Source of the DNA: CBDCXE01 sp965223725 [NCBI: Nitrospinota bacterium]
GTDB taxonomy: Bacteria; Nitrospinota_A; UBA7883
Direction of reading: 5' to 3'
DNA: 64,000 bases
Assembly: GCA_965223725.1 (NCBI GenBank)
Contig: CBDCXE010000001.1
Span: 248,001 to 312,000 of the forward strand
Part shown: one piece after another, positions 1 to 64,000 of the stretch
How positions within the stretch are numbered: the first letter of the stretch is position 1
Layout of the letters: each line of letters begins with the position of its first letter
Translations under genes and position numbers: made by a program
The notes under the pieces: model-generated
What the model was told of the DNA's origin: nothing
Databases searched by the model: none
The model's input: only the letters and a program-made list of their open reading frames with translations

Positions 1-1080
1 CTTATACCGTCCCATCAGGACGTTAAGCACCGCCTGGGTGCCCACGATCTGTGATGTGGGTGTCACCAATGGCGGGTAACCCATATCTTTGCGGGTCTGC
101 GGCAGCTCTGCCATCACTTCCGGCATGCGATCCGCCGCGTTTTGCTGCCTAAGCTGCGATTCCAGGTTAGAGATCATGCCGCCGGGCACCTGCGATTTCA
201 ATATGTTCACATCCACACCTAAAAACGCAGTGTCGAATGCTGAATATTCCTTACGAACTTCCTTGAAATATTCCTGGATATCGATTAGCAGGTCCAGATC
301 GAGCCCGGTGTCGTATTCTGTGCCTTGCAGGGCGGCGACGATGGTCTCCGTCGGGCTGTGGCTGGTGCCCATGGAGAGCGACGATATGGCCGTGTCGACA
401 ATATCGATACCAGCTTCGATCGCCTTGGTTATGGTCATCAGCGCGAACCCGGATGTGGTATGGGTATGCAAATGAAGCGGTATGGAGACCTTTTCCTTGA
501 TCGCCGATACAAGCTCGAACGCCGCTGTTGGCGCCAGCAGCCCAGCCATATCCTTTATGCACAGCGTGTCTGACCCTAGATCCTCCACCCTCTGCGCCAG
601 CTCTATGAACAACTCCGTACTGTGCACCGGGCTGGTGGTATAGCTCAGTGTGCCTTGGGCATGTTTGCCGTTGCGCTTCACTGCGTCGATGGAGGCCTTG
701 ATGTTGCGCACATCATTCAGCGCGTCGAACACACGGAAAACATCGATGCCGGCTTCGCTCGACAGATCGACAAATTTATCGACCAGATCATCGGCATAGT
801 GGCGATATCCCACCAGGTTCTGGCCGCGCAGAAGCATTTGGAACGGTGTGTTCGGCATCACTTTTTTCAACGCGCGCACCCGCTCCCACGGGTCCTCGTT
901 CAGAAACCTGATACAAGCGTCAAACGTCGCCCCGCCCCACATCTCCACAGACCAGTAGCCAACCTTGTCCATCTTCTCTGCGATGGGGAGCATATGCTCG
1001 GTTTTCATGCGGGTGGCGAGCAGTGATTGATGAGAGTCCCTCAACGCAACTTCTGTGATATTTATCTTTTTTCCGGCCAT
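1..1080 (-). CDS. Pyruvate/oxaloacetate carboxyltransferase (OadA/PycB-like), 3' end outside window
   Basis: The reverse strand from the ATG at 1080 is open for 360 codons to the window edge, so the C-terminus is missing. The protein begins [18 protein letters not shown] and continues with [28 protein letters not shown] and [10 protein letters not shown]. These are the hallmarks of the HMG-CoA-lyase-like TIM barrel of the carboxyltransferase domain in pyruvate carboxylase subunit B and oxaloacetate decarboxylase alpha. This domain moves CO2 between carboxybiotin and pyruvate/oxaloacetate, using a metal ion. Whether a biotinyl domain follows cannot be seen. The gene stands alone on this side; the next gene upstream is more than 450 bp away. 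PycB and OadA cannot be told apart without the C-terminus and partner genes. Confidence 0.9.
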
Positions 1081-1200
1081 TTTCAGTTTTCCATTATTTT
1101 TAGTAAATAATTTACATGTTTAATATTCCGAAGCGCCATCAAAGAAAACGAACAGCGCTCTCCGGTCACGACATCGGATTATCGCACGACCGCCCGCCAA

Positions 1201-1226
1201 AAACAACGCCATTATGGCGTTTTTAG
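1201..1226. terminator. Candidate bidirectional intrinsic terminator
   Basis: AACGCC (1205-1210) and GGCGTT (1216-1221) form a 6-bp stem around a 5-nt loop. An A-run lies on the left and a T-run (1220-1224) on the right, so it could end transcripts from either side. It would suit read-through from eno-ftsB. Confidence 0.5.
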
Positions 1227-1465
1227 CCCTGTCGGGATTAATGACGCTGCCCTTCTGTTTGGTTAGTCAATTTAACCGGCCCTTTCACTATATGAGAAAA
1301 AGACTGCCGGCAGTGAGCGTTAGCAAACGCTTCCTGCGCGGTTGAGGATATGCGTACCTGCGTCATTCCGAACTTTATGTGAGGAATCTCAATTTGCGCT
1401 AAGGCGCTCTGTGCCTGAACTTGCCTGCGGTCTTAGTTCTTAAAAGTGGAAGGGCCTGTTAAATC

Positions 1466-1520
1466 GGATAAGTGAATAGAAGGGCATATCCGCTTATCCC
1501 GGCAGGGTATTTGCCCTGCC
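1466..1520. terminator. Double hairpin just after ftsB
   Basis: GGATAAG (1466-1472) can pair with CTTATCC (1493-1499). GGCAGGG (1501-1507) pairs perfectly with CCCTGCC (1514-1520) around a 6-nt loop. There is no U-tract, so this may be an mRNA 3'-end protector rather than a true intrinsic terminator. A hairpin with the same CCCTGC/GCAGGG stem lies at 50915-50934. Confidence 0.4.
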
Positions 1521-1540
1521 CACGGCAGTGCCCATGGCAG

Positions 1541-1849
1541 TTATGGCGCGCCGGTCAGTTTGTCGATTTCCACGAATTCGTATACCACTTCGTTTGGTTT
1601 GACCAGGCCCAGGTTCTCCCGCGCGATCGATTCTACATAGGTATCATCGCTGTTCAGTGAATCCAGCTCATTGGTGATGCGCTCGTTGTCGCTTTCAAGC
1701 TCTTGGATTTTCTGATCAACAGTCGATATGGCGTCGTTGAGCTTCTGCACGTCACGCAACCCGCTATCCTTGTAATAGGCGGTGGCGGACGCGATCACGA
1801 AAAATATTATCGATAACGCCAGCAGAACTTTCGATTTGCCGAATTCCAT
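1541..1849 (-). CDS. ftsB: FtsB/DivIC-like septum formation initiator
   Basis: This 102-residue protein has an N-terminal membrane helix (about residues 8-25, VLLALSIIFFVIASATAYY), then a coiled coil with leucine/isoleucine spacing (about 30-70, VQKLNDAISTVDQKIQELE). A short C-terminal part contains the family-like ARENLGLVKPNE. FtsB-type proteins are bitopic divisome components that join FtsL and FtsQ/DivIB at the septum. The gene lies 19 bp downstream of eno on the same strand, the eno-ftsB order common in proteobacteria, which supports the call. Length fits the family (about 90-110 residues). Confidence 0.88.
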   Translation of the reverse strand: MEFGKSKVLLALSIIFFVIASATAYYKDSGLRDVQKLNDAISTVDQKIQELESDNERITNELDSLNSDDTYVESIARENLGLVKPNEVVYEFVEIDKLTGAP

Positions 1850-1868
1850 AGCTTAATTATGATCGAAA

Positions 1869-3173
<1,305 letters not shown>

Positions 3174-3266
3174 TTAATTAGTTACGAATTGCCCTGATAG
3201 ATTAGTCCAGTCGCAGGTTTTTATCAATATCCAGCCGGAAAATGTTTTGCCGAGCTGTTTTCAGTA

Positions 3267-3914
3267 TTAACGGTTCTTTTCGTGGCACTGCACGCAGGTT
3301 GCCGATATCCGGTTTCTGATTACCGTTATTCTGGACATAGAAGCATGTGGCGCGGCGCCGACCAGGTCTTTCGACCAACTTCGCATCAGCCTGACAAAAT
3401 TTCGGTATGTCCCGTCCGAAGTGTCGCCGAAGCTTTCTACAGATAAGCCCTGCTCTTTTAGCTGTGTCGATATATCTGCCAGGATAACTGCGCCGCGTTT
3501 AATTTTGTACCGGTCATTTTCCAAAATGCCGGTTTCGATCCTGGATAGCTGGTCCGCCAGTTCATACTTTATGCCCAGGTTCGAATAGTCAGATTCGATC
3601 CTCGGTCTGCGTGGCGCCGCATACCGGTAAACCTTTATATACGGGTAGTGGCGCTTCTTATAGTAATGGGGCTTACCATATTTAGGATAACCTTTGGAGG
3701 GATGATATCGCTCCTTTTTTTTGTGCGCCCTGGATGGTATTCTGTGCCTCAATGAGCCGGTTTTGTTTTGATATCGATCTTTGTAAACCGGGGCAACGCC
3801 CGATGCTCTATGCTCCATAACGACAGGTTTAGGTGATATGGAAAAGCCGGACCCGGAGAAGGCGGGCGCCGCCAGAATGATGACGCCTATAACAGCGATA
3901 AATATTTTCATCAT
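3267..3914 (-). CDS. Exported basic, Tyr-rich protein with C-terminal cytochrome c'-like domain
   Basis: The protein has 215 residues. Residues 1-20 form a signal peptide (MMKIFIAVIGVIILAAPAFS). Residues about 30-105 are extremely rich in Lys, Arg, His, Tyr and Pro, for example HYYKKRHYPYIKVYR. The last ~105 residues look like a short helical bundle ending in a haem-binding CVQCH, four residues from the C-terminus. A CxxCH at the extreme C-terminal end of a helical bundle is typical of class II (c'-type) cytochromes; the ligand and partner are unknown. The basic Tyr-rich linker is unusual. The gene is divergent from mqnE. Function is inferred from the motif only. Confidence 0.72.
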   Translation of the reverse strand: MMKIFIAVIGVIILAAPAFSGSGFSISPKPVVMEHRASGVAPVYKDRYQNKTGSLRHRIPSRAHKKKERYHPSKGYPKYGKPHYYKKRHYPYIKVYRYAAPRRPRIESDYSNLGIKYELADQLSRIETGILENDRYKIKRGAVILADISTQLKEQGLSVESFGDTSDGTYRNFVRLMRSWSKDLVGAAPHASMSRITVIRNRISATCVQCHEKNR

Positions 3915-4074
3915 TTTCTCCTGCCTTTTTCATGAAAAACAAAAGCTTCTCTCCATTATACCTGATACGCATTTATCTGGTCATTTAATCGATAAAACTG
4001 TATCTTTATTGTTAGACACACATACACAACCGGCCATCATATCTTTGATATTGAGATGCCAGAGGACGCTTGAA

Positions 4075-5169
4075 ATGATTAAAATAAATGACCGGAACCT
4101 GCTGCCGATCGCGGAGAAAGTTGAAGCGGGCGAGCGGCTCGATTTCGAAGATGGCCTGCTGCTCGACAGCACGCCCGACCTGCTGGGCCTCGGCGCGCTG
4201 GCCAATATCGTGCGTGAGCGGAAAAACGGCGACAACGCCTATTACATATCGAACCGCCATATCAACCATACCAACGTCTGTGTGAATAGCTGCAAGTTCT
4301 GCGCGTTCTCCGCCAAGGAGGGGGACGACAACGCGTACCTGATGCAGGTGGAGGATGTATTGCAACAGGCGCACAAGTATGACGGCGAGATCTTTTCGGA
4401 GTTTCATATCGTCGGCGGGCTCCACCCCACCATGGGTTATGACTATTATCTGGAGATGACCCGGCGGCTGCATGAAGATTTCCCGGATGTGCATATCCAG
4501 GCGTTCACTGCGGTGGAGATCGCCTACTTCGCCGAGATATCGGGTAAAAGCGTGCGCGATGTATTGCAGGAGTTGAAGGTTAACGGGCTGGGCTCATTGC
4601 CGGGCGGCGGCGCGGAAATTTTCGCCGATCGTATCCGCCAGAAAATCTGCCCGGAAAAAATCGACGCCGACCAGTGGCTGACGGTCCATAAAACCGCGCA
4701 CGAAGTCGGGCTGAACAGCAACGCCACGATGCTGTACGGCCATATTGAAAAGGCGGAGGATCGGGTCGATCATTTGATCTGGCTGCGGGAGGCGCAGGAT
4801 GAAACCGGAGGGTTCCTCACTTTCATCCCGCTGGCGTTCCATCCGCAAAACACCGATTATGAGAAGCTGCCCAGGACATCGGGCCAGATGGATATCCGGA
4901 TGATCGCCCTGTCGCGGCTGATGCTCGATAACTTTCCGCATATCAAGGCGTTCTGGATCATGATCGGCGCCAAGGTTGCCCAGCTGTCGCTGGCGTTCGG
5001 GGCGGATGATATCGACGGTACTGTCGTGGAAGAAAAGATCACCCACGCCGCCGGCGCCCTCACCGATCAGGGCATGGCCAAAACCCGGCTGGAGACGCTG
5101 ATCGAAGAGGCGGGCCGAACGCCGGTGGAGCGGGACACGGTCTACAACATCATCGGCGCCACCGCATAG
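4075..5169 (+). CDS. mqnE: Aminodeoxyfutalosine synthase
   Basis: This is a radical SAM enzyme of the futalosine menaquinone pathway that joins 3-enolpyruvyl-benzoate and SAM to make aminodeoxyfutalosine. The cluster motif is CVNSCKFC (CxxxCxxC), followed by the family-typical FHIVGGLHP, GLGSLPGGGAEIF and NATMLYGHIE. An open frame extends upstream to 3838, but the ATG at 4075 gives the usual start and a usual length (364 residues); the upstream part overlaps the divergent cytochrome gene. mqnA follows after 4 bp, so the two are co-transcribed. Other pathway genes (mqnB/C/D) are not in the window. Confidence 0.94.
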   Translation: MIKINDRNLLPIAEKVEAGERLDFEDGLLLDSTPDLLGLGALANIVRERKNGDNAYYISNRHINHTNVCVNSCKFCAFSAKEGDDNAYLMQVEDVLQQAHKYDGEIFSEFHIVGGLHPTMGYDYYLEMTRRLHEDFPDVHIQAFTAVEIAYFAEISGKSVRDVLQELKVNGLGSLPGGGAEIFADRIRQKICPEKIDADQWLTVHKTAHEVGLNSNATMLYGHIEKAEDRVDHLIWLREAQDETGGFLTFIPLAFHPQNTDYEKLPRTSGQMDIRMIALSRLMLDNFPHIKAFWIMIGAKVAQLSLAFGADDIDGTVVEEKITHAAGALTDQGMAKTRLETLIEEAGRTPVERDTVYNIIGATA

Positions 5170-5173
5170 ATAG

Positions 5174-5971
5174 ATGTCTTTTCGACCAAAAGTCGGCCTG
5201 CACGATTTTATCAATTCAAAACCGATACTGTACGCCTTCGAGCATGGCTTGATCGACGCGCCGTTCGAGCTGGTGATCGATACACCTGCGCGGCTGGCCG
5301 ACCGGTTTGCCGATGGCGAGCTCGACATCGCGCTGATACCTTCCATCGAGTACGCCCGGGCGGACGATCTGGTGATCCTGCCCACATTCTGCATCGCGTC
5401 GCTCGGCCGGGTGGGCACGGTTCTGCTCTTTTCCGATATGGGCGTCGAGGATATCGAATCGGTATGCGTCGATCCGAAATCAAGGACCTCCGTCGCGATG
5501 CTGCAGATCATATTCAAGGGGATGTATGGCAAGGATATCACCCTGGTCCAGGGCGAAGAGGACCCGGAGCTGATGCTGCGCTCCGCCGACGCAGGGCTGG
5601 TTATCGGCGACAACGCCTTCGATATCGACAGGGAAAACCATATCGTCTATGACCTGGGGGAGTTGTGGTATGAATATTCGGGGCGGCCGTTTGTGCATGC
5701 GCTGTTGTGCGCCCGGCAAGGGGTTGATTGGGGGAAAGCGATCGACGCGCTGGAAGAGGCTAAGCGGATCGGGCTGAAAAGCAGAGAGCTGATCGCGCGG
5801 CATGTGTCGAAGACGCCAGCGCAGGTGGACACGTTGATGGAGTATCTGAATTCGCGGATATTCTATGAACTGGGCGATAATGAACGGGACGGCCTGCAGC
5901 ACTTTTTGCAGCTGGCTAAATCAATGAATCTGTGCGACCATGACCAACTCCGGTTTTATACCGGAAGCTAG
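5174..5971 (+). CDS. mqnA: Chorismate dehydratase
   Basis: This 265-residue MqnA removes water from chorismate to give 3-enolpyruvyl-benzoate, the first step of the futalosine route. It has the periplasmic-binding-protein-like fold. Family features are FINSKPILYAF near the N-terminus, DIALIPSIEYA, SRTSVAMLQII and AGLVIGDNAF. It follows mqnE closely, supporting a two-gene operon whose product feeds the adjacent enzyme. Its last four bases overlap the end of the convergent methyltransferase gene. Confidence 0.94.
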   Translation: MSFRPKVGLHDFINSKPILYAFEHGLIDAPFELVIDTPARLADRFADGELDIALIPSIEYARADDLVILPTFCIASLGRVGTVLLFSDMGVEDIESVCVDPKSRTSVAMLQIIFKGMYGKDITLVQGEEDPELMLRSADAGLVIGDNAFDIDRENHIVYDLGELWYEYSGRPFVHALLCARQGVDWGKAIDALEEAKRIGLKSRELIARHVSKTPAQVDTLMEYLNSRIFYELGDNERDGLQHFLQLAKSMNLCDHDQLRFYTGS

Positions 5972-7068
5972 CCGATCGCCCGCTCCAGCACATTATCAGC
6001 GATCCACTCTATCACCGGTACGCAGACGGCGTCACCAAACCCGAACAGGCCGCTGCTCTCTGAACCGGGCAGGACAAAACTCTCCGGCGCGCCCTGCAAC
6101 CGGGCGTATTCCCGGGCGGTCATATAACGCGCGTTTATCTTGCCATTGCCGGCCGACACCAGTATCTGTCGGCTCGACCCGCCCCGCGGTGTGCGCAGGC
6201 AACCGCTGATATCATCGCGCCGAACCTCCGCTTGTGAAACGCCGTTGCGGATTCTGCGGTATACAGCCCGATATCTTGGGTTATATTTATCAGCCGCCAG
6301 ATCGAATAGCCGTTTTTTGTGCTTTGGATTCATCTGACCCAGTAACGATTTAACCTTCGTATCACTCCACCATCCGCAGGCTGGGCTTGTGTCAACTATA
6401 TCTGATATTGACCTGGAGGCGCCATCAGGCAGATATGGAATGTCTGTAAACCGCCAGTTCGCGCGGGGCGCCGATTCGATAACCCGTTGGACAGCGGCAG
6501 GTTTCAACCGCTCATCCCGCCGCTCGTAGTTTTGCCTGTTTTCCCCGGCCTCCCTGGTTTTCACACCCAAAATGAAAAGTCTCTGGCGGCTTTGCGGGAC
6601 GAACCATCGCGCGTCTATTGTAAAAATATCGACACGATAGCCAAGGCTGTTCAGTGTGGTCAAAATTTTGGCGATAGCCTTGCCCTTATCCATCGACAAA
6701 AGTCCCGGTACGTTTTCTATGAGCAGGAGCTCTGGCTTCGATCTCATTTTTTGTATCAGGTGGGTGAAACAGAAAAATGTTCCGGAATGGGCGCCATCGA
6801 GGCCGCCACGCATGCCGGCCAATGACAGGTCGGTGCATGGAAACGACGCCGTCGCCAGCGCGACCTTTGGGACAGACGAAGGCTTCAGGCTCTGTATATC
6901 ACCCACCACCAGGTGGGATGAACCGAAATTTTCTGTATATATGGCGACTTTCCTCGGGTCGTTATCATTGGCGAATTCACAGCTCCACCCTGCCCTCTCC
7001 AGCCCCAGACGCATCAGCCCGATGCCGGCGAAAAATTCTGCAAAAGTTTTTTCCGATGTCCGTTTCAT
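5968..7068 (-). CDS. DNA (cytosine-5) methyltransferase
   Basis: A C5-cytosine DNA methyltransferase of 366 residues. Motif I is EFFAGIGLMRLGLERAGW (SAM binding). Motif IV is ASFPCTDLSLAG with the catalytic Cys in PC. Motif VI is LLIENVPGLL and motif VIII is PQSRQRLFILG. C-terminal motifs IX-X are around EYARLQGAPESF and GDAVCVPVIEWI. The start overlaps the vsr stop (ATGA), so translation is coupled. Vsr endonucleases repair T:G mismatches made when 5-methylcytosine deaminates, so the pair forms a methylation/repair module. No restriction endonuclease is seen nearby, so it may be a solitary Dcm-like enzyme or an orphan of a lost restriction system. The recognition sequence cannot be read. Confidence 0.93.
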   Translation of the reverse strand: MKRTSEKTFAEFFAGIGLMRLGLERAGWSCEFANDNDPRKVAIYTENFGSSHLVVGDIQSLKPSSVPKVALATASFPCTDLSLAGMRGGLDGAHSGTFFCFTHLIQKMRSKPELLLIENVPGLLSMDKGKAIAKILTTLNSLGYRVDIFTIDARWFVPQSRQRLFILGVKTREAGENRQNYERRDERLKPAAVQRVIESAPRANWRFTDIPYLPDGASRSISDIVDTSPACGWWSDTKVKSLLGQMNPKHKKRLFDLAADKYNPRYRAVYRRIRNGVSQAEVRRDDISGCLRTPRGGSSRQILVSAGNGKINARYMTAREYARLQGAPESFVLPGSESSGLFGFGDAVCVPVIEWIADNVLERAIG

Positions 7069-7508
7069 GATTGCGAGGGCCTGGCGGTGACTGCTTTCAC
7101 CACCCGGTTTACGGCCCAGCCTGGCCTTCGTTTGATGTCACTCTCCCATATCCGGATAACTCTCCATCCGGATCGCCTCAACTTTGCACTGTTCGCCTTG
7201 TCCCGTTTGACATTGCTTTTTATTTTGCTGACCCAGTATTCTTTGTTCTGCACAGAAGCTAGCTGATCTTCCATGCTGTCAAACCCTCTTAACCGCCACT
7301 GGTTCCCATGCCAGTAATCGCCATCCACAAACACAGCGACCTTTGCGGAAACAAATACAATATCCGGCTTGCCCGGCAAATCATTCCGGTGGAGCCTATA
7401 CCGCAGTCCTCTGCCCCATAATGCTTTGCGCAAGACCAGCTCCGGTTTTGTATTGGCGCTTTTCACGGCCCGCATGGTCCTGGTAACAATCGAAACATCC
7501 CGCGCCAT
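7065..7508 (-). CDS. vsr: Very short patch repair (Vsr) endonuclease
   Basis: This 147-residue protein nicks at T:G mismatches produced by deamination of 5-methylcytosine. It matches Vsr throughout: the N-terminal TRTMRAVKSANTKPELVLRK, YRLHRNDLPGKPDIVF, the catalytic/metal region VAVFVDGDYWHG, and RSGWRVIRIWESDI near the C-terminus. It is first in a two-gene unit with the overlapping cytosine methyltransferase, its usual partner. Confidence 0.95.
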   Translation of the reverse strand: MARDVSIVTRTMRAVKSANTKPELVLRKALWGRGLRYRLHRNDLPGKPDIVFVSAKVAVFVDGDYWHGNQWRLRGFDSMEDQLASVQNKEYWVSKIKSNVKRDKANSAKLRRSGWRVIRIWESDIKRRPGWAVNRVVKAVTARPSQS

Positions 7509-7538
7509 GACAATATTCGCTTTGATTGAGAATGAACT

Positions 7539-8741
7539 TTAATCCGTCACAGGCATTGCCTCACCATCGCCTTCAGCAGATAGCAGAGTAGATGTCCTCA
7601 TCAGCCCTGCCGCAAAAAACGATGCTGCGATTAAAAACGCAAACAGCAGCCTGGTGTCTGTCCCGTTGAGCCAACCTGCCAAGAGCCCACCAACAAATGT
7701 GCCAGAAAATTGGCTAAGGTTGAAAACACCTATGATGGTCCCTTTATGGACTGAATCGGCCAGCTTGGAAACAGCCGCAGGCAATGTCGCCTCCAGGACG
7801 GAAAACCCGGTGAAAAATATCGCGAATCCGACAAGGGTCATCCATATGCCGCCGCCGATAAACAGAATTATATACGCCAGGCCCAGTGCAATCAGTGAGT
7901 TAACGATAACAACGCGCGGCGAGCCGGCGTCTGCCTTGCGTGATGAAAACATCATGGCCACACCGCCCATGAGGCTCAGCGGCAAATATATTTTCCAAAG
8001 CTCACCCATTTCAAAATGTTTGGCCAGTTTGAGCGGTACAGAGAAAAAGGTGGCGATCATACATATGTTCACCAGAAATCCGGTTATGTTCAACCTCATC
8101 AGGTCTGGTTGTGACGCCAGCTTAACTATCTCCTTCGGGTCGAACACCGTCTGCTTCTGATTATCCGGGACCGCAGCCTCCTCCAGCCATATGGCCGTTA
8201 TGAGCATGGCCGCCACAGATAACAGAGCCGCCGCCCAAAAGAGAAACGACACACCCGTGGCGCCACCGATCGCAGGGCCTATTATCATGCCTGTCACAAT
8301 CCCGGCGCCGATAGCGATACCCATGAAAGCCATCGCCATGTTTCTGCGCGACTCCTCCGTCAAGTCTGCGATCCAGGCAAAACAGGCGGACGCGATGGCC
8401 CCTCCACCTTGTAAAAATCGGCCGGCTATCAATATGTATACATTGTCTGTAACAGCGCAGATGACCGACCCGACACCAAACAACGCCAGGCCGAAGATTA
8501 CCACCGGTTTTCTGCCCAGCCTGTCCGACATATAGCCAAACGGTATCTGCAGAAAGGCTTGCGTGAGCCCATATATTCCAAACGCGACACCAGCCAGAAA
8601 GGCGGTGGAACCGGGCAACTGGATAGCGTAGACCGAGAATACAGGGATTATCATCGACAACCCCAACATGCGCAGGCCGATAACCGAAGAAAGCCCGGCT
8701 ATCGATTTTTTCTCTATAAATGAAAATTTTGAATTAGTCAT
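7539..8741 (-). CDS. Major facilitator superfamily transporter
   Basis: This 400-residue integral membrane protein has about 12 hydrophobic segments. The loop 2-3 signature GYMSDRLGRKPV is present and helix 4-5 shows GRFLQGGGAIASA. It resembles the drug/proton antiporter branch (YajR-like), but it lacks the C-terminal soluble domain of YajR. Substrate is unknown. The C-terminus ends in a short hydrophilic tail. It lies on the same strand as vsr-methyltransferase, upstream of them by about 30 bp, so it may be cotranscribed. Confidence 0.86.
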   Translation of the reverse strand: MTNSKFSFIEKKSIAGLSSVIGLRMLGLSMIIPVFSVYAIQLPGSTAFLAGVAFGIYGLTQAFLQIPFGYMSDRLGRKPVVIFGLALFGVGSVICAVTDNVYILIAGRFLQGGGAIASACFAWIADLTEESRRNMAMAFMGIAIGAGIVTGMIIGPAIGGATGVSFLFWAAALLSVAAMLITAIWLEEAAVPDNQKQTVFDPKEIVKLASQPDLMRLNITGFLVNICMIATFFSVPLKLAKHFEMGELWKIYLPLSLMGGVAMMFSSRKADAGSPRVVIVNSLIALGLAYIILFIGGGIWMTLVGFAIFFTGFSVLEATLPAAVSKLADSVHKGTIIGVFNLSQFSGTFVGGLLAGWLNGTDTRLLFAFLIAASFFAAGLMRTSTLLSAEGDGEAMPVTD

Positions 8742-8955
8742 TTCTATCTACATCAAATTTTATTTGAACCGATCTTGTATGGTACATCTTACAAACGATA
8801 TTCCCAACAAAAAATAGTAGAGTTATAATGCCGTTGCTACGAGCCTGGACAATAATGCGTATATGCCTGTCACAACAAGGTAATCTGCGGATGTCGCGCC
8901 TCCAGCATACAGCAGGCGCCTTGATCTTGTCGGCTTGCTGGGTTTTAATAGCGTT

Positions 8956-10341
8956 ATGATTGATTCAGCCACTTTGCGAAAACTGGAAGAGATATTCGGC
9001 GCGGATAACTGTTCCACCGAGCCGGAGGATATCCTGGCGTATGGCTTCGACGCCACCGGGGCGGAGAGCGCGCCGGAATGTGTGGTGTTCCCCACCTCCG
9101 CCCAACAGATCAGCGACACTTTAAAACTGGCCAACGAGCATAAATTCGCAGTCACCGCCCGTGGCGCCGGCACTGGGTTCGTCGGCGGATCGATCCCTGT
9201 CCGGCATGGGGTGACGTTGGTGATGACCCGGATGAACAGAATTCTTGATATCGACGAGGAGAACATGACCGCCACCGTGGAGACGGGGCTGGTGACCGGC
9301 AAACTGCAGGACGCAGTGGAAAAGCTCGGGCTGTTCTATCCACCCGATCCGGCGTCGCTGAAAACATCCACCATCGGCGGCAACGTGGCCATGGGCGCCG
9401 GCGGGCCGAGGGCGGTGAAGTATGGCGTCACTAAGGATTACGTATTGGCGCTGGAGGTCGTGTTGCCGGATGGCGAGATCGTGGACCTGGGGGCGCGCAC
9501 CGTGAAAAGCGTCGTCGGGTACGATATAACCAGGTTAATGATTGGCTCGGAGGGGACCTTGGGCGTCATCACGAAAATCATGCTGAAGCTTTTGCCGAAG
9601 CCGGAGACGGTCAGGACCATGCTGGCGATGTTTGACACGGTGGATGACGCGGCGAAAACTGTGGCGCATATAATAAAAAACCGGATCACGCCCAGAACGC
9701 TGGAGTTTATGGACAAGGCCTCGGTGGCGGCGGTGGAGAATTATCTGCAGGCCGGGTTGCCCACCGGCGCGGGCGCCATTTTGCTGATAGAAACCGACGG
9801 GCCGGCGGATGTGGCGGATGCTCAGATTGAGCAGATATCGACGATCTGCAACGATTTTCGCGCCATCGACATAAAGGTCGCCGTCAACGAAACGGAGCGG
9901 GAGCTGCTGTGGAAAACGCGCCGGTCGATGTCCCAGGCGATCCTTCAGGTGAAACCGACGAAGATCAACGAAGATGTGACGGTGCCCCGCTCGAAGATAC
10001 CGGACCTGATCGCGCAATTGGAAGCGCTGTCGGAGCGGGTGAACCTGCCGATTATAAATTTCGGGCATGCCGGGGATGGTAATATCCATGTTAATGTAAT
10101 GACAGACAAGAACAACGCGGAGGAGTATGAGCGGGCGAAAAAAGCGGTGGATGAAGTTTTCGAAATCTGCCTGCGGCTGGGCGGCACCATCTCGGGCGAG
10201 CATGGGATCGGCCTGTCGAAAGCGAAATATCTGGAATCGGAGGTTGGCGAAACCGGGGTGGAGCTCATCCGACGGATCAAGGCCGCCTTCGACCCGAACA
10301 ATATTCTGAACCCTGGCAAAATAGTGGCTGTAAAGGAGTGA
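8956..10341 (+). CDS. glcD: FAD-linked oxidase, glycolate/D-lactate dehydrogenase type
   Basis: This is a GlcD-like flavoprotein. The N-terminal FAD_binding_4 domain carries TARGAGTGFVGGSIPV and GGNVAMGAGGPRAVKYG. The C-terminal oxidase domain has NFGHAGDGNIHVNVM and SGEHGIGLSKAKYL and ends at NPGKIV. The enzyme would oxidise glycolate, D-lactate or a related 2-hydroxyacid and pass electrons to the quinone pool. The ATG at 8956 is preferred over a TTG at 8935. No iron-sulfur partner (GlcF-like) is adjacent. purE follows after 7 bp. Substrate is not determined by sequence. Confidence 0.87.
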   Translation: MIDSATLRKLEEIFGADNCSTEPEDILAYGFDATGAESAPECVVFPTSAQQISDTLKLANEHKFAVTARGAGTGFVGGSIPVRHGVTLVMTRMNRILDIDEENMTATVETGLVTGKLQDAVEKLGLFYPPDPASLKTSTIGGNVAMGAGGPRAVKYGVTKDYVLALEVVLPDGEIVDLGARTVKSVVGYDITRLMIGSEGTLGVITKIMLKLLPKPETVRTMLAMFDTVDDAAKTVAHIIKNRITPRTLEFMDKASVAAVENYLQAGLPTGAGAILLIETDGPADVADAQIEQISTICNDFRAIDIKVAVNETERELLWKTRRSMSQAILQVKPTKINEDVTVPRSKIPDLIAQLEALSERVNLPIINFGHAGDGNIHVNVMTDKNNAEEYERAKKAVDEVFEICLRLGGTISGEHGIGLSKAKYLESEVGETGVELIRRIKAAFDPNNILNPGKIVAVKE

Positions 10342-10348
10342 TAACCTG

Positions 10349-10834
10349 ATGGATGTGATGATTATACTGGGCAGTGATTCCGACCTGGAGACCGGCAAGG
10401 AAGCGACGAAAGTTTTGGAAACCCTGGGGCTGGATCACAGCATACATATCGCCTCCGCCCACCGGACACCGGACAAGGTGCGCGGGCTGGTGAGACAGGC
10501 GGAGGATAGCGGCGCGAAGGCGATCATAGCAGGCGCCGGGATGTCGGCGCACCTGGCGGGTGTCATCGCGTCGGAGACTCTGCTGCCGGTGATTGGTATC
10601 CCCATGGATGGCGGCGCGCTGAAAGGGATGGACGCATTGCTGTCTACGGTGAATATGCCGGGGGGTATACCGGTGGCGACCGTGTCGCTGGGCAAGGCAG
10701 GGGGCAAGAATTCAGCGTTGCTGGCGGCGCGGATCGTGGCGCTCAACAACCCGGACGCTAAAAAGAAGCTGGAAGATTATCGCAAACAGATGGCCGACAA
10801 GGTCGAAGAAGCGGACGTCAAGCTCCAAAAATGA
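10349..10834 (+). CDS. purE: N5-carboxyaminoimidazole ribonucleotide mutase
   Basis: Class I PurE (161 residues) converts N5-CAIR to CAIR in purine synthesis. Diagnostic motifs are GSDSDLETG at the N-terminus, SAHRTPDKV with the catalytic His, and AGAGMSAHLAGVIAS. The following VIGIPMDGGALKGMDAL and VNMPGGIPVATV are also typical. It is closely linked to the glcD-like gene; purK is not in the window. Confidence 0.97.
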   Translation: MDVMIILGSDSDLETGKEATKVLETLGLDHSIHIASAHRTPDKVRGLVRQAEDSGAKAIIAGAGMSAHLAGVIASETLLPVIGIPMDGGALKGMDALLSTVNMPGGIPVATVSLGKAGGKNSALLAARIVALNNPDAKKKLEDYRKQMADKVEEADVKLQK

Positions 10835-10902
10835 TACGAAATTCTATTTCATATACCTAGTGATCATAAAAGCCTGGAAACAAACCGTCCGGCTCAACGA
10901 TG

Positions 10903-11139
10903 CTAATCATCTTTGCAAGACGGATGGTTAGGACAGGCGCCCGGGCCACTTATATAACAACATTTTTTATCAGCGTTGGAATAATCCGCCGATAGGAGAA
11001 CATAAAGCGTCGGCGCTGTGTAGACCGCGAATTTGCCTATTTTCTTAAGAGCCTTGCGTCGATTATCATCTTCGGCCTCGAATATATTTTCTATTGAGTC
11101 CTTATCAGGTGATAATTCGTTTTTTTGATTCTCTTTCAT
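10903..11139 (-). CDS. Small protein with hydrophobic segment and Cys-rich tail
   Basis: I do not recognise this gene. From the ATG at 11139 it encodes 78 residues; a GTG at 11166 would add nine. It has a charged N-terminal half, then RRKALKKIGKFAVYTAPTL and a short hydrophobic stretch (YVLLSA). The C-terminal tail holds four Cys (KKCCYISGPGACPNHPSC). The basic patch before the hydrophobic stretch resembles small twin-arginine-like or membrane-associated peptides seen in proteobacteria; the tail could bind metal or form disulfides. It is convergent with purE. Confidence that it is a gene is moderate. Confidence 0.5.
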   Translation of the reverse strand: MKENQKNELSPDKDSIENIFEAEDDNRRKALKKIGKFAVYTAPTLYVLLSADYSNADKKCCYISGPGACPNHPSCKDD

Positions 11140-11216
11140 CGTTTTACTCAAGTAAAATCTATCCACCCATTTAGTATCATTATAAACCTTTAACCAGTTT
11201 TGTCAAATGTGATCTT

Positions 11217-11233
11217 CCCCCATGCGATGGGGG
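11217..11233. promoter_or_regulatory. Perfect 7-bp inverted repeat (possible operator)
   Basis: CCCCCAT (11217-11223) and ATGGGGG (11227-11233) are separated by three bases. There is no T-run on the outgoing side of either strand, so an operator is more likely than a terminator. It lies between a small leftward gene and the rightward amidohydrolase. Confidence 0.35.
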
Positions 11234-11313
11234 TAAAAATCAATAATTGAATAAATAGTTAAGAATTTTAGAGCTTCCGTCGATATTATAATTATGATTA
11301 TGAAAATCAGAAG

Positions 11314-11352
11314 GTGGCGCGAATGGTAAAGTTAGAGGATTCTGGGCGCCAC
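11314..11352 (+). promoter_or_regulatory. Leader hairpin before the amidohydrolase
   Basis: GTGGCGC (11314-11320) can pair with GCGCCAC (11346-11352). The structure ends about 40 bases before the start codon and ahead of the strong Shine-Dalgarno AAAGGAGG. It could be a leader structure or an operator. Confidence 0.35.
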
Positions 11353-11392
11353 TCTTTAACTTCCAGTTTACTTTAAAAGGAGGGATAACGTC

Positions 11393-13126
11393 ATGAAAAA
11401 CAGAGTGTACTTGTCAGCGGTCATGGCCCTGTTCATGGGGATATCGATGACCATGTCGGCGAAAGCTGTTGAACCGGCGGATAGAGTGGTCACCAACGCC
11501 AGGATTTACACGGTCAACCCGGAGCAACCCTGGGCGGAGGCGATGGCCATAGACGGGAGCGACATCGTCTATGTCGGGGACAATGAAGGGGCAAAAGCGT
11601 ATATAGGTACAAAGACGACTGTGGGCGATATGAAAGGCCGCTTCATGATGCCGGGTATAGTCTCCACCCATGAGCACCCCCTCATGGTCATGGCGCTCTC
11701 CTCCGGGTTGACTATCGAATACAGCGAAGATAAAGATAAAATGCTCGCAGCGGTTGAAAAGTATGTAAAGGATAATCCGGATGGACCCATGTTCTCGTTT
11801 GGCGGCTCCTACGAAGGGCGCGTTGATATCTACAGGCAGGATCTCGACAAAATTATTTCTGACAAACCATTTCTCATGATCGCCGCTTCGGGTCATGGCG
11901 GCTGGAGCAATTCCAAAGCGCTGGAAGTTGCCGGAGTTACCAAGGACACCCCCGACCCGATCGACTCTTTCCAAAGAGAGAAGGATGGAACACCCAACGG
12001 TTATTTGGAAACATCGGCCTCAACGATGTGGATGTTGGACAAACTGGGCATCGTCAAGCAGGAAGCGGTCATGAAACTGGCGAAGGAAACGTTGGCCGAC
12101 CTTTCCGCCGAGGGGATCACTGCGGTGCATGACGCTGCCACACCATATGTTGAAGACTCTATCTATCCTGGTGTCATAAAGCTGGCGGAAGCAGGTGAAA
12201 TGAGCATACGCATCTCCGCTGCCGTTATCGCCCAGCGAGAGTCTATGCTGGTGCATGCCTTCAATATACTTGAGAAATATGTGCCGATGACAAAAGACTC
12301 TGAATTCTTCACGGTCAGGACGCTAAAGATCCACGGTGACGGCTCATTCGACGGCTGGACAGCAGGTATGCTTGAACCATATACGGACAAGCCTGATTCA
12401 ACCGGACTGACTTCCTTCACAGCAGAGGTGCAGAAGCAGGCCAGCCTGAAAGCCGCCAAGCTGGGGTATGACATTCATACCCACTCCATCGGCGACAAGA
12501 CCGTTCGCCAATCCCTGGACGCATTCGAAGCGGTTCGCAAGGCGGGCTATGACAAGGTTCATCTCTCCACGGGGCATACTATGCTTGTCCACCCGGGTGA
12601 CGTTCCCCGGTTCAAGGAGCTGGACGTCTATGCAAACACCTATGCAACCAAGAACGCAGTTCCGGATGAAACCGTGCTGGCCCGTCTGGGCAAGGAGCGG
12701 GATCATGTCAGGCAACCCATGGGAACCCTCCTGGACGCAGGCGCCAAGCTGACCATGAGCGCTGACTACCCGACAGGACCGGTCAACCCCATGGCACAGA
12801 TTTCTATCACAATGGCCCGCCATGACCCTGGCGAGGGGCCCAGGTTTTTAGGACGCGAGGAAGATAAGCTCACCCTGGAGGAAGCCATAAGGGCCTATAC
12901 CCAGGAAGCGGCAAACCAATTGCGCTGGGGCAATATCATCGGCTCCCTCGAGGTTGGCAAGCGGGCGGATATAATCGTGCTGGACCGCAACCCCTTCGAA
13001 AGCACAACCGACGAAATTGCTGAAATCAATGTGCTGGTCACGATGTTGAATGGAGAGATCGTTCACGAGGAAGCCCTGGATTGGGATGACAAGACTCCAC
13101 CTGTACAGTTTGATGTGTGCCACTGA
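11393..13126 (+). CDS. Exported YtcJ-type amidohydrolase
   Basis: The protein has 577 residues. Residues 1-25 form a signal peptide ending ...MTMSAKA, so the enzyme is probably periplasmic. The metal-binding start of the barrel is GIVSTHEHPL. Further metal/catalytic regions are around HSIGDKTVRQSLDAFE, HTMLVHPGDVPRF and MSADYPTGPVNPM. The C-terminal beta part ends with EVGKRADIIVLDRNPF, typical of amidohydrolase family 3 (YtcJ/N-substituted formamide deformylase group). Substrate is unknown. A strong ribosome-binding site (AAGGAGGG) precedes the ATG. It appears monocistronic. Confidence 0.9.
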   Translation: MKNRVYLSAVMALFMGISMTMSAKAVEPADRVVTNARIYTVNPEQPWAEAMAIDGSDIVYVGDNEGAKAYIGTKTTVGDMKGRFMMPGIVSTHEHPLMVMALSSGLTIEYSEDKDKMLAAVEKYVKDNPDGPMFSFGGSYEGRVDIYRQDLDKIISDKPFLMIAASGHGGWSNSKALEVAGVTKDTPDPIDSFQREKDGTPNGYLETSASTMWMLDKLGIVKQEAVMKLAKETLADLSAEGITAVHDAATPYVEDSIYPGVIKLAEAGEMSIRISAAVIAQRESMLVHAFNILEKYVPMTKDSEFFTVRTLKIHGDGSFDGWTAGMLEPYTDKPDSTGLTSFTAEVQKQASLKAAKLGYDIHTHSIGDKTVRQSLDAFEAVRKAGYDKVHLSTGHTMLVHPGDVPRFKELDVYANTYATKNAVPDETVLARLGKERDHVRQPMGTLLDAGAKLTMSADYPTGPVNPMAQISITMARHDPGEGPRFLGREEDKLTLEEAIRAYTQEAANQLRWGNIIGSLEVGKRADIIVLDRNPFESTTDEIAEINVLVTMLNGEIVHEEALDWDDKTPPVQFDVCH

Positions 13127-13460
13127 TAACGGCGCTCCGTTTGGCAAAACCGCCTTATGCCCTTTATCATGCATAAAAACGCAAAACCAAAAAGGGTATA
13201 AAGTGGTGAAACGAAGAAAGCGCTGACCACGAAATGCCGTAAGGGTTTAAAATATATTGGTAGCGGGGAACCGATACATGACTAAATTTGAGACTCCTAA
13301 GATACGGATTATATTGCGTTAAACGCGATCTAAGCGTCTCTAAGGCGTGTCGATTTTTACCTATGCTAGGCCTAGGTAGCGGTGATAAAGCTTGTCATGC
13401 ATGGTATATGGCGCTTATACGTGGTTTGCTGGTGATTATTGGCTTTGGGCTTGGGTTATT
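13127..13460. other. Intergenic region containing the left end of the integrative element
   Basis: No gene is supported. A weak hairpin pairs 13156-13165 with 13191-13200 downstream of the amidohydrolase. The 13-bp att-like repeat is at 13257-13269. Between the repeat and the toxin gene lies AT-richer DNA with a short CTAGGCCTAG palindrome near 13364. Confidence 0.6.
13257..13269. repeat. Left attachment-site repeat (attL/attR core)
   Basis: TTGGTAGCGGGGA matches exactly the 3' end of the initiator tRNA gene at 19667-19679, in the same orientation. It marks the outer boundary of the integrative element. Confidence 0.75.
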
Positions 13461-13964
13461 TCACCCTTTATTTACAGAACAAACAGCTTTATCATTATCA
13501 CCATGCCAAGGGTCAAACCAAAGGATTTTTAAAACATGTCGTTTTCTAATACCATAAATCCTATGCTGACCCTGTAATCTGAGGGAAAAAATGGAACCAA
13601 TATCATCTTGCTTTAACTCCCTGATGCGTTCTTGCGCAGCATCGGTCAAATTATCCATGCTGACAAAATGGCTGTTATTCCCACGCGCACGCCCTCCTGA
13701 AGCGCTTTCAATTTCGGCCCACGTCATTGATTCATTGTCACGCAATTTTCTGATGAGACCTTCTAAATAAGCTATTTTTTGTTGTTTTAAAGCTTTAAAT
13801 CCCCAAGGCCCATCACAATCAAAGATAGAGAAAGCCCAAAGAGGTTTATTTGTGGCAAAATCTGTTTCAACAGATATTCGAGGAGTGTTGTTTTGCGAGG
13901 GAGTCAGGTTTTTATCTATTTTTGGCTTTTTATTGCGATTTTTTCCTTTTGACTTGGTCATCAA
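13461..13964 (-). CDS. Probable toxin of a Panacea-type toxin-antitoxin pair
   Basis: This 167-residue protein has a basic, low-complexity N-terminus (about 40 residues), then LWAFSIFDCDGPWGF. The C-terminal half contains MTWAEIESASGG, a Ser/His patch (NNSHFVS), and FSLRLQGQHRIYGIR followed by LKILWFDPWHG. That C-terminal pattern recalls a widespread family of small proteins found in phages and toxin-antitoxin loci; I cannot name its activity. Its start overlaps the stop of the upstream Panacea-domain gene by 4 bp. Antitoxin first, toxin second with coupled translation is the usual order. Target is unknown. Confidence 0.65.
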   Translation of the reverse strand: MMTKSKGKNRNKKPKIDKNLTPSQNNTPRISVETDFATNKPLWAFSIFDCDGPWGFKALKQQKIAYLEGLIRKLRDNESMTWAEIESASGGRARGNNSHFVSMDNLTDAAQERIRELKQDDIGSIFSLRLQGQHRIYGIRKRHVLKILWFDPWHGDNDKAVCSVNKG

Positions 13965-14419
13965 GCTGATTTAGCTAGGCTAGAATAGTATTCACTCATC
14001 GACTCCCTTGATATTTCAGAGCTACCGCGCTTGTTATCAGACAATCCCTTTCTGGCTTTTTTCCATGGGTCTTCAGCATGAGTCAAATCACTCAATTGCT
14101 GTCCATTGAATTTCCTATAAAACTTCACAACCCTTTTGATTGTGTCCTTTTGGTCATCTGTGAGTCGTCTAATATCACCAAGAACATCTGATATATAAAA
14201 ATCACCTTTATGAATATTATATAGCTTTCTACACACCGGACCATTTGCCCATGCTTCAATCTTTTCAGAGAAAAGGTGTTCATCCTCCCAAACAAGATGC
14301 CAAGCTTGAGAGTAGTAAACCAGCTTTTGAAGCTTCCAAGTCGAAATTTTCCCAGTAAGCTTCAAAATGTATTGAGCTACATCGTTGACTGTTACTTTTG
14401 TGGTTTTTTTCTGTGACAT
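13961..14419 (-). CDS. Panacea-domain (DUF4065, SocA/GepA-like) antitoxin
   Basis: The protein has 152 residues. The N-terminal VNDVAQYILKLTG, KLQKLVYYSQAWHLVWEDE and EAWANGPVCRKLYNIHKG are the conserved core of the Panacea/DUF4065 domain. Panacea proteins neutralise many unrelated toxins encoded beside them, and SocA is also a proteolysis adaptor. It is the first gene of the pair; a good ribosome-binding site (AAGGAG) precedes the ATG at 14419. An inverted repeat that overlaps the likely -10 box lies upstream (14477-14500), consistent with autoregulation. Confidence 0.88.
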   Translation of the reverse strand: MSQKKTTKVTVNDVAQYILKLTGKISTWKLQKLVYYSQAWHLVWEDEHLFSEKIEAWANGPVCRKLYNIHKGDFYISDVLGDIRRLTDDQKDTIKRVVKFYRKFNGQQLSDLTHAEDPWKKARKGLSDNKRGSSEISRESMSEYYSSLAKSA

Positions 14420-14476
14420 TTATATCTTTCTCCTTATTACCCCGAGATAATGTTATCACAATCTAACGTTATCTAG

Positions 14477-14500
14477 TATTATACATTATTTCGTATAATA
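14477..14500 (-). promoter_or_regulatory. Inverted repeat over the predicted promoter of the toxin-antitoxin operon
   Basis: TATTATAC (14477-14484) and GTATAATA (14493-14500) are perfect inverted repeats with an 8-base spacer. Read leftwards the first arm contains TATAAT, a good -10 box about 60 bases before the antitoxin ATG. A regulator bound here would block transcription. Confidence 0.5.
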
Positions 14501-14531
14501 TTCGCTATTTTTTATTTGAACAAACTTTTAC

Positions 14532-14897
14532 TCACTCTGTGCTACCGGAGCTGGGGTCGGTTTTCATTTTCGCAACCCTTGCCTTGCCATCACCACCAGC
14601 TTTGGCTCGTTTTTTTAGTCCAGGCTGTTTTTTGTGGTAATGCTCGCTACGCGCCTTTTCAATATCACCAAATATAAACTTGGAGGCATCTCCGTTGCCA
14701 CGCCAAACTGCTGTGATGACACCAGAGTTCAATAGCTGGTTTACGCGCGTTCGAGATACGCCTAATGCTTTTTCCAAATCGACGATCGAAATAGGATTCA
14801 TCGCGAAGTCGTCGGCTACAATTTCCTCATAGTCCGCTTCAGGCGTCCGCCAGCCATCATTAAAAGGAAATTGAGTTGTCCATATTCGCGGGTGCAT
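14532..14897 (-). CDS. Small helix-turn-helix protein of the integrative element
   Basis: The protein has 121 residues. A DNA-binding-like segment (ISIVDLEKALGVSRTRVNQL followed by LNSGVITAVW) resembles excisionase/MerR-type or DNA-binding-domain-17 helices. The C-terminal part is basic (KKQPGLKKRAKAG). An internal ATG at 14803 would give a shorter protein starting just before this motif. It could be a repressor or recombination directionality factor; both are guesses. The 5' part overlaps another small ORF in a different frame. Confidence 0.55.
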   Translation of the reverse strand: MHPRIWTTQFPFNDGWRTPEADYEEIVADDFAMNPISIVDLEKALGVSRTRVNQLLNSGVITAVWRGNGDASKFIFGDIEKARSEHYHKKQPGLKKRAKAGGDGKARVAKMKTDPSSGSTE

Positions 14898-15013
14898 TCC
14901 AGTTTGACTTGAAACATTGCAAAATCGAACACCTGGTCAATATGCTGCTCGATATAGCGTTTTTCACCATCAGATGATGTTTCTATATATCCTTTAAACT
15001 TTTGTTTTCTCAT
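14816..15013 (-). CDS. Small ORF overlapping the helix-turn-helix gene
   Basis: These 65 residues (start MRKQKFKGYIETSSDGEKRY) are not recognised. The first ~40 codons look protein-like; the remainder overlaps the next gene by 82 bp in another frame. It may be a separate small gene, or the 5' part of the helix-turn-helix gene separated by a frameshift. Confidence 0.35.
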   Translation of the reverse strand: MRKQKFKGYIETSSDGEKRYIEQHIDQVFDFAMFQVKLECTREYGQLNFLLMMAGGRLKRTMRKL

Positions 15014-15075
15014 ACTTTATTTTGCTAAATTTTTTGTCAATCTTGCCTTCTTAAAAGTCATTATAAACTATTCGT

Positions 15076-15270
15076 ATGATGATTAAAAGTAGAAATATTG
15101 ATGAATTGGCAAAGGCGCTGGAGCTAGACACTGACCAGCTATTACGGGTGGCGCGATACTCCGAAGCCTACGGTCACAAGCTTAGCACACGAATGAAGCG
15201 CGCCTTCGATGATGCCAAGGCGGCTAAAGAGCTTGCTAGGGAATTGAAAGATGACAAGTCCAGCGACTAG
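15076..15270 (+). CDS. Small helical ORF, first of the NTPase operon
   Basis: This is a 64-residue, highly charged protein (NIDELAKALELDTDQLLRVA). It is not recognised. The next ORF begins 20 bases before its end, and the NTPase gene overlaps that one, so the three probably form one transcript. It is divergent from the 15013 ORF with only 62 bp between them, so the two promoters must overlap. Confidence 0.5.
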   Translation: MMIKSRNIDELAKALELDTDQLLRVARYSEAYGHKLSTRMKRAFDDAKAAKELARELKDDKSSD

Positions 15271-15466
15271 CACATTGCCAAAACGCCAGCGGCCATTGAC
15301 CGAAGCTCATCGCGAGCTGATTCGGATAATTGCGCGTGTGGCTGTCGACGAATATCTGGAAGAAATTTCGGCTGGAGATGATCAGCAGAACGCTGGTTCG
15401 AGTGTTTTCCTGGGCACTCCATCTCCAGTCGATTCAAACACAGGGAACCAGGAGCGGGATAAATGA
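15251..15466 (+). CDS. Small hypothetical protein of the integrative element
   Basis: This 71-residue protein has a central helix (EAHRELIRIIARVAVDEYLE) that is common in small accessory ORFs of mobile elements. Both ends overlap neighbours (15270 and 15463), which supports a real coding role in a coupled operon. Function unknown. Confidence 0.5.
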   Translation: MTSPATSTLPKRQRPLTEAHRELIRIIARVAVDEYLEEISAGDDQQNAGSSVFLGTPSPVDSNTGNQERDK

Positions 15467-16905
15467 CCAAGATTAAAACAAGGAAAGTAGATTACAAATA
15501 TGAGCGCCAGATTCTGACTGGCATGATCACGAATGATGAATTTCTAAAGAAGATATCAGCAATATATGAATCACGCCTTATGGCATCGCCCTATACACGG
15601 ACACTTGCAAAGTGGTGTCTGGAATATCACCGAAAGTATAATCTGGCTCCAAAAGAGCACATCCAGAAAATATATGAGAAACACGCAGCTAATGGCCTCG
15701 ATCAAGAAGACGCTGATTTTATAAGATCATTTCTGATCGATCTTAGTGATGAATATGAGCATACCGAGGATTTCAGAGTAGATTTTGAAATTGATCAGGC
15801 GCTTCAAAATTTTAGAAAAAGGGAGCTGAAGCTTCTTCAAAAAGATTTATCAAATCTGATCGAGGATGGAAAGCTGGAAAACGCTCAGTCACTAATCTTA
15901 AATTATGAGCCAATCCAAAAACCAATTTCTAATGATCAGATAGTTTCCGCCGCTGACCTTTATGAAATGACAATCAAGGAGCCTTCATGGCTGGTCAGGG
16001 ATTTATTACCTGTCGGGCTAAGTATTATGGCCGGTGCCAGCAAAATAGGTAAAAGTACGGCTGCGCTGAATATGGCAATGGACATCGCTCAAAAGCGACA
16101 AGTGTTTGATCATTTCAAAGCCCAGAGCGGTCAGATTCTCTGCGTCTCACTGGAAGATGGAAAGCGCCGTGTCCAAACCCGCATGAAATCAATCTGTGAT
16201 AATCCCAAGGGGCTGGAGCGTTTAACTTTCATGTACGAATTTCCAAAATTGACTGATGGTGGATTTGCGATGCTGGAGGACTGGATCAAGAAAGCAAAGC
16301 GAGCGAGATTGATCGTCATAGATGTTGCGGAGAAAGTCAGGAAACGTGGCAAGTCGAATAGCAACGCAAACATGTACAGCGAGGATTACGAATTTTACGG
16401 TCCGCTGAACCAACTCTGTCGAAAATATAATACTTCGATTGTCTGCCTGACTCACACAACAAAATCAAAACCTGAAGATGTATTCGATTCGATCCTAGGT
16501 TCATCGGGCACACAAGGTAGCGCAGACAATTTGCTGGTACTTGGTAAAAGTCAAGGGCGACCGGATGAGCGCACAATTCATATTAGGGGCAAAGACATCG
16601 AAGAACAGTCACTGGCGTTTACCGTTAATGACTATCGCTGGGTATACCAAGGTGAGGCTGTGGAACGGCGAATGGGTTTTGAAAGGCAGACTATTGTTGA
16701 TCTGCTGGAAACTGAGGATCGTGTGATGACAACTTCCGAGATTAAAACTTGCTTGAAGGAATCTGGAATCAAATCGATAGAAATGCTGCTCGGCAAACTG
16801 GTTAATGAAGGTGAGATTGAGAGATATAAGCGCGGTGAATACTCAATGGTTGGGTACATAAATGACAAGGTCACTGAACGATTAAATAGAAAAAAACAGA
16901 AATGA
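15463..16905 (+). CDS. RepA/DnaB-like (AAA_25) NTPase of the integrative element
   Basis: The protein has 480 residues. The N-terminal ~160 residues resemble a helicase-accessory helical domain (YERQILTGMITNDEFL). A RecA-type core follows: Walker A MAGASKIGKSTAALNMAM near residue 190, Walker B LIVIDVAEKV near 280 and a sensor-like CLTHTTKSK near 328. A C-terminal winged-helix segment lies at about 405-465. Such proteins act as replication helicases or initiators in plasmids and integrative elements. It overlaps the upstream small ORF (ATGA) and ends 32 bp before the IS3-family element. Role in replication of the excised form is inference. Confidence 0.78.
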   Translation: MTKIKTRKVDYKYERQILTGMITNDEFLKKISAIYESRLMASPYTRTLAKWCLEYHRKYNLAPKEHIQKIYEKHAANGLDQEDADFIRSFLIDLSDEYEHTEDFRVDFEIDQALQNFRKRELKLLQKDLSNLIEDGKLENAQSLILNYEPIQKPISNDQIVSAADLYEMTIKEPSWLVRDLLPVGLSIMAGASKIGKSTAALNMAMDIAQKRQVFDHFKAQSGQILCVSLEDGKRRVQTRMKSICDNPKGLERLTFMYEFPKLTDGGFAMLEDWIKKAKRARLIVIDVAEKVRKRGKSNSNANMYSEDYEFYGPLNQLCRKYNTSIVCLTHTTKSKPEDVFDSILGSSGTQGSADNLLVLGKSQGRPDERTIHIRGKDIEEQSLAFTVNDYRWVYQGEAVERRMGFERQTIVDLLETEDRVMTTSEIKTCLKESGIKSIEMLLGKLVNEGEIERYKRGEYSMVGYINDKVTERLNRKKQK

Positions 16906-16999
16906 TCATTTTATTGAGACAGCTCCATTTAGCATTTTGGACTTCCCCCGGTTTTGTGGACAGTTTTTCGGTTATATTTTGAGTGTTATGGAGGTGTTT

Positions 17000-17284
17000 A
17001 TGTCTAGTAAGCGATATACAGCGGAGTTCAAGTCTGATGCGGTTGGTCAGGTGGTTGATCGTGGTTATTCTGTCCCGTCGGTGTCGAAACGTTTAGGTGT
17101 ATCTGATCACAGCCTTTACAAGTGGGTCCGGGAGTCAGGTAAAAGCAGTAATGATCGCTCCGTGGATGATCTGGATGCGGTTCGTCGCGAGAACGCCCGT
17201 TTGAAGGCGGAGCTGAAACGGGTTGAGGAGGAGCGGGACATACTAAAAAAGGCCACAGCGTACTTCGCCAAGGTGTCCGGGTGA
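17000..17284 (+). CDS. IS3-family transposase OrfA
   Basis: OrfA has 94 residues: a helix-turn-helix (PSVSKRLGVSDHSLYKWVR) and a C-terminal leucine-zipper-like helix (ENARLKAELKRVEEERDIL). GGAGG lies 5 bases before the ATG at 17000. The run AAAAAAG at 17245-17251 near the end is the expected site for programmed -1 frameshifting to OrfAB. Confidence 0.93.
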   Translation: MSSKRYTAEFKSDAVGQVVDRGYSVPSVSKRLGVSDHSLYKWVRESGKSSNDRSVDDLDAVRRENARLKAELKRVEEERDILKKATAYFAKVSG

Positions 17285-18144
17285 GGTACGCGTTTATCCG
17301 TGATCATCGTGATCGGTTCCGTGTGACATCGATGTGCCGAGTGTTGCGGACATGCCGCAGCGGGTTTTACTCCTGGCTAAAATCTCCGTTATCTGATCGT
17401 GATCGGGAAGACCGCAGGTTGCTGGTGAAGATAAAGGAATCGTATATTGCCAGCGGCAAGGTATATGGCAGTCCCCGGGTTCATCGTGACCTGGTGGAGG
17501 CTGGTGAGCGTATCGGCGAGAAGCGGGTGGCCCGTTTGATGAGGTCTGCTGGTATTGCGGCTATCCGTGGTTACCGTAAGCCCCGTTATAAATCTGGCTC
17601 TCCTTGTGTGATGGCTCCTAACCGGTTGGGGCAATGTTTTGATGTAGACGGTCCAGACCAGGCGTGGGTGACTGATATTACTTACATCCGCACCTGGGAG
17701 GGATGGCTTTATCTTGCGGTGGTGATGGACCTGTACTCCCGGCTGGTTGTTGGCTGGTCTATGGGGTCCGCTTTGGCCAGGGGGTTGGTGTTGGATGCGC
17801 TACTGATGTCGGTTTGGCGGCGCAGGCCAAAGGAGAAGGTTATAGTTCACTCGGATCAAGGGTCACAGTATGGCAGCGATGACTGGATCAGGTTTTGTGA
17901 TGATAACAATCTTGTTACCAGCATGAGCCGACGTGGTAACTGTTATGACAACGCCGTGGCGGAGTCGTTTTTTAGCAGTCTGAAGAAGGAGCGGATCAGG
18001 CGCAGGATATACAGAACGCGTAAAGAGGCCCGGTCTGATATATTTGAATATATAGAGATGTTTTACAACAGGACAAGACGTCACAGCTACGTAGGATACG
18101 TCAGCCCAATGGAATTTGAGCAAGCCTCAAAACAACGGGCTTAA
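17281..18144 (+). CDS. IS3-family transposase OrfB (DDE integrase domain)
   Basis: OrfB has 287 residues and a GTG start overlapping the OrfA stop. An HTH_21-like region (SGKVYGSPRVHRDL) precedes the rve catalytic core. The acidic triad is visible: D in WVTDITYIRT, D in IVHSDQGSQYGS and E in CYDNAVAESFFSSLKKE. OrfB is in the -1 frame relative to OrfA, so the active product is probably the frameshift fusion. No internal disruption is seen. Confidence 0.95.
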   Translation: MRYAFIRDHRDRFRVTSMCRVLRTCRSGFYSWLKSPLSDRDREDRRLLVKIKESYIASGKVYGSPRVHRDLVEAGERIGEKRVARLMRSAGIAAIRGYRKPRYKSGSPCVMAPNRLGQCFDVDGPDQAWVTDITYIRTWEGWLYLAVVMDLYSRLVVGWSMGSALARGLVLDALLMSVWRRRPKEKVIVHSDQGSQYGSDDWIRFCDDNNLVTSMSRRGNCYDNAVAESFFSSLKKERIRRRIYRTRKEARSDIFEYIEMFYNRTRRHSYVGYVSPMEFEQASKQRA

Positions 18145-18172
18145 ATGTCCACTATAACGGGGGAAGTCCAAT

Positions 18173-19744
<1,572 letters not shown>

Positions 19745-19843
19745 CCTGATCGAACTGAGGATTGTATTACATGAGGTTGGTTTTGTCAAAGCCAGTTATG
19801 AAAAAAGTTTATACAAAATTAAACTAATTGTCGGGAGGATAGA

Positions 19844-20218
19844 ATGAGCCTGGATGCTGTTGGAATTATCACGGACAATATCGATAGGTCGATACAGTTT
19901 TATAAAACCGTTGGCGTTGATGTGGAAAAAATCGGCGAGGGTCATTATGAAGGATCAACACCAAGCGGCGTCCGAATCATGCTCGATACTGTCGAGCTGG
20001 TCAAGCAGATTAATCCGGATTGGGCTGGCTCTGTCGGCTCTGCCATTGTGCTTTGCTTCAAGCAAGGCTCGCCGGGCGATGTGGACAAGTTATATTCTGA
20101 TTTGACTGGCGCAGGGTTTGAAAGTGTGAAAGGGCCGTGGGACGCATTCTGGGGACAGCGATATGCGTCTGTGTTGGACCCGGATGGGAACCAGGTCGAC
20201 CTGTTCGCCCCGCTATGA
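19844..20218 (+). CDS. Glyoxalase/bleomycin-resistance (VOC) family protein
   Basis: This 124-residue single-module vicinal-oxygen-chelate protein begins AVGIITDNIDRSIQFYKTVG and ends SVLDPDGNQVDLFAPL, the typical closing strand with the metal-ligand Asp/Glu region. Such proteins bind a metal and act as lyases, dioxygenases or resistance proteins. Substrate is unknown. GGGAGG lies before the ATG. It is convergent with the large coiled-coil gene; the stop codons nearly touch. Confidence 0.85.
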   Translation: MSLDAVGIITDNIDRSIQFYKTVGVDVEKIGEGHYEGSTPSGVRIMLDTVELVKQINPDWAGSVGSAIVLCFKQGSPGDVDKLYSDLTGAGFESVKGPWDAFWGQRYASVLDPDGNQVDLFAPL

Positions 20219-20219
20219 G

Positions 20220-23200
20220 CTAGTTCAGGCGCCAGGTGGTTTTGCTGATTCTGTTCAGCTCCGCCTCGAGCGCGCTTTGATTTAGGCTAGGGGTTTGCAG
20301 CAGTTCCTCTTTCAGTTTTTGAATATATCTTTGCTTCTCTTCATGGAGCGCGGTTTCCATCTCTGTGCGTTTGGTCATGATTTCAGCGATCAGTTCCTGC
20401 CGGCGTTTATACTCTTCGGTCTTGATTTCAATATTTGTCAGGTCCAGTTTTTTCTGTTTTTCAACCTCCAGCTCTTGCATCATCATCTCAAACCGTGAGT
20501 TTTTCTCATTGAGCAGTTCAGTATCCAGTTTGTCGATACGCTTCTTATGTTCAGCCTTGATTGTCTCGTTCAACTCGTCTCTTCTGCGTCGTAATTCGGC
20601 GTCCATCTCCGCCCTTATCTTTCGCATCTCGTCATCCCGGGAGCGCTCCAACTCCGACCAGAATGCAAGCTCGGTCTCCCGCTTTTTGATATTGGCTTCG
20701 CTTTCCGCTTTCTTCAGAATTTGCTCAATTTCCTTGTTTGCTTTGCTTTCCAGGCCCGCCCGTTTTATGTTGCTTTCAAGTTGAATCTCTTTATTGAGGT
20801 CTTCATTCAGTTCGGCGCGGAGTTGTTCAACCTCGTACTGCACCCATTCTTTCTGCTTCTCCCACAGCTTGTTCCTTCGTTTGGTCAACGCTTCGTTCAT
20901 CCTGGCCTGGGCGTTTTTGTATTCTTCCTCAAAGACCGCCTGCTGCGCGGCTTTTTCTTCAGCTACTTCTTCAGTGATACGACGCCGGGACTCTGCCATT
21001 TCGGCGTCCAGCTTTTTGGCCAGTTCACTTCGACGATGGATCATATCCTGATCCAGTTGCGCCGCCATCGCGCGCGCCTTGCTCTCCATCTCCCTGGCCA
21101 CATCTACCTTCGCCTCGGTAAGTAGCTTCTCTTTTTCCAAGGCGACGTCATTTTCAATACTGTTCATCATTCCCGATTTCAGGCGCTTGAACTCTTCATC
21201 GACCTGCCGTATGCTTTCCTGTTTTTCCGCGTACAGTTTATCCCGCATGGCGCCGCTGGCCGTTTTGCTGTCCGCCTCCAGCTGCTGTTCAATCATTGTC
21301 AATTTCGCGCTCTCCTGGTCAGATAACCGCGCGTTCATCAACGTGATCCTCCGCTTTTTCTCTTCCTCTTCCCACTGTGCCAGTTTTTCTGCACTCTGGT
21401 TTTTAAGTTGGGCTATTTTTTGTTTCAGCTTTTTATATTCAGCTTCACGCTTCTCTTCGATTTCGTTATCCAGCTCTATTTCCCGACGCATATACTTTCT
21501 GCGTGTTTCCGCTTTCATATTGTCCAGCAGTTCCTTGCGCTCGGTATCGATCCGCTTGAGCATCCTGATCCGGTTGCTTTTCTCGCTTAACGCTGCTTTC
21601 TCCGCCAGTTTTGCCAGCATGTTGTCTTTTTCATTTTTGATCAGCTGGTTCATTTCGCCAACCAGTTTTGTTCGGTTGGATGCTATCTCTCTGTCCAACT
21701 CGTTTTCTTTGGTACTTTTTAGTAGCGCGGCTTCATTTTCTATATTGCGGATGGCGCTTTCCTTCATCTGCGCCAGTTGGTTATTCTGGTAATTGGTCAG
21801 TTCAACCTTTCGCTGGTTCATTTCCTCGGTCAGTTTTTTTAGTTTTTGCTGCCGGACGTCATCAATTTCCTTCTCCAGCTCTTCTGCCTTCAAGGCTTTA
21901 AGCGCTTGCTTGTCACGCTCGATAATCTCGGTCCAGACGGCCTCCTGCTCGCTGGCGCGCTGCTCCATCCGCTCGGCCATTTTTTTGTATTGCGCTTTGG
22001 TCTCCCTGTTTATTTCTTTCTCTTTTTGCAGCTTGTAGTCGTTGGCGGCTTTTTCCAGCTTGAACAGGATGGTATCCCGCTCGAATTCCACACGGCGTTT
22101 CGACCTGGCCCTGAAATCGTTAAGCGCTTCGTTGATCCTTTTACGTCTGATGGCGGACTCTTCACGGAGCTGATAGGTCTCTTTCAGCAAGGCTCGCTCT
22201 CTGGCCTCCGTGATTTCCATATCCAGCTCGTTCAACCTTTGCGTTCTCTGCTCATTTACATAGTCGACCAGCTCCTTGAGCCGGTTCTCCCTTTTTGCTT
22301 CGATTTCGTCACGCATCGCAGACATCAGCCTCTCCCGCTCCAGTGCGATTTCATGCTGGACCGACTCGCGCATCCGCTCGACCTGCGGATAGAACTCATC
22401 ATCAAACGCGCCGCTGATACGCATGACATCATGATGGGCGGATTCGATTAAAGATCGGCTGGTTTCCTTTGCTTCTTTGTCAGCTTTCGCTTTTATTCTG
22501 GCCCTGTATTCTTCGGTTTCCTCGTTCAGCAACTCCATCTCAAGCAATTTCAGGGTTGCCAGCTCTTTATCGATTTCAGATATTCTGTTTTGTTTATCAT
22601 CTTCCAGATCTTGCCAGATTGCCCTTCGCACCTTATCCACATCCTTCAAGGCAGTGGCGTGAAACTGTGCGATCCGCTTATCTTCCAGTGCTTTTAAGGA
22701 TTTATTTAACTCCAAATACTTCTCTTCCTTATAGCGGGCAAGCTCAACCGATGCGGCTTCTTTCGCTTTCTCGATCTCTATTGCCAACTGTTCAAACTGG
22801 CTTTCACGGGTCTTCCTGAACTGGCGCTCAAAATTATCAAGCCTGCTATCCTTGATTCTGTCGACTTCACTTTGCAAGTTTTCCAGGCGTTTGTTTTTAA
22901 GGGTCCGCAGTTCCTTGTTCCGCTCCGCTTCAAGCTGGGAGGTTTTATCCAGGATTTTGTCCAGCTCTTCTCGCTTTTTTGTTTCCAGCTCGGCGGTAAG
23001 TTTGGCGTTGGCAGCTTCAAAGGCGTTATTTAATTCACCATCCAGCTCCGCCTCTTTGGTCAGCTTGAACGCGGCCAGCTCGGAATCTATCTCCACTATC
23101 CTCTGCCGGCGGATTATCAGGATCTCCCTTTCCAGGTCGTCCAGTTTCTCCGATCGAACTTTTGCAATTTCATGGTCCAACGAATCGCTTATTTTTTTGG

Positions 23201-24248
23201 TTTGTCGTTCCAATAGCTGGTTGATGGCGTCGATGGCTTTTACGTCGTATTCAATATCAGTGGCGCCAACAATATTAGCTGTTATTTTCTTATATACCTG
23301 GGTTAGTGGAGCTGTTGGGTCAAGATGCGTTACCGGGTAATTTTTATCAGCGGCTTCTTTAATATACTCATCATCAGGCACAAAACCCAGGTATCCTATT
23401 TTCATACCCAGAGATTGCTCCAGCAATTCCTTTACTTCGACACCGAACCGAACATCATCCATCGAGGTGGCTCTGTTTATTATCAAATGGACAAACGGGG
23501 CCTCGAATAGCTTGTCAAACTTGTCCAGCAGTTCCGGTTTTTTCTCCACCGGTTTTCTAAGGGTTTCCAGTAATGTGCCTTCATTGCCATAAAAGTTATC
23601 AGCGGCCTTCCTGGCCGCTTTGCTTATAAACCGCCATCTATGAAACTCCGTGTCGACGGCTCTTGCCGCCAGCGCTATTATGAGGCGCTTGAGTGTTTTT
23701 AACGACCCTTTCTCCGGCTTGATAACCAATACCGAAACATCCGACATCAGAAAATAGTCGAGCTTGACATTATTGGTAAGCGCGCCCAGGTCAATAACCA
23801 GACGATCAGAGCCGAGCCTGCCCAGCTTTTTTATAAGGTTCTTTTTAAACCTAAGCCTTTTGTCCGCAAAGTTAAAATAGTCCAGACCGCTTTCAATAAG
23901 GGTCAGGTTTTGGACCGGGGTTTTGCGTAAGGCGCTTTTCAGGCTGTTTAATTTTCCGGTAAAGTAGTTTTTGATGAAGTGTGTCCCAGTTGGCAGACCG
24001 AAATAACCGGATGCCCTGGTTGACCCTACCGAAAGGTCGGCCAGGATGCTTTCCATCCCGGAAGTGGCCATGGTGGCGACTACATTGATGGCAGTGGTGG
24101 ATACGCCTATTCCACCGGAAACGGAACCAAACGCGACTGTTTGATCATTTTTATCGGTTGGCGCTTTAATGGAACCTGGTTGTTCGATTGAATTTTCAGA
24201 AAAACTATCTGATTGTTTTTCTGTGAACTGTTGATCCGCAGGATCCAT
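20220..24248 (-). CDS. ParA/MinD-like domain fused to a ~1000-residue coiled coil
   Basis: The protein has 1342 residues. Residues about 36-330 follow the ParA/MinD fold: TVAFGSVSGGIGVSTTAINV (P-loop region), ILADLSVGS (A' region), DRLVIDLGALTNN (Walker B-like) and a C-terminal switch-like part. In the P-loop the signature lysine is replaced by Ser44 and the catalytic lysine by Val49, so nucleotide binding is doubtful. From about 335 to the end almost everything is charged heptad sequence (for example ELDGELNNAFEAANAKLTAE), predicting a very long rod. No membrane segment or signal peptide is seen. The domain resembles the MinD-like protein at 61545-62510. It could be a filament or polar scaffold; this is inference. 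It is divergent from the HEAT/cyclase gene. Confidence 0.82.
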   Translation of the reverse strand: MDPADQQFTEKQSDSFSENSIEQPGSIKAPTDKNDQTVAFGSVSGGIGVSTTAINVVATMATSGMESILADLSVGSTRASGYFGLPTGTHFIKNYFTGKLNSLKSALRKTPVQNLTLIESGLDYFNFADKRLRFKKNLIKKLGRLGSDRLVIDLGALTNNVKLDYFLMSDVSVLVIKPEKGSLKTLKRLIIALAARAVDTEFHRWRFISKAARKAADNFYGNEGTLLETLRKPVEKKPELLDKFDKLFEAPFVHLIINRATSMDDVRFGVEVKELLEQSLGMKIGYLGFVPDDEYIKEAADKNYPVTHLDPTAPLTQVYKKITANIVGATDIEYDVKAIDAINQLLERQTKKISDSLDHEIAKVRSEKLDDLEREILIIRRQRIVEIDSELAAFKLTKEAELDGELNNAFEAANAKLTAELETKKREELDKILDKTSQLEAERNKELRTLKNKRLENLQSEVDRIKDSRLDNFERQFRKTRESQFEQLAIEIEKAKEAASVELARYKEEKYLELNKSLKALEDKRIAQFHATALKDVDKVRRAIWQDLEDDKQNRISEIDKELATLKLLEMELLNEETEEYRARIKAKADKEAKETSRSLIESAHHDVMRISGAFDDEFYPQVERMRESVQHEIALERERLMSAMRDEIEAKRENRLKELVDYVNEQRTQRLNELDMEITEARERALLKETYQLREESAIRRKRINEALNDFRARSKRRVEFERDTILFKLEKAANDYKLQKEKEINRETKAQYKKMAERMEQRASEQEAVWTEIIERDKQALKALKAEELEKEIDDVRQQKLKKLTEEMNQRKVELTNYQNNQLAQMKESAIRNIENEAALLKSTKENELDREIASNRTKLVGEMNQLIKNEKDNMLAKLAEKAALSEKSNRIRMLKRIDTERKELLDNMKAETRRKYMRREIELDNEIEEKREAEYKKLKQKIAQLKNQSAEKLAQWEEEEKKRRITLMNARLSDQESAKLTMIEQQLEADSKTASGAMRDKLYAEKQESIRQVDEEFKRLKSGMMNSIENDVALEKEKLLTEAKVDVAREMESKARAMAAQLDQDMIHRRSELAKKLDAEMAESRRRITEEVAEEKAAQQAVFEEEYKNAQARMNEALTKRRNKLWEKQKEWVQYEVEQLRAELNEDLNKEIQLESNIKRAGLESKANKEIEQILKKAESEANIKKRETELAFWSELERSRDDEMRKIRAEMDAELRRRRDELNETIKAEHKKRIDKLDTELLNEKNSRFEMMMQELEVEKQKKLDLTNIEIKTEEYKRRQELIAEIMTKRTEMETALHEEKQRYIQKLKEELLQTPSLNQSALEAELNRISKTTWRLN

Positions 24249-24590
24249 AATTAATCACCCAATACTGAATAATATTCCACCGAAAGTTACCTAATTATAA
24301 TAGGTTATGTAGATTTTGTCAATGGTTCGGGGCAAAAAGTGAAAGACATATTATTTCAATCCTGTCAGCTTTTACCACGGCTATTGTTATCAGTGTGCTT
24401 GGTATGCCTGTAAACTTGGTATAAAATGAGATATTTTGATTGCTAAACATTGTATAATTCTCGAAGCGTTATACACCCAAAGGGATGTTTTATTTTGGAA
24501 CTGATATGGCATGGTAATTTTCTTCTTCTCTGCTAAGAGATTGCTCATTACGAATATATACCATGCAATATAATATAATGCTAGTAACAT
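24249..24590. other. Divergent promoter region
   Basis: These 342 bases separate the leftward ParA/coiled-coil gene from the rightward HEAT-cyclase gene. The stretch is AT-rich and should hold both promoters. No gene, hairpin or repeat is convincing. Confidence 0.5.
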
Positions 24591-26651
24591 ATGTTTGAAT
24601 CGGTAAAAATTAAGCGTATTCTGTCCCGGTTCTCTACCGCTGATGAATCGGACAAGCCAGAGTTGATCAACCGGCTAGCCACATATGGTGGCCAGGCTGT
24701 GCCTTACTTGGCCGAGGAGGTTATGTCGAACAGAATGCTGCTATCCACAGCGTTCGAAATCCTTGAAAAACTGTTCAAGCCGGAATATCTGGAGATCTTT
24801 GTTAACGGCCTGGATAACGCCAATGAAAACGTTCGGACCATGTACAAGGAGAGCATCCTTAACTATGGAAAGAAAGGGATCATCAACTCTGTGGTGGATT
24901 ACCTGGGCTCCAGCAACCACAGGATACGCAAGAGTATAGAAGAGATGATCGAAGAGGTGGGCTCGCCTGTTTCGCTGGTCCCGAAGGTTATTCCATTCAT
25001 CTCCCATAAAAACAGAGATGTAAAAAAATCCGCCATGGATATTCTTTGCAACCTGGAATCGGAGGAGTCGATAGCAGCTATTGTTCCACTGCTGGATGAT
25101 GACGATACCTGGATCCAACGCAAAGCCATCATGGCCATATGCAAGTTTAATAGCAGATCCACATTGCCACAGCTGCGCGACGCCCTTGCGCATGATAAAG
25201 ATTCTGCTGTGCAAAAGGCTGTCATACAGGCGATGGGTGAAATTGGGGGGACGGATGAAGCCAGGCTGCTTCTGCCATATATTGGGAACCGGGATATCAT
25301 ACTTCAGCAACTGGCCGTCGATAGCATAGTTAAAATCGCGAATGCCTCGATAATCCCAGAGCTGTTGGAATATCTGGGTGACAAAGACGCAAACGTCCGA
25401 AGGGCCGCTGTCTATATCCTGAACGGTTTGAACGACCCGGACACAGCGTCGGTCCTGATCAAGGCGCTGAAAGACGGCGACTGGTGGGTCAGGGAGATCG
25501 CCACAGACGCCTTAAGCGAGCTGGGTGGCAGCAAGATAAGCAGCATGATAATAAAACTGCTGGAGGCGAAGGATGTGGGCATTCGCCGCTCGGCGGTGGA
25601 GTTTTATTGCAAAGTGAAAGACGCAAACGCTTATAAAATGCTGGCAAACCTGCTGAATGATGACGATTGGTGGGTCAGGGAAAAGGCGATCACTGCATTG
25701 GGTCTTATCGGCGACCCCAGGGCGATACCGGCTATCACAAGGATGATCCCGGATTACGAAGTCGTTTGGGCGATCCCAAAAGCCCTCAGCCGGATAGGCG
25801 GAAGCGAAGCGCTTAAACCGTTGGCGCAGTTAATGAATGACCCGCGCAAGCAGGTGCGCAGCGAAGTTGCCAAAGCGCTACATGACATTGGCGGCAAACA
25901 GACCGTGCCATATTTTAAACTGATGGTTAAGGATGAAGACATCGAAATCAAAAATTTCGCGCTCAAGCAGCTGAATGAACTTACGGGGAAAACATGGCAC
26001 GAAACGGAAGTGTTGAAAGAGTTGAAAGAAGCCGAGAAACCAAAAGAAGCGCCAAAGGCAGGCCCGGGCGCCTTTTTGTCGGAGGCGATCCTGGTCGTGG
26101 ATATGTGTAACTCTACAGATAAGGCGAACCTGTATGGGGACAGCCTGGCGTTCAAACTGTTTAATGAGCTTACCGATATCGTCAAACCGATGTGTGAACG
26201 GGAGAAGTTTAACTATTTTAAAACCACCGGCGATGGCTATATGGTCACGTTCCCTACGACGGCAAGCGCCAAAAATGTTGCTGTAGAGCTGTTGAAAAAA
26301 ATCAATAGCAGGAATAAAAAAGTTGATAAGAAAGAGAGGATTGATCTGCGTTTTGCCATCAATATAGGTGAAACCAGGGTAGATATCGGTGAAGACCGGG
26401 TTGGCGCCGCGGTGAATATGACCTTCCGGGTTGAAGGCGTTCAAAAAGATAAAATGATGTCTGCGCCAGGAGGAATAAAACCGGATGAAATGCCGGAAAA
26501 AAACAGGATCCTGTTAACAGAGCAAGCCTATATCAACCTGAACAGCACCGAAGATATTAATGCAAGGTTAATCGGTTTTTTTGAACTGAAAGGTTTCAAC
26601 GGACTGCACCGGATATATCAACTGCTACTATCAAAGAAAAAGCAAGAATAG
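24591..26651 (+). CDS. HEAT-repeat protein with C-terminal class III nucleotide cyclase domain
   Basis: The protein has 686 residues. Residues ~1-475 are HEAT/PBS-lyase-type repeats of about 30 residues (pairs such as DGDWWVREIATDAL and NDDDWWVREKAITALG). A linker rich in Glu, Lys and Pro follows. Residues ~495-680 form an adenylate/guanylate cyclase domain: the metal-binding Asp in LVVDMCNST, a second Asp in TTGDGYMVTF, and AAVNMTFRVEG with the transition-state Asn and Arg. Key residues look retained, so catalysis is plausible. HEAT repeats would bind a partner or control activity. No membrane segment is seen. The divergent neighbour is the coiled-coil ParA protein. Confidence 0.87.
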   Translation: MFESVKIKRILSRFSTADESDKPELINRLATYGGQAVPYLAEEVMSNRMLLSTAFEILEKLFKPEYLEIFVNGLDNANENVRTMYKESILNYGKKGIINSVVDYLGSSNHRIRKSIEEMIEEVGSPVSLVPKVIPFISHKNRDVKKSAMDILCNLESEESIAAIVPLLDDDDTWIQRKAIMAICKFNSRSTLPQLRDALAHDKDSAVQKAVIQAMGEIGGTDEARLLLPYIGNRDIILQQLAVDSIVKIANASIIPELLEYLGDKDANVRRAAVYILNGLNDPDTASVLIKALKDGDWWVREIATDALSELGGSKISSMIIKLLEAKDVGIRRSAVEFYCKVKDANAYKMLANLLNDDDWWVREKAITALGLIGDPRAIPAITRMIPDYEVVWAIPKALSRIGGSEALKPLAQLMNDPRKQVRSEVAKALHDIGGKQTVPYFKLMVKDEDIEIKNFALKQLNELTGKTWHETEVLKELKEAEKPKEAPKAGPGAFLSEAILVVDMCNSTDKANLYGDSLAFKLFNELTDIVKPMCEREKFNYFKTTGDGYMVTFPTTASAKNVAVELLKKINSRNKKVDKKERIDLRFAINIGETRVDIGEDRVGAAVNMTFRVEGVQKDKMMSAPGGIKPDEMPEKNRILLTEQAYINLNSTEDINARLIGFFELKGFNGLHRIYQLLLSKKKQE

Positions 26652-26701
26652 CTCAGTCGGACCGCTGGATTGGCGTTTGCCAGACATTTGCAACCGTCGT
26701 T

Positions 26702-26908
26702 TTATGTTTCTCTGGAAACATCAATAGCATGCAGCCCTTTGGGGCCCTTATCGATGGTGAACTGAACTTCCTCACCATTTTTCAAAGATTTGAAGCCCTC
26801 CCCTTTTATCGAAGAGTAGTGAACGAATACATCATCATCATGGCCCTCAGCGCGGATAAATCCGTAACCCCTTGCATTGTTGAACCATTTGATCACACCT
26901 TTTGTCAT
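26702..26908 (-). CDS. Cold-shock domain protein
   Basis: This is a 68-residue single-domain protein starting MTKGVIKWFNNARGYGFI. RNP1-like (GYGFI) and RNP2-like (VFVHYSSI) motifs are present. It binds single-stranded nucleic acid and melts RNA structure. An upstream ATG exists at 26926, but AGGGGAG lies 7 bases before the 26908 ATG, which decides the start. It is convergent with the HEAT-cyclase gene. Confidence 0.96.
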   Translation of the reverse strand: MTKGVIKWFNNARGYGFIRAEGHDDDVFVHYSSIKGEGFKSLKNGEEVQFTIDKGPKGLHAIDVSRET

Positions 26909-27211
26909 GTTAAACTCCCCTAACATTTAATCATAATAATTTTACCAGAGCATGTATTCGAGCATATATCAAGCGCAGCTGGAATTCGCTGAATACTTTG
27001 TATAAATGCTAAAAAAGCCATTCAACCTGCTCCAGCCATTTTATTAGCCCCCAGTCTGATTATACAGAATGATGAAAACTGCTGTCAAGGATTGGCGGAA
27101 CCACCGATGATCAACATATACATGCTTAATGGCCGATTTGAAAAATAGAATATATGATACAATATCTTTCATTGCTATAAAGAATTATAAAATTTCAAAT
27201 GGCATGAAATT
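26909..27211. other. Divergent region between cold-shock and hsp20 genes
   Basis: This region is about 300 bases and AT-rich. It should hold the 5' leader of the cold-shock mRNA and the hsp20-lon promoter. No consensus heat-shock promoter or repeat was convincing. Confidence 0.4.
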
Positions 27212-27670
27212 ATGAACTCGGATTACACACCAAAGTCAAAAATCAACCCAGGTTTCTCCCTGGACGAGGGTAAGGATCAAGCGGCCGGATCCTTCATGGA
27301 AGAAGGCGCCCTGTTGGACAAAACACGGTACGTCTCCATGGATGTGATAGAAACCAAAAGTGAAGTTATCGTGGAGATCGACCTGCCCGGCATCGCCATC
27401 ACCGACGTCAAGGTCACCATGGAAGACGACCTGCTGGTCATCGAAGGAATAAAACGCGAACCGGTCAACGTCCCTGGCGAGAAAATCAACTATTTATGTA
27501 TGGAGAGATCCTTCGGCCCGTTTAAAAGAATGTTGAAAATTCCATTGGCCGTGGATCAGGAAAATGTTACAGGAGAATATAATCGTGGTGTATTATTGGT
27601 CACGCTACCGAAACAGGTGGAGCGACGGATTAAAGCGCGCGAAGTGCATATTAAAGAAGTGAAAGGCTGA
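27212..27670 (+). CDS. Small heat-shock protein (Hsp20/alpha-crystallin)
   Basis: The protein has 152 residues. The alpha-crystallin domain covers about 40-140: VIVEIDLPGIAITDVKVTME, LLVIEGIKRE, YLCMERSFGPFKRMLKIP and the closing GVLLVTLPK. It is an ATP-independent holdase. lon begins 10 bp downstream, so holdase and protease are probably co-transcribed. It differs from the second Hsp20 at 56503. Confidence 0.93.
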   Translation: MNSDYTPKSKINPGFSLDEGKDQAAGSFMEEGALLDKTRYVSMDVIETKSEVIVEIDLPGIAITDVKVTMEDDLLVIEGIKREPVNVPGEKINYLCMERSFGPFKRMLKIPLAVDQENVTGEYNRGVLLVTLPKQVERRIKAREVHIKEVKG

Positions 27671-27680
27671 TATTAAATAA

Positions 27681-30128
27681 ATGGCAGATGAAGTAGAAGT
27701 TCATGATGAGCCGGAAGTGGTTTCAGAGTTAACCGACGACGTAAAGATCCCCGCGTCCCTTCCATTGCTACCTGTAAGGGACATTGTGATATTCCCTTTC
27801 ATGGTGGTTCCGCTGTATGTAGGTAGGGAATCATCTATTCAGGCGGTCAACGCGGCCCTTAGTTCTAACAGAATGTTGTTCATGGTGACCCAGAAAGACT
27901 CCTCTAACGAAACTCCTGGACCTGATGATTTATACAATGTGGGCGTGGTTGGCACGGTCCTGCGGATGTTGAAGCTGCCAGACAACAGAGTGAAGATCCT
28001 CGTCCAGGGTCTGGCAAAGGCTAATATAACAGGCTATGTGCAAAAAGAGCCTTTCAACACGGTAACCTTCAAACGTATCAACGCCAACAATAAAAAGCCG
28101 GAGAAAAAAGAATCGAAATCTGCGCTGAAAGATGAAGCGATGATCCGCAATGCCCGCAGACATCTGGAGACTGTAATAAACCTTGGCAAACCTGTAGCGC
28201 CCGATGTGCTGGTCGCCGCTGAAAATGTGGATGACCCAGGCAAACTGGCCGACCTGATCGCGTCCAACCTGGGACTGAAAGTTGAAGACGCCCAGTCTGT
28301 GCTGGAGACCGATCCCGCCGAAGCCAGGCTCAAGAAAGTAACGGACATCATGGTGCGGGAGATAGAGCTTCTCGGCATGCAACAGAAGATCGAAACCGCC
28401 GCGCAGGAAGAGATGACCAAAACCCAGAGGGAATATTTTCTGCGCGAGCAATTAAAAGCGATTCAGAAAGAGCTGGGCGAGATCGATGAGAAAGCGGAAG
28501 AGATCAACGATATCCGGGAAAAAATCAAACAGGCGAAAATGCCGGAGAAGGTAGAGGAAGAAGCGGTCAAACAGCTCAACCGCCTGTCGAAAATGCATGC
28601 GGAATCGGCGGAGGCCACCACCGTCCGGACCTATCTGGAGTGGATGGTGGAGATACCATGGTCCATAGTGACCGAGGACAGCCTGAACCTGCGCCTCGCC
28701 CGCAAAATCCTGGATGAGGATCATTACGGTCTGGAAAAAATCAAGGATCGCATCGTCGAGTACCTGGCCGTGCGCAAACTGAAGGATAAACTGAAGGGCC
28801 CCATCATATGTTTCGTCGGCCCGCCGGGGACCGGCAAAACCTCGCTGGGTAAATCGATAGCCAGAGCTTTGAACCGGAAGTTTGTGCGTATCAGCCTGGG
28901 CGGCGTGCGGGACGAAGCGGAAATCCGCGGCCATAGAAGAACCTATATCGGCGCCCTGCCCGGCCGGATTATACAAGGCCTGAAACAGGCAGGCTCCTCC
29001 AACCCTGTTTTCATGATGGACGAGATAGACAAGCTCGGCTCCGATTTTCGCGGCGACCCGTCATCGGCGTTGCTGGAGGTGCTCGACCCGGAGCAGAACG
29101 TCGCCTTTGTGGACCACTATATCGGCGCGCCGTACGACCTTTCCAACGTCATGTTCATCACCACCGCCAACATGGTGGAGACGATTCCATCGGCGCTGCT
29201 CGACCGGATGGAGGTTATCCGCCTCTCCGGCTATACAGAGCGGGAGAAGCTGAAGATCGCCCATAAATACCTGATCCCAAGACAACTTAAAGAACATGGG
29301 ATAAGCAAAAAGCATATCAAGATATCAGACGAAGCCATCCTGAAACTGATTGCGCAATACACCCGTGAAGCAGGCCTTCGCAACCTGGAGCGTATGATAG
29401 CTTCCCTGTGCCGGAAAGTAGCGAAAAACGTGGCAGGCGGCAGAAAGAAAATCACCACGATCGAGGCGAAGGACCTGCAGAAATATCTTGGCGTCCGGCG
29501 GTTCACTTCCGAAAAAGAGCAGGAGAAGGACATGGTCGGGGTGGCCACCGGTGTGGCGTGGACACAGTCCGGGGGCGAGATAATGCATGTGGAGGCCAGC
29601 GTCATCAAAGGCTCTGGCAAGCTGACCCTGACCGGCAAGCTGGGCGACGTGATGAAAGAATCGGCCCAGGCGGCGCTTACTTATATTCGGTCACGCACAA
29701 AAGAGTATGGCATAGAAGATGATTTTCTAAAATCCGCCGATGTGCACATCCATGTGCCGGCCGGCGCGATCCCAAAGGACGGCCCCTCCGCCGGGGTGAC
29801 CATGGCTGTGGCGCTGGTATCGGCGCTGACCAAGACACCGATACGCCACGATATCACCATGACCGGTGAAATCACGCTCCGTGGCAGGGTGCTGCCCATA
29901 GGCGGATTGAAGGAGAAGACCCTGGCGGCCAAACGCGCTGGCATCGACGAAATTATAATTCCAGAACAAAATAAAAAAGATCTGCAGGAGATACCGGCAA
30001 ATATACGCAAAGGGATGAAGTTTCATATCGCCAAAACCGCCGATAAAGTCCTGAAGCTTGCCCTGGCGGAAAAACCGGGGGCGAAGAAAAAGGCGAAGCC
30101 GAAAAGCAGTGTCAAAAAGAAATCGTGA
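27681..30128 (+). CDS. lon: ATP-dependent protease Lon
   Basis: Full-length LonA (815 residues). The N-terminal substrate-binding domain starts LPLLPVRDIVIFPFMVVPL. The AAA+ module has Walker A GPPGTGKTSLGKS, Walker B FMMDEIDKLG and the Lon-typical GGVRDEAEIRGHRRTYIGA. The C-terminal protease domain has the catalytic Ser in PKDGPSAGVTMA and the Lys in KEKTLAAKRAG. A basic tail ends the protein. It degrades misfolded and regulatory proteins in the cytosol, in operon with hsp20. Confidence 0.98.
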   Translation: MADEVEVHDEPEVVSELTDDVKIPASLPLLPVRDIVIFPFMVVPLYVGRESSIQAVNAALSSNRMLFMVTQKDSSNETPGPDDLYNVGVVGTVLRMLKLPDNRVKILVQGLAKANITGYVQKEPFNTVTFKRINANNKKPEKKESKSALKDEAMIRNARRHLETVINLGKPVAPDVLVAAENVDDPGKLADLIASNLGLKVEDAQSVLETDPAEARLKKVTDIMVREIELLGMQQKIETAAQEEMTKTQREYFLREQLKAIQKELGEIDEKAEEINDIREKIKQAKMPEKVEEEAVKQLNRLSKMHAESAEATTVRTYLEWMVEIPWSIVTEDSLNLRLARKILDEDHYGLEKIKDRIVEYLAVRKLKDKLKGPIICFVGPPGTGKTSLGKSIARALNRKFVRISLGGVRDEAEIRGHRRTYIGALPGRIIQGLKQAGSSNPVFMMDEIDKLGSDFRGDPSSALLEVLDPEQNVAFVDHYIGAPYDLSNVMFITTANMVETIPSALLDRMEVIRLSGYTEREKLKIAHKYLIPRQLKEHGISKKHIKISDEAILKLIAQYTREAGLRNLERMIASLCRKVAKNVAGGRKKITTIEAKDLQKYLGVRRFTSEKEQEKDMVGVATGVAWTQSGGEIMHVEASVIKGSGKLTLTGKLGDVMKESAQAALTYIRSRTKEYGIEDDFLKSADVHIHVPAGAIPKDGPSAGVTMAVALVSALTKTPIRHDITMTGEITLRGRVLPIGGLKEKTLAAKRAGIDEIIIPEQNKKDLQEIPANIRKGMKFHIAKTADKVLKLALAEKPGAKKKAKPKSSVKKKS

Positions 30129-30146
30129 CCGACCGGTCAGCGGCGG

Positions 30147-30902
30147 CTAGCTGAACCCGGCCCTGCAGAGGCACGCCACCAGTATCTCCTTCGGTTTTGC
30201 CTTCAATAGCGCCCTGCAGCATTCTTCTATGGTGGCGCCGGTGGTGAATATATCATCCACCAGGATGACCACGCGCCCCCTGACCTGCTCCGGATAGCGC
30301 AGTCTGAACGCCCCCCGCACATTTTTCCTGCGCTGAGCCGGCTCCAGCCCAAACTGCGGCTGAGTGTCCCGGATGCGTTGCAGGTTCCCTTCGGCCACTT
30401 CCAGGTCGGCCCATCGCCCAAAATGTATGGCCAGCAGATAGGCATGGTTATATCCACGCTCATACAGTTTCCTGCGCGCCAGGGGAACAGGTATGATTAA
30501 AGCGTCGGTTTGCTGGATAAGCCATGGCTCCAGAATATCTTTACCAGTTGTCGCCAATGTTTTGGCCAGGTACGGCTTCGAATGAAACTTGAAGCCATGG
30601 ATAAGTTTGCGGACCGGGCCATAATAGCTCAAGGCATAAATGTTCCGCTCATAAAGTGGCGGCTTCTCCAGACAATCACCGCACATATAGCTCGTCTGCG
30701 TGTCGATCTCATATTCGAACTCCAACGGCCTGCCGCAGACAGAGCAAATATTCGCAGGGGGGAGGATAATAGTTTCGATACATTTGGGGCATAGGGCGTT
30801 GCTCAAGTTATCATATCCCTTCACCCCACACGCCTGGCACCTGCGCGGGATCAAGGCGCCCAGCCTGGCCACAGCGCTCTTTCCCAACATTCTGTTTATC
30901 AT
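30147..30902 (-). CDS. ComF-family phosphoribosyltransferase-like protein
   Basis: The protein has 251 residues. An N-terminal double zinc ribbon has CQACG, CPKC, CSVCG and CGDC. A type I phosphoribosyltransferase domain follows with VILVDDIFTTGATIEECCRAL as the PRPP loop. YERGYNHAYLLA and LERIRDT-like segments are typical of ComF/GntX. In other bacteria it supports DNA uptake; here it may be a general nucleic-acid/nucleotide function. It ends close to lon on the opposite strand. Confidence 0.92.
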   Translation of the reverse strand: MINRMLGKSAVARLGALIPRRCQACGVKGYDNLSNALCPKCIETIILPPANICSVCGRPLEFEYEIDTQTSYMCGDCLEKPPLYERNIYALSYYGPVRKLIHGFKFHSKPYLAKTLATTGKDILEPWLIQQTDALIIPVPLARRKLYERGYNHAYLLAIHFGRWADLEVAEGNLQRIRDTQPQFGLEPAQRRKNVRGAFRLRYPEQVRGRVVILVDDIFTTGATIEECCRALLKAKPKEILVACLCRAGFS

Positions 30903-31038
30903 TACAAAATTATACCTTGCCGCGGGTTAGCGTGAAACTTTAATCGATGTTGATGAGTCCAAATAGCGCAACGGCGCTGATTAACGGGGCAAAATATGAT
31001 ATATTCTACAAACTACTTAAAATATTTGGCTTGATGAT

Positions 31039-31710
31039 ATGGGTAAAATTCTTGTTGTCGATGATGATCCGAATATCGCGCTTTTAATCAAAATGACTTT
31101 GGCCAAAAAGCTCAGCTACGACATCGAAATTGCTGAATCTGGTGAGCAGGCCATTGATCTAATAAATGAAAACGCTCCGGAAATCATACTGCTGGATGTG
31201 ATGATGCCTGGTATAAGCGGGATAGAAGTGTGCCAGATTATCAAAAGCAGGGAAGAGACCAAATATATCCCCGTCATCATGCTGTCCGCCAGGCGGGAAG
31301 CGGAAGATATGATAAAAGGTATGGAAGCAGGCGCGGCCGACTATATTATCAAACCGTTCAACCCTGAAGAGCTGCTGGCGCGGGTGCGGGTCCACTTGCG
31401 TATCAAAGAGCTGGAAAAAGAGGCCACCGATAAACGACAGCTCGAAGCCATTATCAAAATGTCTGTGACGCTTCAGCATGAAATCAACAACCCGCTGACC
31501 GGCGTGCTGGGCAACCTGGAGCTCCTTCAAAACAGGAACGAAATGTCTGACGAAGAGATGGATGAACTGCTCTCGGTGGTTTACAAGTCCTCACTGAAGA
31601 TCAAGGAGCTGGTCAAGCAGATGGGCCACCTGGGCAAGGTTGTTTCCACAGCTTACATGAATGATGATGAAATGATAGATCTTACTCTCTCTTCTGAAAC
31701 CCTGGATTGA
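31039..31710 (+). CDS. Receiver domain fused to a histidine phosphotransfer (DHp) segment without ATPase
   Basis: The protein has 223 residues. Receiver domain about 1-122: acidic D8-D10, phospho-acceptor D53 (LLDVMMPG) and K105 (YIIKPF). Then a HisKA-like dimerisation helix with the H-box LQHEINNPLTGVLGNLELL (His147) and a second helix to ~195. No HATPase domain follows and the ORF ends in a short acidic tail. Phosphoryl transfer between D53 and H147, or from an external kinase, is possible. No sensor kinase is adjacent. It lies 75 bp before the TRAP binding-protein gene. Confidence 0.88.
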   Translation: MGKILVVDDDPNIALLIKMTLAKKLSYDIEIAESGEQAIDLINENAPEIILLDVMMPGISGIEVCQIIKSREETKYIPVIMLSARREAEDMIKGMEAGAADYIIKPFNPEELLARVRVHLRIKELEKEATDKRQLEAIIKMSVTLQHEINNPLTGVLGNLELLQNRNEMSDEEMDELLSVVYKSSLKIKELVKQMGHLGKVVSTAYMNDDEMIDLTLSSETLD

Positions 31711-31784
31711 CACAGCCCAGTTATAACCCTTCGCCGCATCATTTTTGTTAACACATAAAAATTTTTCATATATGGGGACGAGCA

Positions 31785-32894
31785 ATGAAAAGACGGGAAT
31801 TTATAAAAAACGCAGGCCTGGCGGCTACTGCTAGCGCCGGTATTGTCGCTGGATGTTCAAACAAAGAGACAGCGGCTCCTGAACCGGTGAAAGGTTCATC
31901 TAAAAGTTTTAAATGGAAAATGATCACCACGTGGCCGCCAAAGTTTCCTGTGTTTCAGACCGGGATGGATGAACTGGCGGACCGGGTGCGGATCATGAGC
32001 GGCGGCAGGCTGGATATACAGGTATTCGCTGGGGGCGAGCTGGCCCCGCCATTGGGGGTATTGGACGCAGTCAGCCAGGGCTCCGTGGAAATGGGCCATA
32101 GCGCCGCTTACTATTGGGCCGGAAAAGCGCCTGAACTGCAATTTTTTTCCACTGCGCCCTTCGGCTTCACCGCCCAGCAGATAAACTCCTGGCTCTATTA
32201 TGGTGGTGGTATCGAGCTTTTGCATGAAATGTACAAACCATTTAATGTCATCTCCTTTCCCGCCGGTAACACCGGGGTCCAGATGGGAGGATGGTTCAAC
32301 AAAAAAATCGAAAGCATGGACGATTTCAAAGGGCTGAAGATGCGCATCCCCGGCCTCGGCGGCAAAGTAATCAGCAAAGCTGGCGGCAACGTGGTGCTGT
32401 TGCCGGCCGGTGATCTTTATACAGCGTTGGAAAGGGGAACCATCGACGCGCTGGAATGGGTTGGCCCGTATCATGACCTGAAGCTCGGCTTCTATCGGGC
32501 GGCGAAGTATTACTATTATCCCGGCTGGCACGAGCCAGGCACTGCGTTTGAGCTGCTGATAAACCGTGAAGCCTGGGCCAGCCTGCCGGACGATTTGAAG
32601 GTGATCGTTCAGTCGGCGGCGGCAGAGGCGAACATCCGGTTTCTTGCTGAGCTGGACGCGAAAAACGGCGCGGCCCTGGATGAACTGGTGACAAAATATA
32701 ATGTCACATTGCTAAAGTATCCGGATGATGTAATGAAACAACTGCGCAAGCTCTCTGACGAGACATTGCAAGAAGAGGCGGGGAAAAGCGCCAAAGTAAA
32801 AAAGGTGTATGACGCGTTCCGGCAATTTTCGGGACGTATCGAGCCGTGGAGCAGATTGAGCGAAGCTGCGCTGATAAAAGCGAAAAGAGTTTAG
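31785..32894 (+). CDS. TRAP-type solute-binding lipoprotein (DctP family), orphan
   Basis: The protein has 369 residues. The N-terminus has a twin-arginine motif (KRREFIKNAG) and a lipobox-like AGC at residue ~24, so it is probably a Tat-exported lipoprotein. The mature part shows DctP/TakP features: MITTWPPKFPVF, ELAPPLGVLDAVSQGSVEMGH, MKIRIPG-like KMRIPGLGG, the conserved Arg region, and ERGTIDALEWVGPYHDL. TRAP permease genes (dctQ/dctM) are not in the window. TakP-like proteins bind 2-oxo acids; ligand here is inferred only. Confidence 0.9.
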   Translation: MKRREFIKNAGLAATASAGIVAGCSNKETAAPEPVKGSSKSFKWKMITTWPPKFPVFQTGMDELADRVRIMSGGRLDIQVFAGGELAPPLGVLDAVSQGSVEMGHSAAYYWAGKAPELQFFSTAPFGFTAQQINSWLYYGGGIELLHEMYKPFNVISFPAGNTGVQMGGWFNKKIESMDDFKGLKMRIPGLGGKVISKAGGNVVLLPAGDLYTALERGTIDALEWVGPYHDLKLGFYRAAKYYYYPGWHEPGTAFELLINREAWASLPDDLKVIVQSAAAEANIRFLAELDAKNGAALDELVTKYNVTLLKYPDDVMKQLRKLSDETLQEEAGKSAKVKKVYDAFRQFSGRIEPWSRLSEAALIKAKRV

Positions 32895-32926
32895 CGCTTC
32901 CGAAGGAACCTTTGTATAATCAGCCG

Positions 32927-33994
32927 ATGCGTTTAATAATTCTGATTTTAATTGCCGCATTATGCATCGGCGGCGCCAGCTTTGCCGACCCTCTGTTAAT
33001 GGCGGATAATATTCAACCGCCCAAGGGTTATGGCAAACCGCACGGCGCTTCTTTGGTGGAGCTGGATAATGGCGACATTCTGGCGACCTGGTTCTCTTCA
33101 CAAAAAGAGACCGACAGAGGCGCCGTGATATTCGGCGCGGAATGGAGTAAATCGTCTGGCCAATGGGACAAGCCCAGGATAATAATTCCAAGCGATTATA
33201 CTAAATCATTGGGTAATACCGCGCTGTTCAAGGATGATGACGGCGTTATTTGGCTCTTTTTCGCGGCAGTGCGGATCGGCGGCTGGAGCGGCGCCATGGT
33301 TGATTACGTCGTGTCCAGGGACGACGGCAAGACATGGAGCGACGGCAAAAACCTGGTCTTCTATCCGGGCAACCTGCCGCGTAACATACCGATCAAAGTG
33401 GGCGACCACCAGATGCTGGTCCCGTTGTTCATTGATTTCTGGTATGAGATGAACCTTGTGGGGTCATACACAGCGTTGATTACATACAAGGATGGAAAGG
33501 TTATCGAAAAACATTATGCATCTGTGGATGATTTCGACGCCATCCAGCCGACCGTCGTGAAACTGCCCGATGGCAAAATCCTTCTGCTTGCCCGGGACAA
33601 GTCAGACCAGTTTGTGCGAAAATCATATTCAAACAATAACGGTAAAAGCTGGGAGCCAGCCACCATCACCCAGGTTCCTAATCCAGGCGCGGCTATCAGC
33701 GCAATATATATCGATGAGATGAAAACAGTGCTGTTGGCCTACAACCATTCACAAAAAGCAAGGAACCCGCTCTCCTTGGCGATATCAGAGGATGGTGGAG
33801 AAAGCTTTATCCGGGTCACTGACCTGGAGAATAAGCCGGGCGACCAAAGCGCCAGTTTTTCCTATCCAGCGCTGATCCGGACCAGCGATGGGATGATACA
33901 TGCCATATGGTCTCACGATAACCGCGCCACCTTGAAACATGTACGGTTTAATATCGACTGGCTGAAAGAAAAGATCGAAGTATCGCAGAATTAG
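32927..33994 (+). CDS. Exported BNR-repeat sialidase-like protein
   Basis: The ATG at 32927 gives a signal peptide (MRLIILILIAALCIGGASFA) and 355 residues; an in-frame start at 32846 would overlap the TRAP gene. The mature protein shows sialidase/neuraminidase-like propeller features: Asp-box-like motifs SRDDGKTWSD, SNNNGKSWEP and SEDGGESFIR. The C-terminal part resembles the family of exo-sialidase-like proteins (SYPALIRTSDGMIHAIWSHD). True sialidase activity is not certain, since many BNR proteins have other roles. Confidence 0.82.
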   Translation: MRLIILILIAALCIGGASFADPLLMADNIQPPKGYGKPHGASLVELDNGDILATWFSSQKETDRGAVIFGAEWSKSSGQWDKPRIIIPSDYTKSLGNTALFKDDDGVIWLFFAAVRIGGWSGAMVDYVVSRDDGKTWSDGKNLVFYPGNLPRNIPIKVGDHQMLVPLFIDFWYEMNLVGSYTALITYKDGKVIEKHYASVDDFDAIQPTVVKLPDGKILLLARDKSDQFVRKSYSNNNGKSWEPATITQVPNPGAAISAIYIDEMKTVLLAYNHSQKARNPLSLAISEDGGESFIRVTDLENKPGDQSASFSYPALIRTSDGMIHAIWSHDNRATLKHVRFNIDWLKEKIEVSQN

Positions 33995-34053
33995 TCAAGC
34001 CGAAGTGTTACAATGAAATCAGATAACAGTAATAAAATCACAGGAATATAAAC

Positions 34054-35373
34054 TTGACACTGGGCCTTTTTAGTGAAGAAGCGGATCAGGAAAGCGCAAA
34101 CGCGCCGCGCCCTCTGGCGGACAGGATGCGTCCGGTTTCACTGGACGAGTTCGTGGGCCAGGAAGATTTGCTGGGCAAGGATAAGCCGCTTCGGATATTG
34201 ATCGAAACCGGCGAAATTCCCTCCATGATCCTGTGCGGCCCGCCTGGTTCTGGTAAAACAACTTTGGCCAGGCTGATGGCAAAGGAGAAAGGCTTTGCAT
34301 TCAAAGAGATTTCCGCTGTGTCAGCCGGTGTGTCCGATATAAGATCCGCCATCGATTTTGCGCAGAATAAATGGAAACAGTCGGCAAGCAAAACCATACT
34401 GTTCATCGATGAAATTCATCGGTTCAGCAAAGTCCAGCAAGACGCGATCTTGCCAAAGGTGGAGGATGGAACTCTTGTGATGATCGGCTCCACCACAGAA
34501 CATCATGGCATTAGTGTCACAGCTTCCCTCCGTTCCAGGTGCAGAGTATTCCAGCTAGAGCCACTTTTATATGATGACATTCTTGCGTTGGTCAAGCGTG
34601 CGTTAACCGACAAAGAGCGGGGGCTGGGCAATCATAAGTTTGAGATTAAAGAGGGTGTACTGGAAAAAATCGTAGAGCTTTCTGGTGGAGACGCCCGGGC
34701 CGCGCTGAATCTGCTGGAATCATCCGCCTACGCTGCGTCCAGGAAGAACCAGACAAAACTTATAGGGTTGAAACTGGTCAAGGAGCTGTCCCGGGACGCG
34801 TCGATCCATTATGACAAACTGGGAAAAGAGCACTATGATCATGCGTCCGCGTTGCAGAAATCTATGCGTGGCTCCGATCCGGACGCTGCCATATATTGGT
34901 TAGCTAAAATGTTAAAGGGTGGCGAAGACCCTATGTTCATTGCAAGACGTCTTATAGTCACCGCTTCGGAAGATGTGGGTCTGGCGGACCCGGCGTCGTT
35001 GCTGGTGGCCATCGCGGCGGCGGAGGCTGTGGAGAGACTTGGAATGCCGGAGTGCAGGATCCCCCTTGCCCACGCTGTGATACATATAGCCACGGCGCCG
35101 AAAAGCAACTCTGCCGTCACTGCCATTGACAAAGCTCTGGAGGATATCGGGCAGGGTAAAAGTTTCCAGGTTCCGAATCATTTGAAGGACAATCATTATC
35201 GGCCGGTGAACGAGCCGGAGCTGGATGATAAATACAAATATCCCCATGATTACAAGAACCATTGGGTCAAACAGGATTATCTGCCTTCTGTGCTGAAATT
35301 CAGCAAATATTACAACCCTTCAGATCAAGGCAGGGAAAACGCTATTTCTGAGCGGCTGAAAAGGAAAAAGTGA
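34054..35373 (+). CDS. rarA: Replication-associated recombination AAA+ ATPase RarA
   Basis: RarA/MgsA (439 residues) starts from TTG at 34054; CAGGAA lies just upstream. The N-terminal LADRMRPVSLDEFVGQEDLL is diagnostic. Walker A is CGPPGSGKTTLARLMA, Walker B TILFIDEIHRF; STTEHHGISVTASLRSRC is the sensor region. The C-terminal tetramerisation part includes SMRGSDPDAAIYWLAKML. It acts at stalled replication forks. Confidence 0.96.
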   Translation: MTLGLFSEEADQESANAPRPLADRMRPVSLDEFVGQEDLLGKDKPLRILIETGEIPSMILCGPPGSGKTTLARLMAKEKGFAFKEISAVSAGVSDIRSAIDFAQNKWKQSASKTILFIDEIHRFSKVQQDAILPKVEDGTLVMIGSTTEHHGISVTASLRSRCRVFQLEPLLYDDILALVKRALTDKERGLGNHKFEIKEGVLEKIVELSGGDARAALNLLESSAYAASRKNQTKLIGLKLVKELSRDASIHYDKLGKEHYDHASALQKSMRGSDPDAAIYWLAKMLKGGEDPMFIARRLIVTASEDVGLADPASLLVAIAAAEAVERLGMPECRIPLAHAVIHIATAPKSNSAVTAIDKALEDIGQGKSFQVPNHLKDNHYRPVNEPELDDKYKYPHDYKNHWVKQDYLPSVLKFSKYYNPSDQGRENAISERLKRKK

Positions 35374-35455
35374 TCAGCGATCAATACGCAAGCCAAAATA
35401 AAAACAATGACAATACATTCGCAATTTTGTAATGTGTTATTTATCTAAACAGCCT

Positions 35456-35530
35456 GGGCGGTTAACTCAGCGGGAGAGTGCCATCCTCACACGGTGGAAG
35501 CCACTGGTTCGAACCCAGTACCGCCCACCA
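35456..35530 (+). tRNA. tRNA-Val (CAC)
   Basis: 75 nt with encoded CCA. Acceptor stem GGGCGGT/ACCGCCC, anticodon loop CTCACAC (anticodon CAC, Val), T-arm CTGGTTCGAACCCAG. The second IS3-family element begins about 48 bp downstream. Confidence 0.95.
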
Positions 35531-35669
35531 TATAATTCCAAACGTTCAACGCATTTTGCGTTGAAATGATCCGAATTTGACCTCTTCCTGACCTCTTCCC
35601 TTTAAATTGATCCATTGATAATGCGAGTAATCGGTTAAATTAACCTTGTAACAAAGTGGAGATTTACTG

Positions 35670-35936
35670 ATGAGGAAGTCGAAGTTCACCGACCAGCAGA
35701 TAGCTTTCGCCTTGCAACAGGCCGAGACGGGGACACCTGTGGCCGAGGTGGTTCGTAAGATGGGTATCTGCGAGCAGACGTTTTATCGCTGGAAGAAGAT
35801 CTATGCCGGTCTCGGCCCAGCTGAAGTTCGCAGGCTCCGCCAGCTTGAAGAAGAGAATGGCCGCCTGAAGAAGCTGGTGGCGGATCTGTCGCTCGACAAG
35901 TCGATGCTGCAGGATGCTCTCAGAAAAAAGTTTTAA
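35670..35936 (+). CDS. IS3-family transposase OrfA (second element)
   Basis: OrfA has 88 residues: a helix-turn-helix (VAEVVRKMGICEQTFYRWKK) and a leucine-rich C-terminal helix (LRQLEEENGRLKKLVADL). The run AAAAAAG at 35924-35930 marks the -1 frameshift site. Sequence is clearly different from the OrfA at 17000. Confidence 0.94.
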   Translation: MRKSKFTDQQIAFALQQAETGTPVAEVVRKMGICEQTFYRWKKIYAGLGPAEVRRLRQLEEENGRLKKLVADLSLDKSMLQDALRKKF

Positions 35937-35959
35937 GGCCTGGTCAGCAGCGTCAACTG

Positions 35960-36790
35960 GTGCAGGAGATGAAGGATACGTATCGAGCGCCCGAACGCCA
36001 TATATGCAAAGCGTTTGAGTTTGCTCGCTCGACGATCCGGTACCAATCGGTTGCTCCTGACCAGGCCGTGTTACGAGCTCGTATTTGTCAGTTGGCGGCA
36101 GACCGTCCTCGATACGGTTACCAGCGAATATATACCCTGCTTCGTCGGGAAGGTTGGAAGGTGAACCACAAACGTGTGTTGCGTTTGTACCGCCTTGAAG
36201 GGCTTGGCTTGCGCATGCGGCGCCCGAAGCGTCACGTGTCGGCCAGGAGTCGCGGAGCCCGTGAAGTGGCGACCGAGCTTAATGAGAGCTGGAGCATGGA
36301 TTTCGTGACCGACGCTCTGTTTGATGGCCGCCGGTTTCGGGCTTTGACGATAGTCGATAATTTTAGTCGGGAGAGCCTTGGGATGTTGGTTGACAAGAAG
36401 GTTACCGGTGAGATGGTTTCATCATTTTTGACGCAGCTTGTTTATATACGTAGCGCGCCTAAAAGTATTCGGGTGGATAACGGTCCAGAGTTTATTTCGA
36501 AGGCGTTGGACAAGTGGGCGTATGAGCGGAAGGTAGAGTTGGATTTTTCGAGGCCCGGCAAGCCCACGGATAACGCTTTCATAGAGTCATTCAACGGAAG
36601 TTTTCGGGATGAATGTTTGAACACACATTGGTTCTTGTCAATGGAGGATGCCAGGAGTAAGATCGAGACGTGGCGAAAAGATTATAATGAATTTCGCCCG
36701 CACTCGGCATTAGGTAATAAAACGCCGAAAGAATTTGCGTTGGCTGCCACGGAAAAACAGCCAGCCATTGAAGCCCGAAAAGTCGCATAA
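35960..36790 (+). CDS. IS3-family transposase OrfB (second element)
   Basis: OrfB has 276 residues. It carries the HTH_21 segment (DRPRYGYQRIYTLLRREGW) and DDE catalytic core: D in SMDFVTDALFDG, D in IRVDNGPEFIS and E in NAFIESFNGSFRDECL. It lies in the -1 frame relative to OrfA, so OrfAB is probably made by frameshifting; an ATG at 35960 could also start OrfB alone. No internal stops, so possibly active. Confidence 0.95.
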   Translation: MQEMKDTYRAPERHICKAFEFARSTIRYQSVAPDQAVLRARICQLAADRPRYGYQRIYTLLRREGWKVNHKRVLRLYRLEGLGLRMRRPKRHVSARSRGAREVATELNESWSMDFVTDALFDGRRFRALTIVDNFSRESLGMLVDKKVTGEMVSSFLTQLVYIRSAPKSIRVDNGPEFISKALDKWAYERKVELDFSRPGKPTDNAFIESFNGSFRDECLNTHWFLSMEDARSKIETWRKDYNEFRPHSALGNKTPKEFALAATEKQPAIEARKVA

Positions 36791-36867
36791 TGCCGGACCA
36801 AAAAATGGGAAGTGGTCAGAAGCCCGAAAAGTCGCATAATGCCGGACCAAAAAATGGGAAGTGGTCA
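36770..36867. repeat. Two identical 49-bp tandem copies at the IS right end
   Basis: The unit starting GAAGCCCGAAAAGTCGC and ending GGGAAGTGGTCA occurs at 36770-36818 and again at 36819-36867 without a mismatch. The first copy contains the OrfB stop codon. Confidence 0.95.
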
Positions 36868-36887
36868 CGAAGATATAACAAAGCGGA

Positions 36888-37103
36888 TCAGGCTACTGGA
36901 TTATTCTCCAATAACATACAGCTGGGGCAGCTATGCTCTATACTTCTTCCACACATAAGACATATGGTTTCATCTGGTTGATGTTTAAGGATTCCACCAC
37001 AATGATTGCATACTGGGCTGTTGTCAGCCATGTTTCTATTTGGGACAGCTTTTACGCTGGCAGATTTATTTTTATCTTTAACTCGCCTGGTTTTCAGTCT
37101 CAT
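36888..37103 (-). CDS. Small zinc-ribbon protein
   Basis: This 71-residue protein has a basic N-terminus and a C-terminal zinc ribbon: CNHCG, CLMCG and CPSC. GGAG lies before the ATG. Proteins of this shape are common, uncharacterised small zinc-binding factors. Its end is only 20 bp from the IS, but no truncation is evident. Confidence 0.6.
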   Translation of the reverse strand: MRLKTRRVKDKNKSASVKAVPNRNMADNSPVCNHCGGILKHQPDETICLMCGRSIEHSCPSCMLLENNPVA

Positions 37104-37256
37104 TATTAAACTCCACTTAACCTAATAAATATGATGACCAGATTACATATAAGATTCATTTTTTATAAATGCAACTAAGCTTTGACTATTTTGGCATCGA
37201 TAAGATATCATTCTATTTATAATTCGGACATGATCATAAATACTTGAGAGATTAAG

Positions 37257-37508
37257 ATGACAAATCGATTAACCATATATACTGCCTCATGGTGCCCCGA
37301 TTGCTGGGCGGCCAAAAGGGTTTTGGATGAACGAGGCCTTGAATATGATCTCGTAGACATAGAGGAAACGCCAGAAGCCGTTGATATTATTGTAAAAGCC
37401 ATGGGCAAGCGCGTTCTGCCGACATTGGAATACAATGGCGAATACATTGATGGCAACCATTTCGACCAGGACAAATTTGAGAGCGACCTGGACGGCCTGC
37501 TGGGGTAA
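37257..37508 (+). CDS. Glutaredoxin-family protein
   Basis: This 83-residue thioredoxin-fold protein has the active site ASWCPDCWAAKRVL, the cis-Pro segment KRVLPTLEY and a C-terminal helix. It reduces disulfides or glutathione adducts, or may be a mycoredoxin-type enzyme. The active site is CPDC rather than the classical CPYC. Confidence 0.9.
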   Translation: MTNRLTIYTASWCPDCWAAKRVLDERGLEYDLVDIEETPEAVDIIVKAMGKRVLPTLEYNGEYIDGNHFDQDKFESDLDGLLG

Positions 37509-37658
37509 TACAGGACACAGCAACAGTTAACCTTTTGTTATACATCTAGATATCATATGTAAGCTGATAGAGAGCATACCGTTTTTAGGGCCACTATATG
37601 TATCCACACTTGTAGTCGCCGTTATGATCACGGTGATACTGTTAGCCTATATGGTTAG

Positions 37659-37696
37659 CTGATCCGGCAGCTTAAAGCGAAGCTTCCCGGATTCAG
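37659..37696. terminator. Bidirectional hairpin between convergent genes
   Basis: CTGATCCGG (37659-37667) can pair with CCGGATTCAG (37687-37696), with CAGCTT/AAGCTT extending the stem inward. It lies between the glutaredoxin and Bax-inhibitor genes, which face each other. Confidence 0.5.
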
Positions 37697-37718
37697 CCAT
37701 AGCATTTGATAATAGCCG

Positions 37719-38444
37719 CTATTCCCTGCTGCCGCCCATTATCTGGAGTATCATCAGAAACAGGTTGATGAAATCAAGATAGAGGGACAAAGCTCCTCTG
37801 ATAGCTTCTTTTGTGTCTTCCGCTGTCCCTTCGTTGCCCAGTATGTTCATCTCTTTGATTTTCTGCGTGTCATACGCAGTCAACCCTACAAAAATCAATA
37901 CGCCGGCATACGTAACAACCGCATGAACCATTGGGCTCTGCATCCAGAAATTGACAACCGACGCCAGGATGATCCCGATCAGCCCCATGAACAGGAAGCT
38001 GCCCCATGCGGTCAGATCCCGTTTGGTTGTATACCCGTAAAAGCTCATGGCGGCGAATGTGCCAGCCGTCACGATAAACGCGCTAGCAATCGTCGCAATA
38101 GGATAGATGATGAAAATAGAAGAAAACGTGAGGCCAGTGAGCGCAGCATAACCCATAAAGACCGACATCGCCGTCATAACAGACATCTGCATCACCCTGC
38201 TGGCCAGCCAGAACACCAGCCCCAGTTGCGCTATCACCAGCCCGATCATCACAAACCAGTTGGAAAATATAAACCCGGATATGGCAGGATCCCTCGCCAC
38301 GATCCAGACCACCAGCCCGGTAAGCGCAAGCCCTGCAGTCATCCAGTTATACACCCTCACCATAAACCGCTGTTGTTCGGCGGCTATCGCCTCCGGGTTG
38401 GCATACCCCTGGCGAGCGCCCTGGATATCGTCTCTATATTCCAT
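37719..38444 (-). CDS. Bax inhibitor-1/YccA-YbhL family membrane protein
   Basis: This 241-residue protein has seven hydrophobic segments. Family-typical stretches are RVYNWMTAGLALTGLVVW at the N-terminus, SIFIIYPIATIASAF, MSFYGYTTKRDLTAWGSFLF and the C-terminal YDTQKIKEM followed by GALSLYLDFINLFLMILQIM. Bacterial members may move Ca2+/H+ or interact with FtsH; role here is unknown. Confidence 0.94.
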   Translation of the reverse strand: MEYRDDIQGARQGYANPEAIAAEQQRFMVRVYNWMTAGLALTGLVVWIVARDPAISGFIFSNWFVMIGLVIAQLGLVFWLASRVMQMSVMTAMSVFMGYAALTGLTFSSIFIIYPIATIASAFIVTAGTFAAMSFYGYTTKRDLTAWGSFLFMGLIGIILASVVNFWMQSPMVHAVVTYAGVLIFVGLTAYDTQKIKEMNILGNEGTAEDTKEAIRGALSLYLDFINLFLMILQIMGGSRE

Positions 38445-39054
38445 CTTCGTCTCCTATATGTTTTCCATCTTTGTATATTTAAGATTTGATATCACAAATG
38501 TAAAGCTTATTGTAACCTTGAATTCCAAATATTGATAGTTCACAAGACATAAGCTAGCCAATGTAAAACAGAAACGGGGTGGAGAACTAGAAACCAAAAC
38601 GGTTGCAGGCTGGGGTCGGTGTCGTGATCACATTACCGAACTAATGATACAAGCGTTCCATAAAATGCATAATATTCTGCAATCAACAGAGCTATCAGCG
38701 CTGAGGGGACAGCACATTCATGTCAAAATTTCTGTTCTTCATCACTTTAGCGTCACCCAGGCGAGCCGGTGGCAGACTGCTGTGCCAGGCTGACACCAGC
38801 AAGTTTGAAACCAGCAAAACAACTAACATATGAATTTTATAGCGATCCGTGCTATCCAGGCGCCATACCATAAAGAGAATGATTTACTGATGCGCAAAGT
38901 AATGAACATACAGAATCACCACTTGCCAGATCAGATTAGTTCCCACCATGACATTAAGTCAGTTTAATATATTGACCTGTTATAGCAAGTGATTGTAGAC
39001 TAATATCTATTCTTTCGTTTATCGATAATAGAGTGATCCAACAGGGGATATAAC
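38445..39054. other. 610-bp intergenic region
   Basis: No gene, RNA or convincing repeat is seen. It separates the Bax-inhibitor homologue from the first large secreted paralogue and must contain the promoters of both. A good ribosome-binding site (AGGGGAT) precedes the 39055 ATG. Confidence 0.5.
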
Positions 39055-42000
39055 ATGCGCTTGCGAAACTTTATTTATAACTTACCACTGATTATTTCCA
39101 CCATCACAGCTTTGTTTGCGTTTGCAGAGGTTGCTGATGCGTTCACCTATAACGTCACCAAAACTGCGGACACCGCCGACGGGACCTGCGACGCCGACTG
39201 CTCGCTGCGCGAGGCGATCACCGCGGCCAACGCTATGGTGGGAACGGATACGATTAACATACCCATCGGGACTTATACGATAACCATTGCCGGAGCAGAT
39301 AATTCGAACGCGACAGGTGACTTTGATATCACGGATCATGTCAACATAACCGGCGAAGGTGTGGATAGTACCATTATAGACGGAGGCGCTATAGATCGTG
39401 TTTTCCATATTCCAGGCGCTTCTACTGCCTCCTTTTCCGGTGTGACTATTCATAATGGCTCTACAACCGCGGCTGGTAGTGGAATATTTGGCAGCACTGG
39501 CTCAAATGTCAGTGTCACCGACTCCGCAATCATTTCCAACACAACGACCTCCAGCGGCGGTGGAGTTTACATCTCTAATGGAACATTAAATGTTACCGAC
39601 TCTACCATCGCTGGCAACACTGCTAATGTCAGCGGCGGTGGTATATTCATCTTTAACAGCACTGTCACATTGACCAAATCGACCGTTAGCGGCAACACTG
39701 CCACAAGTTCAAGTGGTGGTGGTATTAATAATAGTGGTGGGACACTGAATGTGTATAACACGACCATCAGTGGAAACACCGCCACCTCGGGTTCAGGTGG
39801 CGGTATCAATAACACCGGCACAGCCACAATCACCAATTCCACTATCACCGCCAACAACGCTGCTGTAATAGGAGGCGGTATTCGAAATGTGGGCGCAGCT
39901 GCCACGGTAACCATTACCAACAGCATAGTGGCCAACCAGACAAGTGGCCCCGATTGCTCAAACAATCTGGGCACGATCACATCTAACGGCAACAACCTGG
40001 AGAGCGCTACATCGTGCGGGTTCACCGCGGCCGGTGACCAGCAGAACGTCACCAATCCGAAATTGGGAGTGTTGGCCAACAACGGCGGGCCGACCATGAC
40101 CCATGCCCTGCAGGTCGGCAGCCCTGCCATTAATGGCGGGAACAACACGGTCTGCACCAACGCGCCGGTCAGTGGCGTGGACCAGCGGGGCGTTCCGCGG
40201 ACCATCGGCGCCGGCGCTTGTGACATTGGCGCGTTCGAGTATTATGTGCCTGCGACACGCACCGTCACCAAGACCGCCGACACGAACGACGGAGTCTGTA
40301 ACGCCGATTGCTCGTTACGGGAGGCGATCATCGCGGCGAACAGCAACCATGAAGATACCATCAACATCCCAGCGGGAACATACACGATAACCATCGCCGG
40401 CGCCAGTGAAGATTTAAGCGCCACGGGCGATTTTGACATCCTCCGCAGTATGTCGATAGTGGGCGTCGGGGGCCCCACCATCATAGATGGGGGCGCGCTG
40501 GATCGTGTGTTCCATATCATCAGCGGTGTTACCGCCTCCTTCTCCGGTGCTACCATTCAGAACGGCTCAGAATTCACCGGCGGCGGCATTCGCAACAATG
40601 GTGTCACAGTCACGGTCACCAACTCCAACATCAGTGGAAATACAGCGTCCGCTAGTGGTGGCGGCATTCGCAACTTTGATGGCACAATCACGGTCACCAA
40701 CTCCACCATCAGCGGTAATACATCGACCAGTAACGGCGGCGGCATTTATAACAGTGGTGGCACAGTTACAGTCACCGGCTCCACCATCAGTGGTAATACA
40801 TCGACCAGTAACGGCGGTGGCTTGAATAATCAAAGCGGGTCGACAGCCACAATCACCAACTCCACCATCAGTGGCAACACGGGAGTCGCCGGCGGCGGTA
40901 TTATAAACTGGGCCACAATGACAATAACCAACTCTACCATTGCAAATAATACGGATACATCAAACATGGCAGGGGGTATACTAAACATATCCGGAACCAT
41001 TCCTGCCATTCTGTCCAACAGTATAGTGGCGAACCAGGCCAGCGGAGACGATTGCAATAATTTTTCTGGAGGCTTCACCTCCAACGGTAACAACCTGGAG
41101 AGCGGGACATCGTGCGGGTTCATGTCCGCTGGTGATCTGCAGAACGTCACCAATCCGAAGTTGGGCCCCTTGGCCAACAACGGCGGGCCGACGAAGACCC
41201 ATGCGCTGTACTCCGGCTCGCCTGCTGTCAACGCCGGTTCATGCGCCGAAACGGCCGACCAGCGCGGCATCGGCCGCCCATCCGCCGGTTGCGATATCGG
41301 GGCGTATGAATACAACTCCGCAGCCATCAACGATTTCAGCGGGCATGGCAAGTCCGACATACTGCGCAAGTATAGCCCCGACGGCCGCACCCTGGTCTGG
41401 GACATGACCGGCAACATTGTGAACCCTATATTGTGGACAACAATGTTTTTCAACATCAACTGGGAGATCGTCGGTTTCGGCGACTTCAACGGCGATCGAA
41501 AGAACGACATCCTCTGGCTCTACAAACCGGACGGACGCACCCTGATCTGGTTCATGAGCGGCAACGCAGTGATAGGCGCGCAATGGACCACGGTGGCATT
41601 CAACATCAACTGGGAAGTTAAGCAGGTTGGCGATTTCAACGGTGATGGCCGGGCGGACATATTATGGCTCTACAAACCGGACGGCCGGACGCTGATCTGG
41701 ACGATGTATGGCAGTACCGTGGCATTGAACCAGTGGACCTCCCTGGCTTACAACATCAACTGGGAAGTGCTGCAAGTTGGCGATTTCAACGGCGACCGAA
41801 AGAAAGACATCTTGTGGCGCTATAAACCAGACGGACGCACCCTGATCTGGTTCATGAGCGGCAACGCAGTGATAGGCGCGCAATGGACCACGGTGGCATT
41901 CAACATCAACTGGGAAGTTAAGCAAGTTGGAGATTTCAACGGCGACAGTCGATCGGATATATTGTGGCTCTACAAGCCGGACGGCCGGACATTGCTTTGG

Positions 42001-42225
42001 ACGATGTTAGGCAGCACCGTGGCATTGAACCAGTGGACCTCGATGGCGTTTAATATCAACTGGGAAGTGAAGCGTGTCGGCGACTACAACGGCGACGGCA
42101 AGGTGGACATCCTGTGGCTCTACAAGCCGGACGGCCGAACCCTGGTCTGGACAATGAGCGGTAACAGCGTTATATCCAGCCTTTGGACATCAGCCCTATA
42201 CAACACAAACTGGACCGTGGAATAA
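39055..42225 (+). CDS. Secreted CSLREA/beta-helix protein with six C-terminal FG-GAP-like repeats (paralogue 1)
   Basis: The protein has 1056 residues. A signal peptide ends near residue 30 (...FAEVADA). Two modules follow, each with a CSLREA motif (DADCSLREAITAAN and NADCSLREAIIAAN), then right-handed beta-helix turns (STISGNTATSSSGGGI type) and a choice-of-anchor-Q-like end (GSPAINGG ... CDIGAFEY). The C-terminal ~300 residues are six ~50-residue repeats built on DFNGDGRADILW, YKPDGRTLIWTM and NINWEV, ending NTNWTVE. The DxNxDG pattern suggests Ca binding. Function is unknown; a surface adhesin or carbohydrate-binding role is inference. DNA of repeats is nearly identical in places. Confidence 0.9.
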   Translation: MRLRNFIYNLPLIISTITALFAFAEVADAFTYNVTKTADTADGTCDADCSLREAITAANAMVGTDTINIPIGTYTITIAGADNSNATGDFDITDHVNITGEGVDSTIIDGGAIDRVFHIPGASTASFSGVTIHNGSTTAAGSGIFGSTGSNVSVTDSAIISNTTTSSGGGVYISNGTLNVTDSTIAGNTANVSGGGIFIFNSTVTLTKSTVSGNTATSSSGGGINNSGGTLNVYNTTISGNTATSGSGGGINNTGTATITNSTITANNAAVIGGGIRNVGAAATVTITNSIVANQTSGPDCSNNLGTITSNGNNLESATSCGFTAAGDQQNVTNPKLGVLANNGGPTMTHALQVGSPAINGGNNTVCTNAPVSGVDQRGVPRTIGAGACDIGAFEYYVPATRTVTKTADTNDGVCNADCSLREAIIAANSNHEDTINIPAGTYTITIAGASEDLSATGDFDILRSMSIVGVGGPTIIDGGALDRVFHIISGVTASFSGATIQNGSEFTGGGIRNNGVTVTVTNSNISGNTASASGGGIRNFDGTITVTNSTISGNTSTSNGGGIYNSGGTVTVTGSTISGNTSTSNGGGLNNQSGSTATITNSTISGNTGVAGGGIINWATMTITNSTIANNTDTSNMAGGILNISGTIPAILSNSIVANQASGDDCNNFSGGFTSNGNNLESGTSCGFMSAGDLQNVTNPKLGPLANNGGPTKTHALYSGSPAVNAGSCAETADQRGIGRPSAGCDIGAYEYNSAAINDFSGHGKSDILRKYSPDGRTLVWDMTGNIVNPILWTTMFFNINWEIVGFGDFNGDRKNDILWLYKPDGRTLIWFMSGNAVIGAQWTTVAFNINWEVKQVGDFNGDGRADILWLYKPDGRTLIWTMYGSTVALNQWTSLAYNINWEVLQVGDFNGDRKKDILWRYKPDGRTLIWFMSGNAVIGAQWTTVAFNINWEVKQVGDFNGDSRSDILWLYKPDGRTLLWTMLGSTVALNQWTSMAFNINWEVKRVGDYNGDGKVDILWLYKPDGRTLVWTMSGNSVISSLWTSALYNTNWTVE
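41530..41924 (+). repeat. 300-bp higher-order repeat within paralogue 1
   Basis: The 95 bases at 41530-41624 recur without change at 41830-41924, exactly 300 bp later. The flanking bases are also similar, so two ~50-codon repeats were duplicated or converted as a block. Confidence 0.9.
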
Positions 42226-42625
42226 TAAGCTTAGCTAGTAAAAAATGTGCCAATGCATTACTTGCAAGACTACTGAGGAAATTATAGTTTGCAAATAGCG
42301 GGTTAGGCATTTGGAGCATATGAGGGATTTGAGGGGTCCAGTTTGCCCGGTTTGGCGTGACCATTGTGATACCTGAAGCCCCGCTGGCTCTGCCTCGCAA
42401 ACCACTGGTATTGTTACCGGTAGCAGTATTTTCCCTCCTGTAAGCATAACCACCACCCGAAGGATCTTCCCCCAAGTATCAGCATAACTCGCAGCGGCTG
42501 TATCGCCTTTGATTAGGGCCAAAGTATTGGCCTATGCTAACTATTGACATAGTATAAAGCATGGAGGTACAATAGATCGAAATCCCACATATTACAATAA
42601 TATAGCAGTCAATCAGGAGTCGTTG
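42226..42625. other. Intergenic region between paralogues 1 and 2
   Basis: No gene is supported in these 400 bases; open frames on the minus strand look accidental. AGGAG at 42615-42619 is the ribosome-binding site of the next gene. Confidence 0.5.
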
Positions 42626-45600
42626 GTGTTCTCGACCAGGTTATTTTATCAACAAGCATTTGTCATTTTCCTGGCTGCGTTTCTGCTCATGACCACAGCG
42701 CCAGCTTATGCAGACACTATTAGGGTTAATTCAGCTGATGACACTCTACAAAATGGTGATGCTAAATGTACATTGCGTGAAGCTATCACAAACGCTAATG
42801 ATAATGCCAATACCTACACAGAATGTTTCAGAATTCCAACTGCCGGTGTTGATATTATTACATTCAGCTTCAGCTATAAAATTTTGATAAATATTACTGG
42901 TACAGGTGAAGACCTCAACACCAAAGGTGATTTTGATATCACCGATAGTGTGACCTTTGAGAACACCAACATCAGCCCAGTTATTATAGACGGCAACGGG
43001 CTTGATCGTGTTTTCGATATTATAGGCTCCTCCACCACTGTATCTATTTCGAATATCACGATCCAGAATGGCGCAGTCATCGGCACAGGCGGTGGCATAA
43101 ACAGCAGTGGTACATTGACAGTCACCGACTCTACCATAAAAAACAACTCTTCCAGCAGTTTCGGTGGCGGTATTCTAAGTAATGACGGCGCAACGCTCAT
43201 TGTCACCCGCTCCACCATCAGCGGCAATACCAGCGGCTCCAACGGCGGTGGTATTTATAATATTGGCGCGCTTACAATTAATAACTCCACCATCAGCGGC
43301 AACACGGCCGCTGCCAATGGAGGTGGAATTAGTCTTTTCAGCGCCGTCGCCGCATCAGCCACGATTAATAACTCTACCATAACCGGTAACAACGCTTCCA
43401 CAGGTGGTGGCATTATAAACAGTGGCATGACTACCAGCCTTACCAATAACATTGTCGCAGACCAGCTGTCGGGCGCCGATTGTAGCGGAACCATCACATC
43501 ATCCGGTTATAACCTGGAGAGCGGGATATCATGCGGGTTTACCGCGGCCGGTGATTTGCAGAACACCAACCCGATGTTAGGTCCATTAGCGAGCAACGGC
43601 GGGTTAACCATGTCCCATGCTCTGCTGGCTGGCAGCTCGGCGATCGATGCAGGGACTTGTACTGTGGCCATGGACCAGAGAGGCGTTGCCAAACCACAGG
43701 ATGTAACCTGTGATATTGGGGCATACGAATATTCGGCGCCCATGACATTCACGGTCACTAAAACTGAAGACACCGCAGATGGAGCCTGTGACGCCGACTG
43801 CTCCATAAGAGAGGCCATAGGCGCCGCCAACATGCGTTCAGGCGCCACTGTCAGCATCCCGGCCGGGAATTACACCACAACCCTTGCCGGCGCGTCTGAA
43901 GATGCAAACGCCACCGGCGATTTTGATATATTGAGCAACGTCACGATCATGGGCGCCGGCGCCAACTCGACTATTATCGACGGAGGTGGGCTGGATCGTA
44001 TATTTCACATCAATGGATTATTCAATGTCTCTATTACCGGAGTCATTGTGCAAAATGGCAATACAGACACTTCCTTTGGTGGTGGCGGCGGTATATTGAA
44101 TGATGGCGGTGCGCTCACTATCACCAGTTGTGCGGTGAGTAATAATATTTCTAACATTGGTGGTGGCGGTATCCTCAGCGAGTCCGGCTCGCTTAATATA
44201 ATAAACTCCACTATCAATGGTAACGAATCTACAAACTCGGCTGGCGGCGGCGTCAACAACCAGGGTGGGGTGTTCACCGTCAATAATTCCACATTTAGCG
44301 ACAATACGTCGGATGCCAACGGAGGTGGAATCTATAACGGTTTCGGTTCTGTCGTCACAATCACAAACTCTACCATTACCCGCAACTGGGGCAAAACAGG
44401 AACCAGCGCCAGCGGTGTTCGTAACTGGGGCTCCACAATTACATTTTCCAATACCATTGTGGCCAACCAGATCAGCGGGGCAGATTGCCACGTAGCCCAT
44501 GGTGGGGTGAACATTTCCGACGACCATAACCTGGAAAGCGGGACATCCTGCGGGTTCACTGAGGCCAATGACATTCAGGGCACCGATGCGTTGATCGCAC
44601 AATTGTCGAACAATGGCGGACCCACCCCCACCATAGGGCTGAAGGTTGGCTCGCCTGCAATAGATAGTGGATCGTGTGTAAACCCAACCGATCAACGCGG
44701 TGTCGCACGGCCCCAGGGCGCCGCTTGTGATATTGGAGCATTTGAAGGGTTGGTAACCACCAGCACATTTACAGTCACCAAAACCGAGGACACAGCAGAT
44801 GGAGTGTGCGACGCAGACTGCTCATTGCGGGAGGCGGTCATCGCCGTAAATAATGGCTCTGGCGCCGGTGATACTATTAACATACCGACCGCAGGGCTAT
44901 ACGCGCTCACCCGTGCTGGGGCAGGCGAGGATATGGCCTCCACAGGTGACCTCGACCTTCTGAAAATTGTAACCATCGTGGGCGCCAGCAGTAACTCTGT
45001 CATCATCGACGGCGGCTCGCTTGATCGTGTGTTCCACAACATCGCGGCTGATAATACAACCATATCTGGCGTCACCATACAAAACGGCTCTGTCACCGGC
45101 GATGGCGGCGGCATCTGGACCGAGCATCCACTTACCATAAACAGATCAGTTATATACAATAATGCGGCCACAGCGCTGGGTGGTGGTATCTATGGCAACG
45201 GCACGACAGTCTCCATTAACGAATCCACCATCGGCAATAACAGCGCCACAGGCGACGGAGGCGGCTACTATAGTTTGGATTCCACAGTATCCATCAACCG
45301 CTCCACGATCAATAACAACAGTTCCAGCAGTAGTGCGTCTATTTTAAATGGCGGCGGCGGTTTCTATAGCAGAAGCTCGTCCGGCACAACAAATGTTACC
45401 TTCACCAATACCACCATCAGCGGCAATACAGCGGCAGGTTACGGAGGTGGACTTTACATCTTAGGCCAGGCAGAGATCAAGAATAGCACCATTACGGCAA
45501 ACAGCGCGCCAACTGGTGGCGGTATTTATAGATTTAATGGCGCAACCAACCTTGCCAACAGTATCGTGGCGAATCAAACCAGCGGAGGAGATTGTTCTTC

Positions 45601-48094
45601 ACTGAGTGGCTCTATCACATCATCTGGCTCCAACCTGGAAAGCGCTACATCCTGCGGATTTACAGGAACAGGTGACTTGCAAAACAGTAACCCGCTACTA
45701 GGCCCGTTGGCGGATAACGGAGTCCCGACCATGACCCATGCCCTACTGCCAGGAAGCCCCGCCATCAACGCAGGAAATAACGCAACATGCGAATCCACCG
45801 ATCAGCGTGGTGTTATAAGGCCGCAAGGCGTCAACTGCGATATCGGCGCGTATGAGTCTGGCGCTGCTATCCATACGGTCAGCACCTCTGTGGCAAACGG
45901 CAGCATTACGCCCGCCAACGCTGTGGCGGCGGATGGAATGACGACAACGTTCGGAATTTTCCCGAATATTGGACATCACATTGTTTCTGTAACTGGTTGT
46001 GGTGGGTCGTTGGTGGGTGGTACCTATACAACCGGCCCTATCACCGCGGATTGCACAGTCACCGCAACTATTGCGATCAACACCTATATAGTGACCGCCA
46101 CGGCTGGGTCTAATGGGTCGATCACTCCGCTCAGCCAGACTATCGATCATGGTTCGACAGCCATTTTCACGATCACGCCTGACTTTGGTTATTCGGCTGA
46201 TGTGACTGGTTGTGGCGGGTCGCTGGTTGATGTGACGTACACCACCGGGCCGATCACCGCAGCGTGCACTGTGACGGCTACTTTCATACTAAACTCACAT
46301 ACGGTCACAAAGACAGCGGACACCGCCGATGGGTTCTGCGACGTTGCCGACTGCTCATTGCGGGAGGCTGTCATGGCGGCCAACAACAGCCTCGGCTTTG
46401 ATAACATCAATCTGCCTGATGGTGTATACACTATCGGTATTGGCGGAGCCGGCGAAGATCTGGGCGCAACCGGCGATATTGATATCACTGGTGATTTTGC
46501 GTTGACGCCCATCGGCAACGGCCCTGTGATCATCGATGGCGGTGGCAACGACCGGGTGTTCCACATCATCGGGGCTCATACGGTTTCCCTTACTGGCATC
46601 ACCATCCGCAACGGCTCTGTCACTGGCCCCGGCGGCGGTATCTTCAACGACGGCGGCGCGCTGACTATTGAAAACTCTGTCATTCACGGCGGTATGTCCA
46701 CCACATCTGGCGGCGGTATCCACAACACTGGCACTGTTAACATTGTCAACTCCACGGTCAGCGGTTCATCGGCCACGGTATCTGGCGGCGGCATAGGCAA
46801 TAGCGGCGCCATAAACGCGACCAATGTCACCATAACCGATAACAGATCCGCCGACGGAGCCGGAATCTGGAACAGCGGCGGCGCTGTAAAACTTGATAAC
46901 AGCATAGTGGCCGGTCAGGCCAGCGGTGTTGATTGCAGCGGCGCGATCATGTCCGATGGTCACAACCTGGAAAGTGGCGTATCCTGCGGGTTCACGCAGG
47001 CTACTGACCTGCAGAACAGCGACCCGAAGCTGGGCCCGTTGGCGTATAACGGCGGGCTGACCAAGACCCATGCGCTTCTTGTCGGTTCACCTGCCAGGAA
47101 TGCTGGTTCTTGTGTCAACCGGTTTGATCAGCGCCACGTATCCCGGCCGTATGGTGGCTTATGTGACATTGGATCGTATGAAAAACTTCTGGCTTTGAAC
47201 GATTTCAATGGTGATGGTATAGCTGAAGTGTTAAGAAAATATATACCAGACGGACGGACACTGGTCTGGAAAATGGCGGTTAACAAAGTATCCACCACCC
47301 TATGGACCTCACAGTTCAACAATATCAATTGGGGGGTGGTCGGCTCTGGTGATTTCAACGGGGATAATCAGCAAGACATATTGTGGCAATACAAACCAGA
47401 CGGCCGGACCCTGATCTGGCTCATGAAAGGCAACGCGGTGATAGGCGCGCAATGGACATCGATGTTTTTTAATATAAACTGGGAAGTGGCTGATGTTGGT
47501 GATTTTAATGGTGATGGCCTATCGGATATTCTGTGGCGTTACAAACCGGATGGCCGAACCTTGATCTGGACGATGAACGGAAACAATGTGATCGCCAGTA
47601 AATGGACATCAATAGCTTTTAATCTCAATTTTGAGATCACCGGCGTCGATGATTTCAACAACGATGGCATGACAGACGTATTATGGCGACACAAGCCGGA
47701 TGGCCGGACATTGCTTTGGACAATGCAAGGGTCAGCCGTATCGTTGAGCCAATGGACCTCGCAATCATTTAATATCAACTGGGAGGTTGCCCGCATTGGT
47801 GATTTTAATGGTGATGGCAAGGCAGACATATTATGGCGCTACAAACCGGATGGTCGAACCTTGATCTGGATAATGACCAGGAACTATGTGATCGTCAGCA
47901 AATGGACATCGTCGTTTTTCAATATAAACTGGGAAGTGGTCCAGGTCGGCGATTACAGCGGCGACGGTAAAGAAGATATATTATGGCGCTACAAACCAGA
48001 CGGGCGGACGCTGGTCTGGACAATGCTGGGGACCAAAGTCGCACTTAGCAATTTCACTTCAGTGCAGTACAACACCAACTGGACCGTGGAGTAA
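42626..48094 (+). CDS. Giant secreted CSLREA/beta-helix protein with InlB-like and six FG-GAP-like repeats (paralogue 2)
   Basis: The protein has 1822 residues. GTG at 42626 is 6 bases after AGGAG; a TTG at 42623 is the alternative. A signal peptide ends ...TTAPAYA. Four CSLREA-type modules follow: the first is degenerate (AKCTLREAITNAN), then CSIREA, CSLREA and DVADCSLREA, each with beta-helix turns and an anchor-Q-like end. Between modules 3 and 4 are two bacterial-repeat (InlB B-like) units with VTGCGGSL and YTTGPITA. The C-terminal six repeats end NTNWTVE. Modular growth by duplication is evident. Function unknown; surface location is inferred. Confidence 0.9.
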   Translation: MFSTRLFYQQAFVIFLAAFLLMTTAPAYADTIRVNSADDTLQNGDAKCTLREAITNANDNANTYTECFRIPTAGVDIITFSFSYKILINITGTGEDLNTKGDFDITDSVTFENTNISPVIIDGNGLDRVFDIIGSSTTVSISNITIQNGAVIGTGGGINSSGTLTVTDSTIKNNSSSSFGGGILSNDGATLIVTRSTISGNTSGSNGGGIYNIGALTINNSTISGNTAAANGGGISLFSAVAASATINNSTITGNNASTGGGIINSGMTTSLTNNIVADQLSGADCSGTITSSGYNLESGISCGFTAAGDLQNTNPMLGPLASNGGLTMSHALLAGSSAIDAGTCTVAMDQRGVAKPQDVTCDIGAYEYSAPMTFTVTKTEDTADGACDADCSIREAIGAANMRSGATVSIPAGNYTTTLAGASEDANATGDFDILSNVTIMGAGANSTIIDGGGLDRIFHINGLFNVSITGVIVQNGNTDTSFGGGGGILNDGGALTITSCAVSNNISNIGGGGILSESGSLNIINSTINGNESTNSAGGGVNNQGGVFTVNNSTFSDNTSDANGGGIYNGFGSVVTITNSTITRNWGKTGTSASGVRNWGSTITFSNTIVANQISGADCHVAHGGVNISDDHNLESGTSCGFTEANDIQGTDALIAQLSNNGGPTPTIGLKVGSPAIDSGSCVNPTDQRGVARPQGAACDIGAFEGLVTTSTFTVTKTEDTADGVCDADCSLREAVIAVNNGSGAGDTINIPTAGLYALTRAGAGEDMASTGDLDLLKIVTIVGASSNSVIIDGGSLDRVFHNIAADNTTISGVTIQNGSVTGDGGGIWTEHPLTINRSVIYNNAATALGGGIYGNGTTVSINESTIGNNSATGDGGGYYSLDSTVSINRSTINNNSSSSSASILNGGGGFYSRSSSGTTNVTFTNTTISGNTAAGYGGGLYILGQAEIKNSTITANSAPTGGGIYRFNGATNLANSIVANQTSGGDCSSLSGSITSSGSNLESATSCGFTGTGDLQNSNPLLGPLADNGVPTMTHALLPGSPAINAGNNATCESTDQRGVIRPQGVNCDIGAYESGAAIHTVSTSVANGSITPANAVAADGMTTTFGIFPNIGHHIVSVTGCGGSLVGGTYTTGPITADCTVTATIAINTYIVTATAGSNGSITPLSQTIDHGSTAIFTITPDFGYSADVTGCGGSLVDVTYTTGPITAACTVTATFILNSHTVTKTADTADGFCDVADCSLREAVMAANNSLGFDNINLPDGVYTIGIGGAGEDLGATGDIDITGDFALTPIGNGPVIIDGGGNDRVFHIIGAHTVSLTGITIRNGSVTGPGGGIFNDGGALTIENSVIHGGMSTTSGGGIHNTGTVNIVNSTVSGSSATVSGGGIGNSGAINATNVTITDNRSADGAGIWNSGGAVKLDNSIVAGQASGVDCSGAIMSDGHNLESGVSCGFTQATDLQNSDPKLGPLAYNGGLTKTHALLVGSPARNAGSCVNRFDQRHVSRPYGGLCDIGSYEKLLALNDFNGDGIAEVLRKYIPDGRTLVWKMAVNKVSTTLWTSQFNNINWGVVGSGDFNGDNQQDILWQYKPDGRTLIWLMKGNAVIGAQWTSMFFNINWEVADVGDFNGDGLSDILWRYKPDGRTLIWTMNGNNVIASKWTSIAFNLNFEITGVDDFNNDGMTDVLWRHKPDGRTLLWTMQGSAVSLSQWTSQSFNINWEVARIGDFNGDGKADILWRYKPDGRTLIWIMTRNYVIVSKWTSSFFNINWEVVQVGDYSGDGKEDILWRYKPDGRTLVWTMLGTKVALSNFTSVQYNTNWTVE

Positions 48095-48219
48095 CAAGTA
48101 AAGACGCAGCAGGGAAGATTGTACCGCTGTCCCACACACAGAAAAGCCTGCTTGACAAGCATTTGCTCCGCTATCCCCACCGATTGCGCCACCATCTGCC
48201 CTCTGTTCCATATCACAAA

Positions 48220-48730
48220 CGCTTCAATAGTGGCGAATCAGGCCAGTGGGGCCGATTGTGTTGTTTCTGTTGGGTCGACCTCGTCCTACGGCAAAAACCT
48301 GGAGTACGGAACATCGTGCGGGTTTACTGGAACCGGTGATATTCAGAACGCTGACCCCAGGTTGGGTCCATTGGCCAACAACGGAGAGCGGCCATGACCC
48401 ACGGGTTGTATGCCGGATCGCCTGTGATCAACGCCGGTTCATGCGTCGAAGCGACCGACCAGCGCGGCATTGGCTGACCTTCGGCCGGTTGTGATATCGG
48501 GGCGTATGAATATAACAACGACGCCAGCAACAATTTCAGCGGATAAGGTATGTCCGACATACTGCGCAAGTATAGCCCTGATGGTCGGACAGTGGCCTGG
48601 GATATGACCGTCAACAACGCCTCTTCCGCTCTATGGACGTGAATGTTTACAACATCATCTGGGACGTTGTGTGTGCAAGAGGTTTCAATGGTGATGGCCG
48701 GGTGGGTATATTATACTGGTAGCAAGCAGA
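48220..48730 (+). pseudogene. Decayed fourth member of the CSLREA/FG-GAP family
   Basis: Traces of an anchor-Q-like end (SIVANQASGADC, GTSCGFTGTGDIQNADP, LGPLANNG) are followed by a frameshift, then INAGSCVEATDQRGIG, a stop, CDIGAYEYNNDASNNFSG, another stop, then DILRKYSPDGRTVAWDM and a further stop. It resembles the C-terminal half of paralogue 1 more than paralogue 2 and lacks the signal peptide and all but about one terminal repeat. Confidence 0.88.
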
Positions 48731-48790
48731 GGTAAGGCTGTTGGTGTTATGTTATATTTGGACATGGCTAACTAGGGGAACCATCCACAA

Positions 48791-50887
48791 ATGATAACGC
48801 TTAAACCATATGGGGCTGGCACAATATTTAGCAGTGCGCTTGTGCTATTGACATGCGCGCTATTAGCTTATGGATCTCCTGCTGAAGCTTGGCAGTTTTT
48901 CAATGTCACGAAAACCGCGGACACCAACGACGGCGCCTGCAATGCCGACTGCTCCTTGCGCGAAGCGATCATCGCCGCCAACGCCAATCCGAACATAGGA
49001 TCACATGATGTAATAATCGTCCCGCCGGGTCTCTATAAAATTGCGATAGATGGGAAATGGGAGGAGCTTGGGGCTAAGGGTGACTTCGACATCACCGACC
49101 CGGTGGAAATCCGGGGCGCCGGGGCTGGCTCCACCATCATTGATGGCTCCAACCTGGATCGTGTGCTCCATTTTCAGGGCAGTTATAACCATCAAAGCTA
49201 TCTTTCGGGCGTCACGGTCCGCAACGGCAAATTGCTTAACATCAGCACCGGCGGCGGAATAGAAAATTCCGGTTCGCTCAAAATCAGAAACTCCATAATT
49301 ACCAATAATGTGAATGGCGTCTATAACATGTTTGGCGGCACTGTCGAACTTGTCAATTCCACAGTAAGCGACAACCAGGGCAAGGGTGTTTTCATTTATA
49401 CAACCATCAATCTTCCAATAACACTTATTTCAAAAATTGAAGCCTCCACCATCAGTGGCAACAGCGGCGATGGCATAAGAGCTAGCAAAACAGGCTCAAC
49501 TGCCACCTCCGCCAGGATATTAATTAATAACTCCACGATCAGCGGAAATGGTGGCCGGGGCCTCTGGACGGGGGGTTTTTCATCTTCTTTTGTCAGTTAT
49601 TCCACCTTTACCGGCAACCAGATCAATATCCAGGGTGTCAACAGCTACATTACTTTTTTCACCACTATTGTGGTTCACCCCACTACTTCGATAAACTGTT
49701 CCAAAACCATATCAACGTTCGTTTCCAACGGTTATAACATGGAGAGCGACACCTCATGCGGGTTCACGGGGGTCGGTGACCTTCAAAACATTTTCTTTTC
49801 CCTGCTGGGTCCATTGGCGAATAACGGCGGCCCGACCAAGACCCACGCGCTGATACCCGCTTCGGCCAATATCATCGGATCGCCTGCCATAAACGCGGGC
49901 AGATGCAACAGCGACGGCTGGACCGACCAGCGCGGCGTTGCGCGGCCCCAGGGCGGTAAATGCGATATTGGCGCATATGAGCGAATCATTCCATCGAACG
50001 ATTTCAACAACGACGGCAGATCAGATATCCTAAGGCGATACACGCCAGACAAACGAACCCTCGTCTGGACCATGTCCAGAAATGTTGTAACTTCCGCCCT
50101 ATGGACCACTGTTCAGTATGGAGTCGGCTGGGAAGTAGCGGGCTTTGGCGATTTCAATGGAGATGGCAGGTCCGAAATTTTATGGCGTTATAAACTGGAT
50201 GGCCGCACATTGGTCTGGTACATGTCTGGCCATAAGGTATTAGCCGCCTACTGGACATCACTGCATCTCTCCAACAGCTGGAAAATAGCGGATATTGGAG
50301 ACTTCAATGGTGATGGCAGGGCAGATGTTCTGTGGCGTTATATTCCTGATGGGAGAACCTTAATCAGATTTATGGCTAGCAATACGGTAATTGCCAGCCA
50401 ATGGACCACACAATTTCTATCTAACGGTTGGGAGATCGCTGGTATTGGAGATTTCAATAGGGATGGTAGAGCGGATATTTTGTGGCGTTATAAGTTGGAT
50501 GGCCGAACTTTGGTCTGGACCATGTCTGGCAGTACCGTGGCTTTGAGACAATGGACATCGAGGACGTCCAATATCAACTGGGAGTTTGTTGGTATTGGTG
50601 ACTTTAACAATGATGGTAATTCAGACCTCCTGTGGAGATATAAACCGGACGGCCGTACATTGCTCTGGATCATGTCTGGCAACAATGCGACGGCCATCTG
50701 GACATCACGGTTTTTCCCGAACAACTGGAGCGTTGCGCGTATCGCAGATTATAACGGCGATGGCCGGGCGGATATATTGTGGCGATACAGCGATGGGCGC
50801 ACCTTGGTCTGGACCATGTCTGGCGCTTCTGTATTAGCAGTCCAATGGAGCACGAAACAGTATAATACCAACTGGACCGTAGAATAG
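48791..50887 (+). CDS. Secreted CSLREA/beta-helix protein with six FG-GAP-like repeats (paralogue 3)
   Basis: The protein has 698 residues. Signal peptide ~1-33 (...AYGSPAEA). A single CSLREA module (NADCSLREAIIAANANP) is followed by a beta-helix region and an anchor-Q-like end (GSPAINAG ... CDIGAYE). Then six C-terminal repeats with DFNGDGRSEILWRY, DGRTLVW and a final NTNWTVE. The repeats are more divergent than in paralogues 1 and 2 (KLDGRTL, IPDGRTL). It is the shortest family member. The common six-repeat count suggests a closed structure. Confidence 0.9.
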   Translation: MITLKPYGAGTIFSSALVLLTCALLAYGSPAEAWQFFNVTKTADTNDGACNADCSLREAIIAANANPNIGSHDVIIVPPGLYKIAIDGKWEELGAKGDFDITDPVEIRGAGAGSTIIDGSNLDRVLHFQGSYNHQSYLSGVTVRNGKLLNISTGGGIENSGSLKIRNSIITNNVNGVYNMFGGTVELVNSTVSDNQGKGVFIYTTINLPITLISKIEASTISGNSGDGIRASKTGSTATSARILINNSTISGNGGRGLWTGGFSSSFVSYSTFTGNQINIQGVNSYITFFTTIVVHPTTSINCSKTISTFVSNGYNMESDTSCGFTGVGDLQNIFFSLLGPLANNGGPTKTHALIPASANIIGSPAINAGRCNSDGWTDQRGVARPQGGKCDIGAYERIIPSNDFNNDGRSDILRRYTPDKRTLVWTMSRNVVTSALWTTVQYGVGWEVAGFGDFNGDGRSEILWRYKLDGRTLVWYMSGHKVLAAYWTSLHLSNSWKIADIGDFNGDGRADVLWRYIPDGRTLIRFMASNTVIASQWTTQFLSNGWEIAGIGDFNRDGRADILWRYKLDGRTLVWTMSGSTVALRQWTSRTSNINWEFVGIGDFNNDGNSDLLWRYKPDGRTLLWIMSGNNATAIWTSRFFPNNWSVARIADYNGDGRADILWRYSDGRTLVWTMSGASVLAVQWSTKQYNTNWTVE

Positions 50888-50914
50888 TCTTGAGATTATC
50901 TAAAATGGTGTGAT

Positions 50915-50934
50915 GCCCTGCGGTCAGGCAGGGC
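50915..50934. terminator. Hairpin between paralogue 3 and cooS
   Basis: GCCCTGC (50915-50921) and GCAGGGC (50928-50934) form a perfect 7-bp stem around 6 bases, 27 bp after one stop codon and 14 bp before the convergent cooS stop. It may serve both transcripts. Confidence 0.5.
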
Positions 50935-50947
50935 GCCACATATTAAA

Positions 50948-52864
50948 TCAGTCGAAGTTTATAACTTTCCTGTTGGCGACTATATGTTTCTCGATCTCTT
51001 CGGCCGCTTTGAACGGGTCGTCTTCCAGAAGCATCCGGCCACCGGTCAGGCCGGTCATACCATCTGTCACATAGTTGGTGACAACGTCGCTGCCATAAAT
51101 CATCGGCGCAGGCGACACATGCGTCAACAACCCGAATGCCAGCGCGGTGAAGATATCGGCGATACCTTTCTGCTCCATCTGCTCCGGCACAGAAGCGGCC
51201 ACAGGCAGCTCGCTCACATCACACCCAATGGTCCAGGCAAGGGCTGCAACGGTGTCCAGAATCTTGCCAACGTCTGTGCATGAACCGTAGGAGACCACCG
51301 GGGGCACATCATACTTCTCGCAGATCGCCCGCAGTTTTGGTCCGGCCATTTTGGCCATCTCTTTGGTGGACATACCCAGGTTCTGATGGGTTGAGGAACA
51401 ACAACCAGCGCCTATGACCATGATGTCGCGCCGGATCAGCTCCAGCGTCAGGTCGCCGATCATTTTGCCGCCCTGCCCTTCATGGACAGTGGTGCAACCG
51501 GCCACCGCAACGGCGCCCTTTATGGACCCTTCCTTCATATGCTCGATGTAGGTGTTGATGTCGTTGCCGAACATTTTCAGCACGGTTTCTGTGGTATATC
51601 CCGCGATGGCTTTTGAACCGACTTTCTTTGTTGGGATATTAACCGGTCGATCTTTGTCCGCTTTGCGCGCCTTGAACTGGGCGGTCGCGTCGTTCAGGAT
51701 TTTCTCCGCCTGCTCCTCGGCCTGCTCTGGGTCGAAATCGAGATTCTCCACGTCAGGAAAGCGGATCACCTGGTCTATGCTGAGCAGCTTGGTGCCGTAT
51801 TTGTCGGCATAATCTTTCAATGTGGGCACGGCGCAGTTGAAATCCATCATAAACAGGTCCACCAGCCCGGTGGCGATGAACAGCTCTTCCTGTATCCAGT
51901 TGCCTAGCTGGCCACCGAACACATTTTTATACTCTTCCCGCGCCGAGACGTTCAGCAGCTGCTGGCCGGCGCAGAGGGAGCCGTAGATCTTGATTCCTTT
52001 GGCCCCTGCATCCTTGGCGGCGGTCTGGAATGATTCGCCGTTAGCTTTATCCATAATCACGCTGGCGAAAACCGGCTGATGTCCATTGGCGATAATATTA
52101 ACCGTGTCAGGGTCGAGGCAGCCGATGTTCGTCTCAGATTCTGTGAGATCGGCTGTGCCCATGAGGATATCCTGAATAACCGTTATGCCCCACAGTCCGG
52201 CATACTCGTTGGCGATACCAAGCCGTAGGCAGGTTTTGATCAGGTCGACCGGGTCATTACTGATGTTTGTCATACATTTGGTCTGGGCGGTGAGAAGCTC
52301 TTCGCTCATTCCACCGGCGTAGAGGCCGGTCTCTTTCCAGACTTCCTTACGCTGGCCAACGGCAAACATGTCCATCAACTGCAGTGGCTCCTGGCTCTGC
52401 TTTCCAATTTCGTTCAGCATGAAATCTGCGAATATCACGGCCAGTTCGTTAACGGGCCGTTCTGCGTCTTCACCCAGCGCCATGCACATGCGCTGCAGTT
52501 TGACTTCGTCTTTTATTTTTAATGTCGATTTGCCTTCGCCTGCCGCCTTTAGCATCCGGGCAAGGTTGCGGGCCTGATAGGTGTTGGCGGCGGCGCCGAT
52601 GGCGCACAGCTGCAGCAGGTTGCGGGCGACAATGACGTCGGGGCCGACTCCGCATACGCCCAGGGGCGCTTTTTTCGTGATACGGCAAGGGCCATCCGCG
52701 CAAAGCTGGCAGCTGATACCCAGCCGGCAATGTTCACACTTGTTTCCTTGCGCTTCGAATCGCTCGAATACAGTGGTCAAACCCTCGCCAAGAACCAGCT
52801 GATGCAGTTCATGGCTCTGTTGATCTTGATGCTTTTGTGTTGATGTTGCTATTTCTTTACTCAC
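50948..52864 (-). CDS. cooS: Anaerobic carbon monoxide dehydrogenase catalytic subunit, divergent
   Basis: This 638-residue Ni-Fe CO dehydrogenase oxidises CO to CO2. The N-terminal cluster region is KCEHCRLGISCQLC...GPC with Cys43, 46, 52, 55, 60 and 71. The position that is usually the second D-cluster Cys is Ser51, and an extra Cys46 makes a CxxC. Residues matching the C-cluster ligands are present: GHQPV, YGSLCAG, FNCAVPT, VAGCTT, GAGCCSS and YGSCTD. Length is normal. No cooC, cooF, acs or hydrogenase gene is nearby, so the enzyme stands alone. Electron partner is unknown. Confidence 0.92.
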   Translation of the reverse strand: MSKEIATSTQKHQDQQSHELHQLVLGEGLTTVFERFEAQGNKCEHCRLGISCQLCADGPCRITKKAPLGVCGVGPDVIVARNLLQLCAIGAAANTYQARNLARMLKAAGEGKSTLKIKDEVKLQRMCMALGEDAERPVNELAVIFADFMLNEIGKQSQEPLQLMDMFAVGQRKEVWKETGLYAGGMSEELLTAQTKCMTNISNDPVDLIKTCLRLGIANEYAGLWGITVIQDILMGTADLTESETNIGCLDPDTVNIIANGHQPVFASVIMDKANGESFQTAAKDAGAKGIKIYGSLCAGQQLLNVSAREEYKNVFGGQLGNWIQEELFIATGLVDLFMMDFNCAVPTLKDYADKYGTKLLSIDQVIRFPDVENLDFDPEQAEEQAEKILNDATAQFKARKADKDRPVNIPTKKVGSKAIAGYTTETVLKMFGNDINTYIEHMKEGSIKGAVAVAGCTTVHEGQGGKMIGDLTLELIRRDIMVIGAGCCSSTHQNLGMSTKEMAKMAGPKLRAICEKYDVPPVVSYGSCTDVGKILDTVAALAWTIGCDVSELPVAASVPEQMEQKGIADIFTALAFGLLTHVSPAPMIYGSDVVTNYVTDGMTGLTGGRMLLEDDPFKAAEEIEKHIVANRKVINFD

Positions 52865-53260
52865 GGTGGATTACTCCATAAGAGGTTTTACAAGTTGCTG
52901 CTCTTCATTCCAGGAAAGGTATTTCCATCCCCTTTTTAGTTGTTATCAGATGTTAGTATATATGAAAGGATGTTTCTATTATATAACAAAAGTCATCTTT
53001 TAAATATTTTCACTCAGAAATCAAGAACCTGCTGCAAACTAATTGTATGTTTAATTACAATTAGTTACACTGGATAATCGATGCCGAAACTACTGCAGGG
53101 TCTTCTATTAATATGTAAATGGGGCGGCGCGCAATAATATTGCAATTCGCGTTATCGAATATTTCACACAGATTGGCGGAGATGCTATATGGCTATCTGA
53201 TCAAGCGCCAGCGGCCAAAACCATCGATTAAGCTAAAACAGATTTAGAACTATCCTAAAC
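52865..53260. other. Intergenic region upstream of cooS
   Basis: These 396 bases contain the cooS promoter region (cooS reads leftwards) and the 3' flank of cfa. One perfect palindrome is present (53037-53066). No gene is supported. Confidence 0.5.
53037..53066. promoter_or_regulatory. Perfect 11-bp inverted repeat upstream of cooS
   Basis: AACTAATTGTA (53037-53047) and TACAATTAGTT (53056-53066) are exact inverted repeats with an 8-base spacer, about 170 bases before the cooS start. It looks like a dimer operator, or a weak terminator for leftward cfa transcription. It does not resemble a CooA-type site that I know. Confidence 0.45.
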
Positions 53261-54598
53261 CTATTCTTTATCTCTGTACAAATCATCGCGCCGGAGCGGG
53301 ATGGGCAAAGTCTGATGCTCATGCCCCACCAGCGTTTGGTATACAGTGAAGTCTCCCCGTTCAAAATAATAGGCATAGCCATACATGTAAATTACCCATA
53401 ACCGATAGACTCTATCTTCTACAATTTCCAGCGCTTGATCCTTATTAGCCTCCAGGGCCTCGGTCCAACGGCGCAAGGTAATGGCATAGTGGCGCTGCAA
53501 CCCCTCCACATCGATGATCTCCAGCCCCTCTTTCTCCATGGCTTCGGTGGCGGTGCTGATGCGTGATAGCTGACCATCCGGGAAAACGTACTTGTTAATG
53601 AACTGCGTGTATGGCGAGCTGGTATACTCATTTCTGCTGGAGATGCCATGGTTCAGAAACAGTCCGTTCGGTTTGAGCACGCGCGAGACTGTGCCGAAAT
53701 AAACAGGATAGTTTTCAACACCGATATGCTCGAACATACCTACACTGACCACCCGATCATATTGCGCATCCTTTGGCAGGTTGCGATAGTCGATCAGTTC
53801 TATATTCACCAGGTCCTCCAGCCCTTCACTGCGGACACGCTCTACCGCATAATTATATTGGCGCTCGCTTAAGGTTATGCCATGGGCCTGAACACCGTAA
53901 TTACGAGCCGCCCATATCACAAGGGCGCCCCACCCACAGCCTATGTCGAGCAATTTGAGCCCCGGCTTGAGCCGAAGTTTACGGCAGATATGATCCAGTT
54001 TGTCCCGCTGCGCCTCGGCCAGATTTTGGTTCTCTTCCTTGAAGTAAGCGCAGGAATAAACCATCTCCGGGTCGAGCCACAGCCGATAAAACTCGTTGGA
54101 GACATCATAATGGTGCGCGATGGTCTCCTTTGAATTCTTTTTAGGAGTATATACAGAAGAAGAGTTGCGGAATATACCCTGGCCTTTGTCTGTAGGCATC
54201 TGCCACGCCTGTTTTTTTGCCTTCAGAATATCTTTCCAGGTTGGCGCATGGGTTATCATATACTCCACAAAATCGAATACTGCTTCCATATCACCTTCGA
54301 TATCCACATTACCCACCAGGAAGTGTTCGGCAAGGTTGAGGACGCTTTGTTGCGATACCATGTCACGAATCGGGGCGGAGTTTCTGAATATAATTGCACA
54401 ATTTGTGGATGTGGATTCTTTGATAACATCCCCGTTCCATAGGCGGATGGTCACCGGGCCACTATATTCCGATAATAGCAAATCCAGGATACGGCGCGAT
54501 GCGACCGCAGCGTCTTCGGTTTCTGTGGGTGGCGCTTCACCTTTTTGCGCGCCTGCAGATATGGTGGCTGAATTGTTTTGCAAGTCTTCCATGTTCAT
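53261..54598 (-). CDS. cfa: Cyclopropane-fatty-acyl-phospholipid synthase
   Basis: The protein has 445 residues. SAM-dependent methyltransferase motifs are LLDIGCGWGALVIWAARNYG and VSVGMFEHIGVENY. The family features AHHYDVSNEFYRLWLDPEM and YSCAYF precede it. The N-terminal ~130 residues form the extra lipid-binding domain of Cfa. It adds a methylene bridge to unsaturated phospholipid chains at the membrane, often in stationary phase or acid stress. It is monocistronic. Confidence 0.93.
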   Translation of the reverse strand: MNMEDLQNNSATISAGAQKGEAPPTETEDAAVASRRILDLLLSEYSGPVTIRLWNGDVIKESTSTNCAIIFRNSAPIRDMVSQQSVLNLAEHFLVGNVDIEGDMEAVFDFVEYMITHAPTWKDILKAKKQAWQMPTDKGQGIFRNSSSVYTPKKNSKETIAHHYDVSNEFYRLWLDPEMVYSCAYFKEENQNLAEAQRDKLDHICRKLRLKPGLKLLDIGCGWGALVIWAARNYGVQAHGITLSERQYNYAVERVRSEGLEDLVNIELIDYRNLPKDAQYDRVVSVGMFEHIGVENYPVYFGTVSRVLKPNGLFLNHGISSRNEYTSSPYTQFINKYVFPDGQLSRISTATEAMEKEGLEIIDVEGLQRHYAITLRRWTEALEANKDQALEIVEDRVYRLWVIYMYGYAYYFERGDFTVYQTLVGHEHQTLPIPLRRDDLYRDKE

Positions 54599-55040
54599 AT
54601 ATCCTTATCAAATAAGTTACTTAAACTATCATCTTGCTTCGTTATGCTACTGATACAGGCGCGCTTACAGGTGGAAAGCGACACCCGCGCAAGTTAATTG
54701 CCCTTACATTCCAGGCTCTGGAAGTTTCATGGAGTTATCTGATATTGGCGCAAGCCTGATCAAAGCAAGCTTTGGTAAAGATTGTATAAACATCTTCCCC
54801 CTACTGTTCACCATGTACGTTCCCACTGAGATGCATTTCGTCAGTAATTTAATTTGCAAACGAAATTTTGTAAACTGGCTTATATCGTTCAATAAACGAT
54901 TAACCAATTAGTTTTTAAGGATATCAAATTTTTAAATCAATATGCACATATTTTTTGTTTTACAAAAATAGTCTGGACAACGCAATTAACATGTAGGGAA
55001 ATTAGCTAAAATAGCTAATGCGTTGGCGTTGCTTAAAGTA
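54599..55040. other. 442-bp intergenic region between cfa and tRNA-Thr
   Basis: The stretch is AT-rich, has no supported gene and should contain the cfa promoter. Short open frames on both strands look accidental. Confidence 0.5.
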
Positions 55041-55115
55041 TGGAGCCAGCGGTCGGGATTGAACCGACGGCCTGCTGATTACGAATCAGCTGCTCTACCA
55101 CTGAGCTACGCTGGC
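55041..55115 (-). tRNA. tRNA-Thr (CGT)
   Basis: 75 nt with encoded CCA. Acceptor stem GCCAGCG/CGCTGGC, anticodon loop TTCGTAA (CGT, Thr), T-arm GTCGGTTCAATCCCGAC. Confidence 0.95.
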
Positions 55116-55159
55116 GATACTATAGCCTTTGGTATGGTATCGCCTTCGCCAGCAAATGT

Positions 55160-55408
55160 CTATTTGAAGAGCCCGACTATAAATAATAAAACTGATGCGC
55201 CGATGACCGCTGTAATAATAGCGCCTATGATACCACCCAACGCGGTGATTCCAAGTAGCGAAAAAAGGAACCCACCAATAAATGCCCCAACAATACCTAC
55301 GATGATATTACCGATAATGCCAAAGCCTTTGCCTTTCATGATGTTTCCGGCCAGCCAGCCTGCAATTGCGCCGACTATGAGTGTGGCTATCAAACCTTGT
55401 GGATCCAT
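55160..55408 (-). CDS. GlsB/YeaQ/YmgE family membrane protein
   Basis: This 82-residue protein has three glycine-rich hydrophobic segments: LIATLIVGAIAGWLAGNIM, IIGNIIVGIVGAFIGGFLF and IIGAIITAVIGASVLLFIV. The ATG at 55408 gives the usual family N-terminus (MDPQGLI); an upstream ATG at 55453 would add 15 unlikely residues. The family was named transglycosylase-associated and is induced by stress; its function is unknown. Confidence 0.9.
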   Translation of the reverse strand: MDPQGLIATLIVGAIAGWLAGNIMKGKGFGIIGNIIVGIVGAFIGGFLFSLLGITALGGIIGAIITAVIGASVLLFIVGLFK

Positions 55409-55716
55409 TGTTTTGTCCTTCCTGAAATTAGATTTCCAAATTGAATGTTCCAAGTCTAACTACTATACCATTGCTAACTGCACTTAGAAACAATGAATAT
55501 TATTTGTATCATAAATTAGTCGTTCTTCTATGGCTCGCTAAAGAATCGATTTTATGGAATTACAATCTAAATTAAGGTGATACAATATAATCATCACTGG
55601 TAACTGCGCCGGTGGATGAATGGTTCAGGCCATTTAATATATTGGTATTATTTAGATTGTTGAACAGCATTAACCTGGCGCTAATTGAAAGTATAGATTA
55701 TTAAAGGAGATGATAT

Positions 55717-55950
55717 ATGAGCCAAACACCTGATAAAACAATTGATTGCAATGGGTTATCCTGCCCGGAGCCGGTGCTTCGCACAAAAATGGCGATCAAT
55801 GAGCTTGAGTCTGGCCAATACCTGGAGATGACCGCGACCGACCCTGGTTCGGCAAACGATATACCGGCCTGGTCCAAGCGAACTGGTAATCCGATTATAG
55901 AATCGAGCGAAACTGATGGTGTCTGGCGGTTTTTGATCCAGAAAGCGTAG
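55717..55950 (+). CDS. tusA: TusA/SirA-family sulfur carrier
   Basis: This 77-residue protein has the family core IDCNGLSCPEPVLRTKMAI with the sulfur-carrying Cys in CPEP, and TDPGSANDIPAW later. It carries persulfide sulfur between cytosolic partners. The DsrE2-like gene follows 40 bp downstream; TusA and DsrE2 are frequent partners in sulfur transfer and dissimilatory sulfur metabolism. GGAGATG lies before the start. Confidence 0.93.
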   Translation: MSQTPDKTIDCNGLSCPEPVLRTKMAINELESGQYLEMTATDPGSANDIPAWSKRTGNPIIESSETDGVWRFLIQKA

Positions 55951-55990
55951 TTTATTCGTTTAATTAAATCAGAAAGGGGTTGATTTATCC

Positions 55991-56467
55991 ATGTCAGAAG
56001 AGCAACCAAAGCGAATAGCGCTCATTGCGTTACATGGATCGCTGGATATGGCTTACCCACCGCTGATCCTTGGGTCTACGGCCGCGGCGATGGATATGGA
56101 AGCGGCGATTTTTTTCACCTTTTACGGCCTTGATATCATTAACAAGCATAAATACAAATCGCTGGGTGTGGCGCCGTTGGCCAACCCTGCCGCGCCTATG
56201 CCCATACCGAACATTATAGGCGCGTTGCCCGGCATGACCATGGCGGCGACCAGTATGATGAAAAGCTGGATGGGCAAAGCGAATGTGGCTTCTGTCCCAA
56301 CACTCCTCGATTTATGTATGAAAAGCGGTGTCAGGATGATCGGGTGCCAGATGACAATGGATGTCATGGGCGTCAAGAAAGAGGACCTGCTCGACGGGGT
56401 CGAGGTTGGCGGCGCGGCGACTTTTCTCGATTTTGCGGCCGATTCCAATATCTCACTTTCGTTCTAG
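55991..56467 (+). CDS. DsrE2-like (DsrE/F/DrsH family) sulfurtransferase
   Basis: This 158-residue protein has the DsrE2 features LIALHGSLDMAYPPLIL, FTFYGLDIINK and a C-terminal Cys in VRMIGCQMTMDVMGVK. DsrE2 proteins are usually membrane-associated or hydrophobic; segments here are amphipathic. The conserved Cys would accept sulfur from TusA. The tusA-dsrE2 order supports a sulfane-sulfur relay, though no dsrAB or sox gene is in the window. Confidence 0.88.
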   Translation: MSEEQPKRIALIALHGSLDMAYPPLILGSTAAAMDMEAAIFFTFYGLDIINKHKYKSLGVAPLANPAAPMPIPNIIGALPGMTMAATSMMKSWMGKANVASVPTLLDLCMKSGVRMIGCQMTMDVMGVKKEDLLDGVEVGGAATFLDFAADSNISLSF

Positions 56468-56502
56468 TCGACTGGCGACTATTTATACCGGGTAACTGAA
56501 CT

Positions 56503-56949
56503 ATGGCGATATTACGGTGGAGCTCCAGGCGAGAGCTTATGTTTATTCATTCTACGATGGGTAAAATTTTCGAAGAGGCTCTTGCGGCCCTGCAGGCGGA
56601 CCTTGCTGTGCCATCACCCTGGACACCACCATGCGATATTTATGAAACTGCTGATGATTTCGTGTTAAACGCAGAGACTCCCGGGATTGAGCTGAACGAC
56701 ATCGTACTCTGCATCGACAACAATACCTTAACCATCAGTGGTGAGCGCAAGGCAAAATGGGAAGCAAAACAAGTTGTGTACCACCGGCTGGAAAAAAGTG
56801 GAGAGAAATTTATCCGCAGCTTCACCCTTCCTTGCAATGTTGATATTGAAAAGGTGTCGGCGTCATTATCGGATGGAGTGCTGACCGTAATTCTCCCGAA
56901 GAAAATAAGCGCTAAAAACTCAAACGTTATCAATGTCAAGGTCAACTAG
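56503..56949 (+). CDS. Small heat-shock protein (Hsp20), second copy
   Basis: The protein has 148 residues. The alpha-crystallin domain spans about 45-140: DIYETADDFVLNAETPGIEL, LTISGERKAKWEAKQ, EKFIRSFTLPCNVD and VLTVILPKK. Sequence is distinct from the lon-linked Hsp20. It follows the DsrE2 gene by 35 bp on the same strand, so it may be cotranscribed. Confidence 0.93.
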   Translation: MAILRWSSRRELMFIHSTMGKIFEEALAALQADLAVPSPWTPPCDIYETADDFVLNAETPGIELNDIVLCIDNNTLTISGERKAKWEAKQVVYHRLEKSGEKFIRSFTLPCNVDIEKVSASLSDGVLTVILPKKISAKNSNVINVKVN

Positions 56950-56956
56950 ACCTCTA

Positions 56957-57490
56957 TTATGACGCCTGGAATTTTAGCGCCAACCCGTTGTTGCAATAGC
57001 GCAGCCGAGTAGGCGCAGGGCCATCCTTGAATAGGTGCCCCTGGTGGCCGTCGCATCGGGCGCAATGATATTCTGTCCGTGGCAGCAGCAATTTGTAATC
57101 ACTTTTAGTCCCCACATGGCCTTCTATAACCGTGTAGAAACTGGGCCAGCCTGTGCCGCTGTCGAATTTCATTTCCGACGTAAACAGCTCCAGGTCACAC
57201 CCGGCGCAAAAATAGGTTCCATCCCGTTTCTCGTTGTTGAGCGGGGATGTGAAGGAGCGTTCGGTGCCTTCTTCCCGCAGGATATAATACTGTTCCGGAG
57301 TCAGTATAGAGCGCCATTCAGCATCAGATTTTACAACTTTCACAATATTCGCGCCCTTCGCCCTTCCCTTTTCTGCATTGGTCAGGATAATGTTATCCGC
57401 AATCGCATCGTTATCAGCCAGAGCCCTGGTGAAAGCATACGGCAAAACCCCTGCCGCCACCAGGCCGGCCATAAATGTTCGTCGGTTCAT
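56957..57490 (-). CDS. msrB: Peptide methionine (R)-S-oxide reductase, exported
   Basis: The ATG at 57490 gives a signal sequence with a double-Arg start (MNRRTFMAGLVAAGVLP) and a length of 177 residues. MsrB domain: zinc-binding CAGCDLELF and CARCDGHQGH, the SGTGWPSFYTVIEG segment and the catalytic Cys in RYCNNGLAL. It repairs methionine-R-sulfoxide in exported proteins. msrA lies just upstream on the same strand, so the two make a periplasmic repair unit. Tat or Sec export cannot be decided. Confidence 0.95.
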   Translation of the reverse strand: MNRRTFMAGLVAAGVLPYAFTRALADNDAIADNIILTNAEKGRAKGANIVKVVKSDAEWRSILTPEQYYILREEGTERSFTSPLNNEKRDGTYFCAGCDLELFTSEMKFDSGTGWPSFYTVIEGHVGTKSDYKLLLPRTEYHCARCDGHQGHLFKDGPAPTRLRYCNNGLALKFQAS

Positions 57491-57495
57491 GATAT

Positions 57496-58107
57496 TCACC
57501 CCCACAGCTCTTGCAACCGTTTGTCCCGGCCGCAATTGTATCGGTACAGTTTATATCTTATCGGGTTTTTGATATAGTAATCCTGATGATAATCCTCGGC
57601 CTCATAAAACTGCGTGGCTTTGCTTATCTCGGTTACGATCCTGTCTGCAAATTTTTTCTCTTGCTCTACTTTGCTCTTCGACTTTTTTGCAATGCGCCTT
57701 TGTTCATCGTCCAGATAGAAGATCGCTGATCTGTATTGAGATCCTCTATCGCAAAACTGCCGGTCAGGCGTTGTCGGATCTATGTTGCGCCAAAACACTT
57801 CGAGCAATTTTTCATAGCTGGTTACCTGTGGATCATATTCCACTTTGATAACTTCGGCGTGGCCGGTGCTTCCCGCCGAAACTTTGCGATAGGTAGGGTT
57901 CTTTGACTTCCCACCGGCATAACCCACAGTGGTGGATACAACCCCTGGTAATTCGTCGAAAGGGTGCTCCATACACCAGAAGCAACCACCAGCCAAAATT
58001 GCTGACTTGGTGGTTTTTGATTTGGATTCAACAATATCTTTTTCAGTCATGGCGAAGCTGAAGATCGCTCCTAGCACCACCATGAACATTATGGTAAATG
58101 GTTTCAT
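57496..58107 (-). CDS. msrA: Peptide methionine (S)-S-oxide reductase, exported
   Basis: The protein has 203 residues. N-terminal signal peptide (MKPFTIMFMVVLGAIFSFAM), then MsrA with the catalytic GGCFWCMEHPF, VGYAGGKSKNPTYRKVSAG and HAEVIKVEYDP. The C-terminal part has YEAEDYHQDYY. It reduces methionine-S-sulfoxide and partners MsrB, encoded next with only 5 bp between. Confidence 0.95.
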   Translation of the reverse strand: MKPFTIMFMVVLGAIFSFAMTEKDIVESKSKTTKSAILAGGCFWCMEHPFDELPGVVSTTVGYAGGKSKNPTYRKVSAGSTGHAEVIKVEYDPQVTSYEKLLEVFWRNIDPTTPDRQFCDRGSQYRSAIFYLDDEQRRIAKKSKSKVEQEKKFADRIVTEISKATQFYEAEDYHQDYYIKNPIRYKLYRYNCGRDKRLQELWG

Positions 58108-58202
58108 GATAGTCTCTTATGCTTTAATTATCTCATAATCAAGCAGCGCTGCGAAGCGCCGGAATGCGCCCCGTAGCAACAGCTGCTCTCTCAACCTGTT
58201 CC

Positions 58203-58448
58203 TTATTTATCTGCCGACTCCATGGCGTCGCGCCCTTTCTCTTTCATATCCTCTGCCGACTCCATGGCGTCGCGCCCTTTCTCCTTCATCTCCTCCATCG
58301 ATTCTTTGGCGTCGTCGCCCTTCTTTTTCATATCATCCATCGTTTCCATAGATTCTTTTTTCATTTCATCATGACCATCGCCATGGGCCACGGCAGCTCC
58401 GCCCATGGCTACAAGCGAAATCAACGCCGCAAATATTAAATATTTCAT
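58203..58448 (-). CDS. Small exported helical repeat protein
   Basis: This 81-residue protein has a signal peptide (MKYLIFAALISLVAMGGAAVA), followed by a charged helix of repeats: MKKKGDDAKESMEE, then MKEKGRDAMESAED, then MKEKGRDAMESADK. The 14-codon repeat is also visible in the DNA as identical bases at 58211-58241 and 58253-58283. It is not a recognised family; a periplasmic amphipathic or coiled-coil peptide is likely. An overlapping plus-strand frame is a shadow. Confidence 0.72.
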   Translation of the reverse strand: MKYLIFAALISLVAMGGAAVAHGDGHDEMKKESMETMDDMKKKGDDAKESMEEMKEKGRDAMESAEDMKEKGRDAMESADK

Positions 58449-58730
58449 TCTCTTTTCCTTTCAATATGCATGGCCATACAATGATGAGCCTTATTAATAA
58501 TATTATCGACAGTCAAGCCGGACAACTTAACCAACGATACAACTTTCCATTGACTAAATTATCATATGCTCTTGTAACAACTATTTCACACAGGTGTAAC
58601 AAAAGTATCACGTTGGAAACCTGAATATAGGCAGGCAAATATTTATATCATCAGGATATATAAGCGTTAATCGAGAGCCAGACAAAACCAAGCATATCAG
58701 ACGATTGCGCTATTTACAGGGAATTTTAAT

Positions 58731-58806
58731 TGGTGGAGCAGAGGGGGATCGAACCCCTGACCTCAGCATTGCGAACGCTGCGCTCTCCCATCTGAGCTAC
58801 TGCCCC
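58731..58806 (-). tRNA. tRNA-Ala (CGC)
   Basis: 76 nt with encoded CCA. Acceptor stem GGGGCAG/CTGCTCC with a few wobble positions, anticodon loop TTCGCAA (CGC, Ala), T-arm AGGGGTTCGATCCCCCT. Confidence 0.94.
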
Positions 58807-58840
58807 AATCAAGTCCGGTTTATTATATAGCAATCAGCCT

Positions 58841-59248
58841 CTAGTAACCGCCATAAGTTTTGGCGCCGCCACTTTTGTTTTCATTCTTGCCTTTGCCATC
58901 GCCTTTACCTTGGGGGGCGCAAGGATTCTTTTTATCTTTCCATTTCATATGCTTTTTATGCATCTCATCATGCTTGCCCATCAAGTTTTGCAACCGGTTT
59001 TCCAGGTTCTGCGCCCGGTTTTTCATCGCTGGGTCATTGGAAGATTCTTTTAACAGCATAATAGTCTCCAGCAGGATCATATCACGCTCTTTCATCGTCT
59101 GGTGTTTCATTTTCTTATGCATACCACACGACTTCATATTTTTACATTCACCCTTATACTTCATATATCTGTCATCATCGGCATGCGCCTGCGGCGCGGC
59201 AAACGCTGCGATCATGATCATGCTTATTAATAAATGTATAGACCTCAT
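58841..59248 (-). CDS. Exported Met/His/Lys-rich protein
   Basis: The protein has 135 residues. Signal peptide ~1-23 (...AAPQAHA). The mature part is rich in Met, His, Lys and Cys, for example CGMHKKMKHQTMKERD and HDEMHKKHMKWKDKK, with a helical centre (LLETIMLLKESSNDPAM). It ends in a flexible Gly/Lys tail. Such composition suggests metal binding (copper or zinc) or a CpxP/Spy-like chaperone; neither is proven by sequence. Confidence 0.7.
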   Translation of the reverse strand: MRSIHLLISMIMIAAFAAPQAHADDDRYMKYKGECKNMKSCGMHKKMKHQTMKERDMILLETIMLLKESSNDPAMKNRAQNLENRLQNLMGKHDEMHKKHMKWKDKKNPCAPQGKGDGKGKNENKSGGAKTYGGY

Positions 59249-59292
59249 ATTTAAATCCTTTCTATGGTGAAACTAAAATCGTAATTCCAGTT

Positions 59293-60303
59293 TCACATAT
59301 TTCCATTTAAAATCTTACGGCATATCTCCACATCGCCGTGGCTTCCGATAAATAGCGGCACCCGTTGATGAAGCTGTGTCGGTTTGATATCTAATATATC
59401 TTCTGTATCGGAAATGGCGGAGCCGCCTGCCTGCTTGCAAATAAACGCCAGGGGTGACGCTTCGTAAAGGAGCCGCAGCTTGCCATTGGGGTTCTTATTG
59501 TCACCAGGATACATAAACACCCCACCATATAAAAGATTGCGATGGAAATCAGCCACCAGCGAGCCGATATACCGGGTCGAATAGGGCCTGCCGGTTTCCT
59601 TATCTTTGGTTTTAAAATATTCTATCGCCCGCCGCGCCTTTTCATCCCATTTATGCGCGTTGCCTTCATTCACTGAATAGATGCAACCTCGCTCCGGTAT
59701 CTTGATATTTGGGTGGCTAAGGATAAACTCACCAATGGAAGGATCGAGTGTAAAACCATGGACACCATTGCCGACGGTATAAACAAGCATGGTCGACGAA
59801 CCATAAATTATATACCCGGCGCATACCTGGTGTTTCCCCTTTTGCAGAAAATCTTCCACAGTCCCTTTTTGCGAGTCTGATATTTTACGGTGTATGGAAA
59901 ATATCGTCCCGATGGAAACATTGGCGTCTATGTTTGATGATCCATCCAGCGGGTCAAAGGCTAAAGTATATTTTCCACCCTGCGGATGTCTATCCTCGAT
60001 TTCGATCAGGTCTTCCATCTCTTCTGAGGCCATGCCGCAAAGGTAACCAGTATGATCCATCTTCTGTATTATTGTCGTGTTGGCGAATTCATCGAGCTTC
60101 TGGACTTCTTCACCCTGCACATTTTGTATGCCGGTTTTCCCCAGGATATCGGCAAGCCCGGCCTTGTTAACGGCACGATATATCACCTTTCCCGCTACTA
60201 TAAGCTCATTCAGGAGACCGGAAAAATCGCCGGTGGCTTCCGGAATGAGCCTTTGCGTTTCCATGATATGCTTGCTGATTGTTGTTCCCAACCGCTCAGG
60301 CAT
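59293..60303 (-). CDS. fbp: Fructose-1,6-bisphosphatase, class I
   Basis: The 336-residue FBPase hydrolyses fructose-1,6-bisphosphate in gluconeogenesis. Metal-site motif FDPLDGSSNIDANVSIGTIF, further TRYIGSLVADFHRNLLYGG and GKLRLLYEASPLAFICKQAG are diagnostic. Together with eno and rpe it supports a complete gluconeogenic/pentose network. Confidence 0.97.
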   Translation of the reverse strand: MPERLGTTISKHIMETQRLIPEATGDFSGLLNELIVAGKVIYRAVNKAGLADILGKTGIQNVQGEEVQKLDEFANTTIIQKMDHTGYLCGMASEEMEDLIEIEDRHPQGGKYTLAFDPLDGSSNIDANVSIGTIFSIHRKISDSQKGTVEDFLQKGKHQVCAGYIIYGSSTMLVYTVGNGVHGFTLDPSIGEFILSHPNIKIPERGCIYSVNEGNAHKWDEKARRAIEYFKTKDKETGRPYSTRYIGSLVADFHRNLLYGGVFMYPGDNKNPNGKLRLLYEASPLAFICKQAGGSAISDTEDILDIKPTQLHQRVPLFIGSHGDVEICRKILNGNM

Positions 60304-60472
60304 TTTCTATCCTTTTTAAATAATCGTTTCGGACATGGCAAACAATATTAAAGGTTTTTGCGAAAACAAGTTTAACATAACTGGTTAAAAAACAGATGTT
60401 GATTATGCAAAGGCTAACAGCTACACTATTATGATATATGTCTAATCGATCGAAACAAGGAGATAATCGATA

Positions 60473-60799
60473 ATGTCCGAGAATGTAGAAACTTTTACTG
60501 ACAGTAACTTCGACGAAAAAGTAATCAAATCCGATAAACTTGCGGTTGTGGACTTCTGGGCGGACTGGTGCGCCCCATGCCGCATGATAGCGCCCGCCAT
60601 AGAAGAATTGGCTGGCGAATATAAAGACAGTGTTAGCATCGGCAAGCTTAACGTAGATGAAAACAATAAAATAGCCACACAGTTTGGCATACGCTCTATA
60701 CCTACAATTCTGTTTTTCAAGGATGGCGCCGTCCTGAAGCAGGTCGTGGGTGTGCGGACCAAGGAAGAGCTTAAAGAAGTCATCGATCAAAACGCCTGA
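60473..60799 (+). CDS. trxA: Thioredoxin
   Basis: This is a 108-residue thioredoxin with active site FWADWCAPCRMIAPAIEEL and the cis-Pro region IRSIPTILFFKDG. It keeps cytosolic protein thiols reduced and supplies electrons to reductases such as Msr enzymes. AAGGAG lies shortly before the ATG at 60473. Confidence 0.97.
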   Translation: MSENVETFTDSNFDEKVIKSDKLAVVDFWADWCAPCRMIAPAIEELAGEYKDSVSIGKLNVDENNKIATQFGIRSIPTILFFKDGAVLKQVVGVRTKEELKEVIDQNA

Positions 60800-60822
60800 G
60801 TATACGATATCAACCTGAATCC

Positions 60823-60872
60823 GCCTTTTCTTTCAGTTGGCTTTATAAGCTGACGAGGGGGACAGAAAAGGC
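60823..60872. terminator. Long hairpin between convergent trxA and DnaJ-HTH genes
   Basis: GCCTTTTCT (60823-60831) pairs with AGAAAAGGC (60864-60872), with inner CAGTTGGCTT/AAGCTGAC extending it imperfectly. Position and shape suit a bidirectional terminator. Confidence 0.6.
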
Positions 60873-60909
60873 AGGTTTTGGTCCGAAAGATAGAAACCCG
60901 GTTTGGCAG

Positions 60910-61539
60910 TTACTTCTTTCCCATATATTGGGCGCTGATCTCTTCCGGATCCAGGCCCAGAGCGCGCGCGTAAGCCTTCAGAAACCCTTTCATAAATATT
61001 GGCGCCGGGAAATTGTTTATATTCTCTTGCTCAATCGCTTCCAGGTAAGCTTTTTTAACCTTTGTGATATCAGAAATCTGCTCCAGCGACGCTCCTTTGG
61101 CTATCCTGATATTTTTCAGGTCCTCGCCGCCTAGCCTGCGCGACTGAAACTTTTCCTTTATCTCCATACCATTGTTCCTGTCAGCAAACCTGTTCTGCGC
61201 CATCTTGACCACAGTCGTATGGGTTCGCTTTTCTGGCAGAGGCGCGGTCGGTTGAGCTTTCGAGCGCATTTCCTTTAGCTTCTCCGCCGAAATACCCAGA
61301 TCCTGGAGGTCATACGCGTTACGCATTTGCGGGTTTATCAACACTTCATACGCCTGATTGATCCTGTCGATCATCCATTTGCGCTCGTTCTCGTTCAGCG
61401 CGTTATACGTCACCACAGAATCCCTTCCATAAATCGAAATCGTGTTCATATACGCGCGCTCTATATCAACCGGCGACACTTCCACGCACAGGTTCAAAAT
61501 TTCGTAGTGGTTCAGCTCAGATACGTTTTTGTGGCTCAT
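60910..61539 (-). CDS. DnaJ-like plus RodZ-type helix-turn-helix protein
   Basis: The protein has 209 residues. Residues ~10-75 resemble a J-domain-like fold (HYEILNLCVEVSPVDIERAY ... INQAYEVLINPQMRNAYDL) but lack the HPD motif. The C-terminal ~75 residues are an HTH_25/RodZ-type domain (LKNIRIAKGASLEQISDITK). It has no membrane segment. The MinD-like gene is 5 bp upstream on the same strand, a pairing typical of deltaproteobacterial-type genomes as I recall. A role in localisation or gene control is inference. Confidence 0.8.
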   Translation of the reverse strand: MSHKNVSELNHYEILNLCVEVSPVDIERAYMNTISIYGRDSVVTYNALNENERKWMIDRINQAYEVLINPQMRNAYDLQDLGISAEKLKEMRSKAQPTAPLPEKRTHTTVVKMAQNRFADRNNGMEIKEKFQSRRLGGEDLKNIRIAKGASLEQISDITKVKKAYLEAIEQENINNFPAPIFMKGFLKAYARALGLDPEEISAQYMGKK

Positions 61540-61544
61540 GATTT

Positions 61545-62510
61545 TTATATCAGGTTTAATAATTTTTCCTTGTTTGCATTGAGCGATTGGACCATCAGCC
61601 GGTCCAGCGCCAGGGTGAAACTGGCCGCAGCCTCGCTGGTGGAATACTCCCGGACGAAAGGTTTGAGCATTCTTTCTGACTTGACAACCCGCTCATCATA
61701 CGGCACGACTCCAATATATTCCGCATTGAATCCATAAAATTTCTTTATCACATCTGGCAGTTTCTGGCCCAGATGCTGGTCCTGATGATAACGCGCCTGA
61801 TTGACTATAACCTTCAGGTTCATGTCGAACAGATCATCCTTGATCTCTGCGTAGGGCGCGCTATAGTTATCGCCAAGCTTCGAAACAATGGCCCGGATAA
61901 CACCGATCCGGTTACCCGCTCTGCCGATCTTGTTCGCCTCTTCTATAAAGTTGTCGAACATCACCCTGGGCGCTAATGCCTTTAGCTTTCTATAAAGAAC
62001 AGTATCGAGATAGCGGTACATAAGCTCCACCGATGATGGCTCCGGTGTGACCACCAGAATACCCACATCGGCCAGCAGGAAAAAATCTATATTATTAAAC
62101 CCGGTCCCGGAGCCGGTATCTATCAACAGATAGTCGCAATCGAGGGTCATCAACTGCCGGAATAGCTTATGCTTTATGGAAGTGTTCGGGTTGGCGGCGC
62201 CAAACCCATCCCACGCGCCGGAAATAAGCCTTAAATTCCCGTAAGGTGTTTTGCTGGCGATCTCAGCTATATGCTTTACGTTCCCCTTCAGGAAATCGTG
62301 GACAGATTTTTCTGGCGGAGCGATACCCAGCATGGTGTGCAGGTTCGCAGCGCCAAGGTCGCAGTCGATTAATATGACATCACAGTTTTTTTGTGCCAGC
62401 AACACAGCCAGGGAAGCTGCATTGAAGCTTCTGCCAGCGCCGCCTTTACCACCACCAAAGGCCCAGATACCCTTCTTTTTATCTGCGAACAAATCCAGGT
62501 TTTGATCCAT
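61545..62510 (-). CDS. MinD/ParA-like protein with altered P-loop
   Basis: The protein has 321 residues. The deviant Walker A region is WAFGGGKGGAGRSFNAASLA: the signature Lys22 is kept but the P-loop Lys is Arg27. A' region ILIDCDLGAANLHTML and Walker B-like YLLIDTGSGTGF are intact. The C-terminal part is FlhG/MinD-like. It would act in positioning of a cellular structure; loss of the P-loop Lys leaves nucleotide binding unclear. It resembles the N-terminal domain of the 1342-residue protein at 20220-24248, pointing to a paralogous pair. It is the first gene of a unit with the DnaJ-HTH gene. Confidence 0.9.
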   Translation of the reverse strand: MDQNLDLFADKKKGIWAFGGGKGGAGRSFNAASLAVLLAQKNCDVILIDCDLGAANLHTMLGIAPPEKSVHDFLKGNVKHIAEIASKTPYGNLRLISGAWDGFGAANPNTSIKHKLFRQLMTLDCDYLLIDTGSGTGFNNIDFFLLADVGILVVTPEPSSVELMYRYLDTVLYRKLKALAPRVMFDNFIEEANKIGRAGNRIGVIRAIVSKLGDNYSAPYAEIKDDLFDMNLKVIVNQARYHQDQHLGQKLPDVIKKFYGFNAEYIGVVPYDERVVKSERMLKPFVREYSTSEAAASFTLALDRLMVQSLNANKEKLLNLI

Positions 62511-62717
62511 ACCTGCCTATGTAGAAAGCGATGTTGACGATCAGCTCTTATTCAATTACCCATCAAGATTTTCTGAGTATATTACAAATAGAATATTTTG
62601 CAAGGATTTACTGTAAGCTTCTGATTTTATTGGAAGTTTATTAACACAAACAAGGTTTGGTTTTTTTATTGAGCCGTTAATATAAATCTATCAGCCTAAG
62701 TATCCGATGATAACGTG

Positions 62718-63134
62718 TTACATTCCGCCCTTGCTGCTGGGGTCGTACGGGTCGAATGGCTCATCACTATAAAAGTCGTCGTCATCATCCTGTTTTTCGA
62801 CCACATCATCACTTTCCCTAGCGTCTTTTATCGCTTCTTTCCTGATTTCCACAAATGTTTTGAAATGATCCATGTCCAAAGTGCATGCCGGGATACAAGC
62901 TTCGGCCCCGCTGTCTGGCTCCACGATGGCTCGCATGGTGCTGGTCTGCCCATAGTTATAAACCGTATGCTCAAACCCTCTGCGGAATATCGGACATTCG
63001 TCGCTATAGCACATCCACAGAAAAGTCGTCGGCCAACCCAACCCGTCGGAAAACGAAACCGGAGGCAGATCATATCTGATCATTGTACTGCCGCAATGAG
63101 AGCATACAGGAGCTGATTCAACTTTCAATTTCAT
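62718..63134 (-). CDS. Ogr/Delta-like zinc-finger protein with acidic tail
   Basis: The protein has 138 residues. An N-terminal zinc finger of the type C-x2-C ... C-x4-C is visible (CSHCGSTM and CYSDECP), as in ogr/Delta-like proteins. The C-terminal part is strongly acidic (Asp-rich, KQDDDDDFYSDEPFD). Ogr/Delta proteins are transcription activators in phages, but cellular copies are common; role is unknown. rpe lies directly upstream (4 bp), so it is in the same transcript. Confidence 0.65.
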   Translation of the reverse strand: MKLKVESAPVCSHCGSTMIRYDLPPVSFSDGLGWPTTFLWMCYSDECPIFRRGFEHTVYNYGQTSTMRAIVEPDSGAEACIPACTLDMDHFKTFVEIRKEAIKDARESDDVVEKQDDDDDFYSDEPFDPYDPSSKGGM

Positions 63135-63138
63135 TTTA

Positions 63139-63795
63139 TTATCCTCTCAATCCATTGATGGCAGTCTCATAACTTTCGCTTCCAAACACAGCGGAACCCG
63201 CCACCAACACGTTAACGCCAGCGTCGCGCACAGCGGCGGCGTTATCTGGTTTTATACCGCCATCCATTTCTATATCTATATCCAGTTTACGCTCATCTAC
63301 CATCGATTTCAGGTTTTTTGCTTTATCCAGCGCACTGGGGATAAACGACTGGCCTCCAAACCCGGGGTTTACCGACATAAGCAGAACCATATCCACCTTA
63401 TCCAGCACATACTCAATCGCCTCCAGCCCGGTAGCGGGGTTCAGCGACACACCCACCTTCGGCCCGACGTCCCGTATCAGTGACAACGTCCTGTCCAAAT
63501 GGCTGCACGCCTCTGCATGAACGGTGATTATATCGGCGCCAGCATCGGCGAACGCCACAACATAGTTATCTGGCTGTTCGATCATCAGGTGGACATCCAA
63601 CGGCACAGAGGAGCATTTGTCCAAGGCTTTCACCACTGGCGGCCCGATGGTGATGTTCGGCACAAAATGCCCATCCATCACATCGATATGGATCCAGTCG
63701 GCGCCTGCTTTCTCCACTGCGTCCACCTCTTCGCCCAACCGCGAAAAATCAGCGGAGAGCAGCGATGGCGCCACTATTATTTCCCGATCAGCCAT
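63139..63795 (-). CDS. rpe: Ribulose-phosphate 3-epimerase
   Basis: The 218-residue Rpe interconverts ribulose-5-phosphate and xylulose-5-phosphate. Diagnostic sequence: [59 protein letters not shown] and [15 protein letters not shown]. It acts in the pentose phosphate and Calvin-type pathways. It follows the PASTA-containing gene closely (18 bp). Confidence 0.97.
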
Positions 63796-63813
63796 TACTA
63801 CACTTCCAAATAA

Positions 63814-64000
63814 TCAAAACCGTTTCACTTCTACAAGTTCATTGTTGATATATATCCTGGCGGAGGTGCGACCTTTTACCTCCACCAACACTGACACTGT
63901 ATCACCCGGACGGCGCACTCGGCTATAGACTTCTTTCTCTCCATCCAGATTATCCTGGATAATCAACACATTCACAGCCGTCGATCCATCTGGAATTGTG
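63814..64000 (-). CDS. C-terminal end of a PASTA-domain-type protein, 5' part outside window
   Basis: The reverse strand is open from the window edge to a stop at 63814-63816 (62 codons). The sequence (VNVLIIQDNLDGEKEVYSRV, GDTVSVLVEVKG, IYINNELVEVKRF) resembles the C-terminal region after PASTA domains in serine/threonine kinase or penicillin-binding-type proteins. PASTA genes often precede rpe. The parent protein cannot be identified from this piece. Confidence 0.6.
   Translation of the reverse strand, partial: TIPDGSTAVNVLIIQDNLDGEKEVYSRVRRPGDTVSVLVEVKGRTSARIYINNELVEVKRF

What the first reader, a model, noticed from the sequence alone, without database searches (positions are those of the whole stretch)
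20220..24248. 1342-residue protein: ParA/MinD domain with a lost P-loop and ~1000 residues of coiled coil
Sequence shows a ParA/MinD-type N-terminus in which both lysines of the deviant Walker A motif are replaced (Ser44, Val49), joined to an uninterrupted charged heptad array to the C-terminus. ParA-family proteins usually stand alone and need the lysine. The fusion could be a scaffold that keeps the surface-binding fold but does not cycle nucleotide, perhaps forming a cytoskeletal rod. I do not know a described protein with this architecture.
Basis: partly seen in the sequence, partly recalled or inferred. Interest (0 to 1): 0.75.

Follow-up and report, generated by a model that had tools for sequence, protein, structure and literature searches.

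The report
Dead MinD head on pentadecad rod
A group of uncultured Nitrospinota-type bacteria makes a long, probably abundant protein in which a burnt-out version of a cell-positioning enzyme is joined to a roughly 1000-residue helical rod with an unusual 15-residue repeat, which looks like a new kind of internal scaffold.

Summary
The ORF is real: minus strand, 24248 to 20220, 1342 aa. An FlhG/MinD-like head (residues 34-340) is followed by about 997 highly charged, helical residues. Ser44 and Val49 stand where the Walker A lysines belong. Two corrections. First, the rod is not a heptad array: hydrophobic periodicity is 3.746 (15/4, pentadecad), with nothing at 3.5; SMC arms from two related genomes give 3.50. 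Second, P-loop loss is not conserved: of 16 fused proteins (window included) 14 keep that lysine; it was lost twice, here and in G014. All 16 lack the signature lysine and the second Asp of DxD. The rod was found in 19 of 24 held genomes of one Nitrospinota-type phylum, 3 of 77 in a neighbouring one, and none of the other genomes sampled. Fused rods are 986-1000 residues in 13 of 16, with a conserved C-terminus; nine members of the window's side of the tree have sigma70-type promoters matching 10-12 of 12. Two genomes keep a somewhat shorter rod without the head. In G009 and G010 a homologous, shorter version with an intact Walker A sits beside motA/motB. Best reading: a strongly expressed cytoskeletal or pole scaffold about 150 nm long, with a retired FlhG-type head as passive docking part. 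Function is inferred.

The parts
20220..24248 (-). Whole ORF, 1342 aa plus stop: degenerate FlhG/MinD-like head plus pentadecad rod
   Evidence: orthologues
23229..24149 (-). FlhG/MinD-like P-loop domain, residues 34-340, with a helical insert (about residues 185-245) that aligns with stand-alone FlhG-like proteins of related genomes
24099..24119 (-). Walker A remnant SGGIGVS, residues 44-50: signature lysine is Ser44, P-loop lysine is Val49
24021..24047 (-). Walker A' (DxD) remnant ILADLSVGS, residues 68-76: Asp71 kept, second Asp replaced by Ser73
   Evidence: 0 of 16 fused members have the second Asp
23790..23792 (-). Walker B Asp153, invariant in the 15 aligned heads
   Evidence: column D120 of A1
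20223..23213 (-). Rod, residues 346-1342, about 997 residues, period 3.746 (15/4, pentadecad)
   Evidence: helical in a no-alignment AlphaFold2 model of residues 1006-1342
22593..22643 (-). Conserved rod patch, residues 536-552 (W545 and E549 identical in 16 of 16 fused members)
22401..22424 (-). Conserved rod patch, residues 609-616 (M609 and D616 identical in 16 of 16)
20223..20453 (-). Conserved C-terminal motif, residues 1266-1342 (E1274, E1278, R1283, Q1284, E1304, K1305, E1330 and terminal N1342 identical in 16 of 16); a similar end closes the head-less members
   Evidence: head-less ends
24294..24322 (-). Perfect sigma70-type promoter TTGACA-17-TATAAT, 45 bp before the ATG; similar sites before eight related genes
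   Evidence: a consensus match, not a test of function
24255..24260 (-). Shine-Dalgarno-like GGGTGA, 6 nt before the ATG
   Evidence: sequence

Best explanation
It is a lineage-specific, strongly expressed structural rod, probably cytoplasmic. The N-terminal head descends from an FlhG/MinD-type ATPase. The ancestor of the fused family lacked the signature lysine and the hydrolytic second DxD aspartate, so the head most likely no longer cycles. The pentadecad rod oligomerises permanently, so ATP-driven dimerisation was no longer needed. The head then served as a fixed docking part (FlhG/MinD surface partner, pole or membrane) while the rod, about 148 nm if fully helical, sets a spacing or builds a filament or polar scaffold through its conserved C-terminus. 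In the window lineage and in G014 even the P-loop lysine was dropped; in G031 and G032 the whole head was dropped and a rod of about 870-880 residues kept. Shown: architecture, residue losses, period, near-constant rod length in fused members, conserved C-terminus, promoter matches, head-less relatives. Inferred: oligomer, filament, docking, location, expression level.
For: Signature Lys in 0 of 16 fused members; second DxD Asp in 0 of 16; P-loop Lys in 14 of 16. In 14 comparison rows the signature Lys is present in 14, but nine of those were picked by a GKGG string, so only 5 of 5 is independent; second Asp in 10 of 14. The aligned Asp is the one that differs between PDB chains 4rz2 (D) and 4rz3 (A); that 4rz3 is a hydrolysis-dead FlhG mutant is recalled. 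P-loop loss needs 2 changes and head loss 1 on the rod tree. Period 3.744-3.750 in 12 of 12 rods tested, powers 32-81, power at 3.5 of 1.2 or less. 986-1000 rod residues in 13 of 16 fused members. Conserved C-terminus. dN/dS 0.11-0.28 head and 0.07-0.17 rod in 4 pairs. Promoter match of 10-12 of 12 in 9 of 9 genes with readable upstream on the window's side of the tree, versus 6 of 61 control genes at 10 or more and 1 of 61 at 11 or more; restricted to controls able to have their own promoter, 5 of 38 and 1 of 38. Head-less rods in G031 and G032: no head remnant in six frames of the fetched stretches apart from G031's separate FlhG-like gene.
Against: McdA lacks the signature lysine (Ser) and is a very active ATPase (PMC6328274, passages), so that loss alone does not stop cycling; 14 of 16 members keep the P-loop lysine and may bind or use nucleotide. 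BcsQ is listed with RGGVGTT (PMC9178275, passages), so a lost P-loop lysine is not unique. The second DxD Asp is also missing in 4 of 14 comparison rows, G009 and G010 with intact Walker A among them, so it is not a mark of the fused family alone. The head-less rods are shorter (878 and 870 residues in rod columns) and G005 has 938, so length is not absolute. The window lineage evolves faster than its nearest kin (rod end branch 1.29 versus 0.59-0.72; head 0.99 versus 0.30-0.70), which also fits decay. Eight more distant members (G014, G024-G030) reach only 8 or 9 of 12 promoter matches. No structure of the head: the single-sequence model had pLDDT 43. No data on oligomer or filaments.
Confidence: 0.5

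Rival explanations
1. The head is still a nucleotide switch in most members (McdA-like, with another residue in place of the signature lysine), and the rod is a lever or tether; only the window lineage and G014 lost it.
For: P-loop lysine in 14 of 16 fused members; McdA precedent (PMC6328274, passages).
Against: The second DxD Asp is missing in 16 of 16; P-loop and head losses are repeated.
Confidence: 0.25
2. It belongs to the flagellum or motor: a stator- or pole-associated scaffold descended from a flagellar FlhG fused to a coil.
For: In G009 and G010 the homologous protein with intact Walker A directly follows motA, motB, motB (flgD and flgE also lie in the G010 locus); 14 of 19 rod-bearing genomes have fliG.
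Against: 5 of 19 rod-bearing genomes show no fliG, three of them one clade (G001, G003, G006; draft assemblies of unknown completeness). Ten neighbours of fused genes were Pfam-scanned and none is flagellar; the other neighbours were not scanned.
Confidence: 0.15
3. In the window itself the gene is decaying: the head is losing function and the rod is a relic.
For: Both lysines lost and long end branches; related genes in G005 and G029 carry one in-frame stop each.
Against: A 1342-codon open frame, perfect promoter match, conserved C-terminal motif and coherent period in all three thirds of the window rod.
Confidence: 0.07
4. SMC/Rad50-like or single free helix (ER/K-type), not a coiled coil.
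For: 44% charged residues.
Against: A coherent hydrophobic stripe at 3.746 over 997 residues, while SMC arms peak at 3.50; no SMC domain in the Pfam scan of the window protein.
Confidence: 0.03

Closest known systems
FlhG/FleN/MinD ATPases (PDB 4rz2/4rz3, 1ion, 8pb9)
   Same: Among the best profile matches of the head, E 1.2e-22 to 8.7e-16; Walker B region kept.
   Different: Signature lysine and second DxD Asp missing in all 16 fused members; P-loop lysine missing in the window; about 1000-residue rod at the C-terminus.
McdA (carboxysome positioning)
   Same: Ser in place of the signature lysine (PMC9178275 and PMC6328274, passages).
   Different: McdA keeps the P-loop lysine and is active (same passages); no rod (recalled).
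FrzS/AglZ of Myxococcus
   Same: Concept: a signalling domain that lost its chemistry, at the head of a long coiled coil (FrzS pseudo-receiver: PMC1974792, abstract; the long coils and AglZ are recalled).
   Different: Different head fold; rods not compared here.
Scy/FilP of Streptomyces
   Same: Scy has a rod of over 1000 residues with a non-heptad repeat; cytoskeletal (PMC9858780, passages).
   Different: Hendecads, a DivIVA-like head and Actinobacteria only; here pentadecads and a MinD-like head.
YadA-type stalks
   Same: 15-residue right-handed repeats (PMC3539135, passage: ten repeats).
   Different: Surface adhesin with a short stalk; here 997 residues, about 66 repeats' worth, and no domain other than the head in the Pfam scan.

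Membership tests
ParA/MinD (FlhG) ATPases | Deviant Walker A KGGxGK[S/T] | tested here: not met
   Window SGGIGVS
ParA/MinD (FlhG) ATPases | Second Asp of DxD (hydrolysis) | tested here: not met
   Ser73 in window; 0 of 16 fused members; but also absent in 4 of 14 comparison rows
ParA/MinD (FlhG) ATPases | Homology across the whole domain | tested here: met
   Profile hits to FlhG/MinD structures, both halves aligned to FlhG; curated NCBIfam cut-offs not reached
ParA/MinD (FlhG) ATPases | ATP-dependent dimer, membrane or DNA binding | not testable with these tools
   Needs biochemistry
Heptad coiled coil (as in the finding) | Hydrophobic period 3.5 | tested here: not met
   Power 0.3 at 3.5
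Pentadecad coiled coil | Period 3.75 with core positions a, d, h, l | tested here: met
   Peak 3.746; a/d/h/l spacing clear in G008, G033 and G014 with the l position weaker, blurred but present in window; definition from PMC9858780 (passages)
Pentadecad coiled coil | Actual oligomer with right-handed supercoil | not testable with these tools
   No multimer modelling available
SMC/Rad50 | ATPase halves at both ends, hinge, heptads | tested here: not met
   No SMC hit, no heptads
Scy/FilP/DivIVA-like | DivIVA-like N-terminal motif and hendecads | tested here: not met
   No DivIVA hit at E up to 0.01; power at 11/3 of 1.5
FrzS/AglZ | Pseudo-receiver head | tested here: not met
   No receiver-domain hit in the window protein at E up to 0.01

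The most novel reading that the evidence does not exclude
A new family of bacterial cytoskeletal ruler: a right-handed pentadecad rod of nearly fixed length (about 148 nm), fused to an FlhG/MinD head that was progressively switched off (second DxD Asp and signature lysine first, then the P-loop, and in another branch the whole head), because a permanent coil took over the dimerising role of ATP.
Probability: 0.4. Interest if true: 0.78.

Novelty: new variant of a known kind. Interest (0 to 1): 0.62.

Why it matters
It gives a graded natural series: a head with intact Walker A (though already without the second DxD Asp) on a shorter coil, a head without signature lysine, a head without the P-loop lysine, and no head at all, with the rod kept. 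That makes it directly testable whether the MinD fold can serve as a pure docking module once a coil replaces ATP-driven dimerisation. A rod of about 1000 residues with one coherent 15-residue period would also be an unusual test object for right-handed coiled coils inside cells. No paper describing this architecture turned up in the listings of the searches made.

Tried and rejected
Rejected: heptad coil; P-loop loss as a family trait; assembly chimera (colinear orthologues); defence-system part (PADLOC: one weak hit of the coil to DruG, E=6e-4); phage protein (PHROGs: none); recent tandem duplication of the rod DNA (one 21-bp array); a conserved operon partner (neighbours differ between loci; a transketolase pair, Pfam-tested in G004 only and matched by similarity or by eye in G034, G029 and G030, lies near the gene in those four).

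Led nowhere: the head against genome contigs, viral contigs and plasmids found no relative; AlphaFold2 of the head alone had pLDDT 43 and was not used for a fold search. Rod profiles in other phyla: 0 of 198, 0 of 297, 0 of 246 and 0 of 4 genomes; the first three are samples, and the tool warns that an empty answer alone shows nothing. I tested whether the coils of G009-G011 are similar by repeat only: under --max they scored 48-159 bits, against at most 18.5 bits for 40 register-preserving shuffles.
Full report
WHAT IS THERE. The ORF 20220-24248 is real and complete, but on the minus strand. It has a Shine-Dalgarno-like GGGTGA and, 45 bp before the ATG, a 12-of-12 sigma70-type promoter match TTGACA-17-TATAAT. 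It is divergent from a HEAT-repeat/cyclase gene (24591-26651) and convergent with a glyoxalase-type gene (19844-20218). No genome is held for the window. Its MqnE gene is 70-77% identical to that of eight MAGs (L001-L008) titled Nitrospinota, Nitrospinaceae or Nitrospirae, so I treat the source as a Nitrospinota-type bacterium.

HEAD. Residues 34-340 are a ParA/MinD-class domain: AAA_31 2e-4 and minD_arch 3.4e-13, both under curated cut-offs. A profile of 15 sequences (window and 14 orthologues) finds FlhG (4rz3, 1.2e-22), MinD (1ion, 3.1e-20) and FleN (8pb9, 8.7e-16). Ser44 and Val49 replace the two Walker A lysines; Ser73 replaces the second Asp of DxD; Walker B Asp153 is kept.

ORTHOLOGUES. 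Searching 20 genomes reached through the MqnE loci, then the 24 held genomes of one phylum, with the window head gave long fused proteins. A profile of the last 200 residues (A2) then hit 20 of 46 genomes: 19 of those 24, plus a weak hit in G011; it missed the 12 genomes of other groups included. The five misses of the 24 are G007, G012, G021, G022 and G023. Of the 19, 15 are fused head-plus-rod genes (G005 and G029 with one in-frame stop each), two are rods without a head (G031, 893 aa; G032, 919 aa) and two are cut by contig ends (G001, G033). A head profile searched in six frames with filters off finds no head in the fetched stretches around the rods of G031 and G032, apart from G031's separate FlhG-like gene, while it finds the heads of G034 and G010 in the same run. 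The A2 profile gave 0 of 198 and 0 of 297 genomes in two other phyla. A mid-rod profile (A3) gave 2 of 77 (G009, G011; G010 in that set was missed), 0 of 246 and 0 of 4.

RESIDUE LOSSES. With the window there are 16 fused proteins. Signature lysine: 0 of 16. Second DxD Asp: 0 of 16. P-loop lysine: 14 of 16, lost in window (Val) and G014 (Ala). In 14 comparison rows (G009, G010, G007, G031 stand-alone, G021 stand-alone and nine FlhG-like frames) the signature lysine is in 14 of 14, the second Asp in 10 of 14 and the P-loop lysine in 13 of 14. The nine frames were picked by a GKGG string, so for the signature lysine only the other 5 of 5 count as independent. The four rows without the second Asp are G009, G010, G007 and the G031 stand-alone protein, so that loss is not peculiar to the fused family; in the line leading to it, it may have come first. 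The fused heads form one supported clade (100/99). The window groups with G034, G002 and G004 (94/89), all with the lysine; G014 groups with G028 (98/95), which has it. On the rod tree the P-loop loss takes 2 changes and the head loss 1; several deep branches of that tree, including the window's, are unresolved. McdA shows that loss of the signature lysine alone is compatible with strong ATPase activity (PMC6328274, passages), so I rest the 'no cycling' inference mainly on the DxD Asp.

ROD. Hydrophobic periodicity of residues 346-1342 peaks at 3.746 with power 68.8; the value at 3.5 is 0.3 and at 11/3 is 1.5; 500 shuffles reach at most 11.4. The three thirds of the rod peak at 3.74, 3.754 and 3.75. 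Twelve of 12 rods tested, including head-less ones, G009 and a G011 fragment, peak at 3.744-3.750. Four SMC arm stretches from two related genomes peak at 3.50-3.504. 15/4 = 3.75 is the pentadecad, right-handed about as strongly as heptads are left-handed (PMC9858780 and PMC4786415, passages). Rod length is 986-1000 residues in 13 of 16 fused members; the others are 976 (G029), 974 (G030) and 938 (G005); the head-less rods have 878 and 870 residues in the same columns, and G009 has 621. Against the window, the 12 uninterrupted fused orthologues then in hand differ in the rod by indels of 4 or 11 residues, about one or three helical turns, apart from single-residue ones and one of 3. A no-alignment AlphaFold2 model of residues 1006-1342 is three helices, 1007-1161, 1169-1318 and 1324-1340, mean pLDDT 81.5. 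Seventeen rod residues are identical in 16 of 16: W545, E549, M609, D616, E637, E659, R1124, E1134 and nine between 1263 and the terminal Asn1342. dN/dS in four close pairs is 0.11-0.28 for the head and 0.07-0.17 for the rod. At 0.148 nm per residue (recalled value) the rod would be about 148 nm.

EXPRESSION. On the window's side of the tree the best promoter match upstream is 12 of 12 in window, G034, G002, G003 and G032, 11 in G004 and G006, 10 in G008 and G031 (9 of 9 at 10 or more); among 61 other genes in the same loci 6 reach 10 or more and 1 reaches 11 or more. Many of those may lie inside operons; for 38 with a divergent or distant upstream neighbour the figures are 5 and 1. In G014 and G024-G030 the best match is 8 or 9 of 12. 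In G002 and G032 the match sits 3 and 10 bp from my predicted start, so the true start is probably downstream. High expression is inferred from these matches, not shown.

ORIGIN. G009 (960 aa) and G010 (677 + 259 aa) have an FlhG-like head with intact KGGVGKS (second DxD position Ser) on a shorter coil, directly after motA, motB, motB. The coils of G009, G010 and G011 match the rod profile at 48-159 bits, above all 40 register-preserving shuffles (maximum 18.5), so they are probably homologous. In that phylum (77 genomes) G009 and G010 are the only ones with frames over 450 aa among the listed A1 matches. This points to a flagellar FlhG as ancestor, though the head tree does not join G009/G010 directly to the fused clade. 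Five of 19 rod-bearing genomes have no detectable fliG, so the present role is probably not flagellar only.

MECHANISM. I commit (0.5) to a structural rod with a retired head: permanent oligomerisation by the coil removed the need for ATP-driven dimerisation, the head became a docking surface, then lost its P-loop (window, G014) or was deleted (G031, G032), while the rod and its C-terminus were kept. Oligomer, filament, location and partners are inferred.

KNOWN OR NEW. No family of this architecture was found in Pfam, NCBIfam, PADLOC or PHROGs beyond the head's weak ParA/MinD matches and one weak coil hit to DruG, nor in the listings of the paper searches made. Parts are known (MinD fold, pentadecads, long-coil scaffolds), hence 'new variant of a known kind'.

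Noticed in passing
window 18218-19744: A serine recombinase gene (18218-19711, +) overlaps one end of a tRNA-Met gene (19668-19744, -), the look of an element integrated at a tRNA.
   Followed up: no
window 24591-26651: HEAT-repeat protein with a C-terminal adenylate/guanylate cyclase domain, divergent from the rod gene.
   Followed up: no
window 39055-50887: Three large proteins (1056, 1823 and 698 aa) with FG-GAP repeats in a row, two of them also with beta-helix matches.
   Followed up: no
L103 8583-12380 and L132 7271-11176: Rod genes of G005 and G029 each carry one in-frame stop (TAG, TAA) at positions equal to window residues 1190 and 1169; error, decay or a true split is open.
   Followed up: partly
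L135 6103-8000: G031 has a stand-alone FlhG-like protein with GGSGRT (Arg for the P-loop lysine), next to an ORF that looks like a J-domain protein (recalled label), a few kb from its head-less rod.
   Followed up: no
L107 1968-4445 and L108 3346-6105: Two tandem motB-like genes after motA in G009 and G010, before the FlhG-coil gene; the second one of G009 gives a weak ZorB match in PADLOC.
   Followed up: no
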